NCBI GenBank assembly: GCA_013202525.1
Contig: JABMQS010000053.1
Coordinates: forward strand, 1-38,793
Reading direction: 5' to 3'
Source of the DNA: Candidatus Omnitrophota bacterium
GTDB taxonomy: Bacteria; Omnitrophota; Gorgyraeia; JABMRG01
DNA: 38,793 bases
The notes beneath the pieces are model-generated. The model was not told the DNA's origin and did no database searches. It saw only the letters and a program-made list of their open reading frames with translations. Shown here piece after piece: positions 1 through 38,793 of the stretch. Numbering within the stretch: the first letter of the stretch is position 1; every line of letters begins with the position of its first letter. The translations under genes and the position numbers were made by a program.

Positions 1-143
1 AAACTGAATCTCTCCTTATCCCGTGCTGAATTAAGATCCCTTGAGCTGATATTATAGCTAGGGGCGGACCAGTCTGGAGAGACAGTCCGAGCAGGTATAA
101 GAAGAGATAGAGCCAGTATTATCGTAAAAGGCCTCTTGAGCAT
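1..143 (-). CDS. Secreted protein, N-terminal part only (cut by left edge)
   Basis: An ATG at 143 opens a frame that stays open to the left edge (47 complete codons). The translation begins MLKRPFTIILALSLLIPA and continues RTVSPDW, a short basic start followed by a hydrophobic core, which is a typical Sec signal peptide. An AAAGGA ribosome-binding sequence lies 5 bases before the ATG. The gene starts only 12 bases after the stop of the secreted protein gene upstream, so the two are probably co-transcribed. The mature part visible (about 25 residues) is too short to assign a family. The frame is supported by the signal peptide, the ribosome-binding site and the spacing; the function is unknown. 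Confidence 0.65.
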   Translation of the reverse strand, partial: MLKRPFTIILALSLLIPARTVSPDWSAPSYNISSRDLNSARDKERFS

Positions 144-155
144 TCTTATCCTTTA

Positions 156-1025
156 TTATTGCTTTCCAATAACATAGGCAATTATATTGGAGTAGACATT
201 GTAGCCTGTGCCTGAGCTTGCATGATAAATCGCCTGAAAGGTTATTGCGCCATCTGCCTTTGCCCTATAGATACCTATGCTTGAGCCTCCTGCCCACCTT
301 CTTCCCGTTACAACAACCCAGTTTGGCGCTATTATGCTCGTAGCACCCACTCCTGAGCGTTGCCGGGCTTGTATGTATGTGGTTCCGGTGCCAGAGTTTC
401 TTAGGTTTGCTCCCAGCATAACCACTATGATATCGTTCTTTTGCACATTAATGGTGGTTGCAAGACCGCTCACCCAAACAGAGCTTCTGGATGTGGTTGA
501 CTTTGTACCACTGCTTCTGTCATGGCTATAGACTGCCTTTCCCCGCACCTTTCCATCTACATCCAATTTTGAGGTTGGAGCTGCTATGCCTATGCCTACG
601 TTGCCGCTCTCATTGGGTCTTAGGAACTCATCCGGGAGCAGACCGGCAAAGCGTTCCGCATTTAAGGCATAGGGGCTTGCTGAGATAGGCTGGCGAGGCG
701 TAAGTGTCTGGCCAGATATGGTGACCTCAAGGTAATAGGGGTTGTCAAAGGCGATGTTTAACGGGGTTGAGCTTCCGAGGCGGCAGTTGTATATGCCGTC
801 TGACACATTGACTGTCTGGGTCTCTGTCCAGAGCTTGTTCCCGCCGGTTGAGGCATCATAGATTGAGAATGTAACAGGGTGGTTCCCATTTAAGGGATTA
901 CCATCCTGATCAGTGAGCCTTCCCTGGAAGTTTAAGGTCTTGGGGATATCACAAAAGCCGTAAGGCGCTAAAATCCCTACCGTAAACACTACCAGAACTG
1001 CTATAAGCATAATTCTGCGCTTCAT
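156..1025 (-). CDS. Secreted protein with tail-fibre-like GNVGIG motif
   Basis: This 289-residue protein has a signal peptide (residues 1-25, ending ...APYGFC before DIPKTL). A domain beginning NFQGRLTDQDGNPLNG (residues 32-47) follows; such NFQGRL/TFSIYDA domains occur in surface proteins of several environmental phyla. Residues 141-160 carry GNVGIG-APTSKLDVDGKV, the collar motif often placed before the C-terminal part of tail-fibre and adhesin-like proteins. The C-terminal half (170-289) is beta-rich and Gly/Ser/Thr-rich, with no catalytic motif I can name. The Cys at 25 is not in a proper lipobox, so I favour export by signal peptidase I over a lipoprotein. The start is supported by AAGGAGG 6 bases upstream. 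A role as a surface or extracellular structural protein is inference. Confidence 0.8.
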   Translation of the reverse strand: MKRRIMLIAVLVVFTVGILAPYGFCDIPKTLNFQGRLTDQDGNPLNGNHPVTFSIYDASTGGNKLWTETQTVNVSDGIYNCRLGSSTPLNIAFDNPYYLEVTISGQTLTPRQPISASPYALNAERFAGLLPDEFLRPNESGNVGIGIAAPTSKLDVDGKVRGKAVYSHDRSSGTKSTTSRSSVWVSGLATTINVQKNDIIVVMLGANLRNSGTGTTYIQARQRSGVGATSIIAPNWVVVTGRRWAGGSSIGIYRAKADGAITFQAIYHASSGTGYNVYSNIIAYVIGKQ

Positions 1026-1325
1026 CTTTACCCTCCTTGTTTTTCTATGGTTTAAGAGTCAAATAAAACAAGATATCTATCTAAATAACTCCGGCCTGCT
1101 GCTATACATCAACGCATGTACCGAAGATACAAGGCAAGAATCCAGCGCTTAAATTGTTTGGTATGTATTTTAGAGAAAAATAGAAATAAGACAGTCTATG
1201 CCACAGGGTCTTTTTCATGCTATGGGTTTGCTTATTCATGAAAATACTTCCCTGCCAGGTAGGGTATTTAAAGCTTACTTATAATAGCGCTAAACAACGC
1301 AAAAGTCAAGGTCTTTAGAAAAATA
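1026..1325. other. 300-bp non-coding gap
   Basis: No coding frame with a ribosome-binding site and protein-like composition is visible on either strand. The right end carries an imperfect hairpin after the DUF21/CBS gene, and the left end carries the strong AAGGAGG site of the secreted protein gene. The gap should contain that gene's promoter, but I found no well-spaced -35/-10 pair that stands out from the AT-rich background. Confidence 0.6.
1242..1269 (-). terminator. Possible terminator after the cation-transport gene cluster
   Basis: On the minus strand AAATAC and CCT are answered by AGG and GTATTT around a short loop, with a two-base bulge, and the stem is followed by a short T run. The stem is imperfect and the T run short, so termination efficiency is uncertain. 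It sits where the two-gene DUF21/CBS cluster should end. Confidence 0.35.
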
Positions 1326-2294
1326 CTAGATCTCGCCGACGAGTTCCTCGAGGAGATCCTCTATGGTGAAGAACCCTATTGGTTTATCCTGGGGGTCTTT
1401 TGCAAGGGCCAGGGTCTGCTTCTTTGACTGGAGTCTCAGGAGGGCATTGTCTATATCCATATTGGTATCGATAAACTCAAGGGGCCTTACAAAGTCCTTG
1501 ATAGGCCTCCTCTTGTCCTCTTCAAATACGACATCAAGGATATGCACCAGGCCTATGAAATCACCTGATTTGTTTATAATAGGAAACCTGGAGTGGCCTG
1601 CCTTCTTCGCCTTCTTGAGGAGGTATTCTATATTATCGGAATCTGAAATATGCACGAGACTGTCGAGAGGATTCATGACATCCTTTACCTTCTTCTTGCC
1701 AAAATCAAAGACCTTGTATATGATAGATCGCTCATAGGTATCTATCTCGCCTTCGGCCTCGCTCTCCTTTATAAGATACTTGAGCTCCTCCCTTGTCACA
1801 AACGGGTTCTTGCTTTTTGCAGAAGAACGCCCGGTAATCTTTTTCAGCAGAGTATTCACCAATCTATTTATAAACCAGACGAGCGGGCGGAAGAGCTTCC
1901 AGAAGAATTCTATCACAGGCCCCAGGGCGTAAGTTATTTTATCGGCGCTCTGTGAAAATACCGCCTTCGGGATGAATTCACCGAATATCAGGACGAGCGG
2001 AAGGAGCACTACAGTAGCAATCCACTCAGCGCGCACACCATAGCCCTCATACAGAAACTTGGTGCAGACCGAAGAGGCTATTACCACGCAGAGGTTTGTG
2101 CCGACAAGGGTGGTGCCCAGAAGCCTGTCGGGCCTCTTGAGCATCCTCTGTATGCGCATGGCCTTCTTGTCCTTTGCCTCCGCAAGGATCCTAAGCCTTA
2201 CCCTGTTTAAGGAGACGACCGCGATCTCAGAGCCTGAGAAAAAAGCCTCAAACAGGATACACACGAATATTATGATTATATATGTTATGGCCAT
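1326..2294 (-). CDS. DUF21/CBS-pair membrane protein, CNNM/CorB type, short form
   Basis: This 322-residue protein belongs to the CNNM/CorB-CorC (HlyC/TlyC-like) family implicated in Mg2+/Co2+ transport. Residues 1 to about 160 form a DUF21 transmembrane domain with the typical FFSGSEIAVVSL segment near the N-terminus and VLIFGEFIPKAV at the end of the membrane part. A CBS pair follows (about 205-320: VKDVMNPLDSLVHI, then FIGLVHILDVVF, and GFFTIEDLLEELVGEI at the end). The protein stops right after the second CBS motif, so it lacks the CorC_HlyC C-terminal domain that its upstream paralogue keeps. It starts 2 bases after the stop of that paralogue, so the two are co-translated and could work as a hetero-oligomer; that last point is inference. 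Confidence 0.88.
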   Translation of the reverse strand: MAITYIIIIFVCILFEAFFSGSEIAVVSLNRVRLRILAEAKDKKAMRIQRMLKRPDRLLGTTLVGTNLCVVIASSVCTKFLYEGYGVRAEWIATVVLLPLVLIFGEFIPKAVFSQSADKITYALGPVIEFFWKLFRPLVWFINRLVNTLLKKITGRSSAKSKNPFVTREELKYLIKESEAEGEIDTYERSIIYKVFDFGKKKVKDVMNPLDSLVHISDSDNIEYLLKKAKKAGHSRFPIINKSGDFIGLVHILDVVFEEDKRRPIKDFVRPLEFIDTNMDIDNALLRLQSKKQTLALAKDPQDKPIGFFTIEDLLEELVGEI

Positions 2295-2296
2295 AT

Positions 2297-3529
2297 CTAT
2301 ACCTTGATCTGAACCTTTGTTGCCATGTTTTCTCTGACCTCGAGCACCTGAAACATCACACCCTTAAACCTGATGACTTCACCGGGCCTGGGCACCCTGC
2401 CGAACAGCATAAGTACAAGGCCGTTTATTGTGGTAACATCTTCCATCGGAAGTTTAAGGCCGAGCTCATCGTTTACGTCTCTTATGGATGTCTTGCCGCT
2501 TACCGTATATGTATTGGGTGTCTCTTTTTCTATTGGCGTGACCTCTCTGTCGTACTCGTCCTTTATCTCACCGACGATCTCTTCGAGAACATCCTCAAGC
2601 GTGACAATACCCGATGTGCCGCCAAACTCATCTATGACGACGGCTATGTAGGTCTTTGTGGACTGAAACTTGACCAGGAGATCATCTATGGTCTCTGTCT
2701 CGGGCACAAATAAGGGCTCTTTTACATATGAGGAGAAGTCTTTCTTGGGCTGGAGCATAAACTCATTTGTATATACCACACCTGTTACGTGGTCTATGGT
2801 ATCATCATATATTGGTATCTTTGTGTGCTTTGAGTTCTTCATCACCTCTATAAGCTCATCGGATGATGCCTCTTTTTCACAGCCGGCGACATCGACACGC
2901 GGTGTCATGATCTCATCTACGTTGCGTTCCCCGAGGTCGAATATGGAGCGTATCATCTGCTCTTCTTCTTTTTCTATAACGCCTTCTTTTTCGCTTATGG
3001 CCATAAGGGCCTTTAGCTCCTGCTGGGTGATATAGGGCTTGGTCTCTTTCTTGACAGCAAATAATGAAATGAATATATCCGCCACGGAACGCAGAATGCG
3101 CCTCAGGGGCCATATGAGTTTGCCGAATATGTGAAGCGGCAGGCTGCAGGAAAGGGAGAAGCTTTCGGAGTTTCTGATGGCAAAGGTCTTGGGGGCAACC
3201 TCACCAAAGACCAGAAGCAGAAATGTCATAACTACGATAGAGATGGCTACGCCGTTTTTACCGAACAGTGTTATGGCAAGGACGGTAGCGATACTGGCAG
3301 CGGCAATGTTTACCAGCATATTTCCGATTAATAAAGTGGCGAGTGTACGCCGCGGGGACTCAAGAAGGGTGGAGATGACCTTTGATGTGTGTGGATTCTT
3401 TGCGGATATTCTCTTTCTCTGGAAGTTTGTCAGGGAAAACAGGGCCGTCTCCGAGCCGGAGAAGAATGCCGAAAGGCCCAGCAGCACAAAAAGCAATATA
3501 AGATAAGAGATTGACGGTATCAGAGCCAT
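2297..3529 (-). CDS. DUF21/CBS/CorC_HlyC membrane protein, CNNM/CorB type, full form
   Basis: This 410-residue paralogue of the next gene has the complete family layout. The DUF21 membrane domain (about 1-170) contains AFFSGSETALFSL and VFGEVAPKTFAI. A CBS pair follows (about 205-320, including VDEIMTPRVDVAGCEKEA and VVIDEFGGTSGIVTLEDVLEEIVGEI). A CorC_HlyC C-terminal domain (about 335-410) ends in a basic tail. The DEFGGTSGIVTLEDVLEEIVGEI stretch is the family hallmark. Members act in Mg2+/Co2+ handling at the inner membrane. Its start overlaps the 3' end of corA by 10 bases, tying it to that transporter. Older annotations call such proteins haemolysins, which is misleading. Confidence 0.92.
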   Translation of the reverse strand: MALIPSISYLILLFVLLGLSAFFSGSETALFSLTNFQRKRISAKNPHTSKVISTLLESPRRTLATLLIGNMLVNIAAASIATVLAITLFGKNGVAISIVVMTFLLLVFGEVAPKTFAIRNSESFSLSCSLPLHIFGKLIWPLRRILRSVADIFISLFAVKKETKPYITQQELKALMAISEKEGVIEKEEEQMIRSIFDLGERNVDEIMTPRVDVAGCEKEASSDELIEVMKNSKHTKIPIYDDTIDHVTGVVYTNEFMLQPKKDFSSYVKEPLFVPETETIDDLLVKFQSTKTYIAVVIDEFGGTSGIVTLEDVLEEIVGEIKDEYDREVTPIEKETPNTYTVSGKTSIRDVNDELGLKLPMEDVTTINGLVLMLFGRVPRPGEVIRFKGVMFQVLEVRENMATKVQIKV

Positions 3530-4488
3530 TTTTTACGCTTGAAATAAGATAGCATAACTACTGCTATTGCCACCATTATACCTATTGCGATCGGATATCC
3601 GTATTCGGATGCGAGTTCCGGCATAAACTTAAAGTTCATCCCGTAGATACTGGCGATAAGAGTCAAAGGCATCATGATGGTAGCTATAACCGTAAGCGTC
3701 TTCATGATCTCGTTCAGGCGGTTCGATACGACCGAGGTATATGCCTCGAGCGCGCTGGTTATAATATCGCGCGAGGTACCGATAATGTCATTTAGCCTTA
3801 CCAGGTTATCATAGACGTTTCTAAAATAGGCTATGTTGGCGGTTGTGACATACTCGTAGCCCCCCCTTATCATAAGGCTTATGACATCTGCCTGCGGGCC
3901 GACCGTGCGCCTTAAGAAAAGTATCTCATTCTTTAAATTATATATCTTGTTCAGGGTCTGCTGGGTGGGTTCTTTGAATAATTCATCACTCACATCATCG
4001 ACCCTGTCATCGAACATTGTTATTATAGGAAAGTAGTTATCGACCATGGTATCCACGATGGAGCATAGTAAAAAGTCCACGCCGTCGGCAATAACAGACT
4101 CCTGCCGCTCGATCTTGCTCTTTATCGTTGTAACGGATTTCAGATTATCAGCATGCATGGTCAATATAAAATTGCTCCCTAAGCAGCAATCGAGCTCTAC
4201 TGTCTTTATCTCCTCTTTCTGCTCAGGGTGCAGCTCTATCGCAAACATTATCATAAACAGATAGTCCTTAAACTTCTCAAGCTTAGGCCTGGCATTGGGC
4301 ATCATGCAGTCTTCAAGGGTTACGGGGTGAAGCTTAAATATATCTTTTAGCATGGCTATATCGCCGTCATCATGCGCCTGGATATCCACCCAAAGCAAAG
4401 AATGCTTATCCTTTAAGGCCTGCTCTATCTGTTTTGTATCAAGACCTCTCTTTAGTTTTCCATCTTTGTATTGAAATGCTTCGTACAT
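3520..4488 (-). CDS. corA: Magnesium/cobalt transporter CorA
   Basis: This 322-residue protein is the usual length for CorA. The N-terminal cytoplasmic alpha/beta domain and long helical stalk (about 1-260) lead into two C-terminal transmembrane helices. The signature YGMNF lies at residues 282-286 at the end of the first, and the second is followed by the positively charged tail KRKKWL. The GMN loop is the selectivity filter of the pentameric channel. The gene leads directly into two CorB/CorC-type genes with overlapping or near-overlapping ends, so the three form a divalent-cation transport operon. The gene upstream is nadD, 12 bases away. Confidence 0.95.
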   Translation of the reverse strand: MYEAFQYKDGKLKRGLDTKQIEQALKDKHSLLWVDIQAHDDGDIAMLKDIFKLHPVTLEDCMMPNARPKLEKFKDYLFMIMFAIELHPEQKEEIKTVELDCCLGSNFILTMHADNLKSVTTIKSKIERQESVIADGVDFLLCSIVDTMVDNYFPIITMFDDRVDDVSDELFKEPTQQTLNKIYNLKNEILFLRRTVGPQADVISLMIRGGYEYVTTANIAYFRNVYDNLVRLNDIIGTSRDIITSALEAYTSVVSNRLNEIMKTLTVIATIMMPLTLIASIYGMNFKFMPELASEYGYPIAIGIMVAIAVVMLSYFKRKKWL

Positions 4489-4500
4489 GGCTTCACCTCG

Positions 4501-5070
4501 CTATCTGTAGAGGGTGTTCTTGCTTATATAATCTGAGACCGCCTGCGGCACAAACTCGCCTATATCTTCGCCGGCCTTTACCATCTTTCTTATCTGAGTC
4601 GATGATATGTCAACGGGCCTTATCTCTATTGCCTCGACCCATGGATATTTTGTATCTTTCGAAAAACCCGGCCTGTCGCAAACCACAAAATGGCACAACC
4701 TTGAAAGCCTGTCTACATCCTTCCAGGTATCGAGCTCTTTTAAGGAATCCGCTCCTATCAGAAAGAATAACTCCGCATCTGCTGTATAGAATTCCTTAAG
4801 ATATTCTATCGTCTCAATGGTGTAGGACTTTGTCTTCTTTTCGATCTCATAACGCGAAACTTCAAAAGCTGGATTTTTTCTTACGGCCAGCTCAAGCATT
4901 CGAAACCTGTCTTCGCAGTCTATGAGAAGATCCGGACTCTTATGCGGCGGCTCATACGCCGGCACAAATACTACCTTTTCCAGATCCAATATTCTCCTGG
5001 CATCCTCTGCGAGATTGAGGTGGCCGCTGTGTACAGGATTGAAACTGCCGCCTAATATGCCGATACGCAT
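4501..5070 (-). CDS. nadD: Nicotinate-nucleotide adenylyltransferase NadD
   Basis: This 189-residue enzyme transfers AMP from ATP to nicotinate mononucleotide in NAD synthesis. It starts MRIGILGGSFNPVHSGHL, with the HxGH nucleotidyltransferase motif (HSGH), and has the C-terminal ISSTQIR motif; both are diagnostic. The ORF can be read 39 codons further upstream from a start at 5187, but that extension is the translation of a palindromic intergenic repeat (it contains PFDKLRT) and precedes the conserved first strand. I therefore chose the ATG at 5070, with a weak AAGG about 10 bases upstream. In many bacteria nadD follows obg-proB-proA as it does here. Confidence 0.93.
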   Translation of the reverse strand: MRIGILGGSFNPVHSGHLNLAEDARRILDLEKVVFVPAYEPPHKSPDLLIDCEDRFRMLELAVRKNPAFEVSRYEIEKKTKSYTIETIEYLKEFYTADAELFFLIGADSLKELDTWKDVDRLSRLCHFVVCDRPGFSKDTKYPWVEAIEIRPVDISSTQIRKMVKAGEDIGEFVPQAVSDYISKNTLYR

Positions 5071-5099
5071 CGTAGTAAATACCTTTATGCTGGCCCTGG

Positions 5100-5170
5100 A
5101 TCCCCGCTTTCCCTCGCTCTCGCTCGGGACCCTCCGAGGGGTCCTGAGCTTGTCGAAGGGCCGCGGGGAT
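5100..5170. repeat. REP-like palindromic element of the PFDKLRT type
   Basis: The ends pair perfectly (ATCCCCGC at 5100-5107 with GCGGGGAT at 5163-5170), and inside is a second stem (GGACCC at 5127-5132 with GGGTCC at 5139-5144). CTGAGCTTGTCGAAG at 5144-5158 is, from memory, a widespread intergenic repeat whose reverse reading gives the peptide PFDKLRT in misannotated proteins. It lies between the proA stop and the nadD start. Copy number in the rest of the genome cannot be seen here. Confidence 0.65.
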
Positions 5171-5227
5171 GAAATTTGCGCATACAATTTACGCTCTCTA
5201 TGGTCGCGTAAATTGTGCGCTTATTTC
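5171..5227. repeat. Long hairpin at the end of proA
   Basis: GAAAT (5171-5175), GCGCA (5178-5182) and CAATTTACGC (5185-5194) pair with GCGTAAATTG (5206-5215), TGCGC (5216-5220) and ATTTC (5223-5227), leaving an 11-base loop, one TT/TT internal loop and one 2-base bulge. The hairpin overlaps the proA stop codon and abuts the REP-like element. There is no T run, so it is more likely an mRNA-stabilising or mobile palindrome than an intrinsic terminator. Confidence 0.6.
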
Positions 5228-6482
5228 ACTTCCTTACCTGGCCGTCACCAAATATGATATACTTATAAGAGGTAAGTTCCTCAAGTGCCATAGGGCCTCT
5301 TGCGTGGATCTTATCGGTGCTTATGCCTATCTCCGCGCCAAACCCAAACTCATGTCCGTCGGTAAAACGGGTAGATGCATTGCTGTAAACGCAGGCAGAG
5401 TCCACCTCTTTTAAGAACTTTAACGCCTTGCTAAAATCCTCAGTTACTATGGCATCGGAGTGGCTTGAGCCGTATTTCGTTATATGCGCTATGGCACCTT
5501 CTATCCCCTTTACCACCCTGACCGCAAGTATAAGGTCGAGGTACTCCTCGCGCCAGTCCGATTCCTTGGCGGCCCTTATGTTGCTTAATAGTTTTCCAGT
5601 CTCATAGCAGCCCCTCATCTCAATGCCGCAGACCTTGAGCCTCTTTGCGATCTCCGGTAAAAACTCTTTGGCAATGGCGCTGTCCACGAGCAGGGTCTCC
5701 ATGGCATTGCATACGCCGGGACGCTGGACCTTTGCGTTTATGCATATATTAAGGGCCTTTTTCATGTCCGCCTTACCATCTACATATACATGGCAGACGC
5801 CCTTGTAGTGTTTGATAACGGGTATCCTGGACTGCTCGGCAACCATCTTTATAAGACTCTCACCGCCGCGCGGTATGACGAGGTCTATATAATCATCCAT
5901 CTGCAAAAGATAGGAGACGGCCTTACGGTCCTTGGACTCTACTAAACCAATACAACCCTCTGGCAGTCCTTCCTTCTTCAATGCCTCCTGCAGGATCCCG
6001 TATATAGCGATATTGGAGTTTATGGATTCCTTGCCGCCTTTTAGCACAACCGCGTTTGAACTCTTTAGGCAGAGCGCGGCGCAGTCGGCTGTTACGTTTG
6101 GCCTGGACTCATATATGATACCTATCACACCGATAGGCACTCTCATCTTGCCGATGACAAGGCCGTTTGGCCTCTTCCACATCTTATCTATTGCCCCGCA
6201 TGGATCGGGTAATTTTGCCACGGCGTCTATAGAAGCAGCCATCTCCATGATGCGGCTCTTATCCAGGGTAAGCCTGTCTATGAGGGCCTTTGAGAGCCTT
6301 GATGACCTTACCTTTGCAATGTCTTTTCTGTTGTGGTGTATGATCAGAGATACCTTGGACCTCAACATCCTGGCCATAGTACGCAGGGCCTTATCCTTTG
6401 CCTCTGTCGAGGCCTTGGACAGGACCCTTGATGCCTCTTTGGCCTCTTTTGCAATATTTTCAATGGTCTTCTTTAGATTCAT
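5226..6482 (-). CDS. proA: Gamma-glutamyl phosphate reductase ProA
   Basis: This 418-residue enzyme reduces gamma-glutamyl phosphate to glutamate-5-semialdehyde with NADPH, the second step of proline synthesis. The length is standard. Diagnostic segments are IYESRPNVT (123-131), LKGGKESINSN (147-157) and the catalytic cysteine in QRPGVCNAMETLL (Cys258). The C-terminal region contains FTDGHEFGFGAEIGIST, another family signature. A GGTGAGG site lies just before the ATG. ProB is encoded directly upstream, 94 bases away, so the two proline enzymes are made together; the gap is filled with a palindromic repeat. Confidence 0.97.
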   Translation of the reverse strand: MNLKKTIENIAKEAKEASRVLSKASTEAKDKALRTMARMLRSKVSLIIHHNRKDIAKVRSSRLSKALIDRLTLDKSRIMEMAASIDAVAKLPDPCGAIDKMWKRPNGLVIGKMRVPIGVIGIIYESRPNVTADCAALCLKSSNAVVLKGGKESINSNIAIYGILQEALKKEGLPEGCIGLVESKDRKAVSYLLQMDDYIDLVIPRGGESLIKMVAEQSRIPVIKHYKGVCHVYVDGKADMKKALNICINAKVQRPGVCNAMETLLVDSAIAKEFLPEIAKRLKVCGIEMRGCYETGKLLSNIRAAKESDWREEYLDLILAVRVVKGIEGAIAHITKYGSSHSDAIVTEDFSKALKFLKEVDSACVYSNASTRFTDGHEFGFGAEIGISTDKIHARGPMALEELTSYKYIIFGDGQVRK

Positions 6483-6514
6483 ATCCTCACCTTATCATTC
6501 GTCATTGCGAAACC

Positions 6515-6575
6515 GGATAGCCGGGACATTCCTGTCCCGGGCTCGAAATGCGGGACTAGAAAGTCCCGCCTATCC
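6515..6575. repeat. REP-like double hairpin between proB and proA
   Basis: Two perfect 8-bp stems lie side by side: CCGGGACA/TGTCCCGG (6521-6528 and 6533-6540) and GCGGGACT/AGTCCCGC (6550-6557 and 6562-6569). They are enclosed by GGATAG (6515-6520) and CTATCC (6570-6575). The second stem has a 4-base loop. The element fills most of the proB-proA gap, ends one base before the proB stop codon and has no T run. It looks like a repetitive extragenic palindrome rather than a terminator. Confidence 0.65.
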
Positions 6576-6576
6576 T

Positions 6577-7356
6577 TTATAGTATTGCGCCCTTGGCCTT
6601 AGGCAGAAATGTAGTGCCTATGGCCCGTTTCTTCTCTATCTTTAAGAGCACATCCTTGACCCTGCCGTTTGCGATTATGCAGGTTATGCCTGCCTGCACT
6701 ACTATCTTTGCGGCCTTCAGCTTGCTTACCATGCCGCCTATGCCGAATTTACCCTTGGAAGGTTTTGCCATCTTCTCTATATCACGGCTTATGTTGGTAA
6801 CCTGGGATATCAGCTTCTTATCCTTTGTGGAGTAGAGCCCGTCGACATCTGTAAGCAGTATAAGCGTGTGTGCATCTATAAGGCCTGCCACCAGCGCCGA
6901 CAACCTGTCATTATCCCCGAACTTTATCTCCTCGGTTGCTATGGTATCGTTCTCATTGATCACAGGCACCACATTATACTCATCAAGTAAGCTCGCGATG
7001 GTGCTCTTGGCGTTTACAATCCTCTTGCGGCTCGAGAAGTCCTCCTGGGTAAGCAGGATCTGGGCAGTATGCACCCCGCGCCTGCTAAAGCTCTGCTCAT
7101 AATGTCTCATAAGCCTGCCCTGGCCTATCGCGGCGCAGGCCTGTAGTTTAGTGATCTGCTTTGGCCTATGCGAAAGCCTGAGCGCCTCTACGCCTGCACC
7201 CACAGCACCTGATGTGACGACTACAACCTTATAGCCGAGCTTCAAAAGCTTGCATACCTGGCCTGTGAGAGACTCTATCTGTGAGCCATCGAGCTTGCCG
7301 GATGCCTCGCTCAATATAGCAGTCCCAACCTTTACAACTATTATCCCTTTATTCAT
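6577..7356 (-). CDS. proB: Glutamate 5-kinase ProB, without PUA domain
   Basis: This 259-residue amino-acid kinase phosphorylates the gamma-carboxyl of glutamate, the first and usually feedback-regulated step of proline synthesis. The N-terminal VVKVGTAIL, the segment VVVVTSGAVGAG, PVINENDT and FGDNDRLSALVA are typical of the family. The chain ends at the kinase domain; the C-terminal PUA domain found in E. coli ProB (about 367 residues) is absent. PUA-less forms are known in other bacteria. The gene lies 10 bases downstream of obg. Confidence 0.95.
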   Translation of the reverse strand: MNKGIIVVKVGTAILSEASGKLDGSQIESLTGQVCKLLKLGYKVVVVTSGAVGAGVEALRLSHRPKQITKLQACAAIGQGRLMRHYEQSFSRRGVHTAQILLTQEDFSSRKRIVNAKSTIASLLDEYNVVPVINENDTIATEEIKFGDNDRLSALVAGLIDAHTLILLTDVDGLYSTKDKKLISQVTNISRDIEKMAKPSKGKFGIGGMVSKLKAAKIVVQAGITCIIANGRVKDVLLKIEKKRAIGTTFLPKAKGAIL

Positions 7357-7366
7357 ATTAACACCT

Positions 7367-8335
7367 TCAAAGACTGTCCTGAAGCTTGATTGCGATGGCT
7401 TCGATTAGTTTCTCGATGCCGACGCCATCCTTGGCTGAGATACTGATGATATCCTCGCCTATCTCATGGCTTACGGCCTTTAGATTCTCCGCGGCACCCT
7501 CTATGTCAAGTTTGTTTGCGACGATGACCTGAGGTTTGGAGCCGAGGTCCTTCTTATACAACCTCAGTTCCTTATTGATCTTTTTATAATCTGCCAGGAC
7601 CTCATCAGCGGACGGCTTTGATACATCCAGAAGGTGCACGAAGATCCTGGTCCTCTCAGCATGCCTTAAAAACTTGTCACCCAACCCCCTGCCCTTATGG
7701 GAATCCTCTATAAGGCCCGGGATCTCAGCCGCCCTAAAGGTCTTCTCATCCCCGTATTCCACTACACCAAGGACAGGACTCTTTGTGGTAAACGGGAAAC
7801 CTGCTATCCTCGGATGTGCCCTGGAGATGCGCGAAAGTAAGGTGGATTTGCCGGCATTGGGAAGGCCTATAATACCTGCGTCTGCGATAATCTTTAGCTC
7901 TAAGAAAAGCTGCTTCTCTTCGCCTTCCTCACCTGGTATAGCGTCCTTGCGGGATCTGTTTCCCCTTCCGCCTATACCACCTTTTGCAACGAGGAGTTCA
8001 TCGCCTTCATTTACGAGGTCCCTCAAAACCATTTTGGTATTGGCATCGCATACCAGGGTGCCCGCGGGCACCTCAAGTATCGCGTCTTTACCGTTTCGGC
8101 CTCTCTTTTGCTTGCCACTGCCGTGGCCGCCCTTGGTTGCCTTTATGATGGGGCGGTACTTAAAATCAATAAGGGTGTGTACGTGAGTACTCACCCTTAT
8201 TATTACATTGCCGCCATCACCACCATCTCCGCCGTCGGGGTGGCCTTTTGGTGTAATCAGATCACGGTAAAAACTGTTTACGCCATTGCCGCCGGGCCCG
8301 GCAATAACTATTATCTTGGCAGTATCAATAAACAT
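7367..8335 (-). CDS. obg: Obg/CgtA family GTPase, without C-terminal OCT domain
   Basis: This 322-residue GTPase binds the large ribosomal subunit and acts in its assembly and in the stringent response. The glycine-rich Obg fold (1 to about 155) shows GPGGNGVNSF and HPDGGDGGDGGNVI. The G domain has GLPNAGKS (157-164), the G2 stretch FPFTTKSPVLGVV, NKLD and SAKDG. The G3 motif reads AEIPG where DxPG is usual, a conservative Asp to Glu change worth checking. The chain ends with the G domain, so the OCT domain of longer Obg proteins is missing. It follows rplU and rpmA, the classical arrangement. Confidence 0.96.
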   Translation of the reverse strand: MFIDTAKIIVIAGPGGNGVNSFYRDLITPKGHPDGGDGGDGGNVIIRVSTHVHTLIDFKYRPIIKATKGGHGSGKQKRGRNGKDAILEVPAGTLVCDANTKMVLRDLVNEGDELLVAKGGIGGRGNRSRKDAIPGEEGEEKQLFLELKIIADAGIIGLPNAGKSTLLSRISRAHPRIAGFPFTTKSPVLGVVEYGDEKTFRAAEIPGLIEDSHKGRGLGDKFLRHAERTRIFVHLLDVSKPSADEVLADYKKINKELRLYKKDLGSKPQVIVANKLDIEGAAENLKAVSHEIGEDIISISAKDGVGIEKLIEAIAIKLQDSL

Positions 8336-8347
8336 GGCATCATATAC

Positions 8348-8587
8348 TTATGCGGATAACACGTCTATTTTTTTATAGCCAAATTTGACAATGCCGGTGA
8401 TCTTGGCAAATAGAGTATCATCCCTGCCTATGCCTACATTAAGCCCGGGCTTGAATTTAGTACCGCGCTGGCGTATAATAATGCTCCCTGCCGTGACGAG
8501 CTGGCCGCCAAAGCGCTTTACGCCCAGGCGTTGCGAAGCACTATCTCTGCCGTTCCTACTCGAACCTTGTGATTTTGTATGTGCCAT
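8348..8587 (-). CDS. rpmA: 50S ribosomal protein L27
   Basis: This 79-residue protein has the L27 hallmarks: [24 protein letters not shown] at the start, then [10 protein letters not shown] and [11 protein letters not shown]. The flexible N-terminus reaches towards the peptidyl-transferase centre. It starts directly with MAH, without the cleavable N-terminal extension seen in Firmicutes, and accordingly no Prp protease gene lies between rplU and rpmA. AAAGGAGC precedes the ATG. It forms an operon with rplU, 24 bases upstream. Confidence 0.97.
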
Positions 8588-8611
8588 TTTTTCGCTCCTT
8601 TTATTAGGGTA

Positions 8612-8920
8612 CTACGCTGTCTTTATGTCCTTTACCTTTACCTTTGTTAACTGGTCGCGGTGACCTATCTTGCGATGATAGCTCTTTCTCTTCTTGAACT
8701 TAAAGGCTATCTTCTTCTCGCCCTTGGTGTCACCTATGACATCGCAAACCACCTTTGCCCCTTTAATATGAGGCGTGCCGATGGTCACATCCTTGCCGGA
8801 CATGAGAAGCAGAACCTTGTCAAAAGAGATCTCTTTTTTGTGCTTGGTGCGTGGTATCTCGAAGGTATCCCCTTCTTTCAACTTGAACTGTTTTGATGCA
8901 ACCTCAATTATAGCAATCAC
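8612..8920 (-). CDS. rplU: 50S ribosomal protein L21
   Basis: This 102-residue protein begins MIAIIEVASKQFKLKEGD and contains GTPHIKGAKVVCDVIGDTKGEKK and FKKRKSYHRKIGHRD, matching L21 throughout. The start codon is GTG at 8920; the match to the conserved L21 N-terminus (usually MYAIIETGGKQ) fixes it. A GAGAGGAG site lies about 9 bases upstream. A promoter of good quality precedes the gene, so rplU-rpmA-obg can be expressed independently of the RNase gene upstream. Confidence 0.97.
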   Translation of the reverse strand: MIAIIEVASKQFKLKEGDTFEIPRTKHKKEISFDKVLLLMSGKDVTIGTPHIKGAKVVCDVIGDTKGEKKIAFKFKKRKSYHRKIGHRDQLTKVKVKDIKTA

Positions 8921-8956
8921 TTTGATATACTCCTCTCTTTAAATTTTAGGTTTTAA

Positions 8957-8985
8957 AGTATAACATATATAGTTATTAATAGCAA
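8957..8985 (-). promoter_or_regulatory. Sigma70-type promoter of rplU-rpmA-obg
   Basis: On the minus strand TTGCTA (8980-8985) and TATACT (8957-8962) are separated by exactly 17 bases. TG lies two bases before the -10 box (TGTTATACT), giving a partial extended -10. The surrounding 95-bp gap is very AT-rich. The expected start near 8950 leaves a leader of about 30 bases with the GGAG site. Confidence 0.75.
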
Positions 8986-9015
8986 GAAAAATTTGAAACT
9001 TGCGCAAAAGGTGTA

Positions 9016-10530
9016 CTAGCGGTGGCGGGCAGGGGCAATATTGACCCCTTCGATATGCAGCTTGTCGTCTGCCACAACAGAGACATGGCGCCTGAACTTC
9101 CTTCTTATATAATCAAGGGAAGGGGCATCCTCGTTTACAAGCCTCTGGGCAACAAGCGGATGGACCGTGACCTCAGTCGTAGCCCTGGCCCTATGAGTCT
9201 TAAGGTATGTCTTGAGCTTCCTTAAGGCCACTATGGCCACTGTGTCAGCGGATTTCACCATACCCTTGCCTGCGCAGTTGGGACAGTTCTGGTAGGATGT
9301 GCTCTCAAGGCTCCTTCTGACCCTCTGCCTTGTCATCTCTACTATATTCAGCTCGGACATCGAGATAATGTTTGTCTTGGCCTTGTCTTTCCTTAAGGCG
9401 CTCTGCAATATGGAAAATACCTCTTTCCTGTGCCTGGCCATCTCCATATCTATAAAGTCTATTATGACGATGCCGCCTATATCGCGCAGGCGCAGCTGCC
9501 GCGCTACCTCTTCAGCGGCTTCACGGTTTACCTTGGAAATGGTCTCCTCCAGGTTCTTCTTGCCGGTAAACTTTCCGCTGTTTACATCTATGGCTACCAT
9601 GCCTTCGGTCTGCTCAATGGTAATATGGCCGCCGCATCTCAGGAATATCTTGCGCTCAAAGAGCTTATCTATGTCCTTTTCAACCTTATGCTTTTCAAAG
9701 AGCGGGGTCTCGCCCTTGTAAAATACCACCCTGTTTGTAAACTTGCGCGCTATCCTTGCCGTGAAGCTCTTGACCTTCTTATACTCCTGCTTATCGTCGA
9801 TGATCACCTTTGTGGTATCATCGCTTAAGTAATCCCTCATGACCTTTGATGAGAGGTCGAGTTCTTCAAAGATAAGAGACGGCGCGGGCTTGGACTTTGC
9901 AAGCTTCTTTATCCTGTTGTAGGTATCCTGAAAGTATCTTACATCTCTTAAGAATTCATCCTTGCCGCAGCCGACCGCCGCGGTCCTTGCTACCAGGCCC
10001 ATATTATCAGGCAGCTTCAGCTCCCGCAGGACAGACCTTATCCTCTGCCTCTCCTTCACATCCCTGATCTTGCGCGAGACGCCTACACGTTTTAGGGTCG
10101 GCATAAAGACCAGGTATCTTCCCGGAAGGCTGATGTGCGTGGTAAGGCGCGCGCCTTTTGTGCCCAGGCCTTCCTTTACTATCTGCACCATTATCTCCTG
10201 GTCCTTCTTTATCAGGTCGCTGATCTTGGCATTGGAGGGCACCTTCTTATGCGGCCTGGCTATCTCCTCGGATGCCCCGAGGTCATCATCTTCGTCGCCG
10301 GTTACCGGGGCTGTGATATCGTCGACATAGAGAAAGCCGTTCTTTTCAAGGCCGCATTCGACAAATGCAGCGCCCATGCCGTTTAAGACAGAGTTTACCC
10401 TGCCCATGTAGATATTGCCGACTATGCGTCTTTCGGTTATCCTCTCTACAAAATACCACTCCAGCTTACCGGAACTGAGTATCGCTACTCTTCTTTCACC
10501 TGCTTCTAAATTTATAAGTATCTCATGCAT
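9016..10530 (-). CDS. rng: Ribonuclease G/E family endoribonuclease
   Basis: This 504-residue protein has the RNase G layout. An N-terminal S1 domain (about 36-125) contains GNIYMGRVNSVLNGMGAAFVE and carries an acidic insert (GDEDDDLGASEE). An RNase H-like and DNase I-like catalytic part follows, with EGMVAIDVNSG and GIVIIDFIDM, whose aspartates bind the catalytic Mg2+. The Zn-link CPNCAGKG stands near the C-terminus. The long disordered C-terminal scaffold of E. coli RNase E is absent. It would process rRNA and mRNA. It sits between the DUF2344 gene (4 bases upstream) and rplU, as in many bacteria. Confidence 0.94.
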   Translation of the reverse strand: MHEILINLEAGERRVAILSSGKLEWYFVERITERRIVGNIYMGRVNSVLNGMGAAFVECGLEKNGFLYVDDITAPVTGDEDDDLGASEEIARPHKKVPSNAKISDLIKKDQEIMVQIVKEGLGTKGARLTTHISLPGRYLVFMPTLKRVGVSRKIRDVKERQRIRSVLRELKLPDNMGLVARTAAVGCGKDEFLRDVRYFQDTYNRIKKLAKSKPAPSLIFEELDLSSKVMRDYLSDDTTKVIIDDKQEYKKVKSFTARIARKFTNRVVFYKGETPLFEKHKVEKDIDKLFERKIFLRCGGHITIEQTEGMVAIDVNSGKFTGKKNLEETISKVNREAAEEVARQLRLRDIGGIVIIDFIDMEMARHRKEVFSILQSALRKDKAKTNIISMSELNIVEMTRQRVRRSLESTSYQNCPNCAGKGMVKSADTVAIVALRKLKTYLKTHRARATTEVTVHPLVAQRLVNEDAPSLDYIRRKFRRHVSVVADDKLHIEGVNIAPARHR

Positions 10531-10534
10531 CTTA

Positions 10535-10849
10535 TTACCTCACCTCTACTTTTTCTATACCGATACCCGACGGAAGCTGGCTGTTGAGGCGGTCCTTAAA
10601 CTCTTCCTTCTCTAAGCGCTCTGTCAAAACAAACTCTCCGATCTGGTCCTTACCCGTCAGGCCAAGCTTTAATGCATCCTTGATCCTGACTACAGGGTGG
10701 GGATTAAAACCCTTGGTAAGATACAGGTCAAAATCCGCCCTCCTGGCTGCCCTGTTAAAGAGCCGCATAAGATCCAGATGCGATATGTAGCGCATCCAGC
10801 CGTCCTTATGAAAGGTAACTGTATAGGTAACTCTGGTTTCTATATCCAT
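10535..10849 (-). CDS. DUF2344 radical-SAM-linked protein, short form
   Basis: This 104-residue protein matches the N-terminal part of the DUF2344/TIGR03936 family: VTFHKDGWMRYISHLDLMRLFNRAARRADFDLYLTKGFNPHPVVRIKDALKLG. The HLDLMR and GFNPHP segments are the conserved core. The family is normally encoded next to, or fused with, a B12-type radical SAM protein of the TIGR03960 type. That partner exists here at 15825-17588, but about 5 kb upstream with a pilus and toxin-antitoxin block in between. The protein is much shorter than usual (roughly 200 residues), so it may be a minimal version. The reaction is not known to me. Confidence 0.82.
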   Translation of the reverse strand: MDIETRVTYTVTFHKDGWMRYISHLDLMRLFNRAARRADFDLYLTKGFNPHPVVRIKDALKLGLTGKDQIGEFVLTERLEKEEFKDRLNSQLPSGIGIEKVEVR

Positions 10850-10858
10850 CTAATATCA

Positions 10859-10914
10859 AGGCACACATTCAGCGTGCCTGCACTTTCTTTACAAGTGGGG
10901 CGCATCGCCGCGCC
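10859..10914. other. Three short hairpins between secretin and DUF2344 genes
   Basis: Three small perfect stems follow each other: AGGCAC/GTGCCT (10859-10864 and 10874-10879), CACTT/AAGTG (10881-10885 and 10893-10897) and GGCGC/GCGCC (10899-10903 and 10910-10914). None is followed by a clear T run on the minus strand. They could stabilise the 3' end of the secretin mRNA or act as a weak terminator. Confidence 0.3.
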
Positions 10915-10923
10915 GCTCTTTTA

Positions 10924-12558
10924 CTAGGCGGCAAACTTTGCCCCGGTCGCGTCTATTATGTGAACGGTTATAAAAAACATAAGGTCGATCTTCTCTTTCG
11001 ACTTCTCCGACTTGGTAAAGAGATATCCCAGCAACGGAATATCACCGAGCACAGGGACCTTATTAAGTTTTTTGGTATCCCTTTCTGTGATAAGGCCGCC
11101 TATGGCAAGGGTCTGTCCGTCCTTGAGCACGACTTCAGTCGATGCGGTCCTCTCCTGGATAACGGGCGCCGATACCTCAGGCGTGAGGGTATCATAGCGC
11201 AGCAACGATGAAAGGCTGGGCTTTATAGCAAGCGTGACCTCGTCTGTGCCGTTTATGTTCGGGGTGACATCGAGGGTAACGCCCAGTTTTATCGTATCCT
11301 CACGTTTGTATCCCGTGATCTCCATATTACCGGTGTCCTGATTCCTCTCAAATGTAGGCAGGTTGAGCGTCTGGCCCACGTGTATGGTAGCCCTCTGATT
11401 GTCAAGGACCGTTATCTTCGGGTTTGATACTATGTTTGTGTCAGATCTCTGCTTCAGTATCTCAAGTACCGCCTGAAACTGTGAAAAATCTAATGTGCCA
11501 AACATGAAATCGCCGGGGCCTGTATAAGGGAAACCGGGCGCGCCTACATCAGAGACGCCCGCAGAGCCCACCGTGCCCGATGTCGGAAATTCCGCGAGAT
11601 CTGTAGTGACTATAGGGTTGCCCTGAGAATCATAGTCGACCTCCTGCTTTATGGGCGTAGGCAGGGGCATATACTTCGTCTGCCACGGCATATGCTGAAA
11701 TGTGCGGTTAAAGGGCAGTGTCGTAGGTATCTTTGAACCCTTTGCAATAACCTTTATCTGCCAGTCTATGCCGAGGTTCTCACCTTCGGCAAGGGTCGTC
11801 TCTACTATCTTTGCCTCTATTACGACCTGCGCAGTGGGCCTATCCAGATCTCTTACTATATCCTCTATGGGCGCCAGGTTACTCGGTATATCTGTAACAA
11901 TAATGGCATTGCTTCTCCTGTCAGGCCTTACACTCCCTCTTGCTGTCAGCATATTTGTAACGGTCTCGGTCAAACCAGGCACTGTAAACTCTTTGCCGTC
12001 GCGGCCTATCGCGGACGTATCATATGCCTTGGAGTATTTCAACCTCAAGACCTTTGTCTTTAATGCCTCCTGCTCGAGGTCCTCTGCCCTTGCCACCCTG
12101 AGTATGTTGCCGTCTCTCTCGTAGGCAAAACCGTAAGTCTTTAATATCACATCCAGGGCCTTCTCCCACGGTACATCGGTCAGCTGTATAGTAATAGTAC
12201 CTTCCACGTCGGGACTTGCAACTATATTAAGGCCGCTCTTATAAGAAAGTATCCTGAGGACATCGTGTATATTAGCGTCCTTGAAATCCATTGTGATAAA
12301 TCCGGGCTCAGGTTCAGAGACCTTCTCTACCACATCGGAAACGGCGGTTTGGCCGGAGGATTGTGCCTGTGCATCGGAAACGGCGGTTTGACCGGAGGGT
12401 TGTGCCTGTTGTGCGGCGGCTTTAGGGTCTGGGGGGCTGACATCCTGGTCTACGGCAAAGGAGACTGTGCTGATATTGAGCAGGAAGGCTACTGCTAAAA
12501 CGGCCCTCAATAGATCCCGGGCCAGATAACTCTTTAATAGTGTAAATAATCTTCTCAT
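10924..12558 (-). CDS. pilQ: Type IV pilus / type II secretion-type secretin (PilQ-like)
   Basis: This outer-membrane channel precursor has 544 residues from the ATG at 12558. A signal peptide is followed by an Ala/Gln/Ser linker with a 13-residue tandem duplication. Next come an STN-type N0 domain (FITMDFKDANIHDVLRILS, VPWEKALDVIL), an N1-type segment (VTNMLTARGSVRPDRRSNAIIVTDIP) and the secretin barrel (SNPKITVLDNQRATIHVGQ, KDGQTLAIGGLI, VPVLGDIPLLGYLF). The reading frame can be extended to a TTG at 12597, but that TTG is the -35 box of a good promoter and the extension adds a poor leader. No Shine-Dalgarno sequence is visible before any candidate start. With the neighbouring prepilin gene it suggests a type IV pilus or type II-like system; T2SS versus T4P cannot be decided here. 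Confidence 0.92.
   Translation of the reverse strand: MRRLFTLLKSYLARDLLRAVLAVAFLLNISTVSFAVDQDVSPPDPKAAAQQAQPSGQTAVSDAQAQSSGQTAVSDVVEKVSEPEPGFITMDFKDANIHDVLRILSYKSGLNIVASPDVEGTITIQLTDVPWEKALDVILKTYGFAYERDGNILRVARAEDLEQEALKTKVLRLKYSKAYDTSAIGRDGKEFTVPGLTETVTNMLTARGSVRPDRRSNAIIVTDIPSNLAPIEDIVRDLDRPTAQVVIEAKIVETTLAEGENLGIDWQIKVIAKGSKIPTTLPFNRTFQHMPWQTKYMPLPTPIKQEVDYDSQGNPIVTTDLAEFPTSGTVGSAGVSDVGAPGFPYTGPGDFMFGTLDFSQFQAVLEILKQRSDTNIVSNPKITVLDNQRATIHVGQTLNLPTFERNQDTGNMEITGYKREDTIKLGVTLDVTPNINGTDEVTLAIKPSLSSLLRYDTLTPEVSAPVIQERTASTEVVLKDGQTLAIGGLITERDTKKLNKVPVLGDIPLLGYLFTKSEKSKEKIDLMFFITVHIIDATGAKFAA
12333..12410. repeat. 39-bp tandem duplication inside the secretin gene
   Basis: Two adjacent 39-bp copies start at 12333 and 12372 and differ at only a few bases. 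They encode two copies of a 13-residue unit containing SGQTAVSD in the periplasmic linker after the signal peptide. The length is a multiple of three, so the frame is kept. Confidence 0.8.
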
Positions 12559-12568
12559 ACTATACATA

Positions 12569-12597
12569 AGTGTAGAGTATATTAGGGCAATTGTCAA
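12569..12597 (-). promoter_or_regulatory. Sigma70-type promoter of the secretin gene
   Basis: A perfect TTGACA (12592-12597) is spaced 17 bases from TACACT (12569-12574). The predicted transcription start near 12562 lies only about 4 bases before the ATG at 12558. Together with the lack of a Shine-Dalgarno sequence this points to a nearly leaderless transcript. Confidence 0.6.
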
Positions 12598-12620
12598 TAA
12601 AAATAAGGGAGGCTGTAAAC

Positions 12621-13067
12621 TTATTCCAGGTTGGACCAGGGCTTGGAGACGTCAGGCCTTGTCTGGATAACGCCGTCCTGCTGTACGCGAAAATCCCTTG
12701 AGCCGCTGACATTCTTCGACAGCGGCTGCGCAGTGCATACATAAGAACGGGGCCTTGTGACCATCAATCTGAAACCATAGCCATTCTTTTCGCCTGTGCC
12801 GAGCGTCTTGTCTATATACGCCGGGCCGTTGTCAGAAGATGCGAGCCTTACCAGTGTCGCGCCTGTATATACCGACCGCGGCCTGGAGGCGCGATAGCTC
12901 TCCATCGCGGTCCTGATCTTGCTCAAGGATGCTACCGCGGCAGTCTCGTTGGAATCATGGCAATGTTTAAGCAGGGTAGGCACAGCTATAGCTGCCACAA
13001 GCGCTATAAGAGCCACAACTATCATGATCTCAACGAGCGTAAAACCCCTGCCTTTAAACCCTATCAT
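12621..13067 (-). CDS. Type IV prepilin-like protein
   Basis: This 148-residue protein has a short basic leader (MIGFKGRG), then FTLVEIMIVVALIALVAAIAVPTLL, the class III signal sequence cleaved by prepilin peptidase between Gly8 and Phe9. Glu at position 5 of the mature chain is present, as needed for pilus assembly. The hydrophobic N-terminal helix is followed by a small globular domain with an SKIRTAMESYRA segment like those of pseudopilins. One more Cys pair candidate is visible (HCHDSN and YVCTAQ). It lies 20 bases after the orphan MshEN gene and 62 bases before the secretin start. Major pilin versus minor pseudopilin cannot be told. Confidence 0.92.
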   Translation of the reverse strand: MIGFKGRGFTLVEIMIVVALIALVAAIAVPTLLKHCHDSNETAAVASLSKIRTAMESYRASRPRSVYTGATLVRLASSDNGPAYIDKTLGTGEKNGYGFRLMVTRPRSYVCTAQPLSKNVSGSRDFRVQQDGVIQTRPDVSKPWSNLE

Positions 13068-13087
13068 CTCTTAGTGTCCCTTTCGTC

Positions 13088-13543
13088 CTATTTGGAAGAT
13101 CCGTAACCTTTGTCTATGGCCTTGTTGATATCGCTCGGGGTGCTTACAAATGTCTGGACCTTGCAGTTGGTTATAAGCTCTACATCCTCTATCGCATGTA
13201 TATTCAACGGGTCTGACATAACGATGGTGAGGGAATTGCCCATCCTGTCGACAGCTATCAGGCTGTACTGCCTGGCGACATTTTCAGGGATGAGCTTTGC
13301 CACCTTCGGGTCTATATCATAGGTTGCAAGCGGAAGAAATGGAAAACCGAATTGCGTTGTGATGGCCTGGGCGATCGCTTCCTCTGTGACAAAACCTAAA
13401 AGAACCAGCATGCTGCCCAGATGCCCACCCTTATCCTTCTGTTCCAGGAGCGCCTTCTGAAGCTGCTGCTCGGTTACTATCTTTCGCTCAAGCAGCAGTT
13501 CCCCAAGCTGTTTATATATAAGCCTTTTTGGTGGTGCGACCAT
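13088..13543 (-). CDS. Stand-alone MshEN (GspE/PilB N-terminal) domain, possible c-di-GMP receptor
   Basis: This 151-residue protein consists only of the N-terminal domain of type II secretion and type IV pilus assembly ATPases. Two tandem 24-residue MshEN motifs are visible: residues 12-35 (starting QLGELL, ending ALLEQ) and 41-64 (starting HLGSML, ending ITTQ). The second leads into FGFPFLPLATYDIDPKVAKLIPENVARQY, as in GspE. In MshE these motifs bind cyclic di-GMP. The first motif has Gln for the usual Arg and Lys for the second Gly. The ATPase half is completely absent: no Walker A occurs and the stop follows the domain. The upstream neighbour, 9 bases away, is a GGDEF-like protein, which supports a c-di-GMP link. 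Function as a regulator or adaptor is inference. Confidence 0.88.
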   Translation of the reverse strand: MVAPPKRLIYKQLGELLLERKIVTEQQLQKALLEQKDKGGHLGSMLVLLGFVTEEAIAQAITTQFGFPFLPLATYDIDPKVAKLIPENVARQYSLIAVDRMGNSLTIVMSDPLNIHAIEDVELITNCKVQTFVSTPSDINKAIDKGYGSSK

Positions 13544-13552
13544 AATATTTTC

Positions 13553-14983
13553 CTATACCTTTATAGTGTTTTTGCCCTGTGCCTTTGCCTTACCGAGTAG
13601 TTCCCGTGCCTTCTTGATAAGCTCATCTGCCGAAGCGCCGTCTATGGGATTTTCTGTTAAGCTGCCGCACACAGTCAGGCGCTGATAAGACTCATCCGCT
13701 TCCGGAAGCACGATGAGCTCTGATATCTTTGTCTTGATCTCATCGGCGATCTGTCTGGCCTCTTTTTTATTCCTCTCGGGCAGGACTATGGCAAATTCAT
13801 CGTCGCTGAATCTCGCGGCCTTATCACCGGCTGACAGCTCCGAGGCTACCAGGTCACCTATCTTTTTCAGGGCCGCGTCCCCGGCAACCCTGTTATTCCT
13901 TTCGCAAAAATCCTTGAATCCGTCGATATTAAACAATATAAATGAACAGGGCCTCTGATATATCACGGCCCTGTTTATCTCCTCATCCAGGCGCTGTTTT
14001 ATATACTTGTTGTTGTAGAGGCCGGTAAGATCGTCCTTTACCTCCAGCTCCTGGGTCTTGCGGGTCAGCGAATCATTTTCCAAAGCAACGGCCGCCTGCT
14101 TGCAGAATACGCGCAGGAGTTCGACATCATCATCCTTAAATTCAAAGCCGCCTTTATTGTTGCCCACCAGGATCACACCTTCAAGCCTGGCGCGTAATAG
14201 TATCGGAAAGGCCGCGAAGTTATTTATATCGTAGAGCTCTCTGAACGCCTTTATATCTTTGTCTTCTCTGCCGCTCTGCTTGTCGACCACTACCTCCTGC
14301 AGTTTTGATGCCACTATCTCAAATATGCCGTGATGCAGGCTGACCGGCATAGAAGCTGCCTCTGTATCAGCAAAGTTTATGCTTGTAATCGGAACCAGGT
14401 TTTCCTTATCCTTGTCTGCCCTCATTACGACCGCGGAATCCGCCCCGTCGACAAGAGCGATCTTTTCAAGAAGGGCATCCATGATCGTCTTTAAGTCGGT
14501 ACCGCCGGAGATCAGATTTCCAACCTGCAAAAGTCCTGAAAGCATTATGACCTTTTTGTTTATATCCGCGCTTATCTCCCGGGTCTTGGCGCTGAATGAG
14601 CTCAGGTCGCTCACCTCTCCCTTTGTCTTTTGTATAAGAACATTTAAGGAGTTGGCAAGGTCCCCTATCTCGCCGCCATGGGCTATCTCAACCGAGCACC
14701 TGGTATCGCCATCAACGGCAACACGCGCCTGCTTGGACAGATCTATTATAGCGCCGATGGACAATTTAAGAATAGTATAGCCCTGAATGGCCAGAAGCAG
14801 CGTCATGGACAGGAGAAGCGCCAAAGAGGCTGCTGTGCCGGGATCGCTATAGGGTAATACAAAATTTAGGACGATGTAGGAGGTTATAAGAAGCGGCACA
14901 AGAGACATGAGGCAGAATGCGATCGTAAGCTTTTGCCTTAAACCTGCGTTCTTTAAAGCCAATCCTTTAAAAAAATTCGGCAT
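13553..14983 (-). CDS. Membrane HAMP-GAF protein with degenerate GGDEF domain
   Basis: This 476-residue protein has two transmembrane helices (about 20-42 and 50-75), a HAMP-like segment (about 76-122), a helical linker, a GAF domain (about 150-305) and a C-terminal GGDEF-type domain (about 312-476, starting DDLTGLYN at 317-324). The active-site loop reads FSDDEF (392-397) where GGDEF is needed. The Mg2+-binding Asp of the usual DxDxFK is Asn352 (NIDGFK), and the inhibitory-site RxxD is SAGD (384-387). Catalysis of c-di-GMP synthesis is therefore unlikely; nucleotide sensing or a protein-protein role fits better. The adjacent MshEN protein and prepilin suggest control of pilus assembly. Start: ATG at 14983 with AGAGGAAA upstream. 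Confidence 0.88.
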   Translation of the reverse strand: MPNFFKGLALKNAGLRQKLTIAFCLMSLVPLLITSYIVLNFVLPYSDPGTAASLALLLSMTLLLAIQGYTILKLSIGAIIDLSKQARVAVDGDTRCSVEIAHGGEIGDLANSLNVLIQKTKGEVSDLSSFSAKTREISADINKKVIMLSGLLQVGNLISGGTDLKTIMDALLEKIALVDGADSAVVMRADKDKENLVPITSINFADTEAASMPVSLHHGIFEIVASKLQEVVVDKQSGREDKDIKAFRELYDINNFAAFPILLRARLEGVILVGNNKGGFEFKDDDVELLRVFCKQAAVALENDSLTRKTQELEVKDDLTGLYNNKYIKQRLDEEINRAVIYQRPCSFILFNIDGFKDFCERNNRVAGDAALKKIGDLVASELSAGDKAARFSDDEFAIVLPERNKKEARQIADEIKTKISELIVLPEADESYQRLTVCGSLTENPIDGASADELIKKARELLGKAKAQGKNTIKV

Positions 14984-15036
14984 CTGTCGCTATTTCCTCT
15001 TTAAATCCAGCCTGGTTTGAGCAGCATCAACAAGAG

Positions 15037-15183
15037 TTACTGCGCCGCAGATACCCTCTTGACCTTACCGTTCTTCCAAACAGCAAGTAAGCGGCCTGTC
15101 TTCCTATGACGCTCCACCACCTCTTTTACCGCCTGCCTTAAAGCAAGTAATGCCTTATCCTGTAAAGACCTTCGCCTTTTCAT
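15037..15183 (-). CDS. 48-residue partner of the zeta-like kinase, putative antitoxin
   Basis: An ATG at 15183 overlaps the TGA of the kinase gene in an ATGA arrangement and opens a 48-codon frame. The product begins MKRRRSLQDKALLALRQAVK and ends GKVKRVSAAQ; between them are EVVERHRKTGRLLAVWKN. It is basic, with a predicted helix (8-28) followed by a short beta hairpin (LLAVWKNGKVKRV). From memory, small proteins of this LRQAV...HRKTGRPLAVWKDGKV style are often found beside zeta-like AAA genes, and a role as cognate antitoxin or regulator is plausible but unproven here. The overlap implies translational coupling in a fixed ratio. Confidence 0.75.
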   Translation of the reverse strand: MKRRRSLQDKALLALRQAVKEVVERHRKTGRLLAVWKNGKVKRVSAAQ

Positions 15184-15755
15184 CTCTTTGCCTCGCTGAT
15201 CTTTTCAAACAATTCTTTATCGTTTATAGAAGTCTTGCCTTCTCTATAGCTGGCGATTAACGCAGGGGTAACTCCTGAGTTGTTAAACAAGATCCATGAA
15301 TCCGACAAGGGCTGATATAATTTGAAAAAATTACGTATCGATCTCTTAAACCGCCTTCGCACATCCTGCGCAGGAACATTATGGCCGCCCTCCGCCACCC
15401 TATCTTTAATCCGGGCTATAGCAAGCTCCGTATTCGGAACCCACAAAAAGAAAATATGGACCCTATAGTCTTTTTTTCTTAGTATTTTAAATAGTTTAAC
15501 ACAAAACCTGCCGGCTAATGTTGACTCAAAAGCAAAATCTACCTTAAGCCGGGCAAATTCATGAATCTGCTGTAAAACAAGCTTGCCTGCTTTTATAGCT
15601 GCGCTTTCTGGAGAAAATGGTGAAAGACCTTGAGCGATTAAGTCTGCATTTATAAAGTTTGGGCACTCAGCATAGTCAGGCAAAAACTTCTTTGCAAAGG
15701 TTGTCTTTCCTGACCCATTAGGACCTGCTATAATATAAAGATTTTTCCGTTTCAT
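15180..15755 (-). CDS. Zeta-toxin-like P-loop kinase
   Basis: This 191-residue protein starts MKRKNLYIIAGPNGSGKTT, with the Walker A GPNGSGKT at 11-18. INADLIAQGLSPFSPESAA and FAFESTLAGR follow, all characteristic of the zeta-toxin-like AAA/kinase family (zeta proper phosphorylates UDP-N-acetylglucosamine). A TTG start 7 codons earlier is possible, but the ATG at 15755 has a GGAG site 4 bases upstream and fits the family start. It has its own promoter and a 48-codon partner overlapping its stop. The pair is an insertion between the radical SAM gene and the GGDEF gene. If it acts like zeta, it would target cell-wall precursors, whose users (mre/rod genes) lie upstream; that link is speculation. 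Confidence 0.88.
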   Translation of the reverse strand: MKRKNLYIIAGPNGSGKTTFAKKFLPDYAECPNFINADLIAQGLSPFSPESAAIKAGKLVLQQIHEFARLKVDFAFESTLAGRFCVKLFKILRKKDYRVHIFFLWVPNTELAIARIKDRVAEGGHNVPAQDVRRRFKRSIRNFFKLYQPLSDSWILFNNSGVTPALIASYREGKTSINDKELFEKISEAKR

Positions 15756-15781
15756 CGGTCTCCGAGTGTACAACAATATTA

Positions 15782-15810
15782 AGTTTACACTATATGCCAG
15801 GCGATGTCAA
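15782..15810 (-). promoter_or_regulatory. Promoter of the zeta-like kinase / small-partner pair
   Basis: A perfect TTGACA (15805-15810) is spaced 17 bases from TAAACT (15782-15787) on the minus strand, in the gap after the radical SAM gene. The predicted start near 15775 gives a leader of about 20 bases containing the GGAG site. Confidence 0.65.
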
Positions 15811-15824
15811 TTAAACAAATCTCA

Positions 15825-17588
15825 TCATGTGATTTTTAAGGAAGACTTATGCTCTTCTACAAGGGCATCCTTGCTCATGCCGCAGGATATGCGTTCCCAG
15901 GGCAGGATCTCATCACAATCCCGCATCCTCAGATAGCAATCCTTATCTATCCGGTTCTTCAAAAGGGCATCTTCCCATATCGCTGGGTTAAACGACTCAC
16001 TCCAGGCATCGAACCTGGCGCCGCTCTTCCAGGCATCGCGCAAAACAGGCCCCAGCCTCCTGTCGCCTCTTGAAAATATGCCTTCCAGGACACTGGTCTT
16101 TACATCGTGCATCTTAAGCCTGAGGTATCTTTTTCCGCGGACCTTATCAAGCAAAAATCTCTGCCTTCTCTTAAGCTCATCTTCTCCTGTCATAGGCATC
16201 CACTGGAAAGGCGTATGGGGCTTGGGTATTAAAGAAGATACGCTTATCGTGATCTCTGCCGGCGAACGCGAGCTCTCCTTCTTTAATAACGCCAGTTTGT
16301 CAGCCAGGTCTATGATCGCCTCAAGGTCTGAGTCGTCCTCCTGCGGCAGGCCTATCATAAAATATAGTTTGACCTTTCGCCAGCCCATCTTATACGCCTG
16401 CCTCAATGCATCAAAAAGTTCCTTTAACTGTATATTCTTTTTTATTATACCGAGCATCTTCTCTGTCCCGGCCTCGGGGGCAAAGGTGAGCCCGCTCTTT
16501 TTTATCATACTTATCAGAGACGGCAGCTTTTCTAAATCCTCCTCGACCCTGAGCGACGGCAGTGCAATGCCGACACCGAGGGGCGCAAAGATCTCAGTAA
16601 GGCTGTTTATCAGCTCCTTGATATGAGGGTAGCTTGAGCTCGACAAGGAGACGAGTGATAACTCGTCAAATCCGGTATTCTTATAACTCTCCCTGGCCAG
16701 ATCGATAAGCTCGTCGGTCTTTCTCATCCTGGGCGGGCCGTATATGCTCCTTGCCTGGCAGAAGCGGCAGTTGTGCGCGCAGCCGCGCATTATCTCAAGG
16801 CTTATCCTGTCATGTATGGTGGAGATATACGGAACTATCGGGCTTGTAGGATAATCGTCGGATCTCAAGGACTTTACTGTGCGCTTTGTGACGGTATCCG
16901 GGATATCCGAGGACACAGGCCTTATCGCTTCGATCTTGTCTCCGGCATAGGATATATCATAAAGCGAAGGCACATAGACACCCTCTATCTTTGCCATCTC
17001 CCTGAGTATCTCATTCCTGTCCTTGCCCTGCTCTTTAAGGTGCCTGTAACACTCCACTATTTCAAGGATGGCCTCTTCACCATCGCCAAGGAGAAACAGG
17101 TCTACGAAATCCGCCAATGGCTCGGGATTAAAGGCAGACGGGCCGCCGGCTATGATAAGCGGGAATTCAGTACCGGTCCTCTTTGAAGACTCCAAAGGTA
17201 GGCCGGCAAGGTCTAACATATTGAGGAGGTTTGTATAGGTGAGCTCATACTGAAGTGAAAAACCTATGATATCAAATGATGACAGCGGCGTCCTGCTCTC
17301 CAGGGAAAAGAGCGGTATCTTTCTCTGGCGCATGACCTCTTCCATGTCATGCCACGGCGCAAAAGAGCGCTCACACAAAATACCATCCTGCTTATTCAGA
17401 ATATGGTATAGCACCTTAAGCCCGAGGTGGCTCATGCCGATCTCATAGACATCAGGATAGCAGAGGCAGACCTTTGCCCCGGTCCGGTCCCAGTCCTTGG
17501 TTATGGAATTGTGCTCCATGCCAATATACCTGGCCGGTTTCCTTACACCCAGCAGTATCTCATCATTAAGCTCTACTCTATTTTTCAT
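15825..17588 (-). CDS. B12-binding-type radical SAM protein (TIGR03960-like)
   Basis: This 587-residue protein has an N-terminal cobalamin-binding-like domain (about 30-180, with PDVYEIGMSHLGLKVLYHIL and PLIIAGGPSAFNPEPLADFVD). The radical SAM core carries Cys270, Cys274 and Cys277 (GCAHNCRFC, CxxxCxxC) for the 4Fe-4S cluster. LSLVSLSSSSYPHI and FAPEAGTEKML are further core segments. The C-terminal region ends without a fused DUF2344 domain. The family is typically found in the mre/rod - rng - rplU neighbourhood, which is its place here, 8 bases after rodA. A role in RNA or ribosome modification has been guessed from this neighbourhood; the substrate is unknown to me. Confidence 0.9.
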   Translation of the reverse strand: MKNRVELNDEILLGVRKPARYIGMEHNSITKDWDRTGAKVCLCYPDVYEIGMSHLGLKVLYHILNKQDGILCERSFAPWHDMEEVMRQRKIPLFSLESRTPLSSFDIIGFSLQYELTYTNLLNMLDLAGLPLESSKRTGTEFPLIIAGGPSAFNPEPLADFVDLFLLGDGEEAILEIVECYRHLKEQGKDRNEILREMAKIEGVYVPSLYDISYAGDKIEAIRPVSSDIPDTVTKRTVKSLRSDDYPTSPIVPYISTIHDRISLEIMRGCAHNCRFCQARSIYGPPRMRKTDELIDLARESYKNTGFDELSLVSLSSSSYPHIKELINSLTEIFAPLGVGIALPSLRVEEDLEKLPSLISMIKKSGLTFAPEAGTEKMLGIIKKNIQLKELFDALRQAYKMGWRKVKLYFMIGLPQEDDSDLEAIIDLADKLALLKKESSRSPAEITISVSSLIPKPHTPFQWMPMTGEDELKRRQRFLLDKVRGKRYLRLKMHDVKTSVLEGIFSRGDRRLGPVLRDAWKSGARFDAWSESFNPAIWEDALLKNRIDKDCYLRMRDCDEILPWERISCGMSKDALVEEHKSSLKIT

Positions 17589-17596
17589 AATTACCC

Positions 17597-18688
17597 TTAA
17601 AAGATTTTACGTTTGTGGCGGACGCTGACAGCAAGGGCAAGGAGCACCATTGTACTTATCAGGCTTGAGCCGCCGTAGCTTACAAGGGGAAGCGGCAGGC
17701 CCACAACAGGCATAAAGCCTATGGCCATGGCTATATTTACAAAGACCTGAAACCAGAGCGTGGCAACAACGCCGGCGACCAGAAGCTTACCCCTTAAGTC
17801 GCTGGTCGTATTGGTTATTGAGAGCAGGCGCATCGCAAGAAACAGAAACAGCACCAGCACCAGCACCGCGCCAAAGAATCCCCACTCCTCTCCTATGACT
17901 GAAAATATAAAATCTGAATGCCTCTCCGGCAGAAAGTTAAACTGGTTCTGCGTCCCGGATAGCCAACCCTTGCCAAAGATACCGCCTGAACCGATGGCGA
18001 TCTTCGACTGTATCACCGTATAGCCTGCCCCCAGAGGATCGATATTCGGGTTTAGGAATACGAGCAGCCTCTGCCTCTGGTAGTCCTTTAATACAAGCCA
18101 GAGCATGGGAAAACTCAACAGGCCTGTCAGGACAAGGCCAAACATATACCTTAGCCTCACGCCTGCCACAAAAAGCACCATAAGCAGTATCGGTAGAAAG
18201 ACCAACGCTGTCCCGAGGTCAGGCTGTTTGATTATCAGAAATATCGGCACCATGCAGATGAGCAGGGATGTTATAAATACCTTTATGCTGCCAAGATTAT
18301 TCTTGTTGTCGCCTATGTACCTGGCGAGAACAAGGACAAAACTCACCTTGCAGAATTCAGAAGGCTGCAGCACAAACGAACCGATGCTGAGCCACCTCCT
18401 TGCCCCGAGCCTGGTACTGCCTATAGCGAGAACGATTATCAGAAGAAGTATGTTGAGCGCGAATATCAGATACGCATAATCGAGCCAGCGCTCGTAGCCG
18501 AACCATACGATAAATACGAACAACCCCACGGCGATCGCCATCCAGATGAGCTGCTGCATGGCAAAGTTCTTCTGCATTACGCCTGTCGACTGATGGGATG
18601 CGCTGTAGAGCGAAAAGAGCGCTACCATAAATATGAACGCTATAACCACCAATATCAGGGGATCCTTGTCTTGTGTAATGCCTCTCAT
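17597..18688 (-). CDS. rodA: Peptidoglycan glycosyltransferase RodA (SEDS family)
   Basis: This 363-residue polytopic membrane protein has about ten hydrophobic helices. It polymerises lipid II together with PBP2 during lateral wall growth. Family signatures are ARRWLSIGSFVLQPSEFCKVSFVL, KQPDLGTALVFLPI, FLPERHSDFIFSVIGEEWGF and the C-terminal GLPLPLVSYGGSSLIS. The gene lies 8 bases after its partner mrdA and 8 bases before the radical SAM gene. Confidence 0.97.
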   Translation of the reverse strand: MRGITQDKDPLILVVIAFIFMVALFSLYSASHQSTGVMQKNFAMQQLIWMAIAVGLFVFIVWFGYERWLDYAYLIFALNILLLIIVLAIGSTRLGARRWLSIGSFVLQPSEFCKVSFVLVLARYIGDNKNNLGSIKVFITSLLICMVPIFLIIKQPDLGTALVFLPILLMVLFVAGVRLRYMFGLVLTGLLSFPMLWLVLKDYQRQRLLVFLNPNIDPLGAGYTVIQSKIAIGSGGIFGKGWLSGTQNQFNFLPERHSDFIFSVIGEEWGFFGAVLVLVLFLFLAMRLLSITNTTSDLRGKLLVAGVVATLWFQVFVNIAMAIGFMPVVGLPLPLVSYGGSSLISTMVLLALAVSVRHKRKIF

Positions 18689-18696
18689 ATCTATCC

Positions 18697-20448
18697 CTAT
18701 TCTAAAAAGCCGTTCTCATCCAGATACGTGCCTACGAGCCTTGCGATACGCGCCGACTCTCTTCCTCCCTGGCCCCCGTGCTCGAGGAACACTACAAAAC
18801 TTATCATCGGCGCATTGGACGGCAGATACCCGACAAACCACGCGTGCGTGCTGCCGCGTGTGCCAGGCTGTGCAGTACCGGTCTTTCCGGCGACCTTTCC
18901 TGCAACGCCCAACTCCCTTACCCTCGCGTTCTGGCCGGTTCCTGTGCGGCTGTTTACAACATCGAAAAGCCCCTTCCTAATAAACTTGAATGTATTCTTC
19001 TTGAGGCCTGTATTAAATACCTTGCTGTGCGATACATCCCTGTCCTCTATCTTCTCAAGCAGATATGGGGTGGGCGATTTTCCGGCATTGGCTACTATCG
19101 CGACGACCCGCAGCATCTGTATGGGCGTAACGAGCAGAAACCCCTGTCCTATAGAATAGTTGAACGTGTCACCCTTGTACCAGGGTTCCTTTTTTTTCAA
19201 CCTCTTCCATATGGGGTTTGGCACAAGGCCCTTTGTCTCTTTAGGAAGATCTATGCCTGTTGTACTGCCCAGGCCAAACTTCGATGCATAGCGATATATC
19301 TGATCCGCGCCCAGCACGCGTCCTGTGCTGTAGAAGAATACATTGCAGGAGTGCGCAAGCGCGTCAACGATATTCTGCGGGCCATGGCCTGCCTCCTTCC
19401 AGCACCTGAACTTCCACTTACCGAGGCTGATCGACCCATTGCAGGTGAAGGTGGTGTTTATGTCCAGGGCGCCTGTGGCTATGCCTGCAGCAGCGACTAC
19501 TATCTTAAATGTCGACCCCGGCGGAAAACTTGAGCTTATGGCGCGGTCTATCAAGGGCCGGCCCTTGGACCTGAGGAGCGCAAGGCGCTCTTTGTCGGTG
19601 CCTGTGGTAAAGGCGTTGGGGTCAAAATTCGGAGAACTTGAAAGCGCAAGCACCTGGCCTGTCCTGCTATCCATGACAATGCAGGCGCCTTTCTTCTCCC
19701 TTAAGAGCTCATCCACAAACCGCTGGAGGCCAAGATCGATGGTGAGTACGAGGTCCTTGCCCCTTTTTGGTTCCTTAAACCCGCGTCTCCTTATCTGGCG
19801 CGAGGCAGCATCTACCTCTATCTGTATGCCTCCGTCTTCTCCCTGAAGGTATGCGTCGTACTGTTTTTCAATACCGCTTTTTCCTACCAGGTCTTGTATC
19901 TTGTAACCATAGTCCCTGAGCCTTACAAACTCACCTCTTGCGATCCTGCCGACATAACCTATGACATGCGAACCTACTTCTTTATTCGGGTAGTAACGCC
20001 TCGGGGTGGGCCATATCATAGCGCCCGGCACGGAAGACAGCTTCTCCTCAATATAAAAGGCCTTCTCCTTATCAAGATCTGAGGCAACCTTTGTAGGCGC
20101 AAATGGTACGTAGTAGTTTCTTTTGTAATTATAGTGGAGCTTTTTCTTGGGGATATCTGATATCTTGCTTAGGGCCTCAAGGGTGGCGTCTAAATCCTTT
20201 ACCTCCTGGGCGATGACAGCCAGGTCAAAGGATATCTCATCTACGGCAAGTAGGTTTCTGTTTCTGTCGTATATGCTGCCGCGCGGGGCCTCTATGGGTA
20301 TGATCCTTATGGTATTCCTGAGGCTCAGGCCCTGATAGTATCTGAATTTAACAACCTGCAAAAATACAAGGCCAGCCACTATCGCCAGGAAGCTGGCATA
20401 TATAAAAAACTTAAAAATCCTGAATCTTTGTATTGTTTGGAATTTCAT
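18697..20448 (-). CDS. mrdA: Penicillin-binding protein 2 (MrdA), elongasome transpeptidase
   Basis: This 583-residue class B PBP has one transmembrane helix (about 13-33), a pedestal/dimerisation domain starting EAPRGSIYDRNRNLLAVDE (53-71) and a transpeptidase domain. The catalytic motifs are Ser312-Thr-Phe-Lys315 (GSTFK), Ser367-Cys-Asn369 and Lys522-Thr-Gly524. It crosslinks peptidoglycan made by RodA. All active-site residues are present, so it should be functional. It sits between mreD (8 bases) and rodA (8 bases), the standard order. Confidence 0.97.
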   Translation of the reverse strand: MKFQTIQRFRIFKFFIYASFLAIVAGLVFLQVVKFRYYQGLSLRNTIRIIPIEAPRGSIYDRNRNLLAVDEISFDLAVIAQEVKDLDATLEALSKISDIPKKKLHYNYKRNYYVPFAPTKVASDLDKEKAFYIEEKLSSVPGAMIWPTPRRYYPNKEVGSHVIGYVGRIARGEFVRLRDYGYKIQDLVGKSGIEKQYDAYLQGEDGGIQIEVDAASRQIRRRGFKEPKRGKDLVLTIDLGLQRFVDELLREKKGACIVMDSRTGQVLALSSSPNFDPNAFTTGTDKERLALLRSKGRPLIDRAISSSFPPGSTFKIVVAAAGIATGALDINTTFTCNGSISLGKWKFRCWKEAGHGPQNIVDALAHSCNVFFYSTGRVLGADQIYRYASKFGLGSTTGIDLPKETKGLVPNPIWKRLKKKEPWYKGDTFNYSIGQGFLLVTPIQMLRVVAIVANAGKSPTPYLLEKIEDRDVSHSKVFNTGLKKNTFKFIRKGLFDVVNSRTGTGQNARVRELGVAGKVAGKTGTAQPGTRGSTHAWFVGYLPSNAPMISFVVFLEHGGQGGRESARIARLVGTYLDENGFLE

Positions 20449-20456
20449 AATTAGTT

Positions 20457-20960
20457 TTAAAAGCCCGGTGCCAGGCGTATGCGCAGGGACTTAGAGAGCG
20501 CAAAGAAGACCGGCGGTGAAACCAGGCCTGTGTAGACGGCGCCTTTTAACGCTATGACCATGAGCGGATAATAATGGATAAACGCCCGATCTGATATAGA
20601 GTTAACGAATAAGACCAACAGACAGGTCAAAAAATAGAACAGACCGGTAACAAGGATCTGCGTATGAAACTTCTCTTTAAAAAACTTATTCTGGTGGTGA
20701 TTTAAGAACAGCGCTACAAGAACAAAGGATACGGTATATCCCCCGAGTATGGAACTCGATGTTATATCCTTTATCAGGCCGGCAATAACAGCGGCCTTCA
20801 GAGACTCCTGCCTGGAGCAGGTCAGTGCAAAAAATGCCACGATAATAAACAAGAGGTCCGGCTTTGCGCCGAGGAGGCTTATATAATCAAAGCCTGTGGC
20901 CTGTATCAGGCCTGTGCATATCAAAAGAAGAAAGATTGTCGCGTTGCTTACTCTATGCAT
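20457..20960 (-). CDS. mreD: Rod shape-determining protein MreD
   Basis: This 167-residue protein is almost entirely hydrophobic, with five to six predicted membrane helices. It has the typical MreD features GAKPDLLFIIVAFFAL near the N-terminus and ALTCSRQESLKAAVIAGLIKDITSSSILGGYTVSF in the middle. Its start overlaps the mreC stop by 13 bases. Assignment rests on the fold pattern plus position between mreC and mrdA; sequence conservation in MreD is always low. Confidence 0.92.
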   Translation of the reverse strand: MHRVSNATIFLLLICTGLIQATGFDYISLLGAKPDLLFIIVAFFALTCSRQESLKAAVIAGLIKDITSSSILGGYTVSFVLVALFLNHHQNKFFKEKFHTQILVTGLFYFLTCLLVLFVNSISDRAFIHYYPLMVIALKGAVYTGLVSPPVFFALSKSLRIRLAPGF

Positions 20961-21721
20961 AGGACCTCTTCTGTCGCGGAGATATCTACCGAGGGCTTAA
21001 GCAGTGCTATAAGGCTTAAACCAGTCGGCTCCTTCTCTACCTTGATGACCGCCCCTATCAGAAGGCCCTTTGGATATATCTGGCTAAACCCGGATGTCAT
21101 GACCTCATCACCGGGCTTGACATCCGCATCCAGTGAAAGATATCGCAGCTCACAGACAGCGGTTGATGTTCCGTATACAACGCCCATCTGCCTTGAACGC
21201 GAGACCACAGCGCTCACCCTGGAATTTGCGTCGGTAATAAGCATTACCCTGCTTATGCCGGATGATGCCTCGATGACATGGCCGATCAGACCGGCTTCAG
21301 CTACAACAACGGTCTCTTTCTTTACGCCGGCCGATGTGCCCTGGTCTATCATAATCGTGTCTGAGAGGTTCGATGAGTCCCTGCCGATGATCCCTGCGGC
21401 CTTAAACTTAAGAGGCGAGCGCTCCTTAAACTCAAGCATCTTCCTCAGGCGGCTGTTTTCTGTCTCTATCTCCTTATACCCGACCAGCTGCTGTGTAAGG
21501 ATATCGACGGTCTTGCGTAAAGAGGCGTGCTCCTTGATAAGTTTTTTGGAATGGATAAGATAGTTGAAGTTGTAAAAGACTTGATTCACAAGATGAAGCG
21601 GATACCTGGCGATACTAAGAAAGAGAAACTTTGGTCTGTTTATATATGAGGCGGGGCTAAATAGTATGAGGGCTATATATAAGGCGATGACTAAAAAAGG
21701 TATAGATTTTCGAATTTTCAC
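20948..21721 (-). CDS. mreC: Rod shape-determining protein MreC
   Basis: This 257-residue protein has an N-terminal membrane anchor (about 8-24), a coiled coil (about 58-95, LIKEHASLRKTVDILTQQLV and on) and a periplasmic beta-barrel part with IIGRDSSNLSDTIMIDQG, GLIGHVIEASSGISRVMLITDANSRVSAVV and PGDEVMTSGFSQIYPKGLLIG, all typical of MreC. The start codon is GTG at 21721, 10 bases after mreB; the reading frame begins at the membrane anchor. It links MreB filaments to PBP2 and RodA. Confidence 0.96.
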   Translation of the reverse strand: MKIRKSIPFLVIALYIALILFSPASYINRPKFLFLSIARYPLHLVNQVFYNFNYLIHSKKLIKEHASLRKTVDILTQQLVGYKEIETENSRLRKMLEFKERSPLKFKAAGIIGRDSSNLSDTIMIDQGTSAGVKKETVVVAEAGLIGHVIEASSGISRVMLITDANSRVSAVVSRSRQMGVVYGTSTAVCELRYLSLDADVKPGDEVMTSGFSQIYPKGLLIGAVIKVEKEPTGLSLIALLKPSVDISATEEVLCIE

Positions 21722-21731
21722 TCAATGGTTT

Positions 21732-22888
<1,157 letters not shown>

Positions 22889-22893
22889 ATGTT

Positions 22894-22931
22894 AAAAAAA
22901 TAGGGACAGGCCCCATTTGGGCCTGCCCCTA
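22894..22931 (-). terminator. Intrinsic terminator of the giant gene
   Basis: On the minus strand AGGGGCAGGCCC and GGGCCTGTCCCT form a GC-rich stem with one mismatch around a short loop, followed by TATTTTTTT. It is the strongest terminator in the window and separates the giant gene from the mre operon. Confidence 0.9.
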
Positions 22932-22935
22932 ATAT

Positions 22936-23078
22936 AAAAGCGTGCGAACCGTCAGCAACAAAGCAATCTCATAACCCTCATGTCCCCTTCGGGGGAAGGA
23001 GCAGGGCGAGGGGGCGAGCTATTCGCAAAAATGAGATTGCTCCGTCTCCTGCCTGGCCTGCCGATCCGGCACGCTTTT
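22936..23078. repeat. 143-bp imperfect palindrome behind the giant gene
   Basis: The ends AAAAGCGTGC (22936-22945) and GCACGCTTTT (23069-23078) are perfect 10-bp inverted repeats. Inside, AGCAATCTCAT (22962-22972) pairs perfectly with ATGAGATTGCT (23031-23041). The centre includes a CCCC-TTCG-GGGG hairpin near 22984-22995. It could be a miniature inverted-repeat element or a large folded 3' end of the giant mRNA. Confidence 0.65.
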
Positions 23079-23102
23079 AAACTATGTCCGTTCAAAGAAC
23101 TA

Positions 23103-26100
23103 TTACGCGGCCTGTCTGGCCTTCTTCACCGACTCCCTGAGCATCTCTATCTCTTCGGAAGACCTGGGCCTTACCCTTACAAATAATCCAGCGACACCTT
23201 CTGTTCTGTATATCTCTCTTAAGCGTCTCTCCTCATCACTTGTAAACAGCCCTGATATCTTGCCGGTTGTAAACATCGCTGAGAAGAGCTCATATATGGA
23301 TATAAATTTGCCATCACCCGGCGTCGGCATATCTACAAGGACGAGATTAAACTTATCTGTGGCCTGATCCAGCTGGCCTATGAATGTTCTTGCCTGGGTA
23401 GCTATGGTCAGGTTCTCAGGCAGGGCATTGGTCATCTCCATGATCTCATCAGCGCTTACCCTGGTATTGCTCTTTGAGATTATGTCTATATCAATCATTC
23501 CATGATACGCTGTCTTGAGTCTCTGGAACCTATCGGCATCATCTCCGAAGAGTACAAGCCTCAAGCTTCTCGTTTGGCCGGTATTGAATCTGCTCGCCAG
23601 CTCACCAACGGCCTCATAGAACTCTGTCTCATCCTGTATGCACGTTGTATCTATGGCCTTGACATCAGGCGTTATTGGAATACGGCCTGTTGAAGAAGCC
23701 CTTATCTCAAGCGGCGCATTGAATACGATATCTACTGCCTCAGCAGCCTTATTAGGCGAAGGAGCTGGATTCATAAACCCTGCAAAAGGAGCAAGTGTAG
23801 CGCTCAAGACCTTATTAAGAGTGTGTAGAGGTATTCTTAACGCAGGATGTATGCGCGCAGGCGCTGGCTCAACCATGCCAGTACTGGCTGTCTTTGTAGG
23901 GGCTTGTGGTGCTTCAGGTTCTGCATCAGCCTGAGCCTGCCTTAACGCTCTAAAGGCCTCTAGTACTTCATCCTCTACCTTATATGCGTCTGCAAGCTCA
24001 ACCTCCCTTTGTACCTGAGCTGCAGCTTCTTGATCACCTGCCCGTGCCTTTTCTAAATTATCCACGTCCAAAAGATCATGCTTCACAAGAACGTGCATAA
24101 GATTGTCTTGGGCTTGTCTAATAGGATCGACTTCTGCAGCTACCGTTTCCTCAGCACTCTTTGCAGGGCCTTGCGGCGCTTCGGGTTCTTCGGGTTCCCC
24201 AGGCTCTTCGGGTTCCTCAGGCTCCTCAGGCGTTTCAGGCGCCCCAAATTCAAGTCCTTTGTTTTTCGCAGCAGTCTTGAGATGACGTTCAAATATGGAC
24301 TGCCTTACCTGTTCTATCTCCTCTACCATGCCTGTGGCAATATTAGCTACCATAGCAAGTCTCTGCTCTTCATCAACAAGGCCCGCTTGCCTTAACTCTT
24401 CCTCATTGTAGATACCTTCCTGTAATAAAGGAGCGGCTATGTCAGATCTCAGGGTGCTGTTTGCACTCTCAACCGCGGCCCTGATATTATCATTGTCGAT
24501 CTCACCTTTTGCTGCCCTTCCAAAGGCCTTTGATATCTCCTGATTATGGGCAACTCGGTCTGCTACCTGCTCTTCGCTGAGTTCTTCTTCATCCCTGAGG
24601 ACCCTTATAATAGCGTCTTGATAGGCTGCGCGGGCAGGGCCAACAACTTCTCTGATCCTAGCATACTCCTGATGGGCTAATTCTGTATCACCTGTTCTGA
24701 AATCAGCCAATATGCCGCCCCTCTGCATAGCTTCGTATACCGGCATGCTATGCCTAAACTCTTCTTCTGCCTCTGTCCCTGCCTCTTGCTGGGCCTCTTC
24801 AAACAACCTGCCCATATCCTGCTGCCTCTCCATCTCATGCAGCGGTGCCAATGCCTCCATGCTATCTGCATCTTCGGGAACATCCAGGCCCTTCTGTATA
24901 AGTCTGTGCTTTTCAGCTGCCAATCTCAGGGCATCAAAATCATCCTCTGCACCTTCCTCAAGCAATGGTTTCTTGCCTTCTCCCTGTGGCTTTTTTAACT
25001 CTTTGATAGCTTCATCTACTTCAGCATCGCTGGCATCTCCCCCCGCCTCAAGCAGGCCGGCATCCTGAAGCAGGCCCTTCTTGTATGCCTTCCTAAGTTC
25101 TTCGTCAGAAGGATCCTCTGGAAGCTCTATACCTTTTTTCCTAAGGTTTTCGATGAGGTCTTTTCTTTGTTTTTCTCTCTCAGCCTCTTCAGCCTCTTGG
25201 TGTGCCTTTGCAGCGGCTGCTATCTCTTCTTGAGTGGCATCATCATTTATATCCACGCCTTCATCTTTTAGCCTTTGAACATGCTCTTGTCTCTTTTCTT
25301 CTGCCCGGGCCTTTTCTAATTCATCGGGATCGTTCGCGTCTTCCTTACTAAGGGCTCCCTTTTCTATGAGATCGCGCTTTTCAATGGCCTCTCCTATAGC
25401 GCCGAGGTCATCCTCTCTACCGTCTTCGAGCAATGATACACCGTCTACGTTCTTTAATTTCTCATCAATAACTGATCTCACCTGCTCTTCATCAGCGCTG
25501 GCTCCCTCCGGAAGCAGTCCGGCCTTATGAAGCGCCTGCTTTATGCGGGCCTTGTCCATAGCGCCTTCATCATCTTTTTCATCCTCAGCAAGGAAGCCTT
25601 CATCTATAAGGCTCTGGGTCTGCGCCTCTTCCATCTTCTCATAAGCCTCTTGCATAGCCACCATCTGACTCATGCCTGTTATCTCTGCCAGGAGATCGTG
25701 CAGTCCTTGCCTTACTTCCGCAAGAGACTTATTTCCCCTGTTTTCTAAATGCTCCTTGACCTTTTCTGCTACTTCCTCGCCTTCAAGCTTCTTTAACATA
25801 TCTATATAATCAGCGCCCAGGTCTTTGCTCTGCTTGGCCTGTTCTATCAACCTATGTACCGTCTCTTCCCATAAGACTATCTTCATCTCAGCTTCAGGGA
25901 TAACCACTCTCTTGCCGCCTTCTTTTCTGGTCAAGGTGCCCTGGTAGAAATGAGCTGAACTGAATCTCTTGGCCTCACCGTACTGCTCAAAGATATCATC
26001 TACCTCGTCTCTCAGGTCTTGAGTGTTCCAGTACACAAGCTCCATTCTATAATCAAAGAAATACTTATTGGGGATTTCTTCGGCAGCATCACCCACTGCT

Positions 26101-29100
26101 CCAGTCCTGTGGCTAATATCCGTATGGCATAATTCATGGCCAAAGCGTTCAAGCAGGATCCAACCGGCGCCTCTTGCGTGTGTCTTGTTCACCCCAACAA
26201 CAAATTCTACAAATGCCTGGTCAAAATCAACTACTGCCACATTCATCTCCTGGCCATCTCTTGTAATCGTTGCCTGCCTGGCAGCATTCCTCTCCGCGTT
26301 AGCTCCTGTTGGCATGCTCTTTCTTACACGTAAAGATGCGATACCTGGTTTACCATCAATACGAAACGTACTTTCATCCATAAGCTTCTCCAGCTGGGTG
26401 CCTACCTCAGGATGAGTCCTCTTTACTTGCTCAAACTGTTCCAGGGCCGCATTGACACTCACAGCAAAGTCTCTGGCCTCTTCATCGGCATCATCTGCTA
26501 CCACAAATGTCTTCTTGCCATCTATCTCCTCAATGGTTATTCCTTTATACTCTCTGGCAATGCCATCTCTCATATCTATAAGCATCTCATCCATCTTGGC
26601 CTCTTCAATACCTGAACGCGTTCCTATATCTTGCTTTACAGCATCACCGAAGATCTCGTCAAAGGCCGCATCCTCTATCCTTTTTTCACTCGGGGCCTTG
26701 CCATCCTCTGCTTCCAGCCTTGCCCTCGCCTTGGATCTCTCTTCCTGGATATTGGCATCACCGTATACCTGTGTTGCCATATTCCATGCCAGGCGCTCCC
26801 CTATCTTACTCTCTGACAGCTTGGAGGCCCGGCCTAATTCTATTATGGAATTATTAATGCTCTCCTCTATCCTATCCTGCTGATCAGCATTCTCTTCCTT
26901 AGCCAGCCTCTCGCGCTTATCCTTGATATCATCCACAAGCCTGAATATCTCCTGCTGATCATCCTCAGGCAGGCCTTGCGCCATGGCCCTGTTTACATCC
27001 TTCTTGATCTGCTCCGGCGCATCATCATCAAAATTGATCTCAACCGCGCGCCTCGCGTTCTGTATAGCCTGATCCCTGTCTCCAATGCTTGGAATCCATC
27101 TCAAAGGAGCAGTAATTACTATAGCTATCGGCTTTGATGCTGTTAACAGCATACCTAATAAAGCGTTCCCCCACATGCCGCTCTTTAGCTTAGCAAGACC
27201 GGAGGCCTCAGCCGTATCAGGCGCAAGAGCACCCATACCAAACATCTTCATTATGATCACGCCATAGATATAGGCCACCGCAGTCACCAATAGCAACCCT
27301 TGCCCCGCCTCTTGTGTCCTAAGGGTCGACATAGGCACCCTGAGTATTGATATATCGAGCATAGATGACATCCTAGATAACCATTTGCTATTCTTTGTGA
27401 TCTGCTTCTGCCTCTGCCTGAGTATATTTATAGGAACCTGATTCAATTTCGGCTTTATCTGTTTGGCCATACTCATATCTATCCTTACAATATCATTATT
27501 AATAGCATGGGTAAGTAGAGATGTGTTCGGGAAAGACTCAGGTTTTTTAGACTTCTTATTATAGATCGTTATATCCCTGCGTATTGCCTCTAAGGCAGGC
27601 CTTATATCATCGGTCAGCTGGATCACATTCGCGGCATTGATATCCCCGCCTGCTTCGATCACGATCTTTCTATAAGCAAGGTGTGAATCTACAAGCATAT
27701 CTATCTGCGACATATGCAGATCCGGCCTGGCCAGACTCAACATATACTTAACAATATATCCGCTGTCCTCGTCCACATCCTGCTTGGTCGTCATCTGCTT
27801 CATCATATTCCCTATGTCCTTGCTGACTATCCGCTTACTATGCCAGCCAACGACAGAGTTGTGGTATGCCCCCATGACCTTTTTGCCTGCCTTTGCCAGC
27901 ATTATCGATACATCAGGTAACAGGCCGCCGCCTATCATCATGTAAGCATGTATAAACCCTATCTGGCCTAACAGACCAAAGTAGCGGCCAAAGAACACTG
28001 AGGCGAGTATCGGTGTGTAGTATTGAGTTGGAAGACCCATATACGGATTTACAGAAGTATGTTCCCTAAACTTGTACAGGTTTGCAAAGTATGATGATCT
28101 CTGCATAGATATATACCGCCTGAGTGCCTTGTGTACGCTCGATCTCCTATTAACATGCCCTAATAATGCCTTTGCAAGCTGAACGCCTGAAGCATGATAC
28201 CTCATGGACTCCATGAGATTATCATCAGCCAGGGCGCTCTGATCCATCATGCCTTTTTTGACCAGGCCATTTACAAACAGGACCTTGGCCTCTGTCTTCT
28301 TAAAGTCGTAGCCTGTCTTTGATAGATACCCCTCATCCATCATGCGCATGGTCTTGTGGAATGCATCTTCTTCATCATCTCCTGTACCGCGCATGCCGCT
28401 GAATAAACCCTTGAGTACAAGTGAGATAGCAGCGGCTACCTTTGATTTCTTCTTCTCTTTGGTATTCTGCGCAGCCACTGCAGCCTCTACTGTATACTTG
28501 CCTGTAGATGGATCGTAATAATCACGCTTTTCATTCTCTTCCTTTTCAACATCCAGTGACACGCCTGCGTCATTATAGGCGGTCTCCATGCTCTTCTCAT
28601 CTGTCTTTATGGCTGCTGCATCAGCGCCGGCCATCGGGGGAATCTCAGGCAGGTCCTCGCGCGATACACTCGCGTCTAATCTCCTGACCAGGCTGGACAT
28701 GGTCGGCGCAAATCCGACTCCGGCAGATGATGCCTTTGCTGGCAAGGATTCCTGGATATGGAGATCCATCCTGCCTGCCTCAAATATCTCAAGTTCGGCG
28801 TTTATGGCATCGCGGGTCTTATCAGAAAGTCTGTCAAAGCGGCCTTGCCAAATCTTAAACTTCCCTTCATTATCCCTGAACTGCTGCAGAACCGTCATAA
28901 ACTTGTCCACACGCTCCTGAAGGGCCTTGACAGGATCCTTCGCCTCTCTGGCCTCAGGATCCATATTATCATTTGACTTTATGAAACTCTGGTAAACCAT
29001 GACTATCTCATGGAGAGTATCTCTGCCTTGCTCGCCCTCATTATCCTTAAGCCTGGATAAAAACTCCGCGCCGCGTATGTCTATTAATTCAGCTACTATA

Positions 29101-32100
29101 TTAAAGAATGCGATCTTATCGGTATTTTCTGTTACATCAGTCAGGAATTTTTTCAATGCAGGCCCTGCTACCGCACTGTCTGTGATAGCTTCATCTAATA
29201 TCTCAACAGTAGCATCGGTCCTATAGACGTGGAGCCTATGATATATCCTGTTCTCGTTTCCGTCTTTTACATCTACGCACCTGCCCGCTTCATTAAGATG
29301 GCGGATACCCCTGTCTCTACCGGCCAACTGCTCAAAGAATGCCATGTTTGTGCCGCTGTCTATAATTCCAAAGCACTCGATCTCACTATGCGTACCATTC
29401 AGATCTTTTGAGTCAACACCTTCAGGCTTTATATTCTCCAATAGCTCAGTAAGCTCTATATTGGTGGCCCTTGTTGCAGGAGCATTGAGATAGAAGACAA
29501 GCCCGCCGCTCGGGTCTCCGCTTTGAACTGGTTCTGCTGTCCTTCGGGCTGGATGCGACTTTGAGCCGGAGAGATCTGCTTCCTTAAATTCAGACCTGCT
29601 GAGTACCTCTCCTGCGCTATATTCACTTAGCCCCAATGCCTGCAGCTTCTGCATAAGCTCATCCCTATATTCGGGGTTCTTCTCCAGGAGCGCAAGTTCT
29701 GTCATAAAGTTCTCAACTGCAATATCCCCATTTTGGGCTGACAGTTTTATATCAACAGAAATGCCGGGCTTGACATGAAGCGTCCACCTATTATCACGCT
29801 CCTTGTAAAGCACGACCTTGCCGCTCTCTAACAGTTCGTTGATCGTAACACCAGGATCATCATTATGGAGCATTGAACCATCCAGGAGCGCGGCAACGGG
29901 AAGACCCCTTATCCTTCCAAGAATATGATCCTTTGCCACATCCCAGTCATGTGCCCTTGTCAGGGAGGTTATCCTTGACTCATATATGAATGCGGATATC
30001 TTAGAACCCATATCCATGTTGACTTCGATGTTAAATATAAATTCCGCGAACTTCTCCACAGACTTTAAGGTACCTGAAAAACCGCCAAAGTCAGCGCCAG
30101 ACTCAATAGCACATACCATGGCTGCGGCCATAGAAGTGACTGTGGAGAGATTGGATATCCTTACGCCTGTTATGCCCCTCTTCGGGTCATCCACCAGATA
30201 GGGCGTCTTATTGAGATATCTCTTAAAAATAAGCTCGGTGTGGCCCGCAAAATATGGATCTGAAAGCTGCAGCTGAGGCGCAAGAATACCATGTGGCGCA
30301 GGCTTTATGAGCTGGCTGCCGCCAGGGCCGCCATCCAATGCCACATCGCCGCCATAATACTGCATCAGGGCATTAGTGCGTCCTACCATAGACTGCCTGT
30401 ATGCCACAGTCTCAGGATCCTGTGTACGATAAAACTCCTCAAGGGCCGCATCTTCACCCTTGTCACCCTTGCTGTAATCCTGCCAGTTGAACTTGACTCC
30501 CTTTCTGCCTGATACCCACTTCATAAATGCCACATGGACAGCCTGGTCAAAGTAGACTTCTATATAATCCTTAGGCTTACCATTATCAACCCATTCCCCG
30601 TAGGTCCAGTCCTGGATCTTGTCCTTACGCTTGATCTTAAACTTAAGGTGCCTCCACTGTGCCTCCACATAGTCTTTGCCTGTCATATTTTCTTTAATTT
30701 TAAAGCGATTCTCTGCCTGATCGATAAGTTTATCCGCGTCTGTATTGATAAACCCATCCACCTCACTGAGGCGTCTTATCTCATCAGCATCAAGCGCCCT
30801 TGCGTCGAGGCCTTCCTGCGCCCTGTTCCTGAAGAAGGCTGTATCGACCTCATCATGGAGCACCTTTGCGTTTGAAAAGATCTGATTCCATATATCTTTT
30901 GAGACAGCGGCGTTGTCAGCCTTGGCATTGCGAAGCAGGGAAAGCTGCAGGAACATAAATGTATCTGCATCCATGTATATCAGGTCTACGCCTGTGCCGT
31001 TTGTACCTTCTGTTAATCTCTTAAGTATCGCCTCTGGATCCTTTTGTATATCACCAAGGGTGATCTGTGTGACAATATCCTCATTGAGCGTAACCTTAGG
31101 TTTTGACCCAGATTCTGCCTCTGCTTCAGAATCTGCCAGGCGAGCTTCAAGCTCCTGATCAGCGGCCGCAATAGTCTGCTCGGTCTCTGGCTTTGGATCT
31201 GCCAGGGACTCTTCCCCGTTCTGACATAAGGCTACTATATCCAGTTCCTTTTTGTCGAAATCGATATTCATCGGATTATTCTTGGTGGCTATCTCTTTAA
31301 ATTGGTTTGAGTCATGCGTAATGTATATGGTGTGCCTTCCGGGCATTGCCCCGTTTTTCTTTAATATGGAGTTTATCCTAACTACGGCCTTCATAACTGT
31401 CTTTGTCTTTCCAAAACCCGTAGGTATCTCAAAGAAGGTGTTCTTAACAAAGGCAACAGAGAGTATGGCCTCTATAGGATTGATCTTATCCCTTTCGTGC
31501 AGTTCTAATTCTGTATTCTCCGCACGCATCTCTTCTACGGCTGTATAAAGAGCCTGCTTTATCTGCTCTATGGTATTAAACCTGTTATGGCCTTCTGTGA
31601 TTATATTGCCGTCCTCAAGGTCTGTGATCGTTAGAGTAACGCTGTCGGCATTAAACTTGCCTGTTTTTTGATCAAACATCTCTTTAGTGCTCTTAGGAGA
31701 TTTAATCGCAAAACTCAACCCTGAGCCTGAATCGGTTATAGATGTTGTACGCACGTCCCCGTTAAAGTCGACGAGCCTCTGGATCCCGCCGCCTGAGCTG
31801 ACATTGGCAATGCTCAGGACCGGTATCTTCTTCCCATCCGCTGATGTTGTCTCATCAATAGACAGAACCGCCTCTTTCAGGTCTATTCTAGTCATCACCT
31901 TTGACCCTGCCTTTTCCTCTGCCTCTATGGTGGGGTGGGACTTTACGCCTTCTGCGCTCTCTGCATCCGCTTCAGAGGCATCTTGATCAGGCTTTGTGTA
32001 GTCTGAGGCCTCAAGTACAAAATCTACATAAGGGTTATCGGCAAATGTTGCAATATCATTTTCTAATCTAGCCAATGTCGTCCTGGTCAGATCATATTTC

Positions 32101-35100
32101 TGTGCCTTATCCCCTATGCCATCGATCTCTATATAAGGGGATCCTTTACCATCTGCAACCTGTTCTGTTCCTATCCTTGCTACTATTATCTTAACCTCTA
32201 TCAGACCTAATCTTGTGACCAGCAGGTTACGCGCATCTTCGCTCAGGTCACTAAACTCCACATCCTCCATCAAAGGCCCGACTTCATCCCTTACATCTTC
32301 TAGGCTGGCACCTACGGTTACCTGGTCGGTTTCTGCGCGGTCCTTATTTATCTGAGCTGCCAGAGTTCCTTGAGCTATGTTCAGTGCGTGTTCCAAGGTG
32401 ACTATCTTTGTAACACGTGCTACCTCTAGCAGCTCGAATTCTGATAATCCATTATTCCTTGCGAGATCAGCCAGGCTGTCTCCTGCGCGGACCGGCACTG
32501 GTATAAGCTCAAACCCCTTCTTGGCCAGGAGGTTCTGATTCAATACAGCCGCGATTGATGTCTTTCCTAGCCCTGCCAGGTGCCTTGCTGCCATGCCTAC
32601 GGTTATTGTGCGGCCTTCGTTGGCTTTAAGGAATGTCGTTGCTTCCTCAGCAGTAAAACCTAGTATCTGCAATGCTTCAACTTTCCTATTCACTGTACCT
32701 GATTCATACATAAACACTGTCAGAGACATAGCAGGCGTGACATATGCAGGCGTTAAGATCAGTCCGCATTTTTCCGCAAATGCACCTGCTTCCGGTTTGC
32801 TGCTTAAGGTATCTACAAATGCTGCAAAGCTTTGTCTGTTCTCTGATAATCTTGTCCTAACGCTGGCGGCCACGGATTCTTCAGCCTTGCTTACAAATTC
32901 TGCTACGCTTGTATTGCTATTCATGCTGGGATCTGCTTCCAGCTGGGCTTCTATCGCTTCAACAGAATCTTTAAATTGTTCTGAACCCAACAGGTCTTCT
33001 ACCTTTACATAGTCTGTAAGCTCTGCCATCTCTGTTTTATCCATAATGGTGAACTCTACCTCGTAAGTATCCTGAAGCTGGGGAAGGCTCTGTCCTGTCA
33101 TGCCTGCGAATTCTACATTAGACATCTCATGGCCTGTCTTGATCTCATGCATATTATCAAGAAGATCAAAACTGCTCATACGCTGCTCTGTCTCTGATAC
33201 GGCTGCATGCTCATTCTGGTGTTTTGTTAGTTCATTAAGGCTCATACCACTGATTCCAGCTGCGGTGTATTCGCCTTCCTGGACATCATTCTGGTCCTGG
33301 GCAAACCTTATGCCCATGGCTTCAAATCTATCTGCATTTTCGCTGATCTCTTCCTCGCTAAGAACATCTCCCACCTTAAACCCTCTCTTCTGCACCTGCT
33401 CATCAAGGGTAACGGGCTTTAGCCTCTTTAATGAACTGTTCGCCCTGCTATAGAATCTTATCCTGGAAGATGCCCTGCCTCCTATACCCGGAATTAACTC
33501 AACCGCTACCTCAGCTGCGCCTGGTGAGATACCGAAGAAGCCCTGTAATATGAATGAGGCCGATCCTTCAAGATATGCCTCCCTTGCAACGCCCATGGCC
33601 TCTGTGGCAATTGTAGATTCACCTACCCATTTTAAGGCAACTTTCGACCCTGGTATTTTTCCAGCAACCCCACCCAGAAACTGGCCTGACACCTCCATAG
33701 CAGCCCCAAGTGGAGCCAGGACAGCACCAAAGATAAAGCCCTGTATCGCAGCGTCTATATATGTATTAGCGCCAAAGTTCTCTATGCCGCGTGAAAGCCA
33801 ACCGGCTACAGCAGCGGTTCCGGTCTCGCCACTCTTCTCATGGGGCCTGAGCCACCAGGTGGATACAGGAGTAAGGAAACCCTTTCCTATTGCGGTGAAT
33901 ATTATCATATGTCCACCAACACCAAATGCCTGGCCAAGCAACTGGTTATAAGCAGCATAGGCTGTCCTTGGGTGTAATAGGGCAGCAGCAAATCTTCCTA
34001 CTCCTGTTGCGCCCAAGAAACCAGGGGTATCACCAAATATCTCTATCTTTGTCACAAGCGGGACCTTGCCCAATCCTTTGTGGCCTACTACTATGCCGCT
34101 CCAGAAGAAGTTAACGATAAGTGTTGTACCGCCAACAGTACCAAGCCCCCATTTAATGCCTTCCCAGCTGGTGGCTGTACGAACACCTGAGTAGAATCTA
34201 TTGAAAAATCCGGTCTCATTATCAGGATTTGCAATTGCCTGATAAAGCCCTCTTCCTGTAGCGCCGTAGAAGAAGAGGCTGTATGGTGAAATGGCCTTCG
34301 TTTCAAAAGACAGCGGCTTGAATATACTGCCCAAAATCCCCCTCTTGGGGTTAAGCGCGACCCTCAGGTATTGGGGCGCTTTAGGTAAAGCAGATTCTGC
34401 CACAATGGCCTGGTCAGTATGTATTGTCCTGCTCAAGGCCTTGTAACCTCCGGCAGCAGTCCACATCAACGCCAATGCAGTAGCTGCTATAAACCCCTGC
34501 TTGACGCTCTCTGCAACCAGATCCGCGGATATTGCCCTGCCACGCCCTACAGCCTCATGTATACCATAAAACGTACCAAAGGCCGGTGCTGACCAACCAA
34601 CAATGAGCCATCCTGAAACCTTCTCGCCTGACTGGTATGCCTTGTATATGCTCAATGGCCTCCAATGTTTCAATGAGAACGCATGGCTTCCAAACCATTT
34701 TACATTTGAGGCCTGGAATGCAGAACCGATAGTAGCCGGTGTGCCGATAGCGGCAAGTGGAGTAAAGACCATAGACCACTTCACAGAACTTCTTATGACA
34801 TCCATTGCGCCTTGCGCAGTAGGCGTTTCGCCGCGGGAAAAGCTCATAGCTGTGTAGGCCGACAGGCCTACTGTTGTAGTAGTCTGAACATTGAAGAGAA
34901 AAGCGCGATAAAGCCTTGCGCTGATAATACTGCCATAGCCTAGCGCTGCCCGGGCACGTAAAAATCCCTTTGATGAGGCATAAGTAGTTGAGACCGCTGT
35001 TTTATAACCAGCGCCCAGCCTTGATACCATAGCTGGGGCAAGTCCTACAACCTGTCCTGCTCCAAGAGTCATTGCGAGCGCCTCAATGTCCTTATTTGTC

Positions 35101-38100
35101 TCCATCACATGTAGGGCTGCCACACCGGTCCTGTATGTCGCCTCCCATCCTCTTTTCCATAATCCTTTAGACCCTATCTCATTGTTTAGCTCGATCATCT
35201 CAGTCTTTAAGGCAGCGGCTATCTGTGCATTCTTCAGGTCATCGTTGACCTTCTCATAACCATCATTGAACTTATCTATATCACTGCCTTCGACCTCTGA
35301 ATATCTGGAGAAGACCAGGGCATCTTCGACTCTTGATTCAAGCTCTTTATAGGCATGATCAGCCCTGCCCCGGCCAGCTCCCTGCGGCATGGCATCTATC
35401 TTATCCTTTATAGCAAATAAAGGAACCAGTATGCCGCCTATAGTTGTTTGCTCGATCCTGTCTTCAGGCCTGCAGTCATCAGGCCTGTACAAGGCATTTA
35501 CATATCCCAGGTCTTCCATATAGAGACTGACATTATCAGTGCCTTTGAAATTATTGATATAGATAAGTGTGCCGAGGTTGCCGCGCTTCCTAACCCCATG
35601 TTTATCAACATAATAGTATTGCCTGTCTATCTCGAGCTTGCATACGGTTGCTACGCTCTTTCCTCTTATATATAGGTGCTCTCTTGCGGTATTGGTGCTC
35701 AAGGCATACTCTATGGAGAGGTCATTATAAGCGCCTGACTCAGAGCTCTTGGGATCACCAAACAATGCCCTTAGGTCGTTTCGCTTTCTTAATCTCGTGT
35801 CTTTTGTGAATGTCGACTCTCCTAGCGCAAGCCCCTTAAGCGTGGAGGTAAATACGATTCCATCTGATTCAAAGCTTACGCCTTCTTTGAAACCGTATTC
35901 TTCTTCTGTGACCTTTATTATCGCCGCTAAGATCTCCTTTTCATGTTTGACATATGCTCTATAATGATTTGCCTCAACGGCGTGCGCTAACCAGAAGTGA
36001 CTATGCCAGGTAGTGGCATTAGCTGCCCCATATGTAATATCATTCGCAAGCACAGCAGTGATAGAACCGTTTACTGTGGAGAGGTCATCATAACTCTTGC
36101 CAAACGTCAGCTTGCCATTGTAAACGACTATATCAAATGTCACAGGGAGAGTGGCCTGACCCCTGGGATCTGCATAATGAACCCATAGGTTACCTTCTTT
36201 GATTGCAGACTGAACAGATAACCTCTCTGTTACTCCCCAGCCTTTGATAGTCTCATATGAGAGGTTATATACGAGATAGTTTCTCACCTTTCCGCTATCC
36301 AGTTCGCTCACCTTTGCCATTACCCACTCACCGCTATCAGCCCAGCTCAGATCAGAACCTCTGATATGCAATATCTGATTCTTATACAATGCAAATGCGC
36401 CGTCTTTTATATGCATAAGCCCCCACATCTTCTGGGTATTTGCATCATATTTTGTGGGCCTGAACCTGACAACATCAGACTGTGTCTTTTTCGATTTCTT
36501 GTCTCTTGGCGGAGGAGCCAGCCTTCTGAGCCTGCTCTGGTCGCCAACCTTTATGGCCTGGCCTTCATCAGGCGCCCACAGGTCGCCTTGCTTTATAACA
36601 AAGTTATCCATAAGCGATATATTGGCCGCTGGCAATAACTCGCGGCCTTCTGTTTCATAGAAACTGCCTAATGTTGTGATGGATCCATCTATCTCAAACC
36701 TGACATCTGCCTTACCCTTGTTAAATGCCAGCTTTATCTCATCTGCGTCTCCAGCCTTGACCAATGACTCAAAACCAACCCTTTCTGCATCAATCCTTGA
36801 AACAAGCACCTCGTAAACCTTATCGCCCTCTTCAACTCTTTGAACAGCCAAACTTATCTTCTTGCCGTTAGGTAAATCGAACGCACCAAGTACGTTGCGT
36901 TTTTCATCTTTTGAGGTAAGCCCATGGACCGTCTTTCCTCGCGAATCTCTAAACTCTTTGACCACAGTCCTGCCACCTTCTTCTCCTAAATACGCTTCTT
37001 TATTATTGTATAGGCTTACCTTGGCCTCAAACGTAGACTTTTTCAGCTTAAACCATGCATTCTCATTGGGAGGAGCACAATGCAAGGTCTCTGTAACTTC
37101 TATATTTTTGATAGACCTTGCTAACTTCATGCCATCTACGTCAACACGGACAAATAGATTATTGCTCACTTTACTCTTTACCGCAAACAGGAGCTTCTCT
37201 TCGCTTTCTACTTTTACCTTCCTATATAAAAAAGCTGTAAGGCCTGATTCAACATCCTCATATGTTAATCCCAGTTCATAGAAGCCGTCTGCATCGGCCT
37301 TGCCCGTGGCTTTATATATCTCAGTATATTCGTATTTGTCTAATGTCTTATCGCTTCCTATCAAACTTTCAGATCTCACGTTTGGATCGGTAGTAAATAA
37401 TCTGCCATTTGCGCCAATCTTTATGGATGTTTCTTTATGCAGAGTCAACCATCTCCCATTCATATAAGTTGTTATACCTGCGGCAATAGCTCTTACACTT
37501 CCAGAGCCATCCTGGCTGATGGCATTATCCACTATCTTTATGCTGTCACCCTTCTTGGCAATCTGCAATACCTCTACTATGGCATTCTTACCCTTTACAG
37601 TAGTGGTGCCTGCATAAAGGGTCTTATGAGAGTTTGCAGCTGTCGCAGCTTGCGGTTGACCTTTATCTTTATCAGTGCTCTTTTCGGTTATAGTAACCCT
37701 TGTTACCTGCGAACCTACCTTATTTATCACAACGCTGAACTTTCCGTCTTCTATCTTACCATCTTTAAACACAACCGGCATAGCCTTGCCTGTACGAGGA
37801 TCTGTAGTGTTTATCGAACCTTCTATATTATTACTATTATCGATCCTGTTGCCTCCCGCATCAAAGTAAGCGCCGAGGTTAGATTTTTCACTGCTAAGTT
37901 TGCCTTTTTCGAATACAAGTGTTGTCTCCCTGGTTATCCCTTTTAAGGTTATTGTATCGTTAGTACCAAGGCCATTCTGCAAAGCCTGAACCTTATTCTT
38001 TGCATAAGCAATAAAGCTTCCCTTGGTCTCACCAGCCACTGTCATAGGATCAAAGCCTTCCTTGGCATTCTTTATGACAAAGCTTATATATTCTTTTGCT

Positions 38101-38793
38101 GTTACGCTCCAGTTGCCGAATACACCGCCTGTGGCTGCTGCGCCATTTTCCATGGAGACGTTTATGTTCTCAAAGCCTTCGTTCACAAGGAGCAGCTGGA
38201 CATTGTCTGTTGTCTTTAGATTGCCGGCTGCATCTTTCTGCGCAAGAACAGCCATGCCTACTGTGCCTGTTACAAGCTGCTTGCCGGCTCTTTTTACCAG
38301 AAGGCTTGCGTTCTTGGTGGCTATGCCTGGTATGGTGCTAAGATCGAATGCATCAGAAGGCGGCTGGTCAGAAGGTGTATTGTCATAATCTGTTACCTCA
38401 CCCTTGCCTAAGAAGAGTGTACCCTTTGCAGTCAGGGCGATCATGTTTGATGTGAACTTGCTTACCTTGCCTGCCTTGGTTGTTATATCAACAACTATGC
38501 TCTTATCAAAGGTCAGTATTACTGCCTGGCGGCCATTCTTGTCTGTCTTCAACTCTGCAGCAGTTACTTTCCTTCCGTTATATACGTGCCCTATGGCAGC
38601 TTTTATGTTAGAGACAGAAGCTGCCAGTTTGGCTATGCGAACTTTTGCAGCACCTGCCTTATCAGCAGATACCTTGCTGTCTATGACATGGAGGACGTCG
38701 GATGCTGTATCAAGGTGCTGTATGTTCTGGATGTATTGTTCACCATCCTGTGTCCACTCGAGCCTTTCAGCGCGGTATATATTGGCTGCCTCT
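23103..38793 (-). CDS. Giant multidomain protein, C-terminal part (start beyond the right edge)
   Basis: The frame is open from the right edge to a TAA at 23103: at least 5,229 codons without a stop, and the real start is outside the window. A TTG at 38552 has no ribosome-binding site, and the frame continues for 80 sense codons before it. From N to C: beta-rich region (38793 to about 35300), hydrophobic helical region (about 35100-33500), LysM-like segment (about 32500-32365), SecA-like ATPase module (about 31450-29200), hydrophobic segments (about 28030-27900 and 27305-27085), HELCH metal-site motif (26138-26124), acidic helical repeats (about 25530-24840), a Pro/Glu linker (about 24245-24165) and an alpha/beta domain at the end (about 23700-23103). 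Proteins of tens of thousands of residues are known in Omnitrophota. A surface or predation-related role is inference; no single known protein matches. Confidence 0.93.
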   Translation of the reverse strand, partial: EAANIYRAERLEWTQDGEQYIQNIQHLDTASDVLHVIDSKVSADKAGAAKVRIAKLAASVSNIKAAIGHVYNGRKVTAAELKTDKNGRQAVILTFDKSIVVDITTKAGKVSKFTSNMIALTAKGTLFLGKGEVTDYDNTPSDQPPSDAFDLSTIPGIATKNASLLVKRAGKQLVTGTVGMAVLAQKDAAGNLKTTDNVQLLLVNEGFENINVSMENGAAATGGVFGNWSVTAKEYISFVIKNAKEGFDPMTVAGETKGSFIAYAKNKVQALQNGLGTNDTITLKGITRETTLVFEKGKLSSEKSNLGAYFDAGGNRIDNSNNIEGSINTTDPRTGKAMPVVFKDGKIEDGKFSVVINKVGSQVTRVTITEKSTDKDKGQPQAATAANSHKTLYAGTTTVKGKNAIVEVLQIAKKGDSIKIVDNAISQDGSGSVRAIAAGITTYMNGRWLTLHKETSIKIGANGRLFTTDPNVRSESLIGSDKTLDKYEYTEIYKATGKADADGFYELGLTYEDVESGLTAFLYRKVKVESEEKLLFAVKSKVSNNLFVRVDVDGMKLARSIKNIEVTETLHCAPPNENAWFKLKKSTFEAKVSLYNNKEAYLGEEGGRTVVKEFRDSRGKTVHGLTSKDEKRNVLGAFDLPNGKKISLAVQRVEEGDKVYEVLVSRIDAERVGFESLVKAGDADEIKLAFNKGKADVRFEIDGSITTLGSFYETEGRELLPAANISLMDNFVIKQGDLWAPDEGQAIKVGDQSRLRRLAPPPRDKKSKKTQSDVVRFRPTKYDANTQKMWGLMHIKDGAFALYKNQILHIRGSDLSWADSGEWVMAKVSELDSGKVRNYLVYNLSYETIKGWGVTERLSVQSAIKEGNLWVHYADPRGQATLPVTFDIVVYNGKLTFGKSYDDLSTVNGSITAVLANDITYGAANATTWHSHFWLAHAVEANHYRAYVKHEKEILAAIIKVTEEEYGFKEGVSFESDGIVFTSTLKGLALGESTFTKDTRLRKRNDLRALFGDPKSSESGAYNDLSIEYALSTNTAREHLYIRGKSVATVCKLEIDRQYYYVDKHGVRKRGNLGTLIYINNFKGTDNVSLYMEDLGYVNALYRPDDCRPEDRIEQTTIGGILVPLFAIKDKIDAMPQGAGRGRADHAYKELESRVEDALVFSRYSEVEGSDIDKFNDGYEKVNDDLKNAQIAAALKTEMIELNNEIGSKGLWKRGWEATYRTGVAALHVMETNKDIEALAMTLGAGQVVGLAPAMVSRLGAGYKTAVSTTYASSKGFLRARAALGYGSIISARLYRAFLFNVQTTTTVGLSAYTAMSFSRGETPTAQGAMDVIRSSVKWSMVFTPLAAIGTPATIGSAFQASNVKWFGSHAFSLKHWRPLSIYKAYQSGEKVSGWLIVGWSAPAFGTFYGIHEAVGRGRAISADLVAESVKQGFIAATALALMWTAAGGYKALSRTIHTDQAIVAESALPKAPQYLRVALNPKRGILGSIFKPLSFETKAISPYSLFFYGATGRGLYQAIANPDNETGFFNRFYSGVRTATSWEGIKWGLGTVGGTTLIVNFFWSGIVVGHKGLGKVPLVTKIEIFGDTPGFLGATGVGRFAAALLHPRTAYAAYNQLLGQAFGVGGHMIIFTAIGKGFLTPVSTWWLRPHEKSGETGTAAVAGWLSRGIENFGANTYIDAAIQGFIFGAVLAPLGAAMEVSGQFLGGVAGKIPGSKVALKWVGESTIATEAMGVAREAYLEGSASFILQGFFGISPGAAEVAVELIPGIGGRASSRIRFYSRANSSLKRLKPVTLDEQVQKRGFKVGDVLSEEEISENADRFEAMGIRFAQDQNDVQEGEYTAAGISGMSLNELTKHQNEHAAVSETEQRMSSFDLLDNMHEIKTGHEMSNVEFAGMTGQSLPQLQDTYEVEFTIMDKTEMAELTDYVKVEDLLGSEQFKDSVEAIEAQLEADPSMNSNTSVAEFVSKAEESVAASVRTRLSENRQSFAAFVDTLSSKPEAGAFAEKCGLILTPAYVTPAMSLTVFMYESGTVNRKVEALQILGFTAEEATTFLKANEGRTITVGMAARHLAGLGKTSIAAVLNQNLLAKKGFELIPVPVRAGDSLADLARNNGLSEFELLEVARVTKIVTLEHALNIAQGTLAAQINKDRAETDQVTVGASLEDVRDEVGPLMEDVEFSDLSEDARNLLVTRLGLIEVKIIVARIGTEQVADGKGSPYIEIDGIGDKAQKYDLTRTTLARLENDIATFADNPYVDFVLEASDYTKPDQDASEADAESAEGVKSHPTIEAEEKAGSKVMTRIDLKEAVLSIDETTSADGKKIPVLSIANVSSGGGIQRLVDFNGDVRTTSITDSGSGLSFAIKSPKSTKEMFDQKTGKFNADSVTLTITDLEDGNIITEGHNRFNTIEQIKQALYTAVEEMRAENTELELHERDKINPIEAILSVAFVKNTFFEIPTGFGKTKTVMKAVVRINSILKKNGAMPGRHTIYITHDSNQFKEIATKNNPMNIDFDKKELDIVALCQNGEESLADPKPETEQTIAAADQELEARLADSEAEAESGSKPKVTLNEDIVTQITLGDIQKDPEAILKRLTEGTNGTGVDLIYMDADTFMFLQLSLLRNAKADNAAVSKDIWNQIFSNAKVLHDEVDTAFFRNRAQEGLDARALDADEIRRLSEVDGFINTDADKLIDQAENRFKIKENMTGKDYVEAQWRHLKFKIKRKDKIQDWTYGEWVDNGKPKDYIEVYFDQAVHVAFMKWVSGRKGVKFNWQDYSKGDKGEDAALEEFYRTQDPETVAYRQSMVGRTNALMQYYGGDVALDGGPGGSQLIKPAPHGILAPQLQLSDPYFAGHTELIFKRYLNKTPYLVDDPKRGITGVRISNLSTVTSMAAAMVCAIESGADFGGFSGTLKSVEKFAEFIFNIEVNMDMGSKISAFIYESRITSLTRAHDWDVAKDHILGRIRGLPVAALLDGSMLHNDDPGVTINELLESGKVVLYKERDNRWTLHVKPGISVDIKLSAQNGDIAVENFMTELALLEKNPEYRDELMQKLQALGLSEYSAGEVLSRSEFKEADLSGSKSHPARRTAEPVQSGDPSGGLVFYLNAPATRATNIELTELLENIKPEGVDSKDLNGTHSEIECFGIIDSGTNMAFFEQLAGRDRGIRHLNEAGRCVDVKDGNENRIYHRLHVYRTDATVEILDEAITDSAVAGPALKKFLTDVTENTDKIAFFNIVAELIDIRGAEFLSRLKDNEGEQGRDTLHEIVMVYQSFIKSNDNMDPEAREAKDPVKALQERVDKFMTVLQQFRDNEGKFKIWQGRFDRLSDKTRDAINAELEIFEAGRMDLHIQESLPAKASSAGVGFAPTMSSLVRRLDASVSREDLPEIPPMAGADAAAIKTDEKSMETAYNDAGVSLDVEKEENEKRDYYDPSTGKYTVEAAVAAQNTKEKKKSKVAAAISLVLKGLFSGMRGTGDDEEDAFHKTMRMMDEGYLSKTGYDFKKTEAKVLFVNGLVKKGMMDQSALADDNLMESMRYHASGVQLAKALLGHVNRRSSVHKALRRYISMQRSSYFANLYKFREHTSVNPYMGLPTQYYTPILASVFFGRYFGLLGQIGFIHAYMMIGGGLLPDVSIMLAKAGKKVMGAYHNSVVGWHSKRIVSKDIGNMMKQMTTKQDVDEDSGYIVKYMLSLARPDLHMSQIDMLVDSHLAYRKIVIEAGGDINAANVIQLTDDIRPALEAIRRDITIYNKKSKKPESFPNTSLLTHAINNDIVRIDMSMAKQIKPKLNQVPINILRQRQKQITKNSKWLSRMSSMLDISILRVPMSTLRTQEAGQGLLLVTAVAYIYGVIIMKMFGMGALAPDTAEASGLAKLKSGMWGNALLGMLLTASKPIAIVITAPLRWIPSIGDRDQAIQNARRAVEINFDDDAPEQIKKDVNRAMAQGLPEDDQQEIFRLVDDIKDKRERLAKEENADQQDRIEESINNSIIELGRASKLSESKIGERLAWNMATQVYGDANIQEERSKARARLEAEDGKAPSEKRIEDAAFDEIFGDAVKQDIGTRSGIEEAKMDEMLIDMRDGIAREYKGITIEEIDGKKTFVVADDADEEARDFAVSVNAALEQFEQVKRTHPEVGTQLEKLMDESTFRIDGKPGIASLRVRKSMPTGANAERNAARQATITRDGQEMNVAVVDFDQAFVEFVVGVNKTHARGAGWILLERFGHELCHTDISHRTGAVGDAAEEIPNKYFFDYRMELVYWNTQDLRDEVDDIFEQYGEAKRFSSAHFYQGTLTRKEGGKRVVIPEAEMKIVLWEETVHRLIEQAKQSKDLGADYIDMLKKLEGEEVAEKVKEHLENRGNKSLAEVRQGLHDLLAEITGMSQMVAMQEAYEKMEEAQTQSLIDEGFLAEDEKDDEGAMDKARIKQALHKAGLLPEGASADEEQVRSVIDEKLKNVDGVSLLEDGREDDLGAIGEAIEKRDLIEKGALSKEDANDPDELEKARAEEKRQEHVQRLKDEGVDINDDATQEEIAAAAKAHQEAEEAEREKQRKDLIENLRKKGIELPEDPSDEELRKAYKKGLLQDAGLLEAGGDASDAEVDEAIKELKKPQGEGKKPLLEEGAEDDFDALRLAAEKHRLIQKGLDVPEDADSMEALAPLHEMERQQDMGRLFEEAQQEAGTEAEEEFRHSMPVYEAMQRGGILADFRTGDTELAHQEYARIREVVGPARAAYQDAIIRVLRDEEELSEEQVADRVAHNQEISKAFGRAAKGEIDNDNIRAAVESANSTLRSDIAAPLLQEGIYNEEELRQAGLVDEEQRLAMVANIATGMVEEIEQVRQSIFERHLKTAAKNKGLEFGAPETPEEPEEPEEPGEPEEPEAPQGPAKSAEETVAAEVDPIRQAQDNLMHVLVKHDLLDVDNLEKARAGDQEAAAQVQREVELADAYKVEDEVLEAFRALRQAQADAEPEAPQAPTKTASTGMVEPAPARIHPALRIPLHTLNKVLSATLAPFAGFMNPAPSPNKAAEAVDIVFNAPLEIRASSTGRIPITPDVKAIDTTCIQDETEFYEAVGELASRFNTGQTRSLRLVLFGDDADRFQRLKTAYHGMIDIDIISKSNTRVSADEIMEMTNALPENLTIATQARTFIGQLDQATDKFNLVLVDMPTPGDGKFISIYELFSAMFTTGKISGLFTSDEERRLREIYRTEGVAGLFVRVRPRSSEEIEMLRESVKKARQAA
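24165..24245 (-). other. Pro/Glu-rich linker in the giant protein
   Basis: The translation is a run of PEEPEEPEEPGEPEEP type between the acidic helical part and the C-terminal domain. The DNA is a degenerate 6-9-bp repeat, so length variation between strains is expected. It should be an extended, flexible spacer. Confidence 0.75.
24840..25530 (-). repeat. Two degenerate ~150-residue acidic helical repeats in the giant protein
   Basis: Unit 1 (from about 25515) runs AGLLPEG, LLEDGREDDLGAIGEAIEKR, then DLIEKGALSKEDAND. Unit 2 (from about 25065) runs AGLLEAG, LLEEGAEDDFDALRLAAEKH, then RLIQKGLDVPEDADS. The similarity is clear at the protein level and spaced about 157 residues. Short modules of the LKDEGVDINDD or LRKKGIELPEDPSDEELRKAYKKG type, resembling SAP/HeH helix-extension-helix folds, are interspersed. 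Confidence 0.6.
26124..26138 (-). other. HExxH zinc-peptidase motif in the giant protein
   Basis: The codons read HELCH, preceded by GWILLERFG and followed by TDISHRTG. A hydrophobic helix ending in HExxH is the zincin arrangement, and acidic residues that could supply a third ligand follow (EEIPNKYFFDYRMELVYWN). One short motif in so long a protein could arise by chance, but the helix context supports it. Confidence 0.55.
29200..31450 (-). other. SecA-like/SF2 ATPase module in the giant protein
   Basis: Motifs appear in the correct order. Motif I is EIPTGFGKTKT (about 31437-31405), comparable to SecA MKTGEGKT. A motif Ia-like segment reads HTIYITHDSNQF. Motif II is DEVDTAF (about 30857), where SecA has DEVDSIL. 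GFSGTL (near 30070) is comparable to SecA GMTGT. A motif VI-like QLAGRDRGIR (near 29320) is comparable to SecA QLRGRSGRQ, with the last Arg shifted by one. The spacing between motifs I and II is longer than in SecA. Confidence 0.75.
32365..32520 (-). other. LysM-like segment in the giant protein
   Basis: The stretch IPVPVRAGDSLADLARNNGLSEFELLEVARV matches the first two thirds of a LysM module (V..GDSL..LA...G.s..eL...N). The usual IYPGQ.L end is replaced by LEHALNIAQGTL, so it may be degenerate. LysM modules bind peptidoglycan or chitin. Confidence 0.45.
33500..35100 (-). other. Long hydrophobic region in the giant protein
   Basis: About 530 residues are unusually rich in Ala, Gly, Val, Ile, Leu and aromatic residues, with several stretches of 18-22 uncharged residues (for example AFLFNVQTTTTVGLSAYTAM, GFIAATALALMWTAAGGY and GGHMIIFTAIGKGF). 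Several could span a membrane. The many glycines and short turns also fit a membrane-associated helical bundle. Confidence 0.55.

Follow-up and report, generated by a model that had tools for sequence, protein, structure and literature searches.

The window, that is, the whole 38,793-nucleotide stretch of DNA analysed here, corresponds to contig C35 of a 1.64-Mb, 93%-complete metagenome-assembled genome (MAG) of 149 contigs from a Candidatus Omnitrophota bacterium. Its right-hand part is occupied by a single minus-strand frame (23103..38792) with 5,229 sense codons, one stop (23103-23105) and no N. The frame is open at its 5' end and reaches the edge of the contig, and the very long, edge-cut gene described in the earlier note was thus confirmed. 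The probability of a chance frame of such length at the given base composition was calculated to be about 10 to the power −117 (log10 P about −117). GC content by codon position is uneven across the entire frame, as expected of coding sequence, in agreement with the protein-like composition also claimed before. A TTG at 38552, called as the start mechanically, was discounted as start evidence, the true start lying beyond the contig. A colinear frame of at least 4,829 codons, with 35% identity over window residues 478-3938, was found in a separate MAG (L043, WJOT01000025.1), making an accident of assembly unlikely. The chance that the long frame stems from an assembly or annotation error is next to negligible: the sequence is indeed a MAG contig with the start outside, but separate MAGs contain colinear homologues, and single-contig genomes contain giant frames of this kind. 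It is a genuine giant gene that continues beyond the contig edge. No contig end overlapping C35 was found within the same genome, and a search of that genome for the missing 5' part with the corresponding upstream part of the giant of genome G373 returned nothing; this region diverges fast. The visible ORF, cut by the contig end, measures 15.69 kb, compared with 56-71 kb for complete relatives and the threshold of >20 kb of Seymour et al.

The stop codon is followed by an intrinsic terminator (22931-22901, minus strand) composed of a 13-pair stem and seven T (TTTTTTT), so that the gene does end in a proper terminator. An extended −10 sigma-70 promoter matching the consensus at 12 of 12 positions (22860-22888, minus strand) then precedes mreB. 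Because of this terminator and the separate promoter, the mre/rod genes are regarded as a separate unit. Their membership in the giant's system was considered and rejected, as they have their own promoter and were not found near the giants of relatives. Farther along the same strand (15180-15776) lies a small gene for a zeta-toxin/AAA_33-like P-loop kinase.

In sequence searches against Pfam, NCBIfam and PDB, no match to the window protein was obtained. The visible N-terminal stretch (residues 1-1230; 35103..38792, minus strand, as for all features of the protein) is without a known family, the homology to L043 beginning at residue 478. It is followed by a Gly/Ala-rich, hydrophobic and charge-poor region (residues about 1235-1720; 33633..35090), the later part of which is conserved in G373, L043, G002 and G251. 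The ATPase module (residues 2394-3340; 28773..31613) comes next, and then two hydrophobic helices (residues 3829-3898; 27099..27308) that are only marginal as transmembrane segments. The membrane segments noted earlier were accordingly retained in part: some hydrophobic helices exist, but they are few and marginal. The C-terminal part contains an HExxH (zincin-like) domain (residues 4030-4400; 25593..26705), whose HELCH motif (residues 4219-4223; 26124..26138) lies within a predicted helix. Both the domain and the motif are conserved in G002. Among 12 type A giants (those carrying the window-type ATPase module) examined, HExxH was found in six, four of which have at least two copies. The predicted model of this domain was poor and gave no fold match. 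Hence the protease-like segment proposed earlier stands as one conserved HExxH domain, without support from the fold. The wall-binding-like segment was not borne out, since neither LysM nor any other wall-binding family was detected in Pfam or NCBIfam.

The ATPase proposed in the earlier note is present and can now be specified. Judged from its motifs, its predicted fold and a chain of profile comparisons, the region of residues about 2394-3340 is a divergent SecA-like translocase ATPase. Motif I (Walker A) reads IPTGFGKT (residues 2456-2463; 31404..31427). Motif II (Walker B) reads DEVDTAFF (residues 2647-2654; 30831..30854), its SecA counterpart being DEVDSILI. Motif III is GGFSGT (residues 2903-2908; 30069..30086), corresponding to GMTGT in SecA, and motif VI is EQLAGRDRG (residues 3154-3162; 29307..29333), corresponding to QLRGRxGRQ. 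Among 10-12 relatives, motifs I (PxGxGK), II (DExDT), III (GxxGT), V and VI vary little or not at all. A loss of ATP hydrolysis, leaving the motor fold with a purely structural or peptide-binding role within a giant adhesin, might be read from the motif VI spacing of type A, one residue shorter than in SecA (RxR, not RxxR), and from the altered P-loop of some members of type B, another class of giants. This is nevertheless very unlikely, considering that all 12 type A members retain the key residues of motifs I and II. The module is predicted to hydrolyse ATP.

An AlphaFold2 model of the module, built without templates, was of moderate quality (pLDDT 60, pTM 0.50). In a Foldseek search of this model against PDB, the best 16 matches were all SecA (top E 1.5e-5, prob 1.00), with whole-chain TM-scores versus SecA being low, about 0.28; DdmD and further SF2 helicases were found at lower ranks. 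Direct comparison of the type A profile with the canonical SecA profile was not significant (E 0.055), with GGFSGT aligned to GMTGT. The type A profile of the window was found to match the type B profile (E 2.2e-5, prob 76), and type B in turn matches canonical SecA (prob 100, E 4.6e-68). Linking the window to SecA therefore depends on both the fold and type B as an intermediate. The module of the window showed no match at the Pfam cut-offs of PF07517 and PF01043, which type B passes; the label SecA-like is hence used rather than SecA in the Pfam sense. Alternatively, an SF2 ATPase may have been recruited into a secreted effector for a different task in the target cell, such as nucleic acid or protein remodelling, and not for translocation. 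This would fit the SF2 helicases lower in the Foldseek list, the Pfam matches of family members, which are to the general SF2 families ResIII and DEAD, and the SecA-like, helicase-related domains of Amoebophilus effectors (PMC3482391). It is considered unlikely, because the top fold matches are consistently SecA and not helicases, and because the preprotein cross-linking domain is kept in type B. The preferred reading is a SecA-like motor that would move polypeptide across a membrane. The genome of the window also encodes a canonical SecA, on contig C12.

Omnitrophota giants are among the largest proteins predicted anywhere, and have been described as poorly conserved and as having few domains that can be recognised. 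The assignment of the window gene to these giants is upheld by a homologue in G002, a genome of the same family and an Omnitrophota MAG (contig JAUVHV010000008.1), in which the hydrophobic region, the ATPase and the HExxH domain occur in the same order. A first scan of the contigs of relatives' genomes, with the window sequence alone as query, found nothing, and an alignment with relatives was needed. In two phylum-wide searches, the first with the G002 alignment and the second with a wider one, the module was detected in 10 of 384 and 16 of 368 genomes, respectively. In both searches, every type A match belongs to a frame between 3,066 and 39,033 codons long or, if shorter, to one truncated at a contig end. 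The module is located about 2,200-4,700 residues before the C-terminus in members with that stretch readable. The complete type A genes (21,284, 18,673 and 23,704 codons) all begin with signal peptides and have at least 15,600 residues preceding the module, and one of them, that of G051, contains discoidin domains in its N-terminal half. By comparison with these genes, the window probably holds only the C-terminal part of a protein that has at least 5,229 residues and is probably far longer overall (well over 10,000). The genome of L043, in which the type A giant closest to that of the window is accompanied by a type B giant of 12,611 codons, is labelled Clostridia, and is probably a mislabelled Omnitrophota.

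Type B is also represented in the genome of the window. Contig C81 (L078) carries a second giant (497-18486, plus strand) of at least 4,844 codons, with the order signal peptide, head domain of about 560 residues, SecA_DEAD and SecA_PP_bind (both passing the Pfam cut-offs), transglutaminase core and many HEAT repeats. The possibility that C81 and C35 are halves of one gene found no support: C81 already includes a SecA module, and G373 and G074 carry types A and B as separate neighbouring genes. The C81 giant lies directly 3' of an AcrB-type RND gene. More generally, an RND tripartite efflux operon (OEP-HlyD-AcrB-AcrB) was observed directly upstream of type B giants and of the type A giant on contig C4 of G074; the loci L097 (10138-19999, minus strand), L081 and L079 show it ahead of giants in G074 contig C4, G001 and G002. 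The domain of about 560 residues, which weakly resembles ChaN/Tiki as the type B head, opens type B giants as well as the genes that follow type A giants in several genomes. It shows invariant H, EG, E, E and TGGxH (alignment A8), and occurs in 169 of 368 genomes, in frames of 0.5k to 35k residues.

SecA-like modules were also found, with the type B profile, in the two largest frames. The single-contig genome G098 (1,974,201 bp) contains a 39,687-codon frame with a module at residues 10407-11011, in unmasked sequence, the frame being partly N-masked in the copy used. This module is of the type B or canonical kind, and gave no match to the type A profile. A frame of 45,379 codons in another single-contig genome (G028, contig C1, 1156625-1292761, plus strand) has such a module at about residues 36,217-36,931, with weaker modules around residues 13,636 and 1,719.

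Signal peptides, judged by eye and not by a predictor, stand at the start of type B genes and of the 39,687- and 45,379-codon giants as well. A common element stands ahead of the cleavage region in the signal-peptide-like N-termini of the giants (TQSDIQLAHA, TSVDIQLAFS, TQNDILFAFS, TQDIAWA, PEQVAWA and HQDIVWA). In a crude hydropathy scan, strong membrane spans were few in type A, and the 21,284-codon giant had no predicted span. No span was predicted between signal peptide and SecA module in type B and the 39,687-codon giant, except for a marginal one in G019. In the window, G002, G251, G376, L046 and G051, Walker A is preceded at a distance of some 700-1,400 residues by a hydrophobic Gly/Ala-rich segment. 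One strong span was predicted ahead of the motor in G251, and G051 also has one or more there. These segments could mean that export is halted by the hydrophobic segment, so that the producer cytoplasm, where ATP is available, retains the SecA-like and HExxH domains; the motor would then secrete the N-terminal part of its own chain, and the peptidase-like domain may release it. Such self-export accords with the position of the Gly/Ala-rich segment and with the span of G251, and is a serious but less probable alternative, given the absence of such spans in type B, with the marginal exception mentioned, in the 39,687-codon giant and in the 21,284-codon type A giant.

The reading that we prefer, and regard as having about an even chance of being correct, is that of an exported attachment or predation giant in which an embedded SecA-like motor moves polypeptide across a membrane. 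A Sec signal peptide would start export of the giant, and the partner or prey cell would be bound by an N-terminal part of thousands of residues, which is adhesive in at least one relative. The hydrophobic Gly/Ala-rich segment, possibly membrane-active, would enter a membrane, and the motor would spend ATP to push or pull polypeptide, either its own chain or the partner's, across that membrane. The motor is predicted to act outside the producer cytoplasm, on the far side of the inner membrane, because most complete relatives have no clear span between signal peptide and motor; with the motor placed outside, ATP would be supplied by the contacted cell. Counted against this reading are the non-significant direct similarity to SecA (E 0.055), the moderate model, the crude topology and the spans before the motor in G051 and G251, and an outside motor would be without ATP unless delivered into another cell. 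The frame, its homologous family, the SecA-like motifs and fold, the confinement to giant frames and the signal peptides of complete relatives are established; for the window protein itself, export, membrane insertion, ATP hydrolysis and the side of motor action are inferred. Extending the picture to Omnitrophota giants as a whole, namely as exported single-chain machines whose own SecA-type motor runs on the contacted cell's ATP and hauls giant polypeptide into that cell or out of it, is possible but rather doubtful.

A shared SecA-type motor gives the Omnitrophota giants a common and testable core ATPase, and the module can serve as a marker for giant genes split across MAG contigs. For these tiny bacteria, the findings suggest a possible role of active polypeptide transport, driven by ATP, in attachment or predation. 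Why would a Sec-exported protein contain a second SecA? Giant ORFs themselves are known: those of >20 kb in Omnitrophota are described in PMC10066038, and Omnitrophota giants have been published in PMC12057145 and PMC11573180. The SecA-like core looks new. A literature search joining Omnitrophota, giant and SecA returned no paper, with an earlier mention possible in West-Roberts 2023 (bioRxiv) and Kizina 2022, and a term search of the available text of PMC10066038 found no mention of SecA.

How does the module compare with known systems? It resembles SecA (PF07517/PF01043) in motifs I-VI, in fold and in the position of an insertion between motifs II and III. It differs in having only about 10-12% identity in structural alignments, in falling below Pfam detection and in being located inside a giant chain, whereas SecA is a free protein of about 900 residues. 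The Amoebophilus effectors (PMC3482391), which are presumed to act on other cells, likewise contain a SecA-like domain, but belong to another phylum; this comparison is made from the paper's description and not from sequences. The closest parallel in size is the giant of Candidatus Velamenicoccus archaeovorus, which has 39,678 residues, with peptides 3-fold up in attached cells according to PMC10066038. The 39,687-codon frame of G098 is very probably this giant, in view of a length within nine codons, the single-contig genome and the phylum. The window protein and the V. archaeovorus giant share the phylum, one huge frame and few annotated domains. Spans of the window protein are few and marginal, whereas 42 are reported for V. 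archaeovorus. The frame that is probably the V. archaeovorus giant carries a signal peptide and a SecA-like module, as in the type A giants.

Follow-up and report, generated by a model that had tools for sequence, protein, structure and literature searches.

A predicted SecA-type ATPase motor embedded in a giant protein of an Omnitrophota bacterium

A giant open reading frame (ORF) of a Candidatus Omnitrophota bacterium carries what is probably a divergent SecA-type SF2 motor, predicted to be active. SecA is the ATPase engine that pushes proteins through membranes. The best explanation of the sequence, to which we give a probability of roughly 0.45, is that the giant contains a complete, divergent SecA-type SF2 ATPase, favoured as a putative translocase acting in cis. 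To our knowledge, no account exists of the means by which bacteria produce and secrete polypeptides of 5,000 to 45,000 residues, and the recurrence of built-in motors in giants across the phylum could help explain the movement of such enormous proteins. With the conserved embedded motor, the Omnitrophota giants gain a first enzymatic core that can be tested, together with a concrete hypothesis in which the cargo brings its own translocase.

The window, which is the whole stretch of 38,793 nucleotides that was analysed, is an entire contig (C35) of a 1.64-Mb genome. Its translation gave a giant open frame with zero internal stops (Table 1). The frame is incomplete, as its 5' end runs off the contig end, so that the N-terminus is missing and the true length exceeds 5,229 aa. 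The plus-strand translation across the motif span is full of stops, which leaves the minus strand as the coding frame. Residues are numbered from the first codon of the open frame.

Table 1. Features of the giant ORF and its motor, with positions in the window.
Feature	Position	Strand	Basis or remark
Giant ORF, at least 5,229 aa, 5' cut by contig end	23103..38792	-	Open frame; homologous giants in L007, L008 and L010
Weakly hydrophobic helices, clustered ~700-1,240 aa before the P-loop	33633..35135	-	Hydrophobic segments precede the motor in 8/8 giants examined; aa 1501-1800 conserved
SecA-like SF2 motor region (P0001), aa 2398-3267	28992..31601	-	Highest conservation along the giant
Motif I / Walker A PTGFGKT, aa 2457-2463	31404..31424	-	P, G, G and K invariant, T nearly so (13-member alignment)
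IYMDADTFMFLQL, aa 2605-2617	30942..30980	-	Pairs with SecA DIAYGTNNEFGFDYL (hhalign)
Motif II / Walker B DEVD, aa 2647-2650	30843..30854	-	D-E-x-D-T invariant (13-member alignment)
~245-aa insertion between motifs II and III	30108..30842	-	Position of the SecA preprotein-crosslinking domain; low-confidence fold
Conserved block LSDPYFAGHTELIFK, aa 2843-2857	30222..30266	-	Conserved in 13-member alignment
Motif III GFSGT, aa 2904-2908	30069..30083	-	Aligned with SecA 'AGMTGTAATE...IY.LDV'
Motif V-like ATRATNI, aa 3106-3112	29457..29477	-	Arg invariant (13-member alignment); pairs with SecA-like 'AGRGTD'
Motif VI variant QLAGRDRG, aa 3155-3162	29307..29330	-	Q, both R and final G invariant (13-member alignment)
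Two predicted membrane helices, aa 3833-3851 and 3877-3895	27108..27296	-	Hydropathy
HELCH (HExxH, zincin-like), aa 4219-4223	26124..26138	-	Flanks similar to L010 aa 2633-2832

The first-pass annotation had picked out TGFGKT, DEVD, GFSGT and QLAGR, and all four were found in that order, within the span it had assigned to them, on the minus strand and inside the giant ORF. Two further elements were missing from it, namely IYMDADTFMFLQL and the motif V-like ATRATNI, whose site reads A[CT]RG[TV]D in many relatives. SF2 motifs I, II, III, V and VI thus follow in SecA order, the last in a variant form (RDRG). Motifs II and III are 257 aa apart, compared to 173 aa in the genome's own SecA and ~25-32 aa in DEAD-box controls and most of another SF2 control set; judged from the sequence, this spacing is SecA's layout. 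Within the insertion, the conserved block LSDPYFAGHTELIFK resembles SecA 'GLHQAIEAKE' by eye alone, as hhalign gave no clean pairing of these blocks.

We aligned 13 members of the motor's family, which we call family A, from Omnitrophota giants; the relatives are 19-52% identical to the window sequence. The alignment has 18 invariant columns, nearly all within motifs: P..G.GK, DE.DT, the Leu of an LQ.SDPY block, G..GT, one motif V Arg and Q...R.RG. Such concentration of invariance indicates that the four motifs seen at first pass are not chance matches. It also bears on whether the motor could have lost catalysis and be retained for a structural role as a scaffold, a reading suggested by the shifted Arg in motif VI (QLAGRDRG, where SecA has QLRGRxGR). 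The shift had been noted in the first-pass annotation and is present, but RDRG is a variant conserved across the clade and not a sign of decay. Moreover, distant relatives all keep the Walker A Lys, the Walker B DE.D, the Arg of motif V and the two Arg of motif VI, as is typical of active enzymes. We therefore regard a dead domain as very unlikely, and the motor as quite likely to be an active ATPase, as predicted from these residues.

Relatives of the motor lie in L007 (45% identity over the motor), L008 (34%) and G002. Of 384 sampled genomes of the phylum, 18 had profile matches to the family, almost exclusively in giant ORFs: strong full-length matches were all in giant frames of 3,300 to ~24,000 aa, one weak partial match was in a frame of 39,033 aa, and a few short frames matched weakly or partially. 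No relative of the motor was found in the viral contigs searched. Along the giant, identity to the orthologues is highest at residues 2401-3000 and 3151-3600, rises again at 1501-1800 and is lower elsewhere. The motor thus forms the conserved heart of the giant.

Curated SecA models do not recognise this family. SecA_DEAD and SecA_PP_bind, named in the first-pass annotation as models to search, and P-loop_SecA gave no match to the window motor even at E ≤ 5. None of the 13 family A members matched curated SecA models at E ≤ 1, Pfam SecA_SW was not found in the family, and searches of the window motor against Pfam, NCBIfam, PHROGs and PADLOC returned nothing above cut-off. A PDB sequence search with the window protein and two profiles likewise gave no significant match. 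An entire clade of SecA-like motors thus seems to escape the curated SecA models. What these models did return is the starting point for a different interpretation, in which the motor is a generic SF2 or nucleic-acid remodelling ATPase (Cas3-, DinG- or ResIII-like) with a large insertion, and its SecA look is convergent. ResIII scored 12-14 bits in the window motor (cut-off 22.5), DEAD or ResIII significantly matched seven to eight of the 13 family A members (best 1e-6), and Cas3 matched single members. Still, the sub-cut-off score and the II-III distance of 257 aa, compared to 30-32 aa in DEAD-box controls, do not place the window motor among the DEAD-box/ResIII proteins.

Profile-profile comparison weighs on the same choice. 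With hhalign, motor domain 1 scored 97.0% against the SecA-like giant motors (E 9e-11, 150 columns), 79% against ordinary SecA (E 2e-5) and at most 39% against four single SF2 families, in short alignments around the P-loop. A pooled SF2 profile also matched domain 1 (90%, E 1.5e-6), ordinary SecA alone tied with it in raw score, and the SecA-like giant profile is somewhat favoured in this comparison by its greater diversity (Neff 5.4 versus 4.1 for pooled SF2). Around motif III the two are separated far more clearly: SecA-like motors score 68% there, SF2 controls no more than 0.2%. Local matches are collinear over motifs I-II, III and V-VI, and hhalign pairs GGFSGTLKSVEKFAEFIFNIEV with AGMTGTAATESEEFSKIYKLDV. 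After motif III, in the last third of the motor, the match is weak (2%), so that in this part the motifs and their order carry the kinship with SecA. With the family HMM, SecA-like giant motors took the five highest scores, above the SF2 controls. By these profiles, SecA appears nearer to the motor than other SF2 families do, by way of the SecA-like giant motors and a merged SecA profile. The impression of a SecA flavour over that of generic helicases, recorded at first pass, is thus upheld by the nearest profiles but not by the curated models. Considering also the surface-type character of the giants, which have signal peptides and membrane segments, we think a generic remodeller improbable, and a SecA-type origin of the motor likely. 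The generic remodeller and the dead domain are the less likely readings.

We also predicted the fold, in two AlphaFold runs that each used three sequences only and reached mean pLDDT values of 45 and 50. Foldseek matches of the first model (pLDDT 45) were meaningless, and it was set aside. The second, of the L007 orthologue (mean pLDDT 50), reaches 70-85 in parts of two RecA-like domains, in keeping with the tandem fold on which the first-pass annotation had staked its reading, albeit in a low-confidence model. Foldseek with this model gave no match at E ≤ 0.001. Each of its low-confidence domains aligns to SF2 structures at an rmsd of 3.2-4.2, and domain 2 to SF2 domain 2 at 3.2-3.7 over ~133 residues. 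The longest structural alignments were to SecA chains (5k9t, 1tf5, 6t4h, 3jv2 and 6itc; 340-368 residues, rmsd 16-18), which tied with other SF2 motors at a Z of 7-8. The model therefore speaks for two RecA-like domains in tandem but, taken alone, does not favour SecA over other SF2 motors.

A normal secA elsewhere in the genome, raised as a question at first pass, was found on contig C12 (436 bits), with secY on C6. The presence of ordinary secA and secY indicates that the motor in the window giant is not the housekeeping enzyme. In genome G010, a second, divergent SecY (C5:97839-98813, 102 bits) was seen besides the normal one.

The same genome encodes a second giant with a SecA-like motor. 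This ORF of 4,844 aa (L009, positions 3955-18486, on contig C81) exceeds the cut-offs of both SecA_DEAD (34.6 bits, cut-off 24.6) and SecA_PP_bind (34.2 bits, cut-off 23.5), and exemplifies what we call family B, the SecA-domain giants of Omnitrophota. By our own count, SecA_DEAD occurs in frames of at least 1,400 aa in ~15 of 59 related genomes, the largest frame having 45,379 aa, and all 14 scanned motors of such frames matched both models. Families A and B thus share a SecA-like motor within a giant ORF, the phylum, two genomes (that of the window and G002) and the hhalign match of 97%. Unlike family A, family B passes the curated models. The hydrophobic helices also differ in place: they are weakly hydrophobic and precede the motor in family A, whereas they follow it in several family B giants. 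In five of these (L165, L167, L168, L169 and L009), 9-12 membrane helices cluster densely, starting within a few hundred residues of the motor, in a domain that is partly homologous among L165, L167 and L009. Identity of this domain with SecY was unsupported in profile comparison (0.4%), and the giants showed no recognisable SecY-like channel, which weighs against the favoured translocase. The L009 giant has ~12 predicted membrane helices after its motor and an AcrB-type efflux gene directly upstream.

Relatives of the window giant with an intact start begin with a Sec-type signal peptide, judged by eye, and several family B signal peptides end in a common 'QDIAWA'-type motif. For the window giant itself, whose N-terminus lies beyond the contig, the membrane and wall association and the self-export suggested at first pass are putative. 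The leader '..VLCFFxQDIAWA' or '..VTFINQDxxWA' is common to L165, L167, L169, L009 and L008:18203-22303, and is followed in all five by a conserved 'INIQDAHxSLGAQESI' domain, which we take to be perhaps TraB/ChaN-like.

From these elements, we infer the ATPase activity, membrane topology, substrate and direction of the motor as follows. ATP would be sandwiched by two RecA-like domains, the first holding motifs I, Ib, II and III and the second IV/V and VI, and the ~245-aa insertion would sit at the site of SecA's preprotein-binding clamp. Given the Sec signal peptides at the start of its relatives, the giant would exit front first via the ordinary Sec channel. The weakly hydrophobic helices that precede the motor may then lodge in a membrane and keep the motor on the ATP side, where it would spend ATP to push or ratchet a polypeptide across, most likely the remainder of its own chain. 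Translocation in cis is a tentative proposal. Its extension to the giants in general, with a SecA-derived motor in cis, unknown to curated models, that powers their own export or delivery into another cell, is more doubtful.

The main rival to translocation in cis arises from the same signal peptides, which could carry the motor outside and out of reach of ATP, so that it would act in a target cell. The giant would then be an exported effector whose SecA-like ATPase works in prey or host as an unfoldase or by interfering with Sec. The signal-peptide-like N-termini of the relatives fit this, as do L165 and L167, in which no strong membrane helix separates the motor from the signal. Omnitrophota giants have been proposed as predation factors (PMC10066038), and effectors of Amoebophilus include SecA-like helicase-related domains (PMC3482391). 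Pfam recognised no toxin domain in the window giant, however, and the motor is its conserved core while effector domains tend to vary, which makes delivery as an effector unlikely in our view.

Putative translocation in cis has a published parallel. Giant actinobacterial secreted toxins contain MFS domains and a SecA-like ATPase, which are 'predicted to facilitate their secretion' (PMC8195603). By description they resemble the window giant in having a SecA-like ATPase in a giant secreted protein with the same proposed role, whereas they belong to another phylum and carry GT4, ART and peptidase domains (PMC8195603). Giant ORFs of Omnitrophota are also already known, most with few annotated domains (PMC10066038). 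The window giant shares their phylum, size class and paucity of recognised domains, but SecA is unmentioned in the main text of that study and this motor is absent from it (PMC10066038). No description of the family A clade was found in the literature searched, the scope of which did not include a giant-gene preprint (10.1101/2023.11.21.568195). Embedded SecA-like ATPases in giant secreted proteins are therefore already published, and family A appears, from its sequences, to be a new variant. Compared to SecA itself, it is alike in motif order, in the large II-III insertion and in the surroundings of motifs Ib, III and V in profile alignments. It differs in falling below every curated SecA cut-off, in its RDRG motif VI, in its longer spacers and in its place within a giant chain, and no wing/scaffold or C-terminal SecA parts were recognised in it.

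Several other observations concern the giant and its surroundings. Its HELCH motif, which is missing in L007, marks a possible zincin-type metallopeptidase. A stretch near residues 2101-2125 (~32400-32495), VRAGDSLADLARNNGLSEFELLEVA, looks like LysM by eye; Pfam reported no LysM. The closest giant, L007, comes from a metagenome-assembled genome labelled 'Clostridia bacterium'; given its collinearity with the giants of Omnitrophota, there may be an error in the label or the binning. Its genome also has SecA_DEAD in a frame of 12,611 aa. Directly downstream of the window giant, on the same strand, lie mreB, mreC, mreD, PBP2 and rodA (17597-22820). This neighbourhood was not seen beside the relatives checked (L007 and L010), where the giant is followed by GT2 and GH94 in L007 and by a GroEL-like sequence, recognised by eye, in L010.
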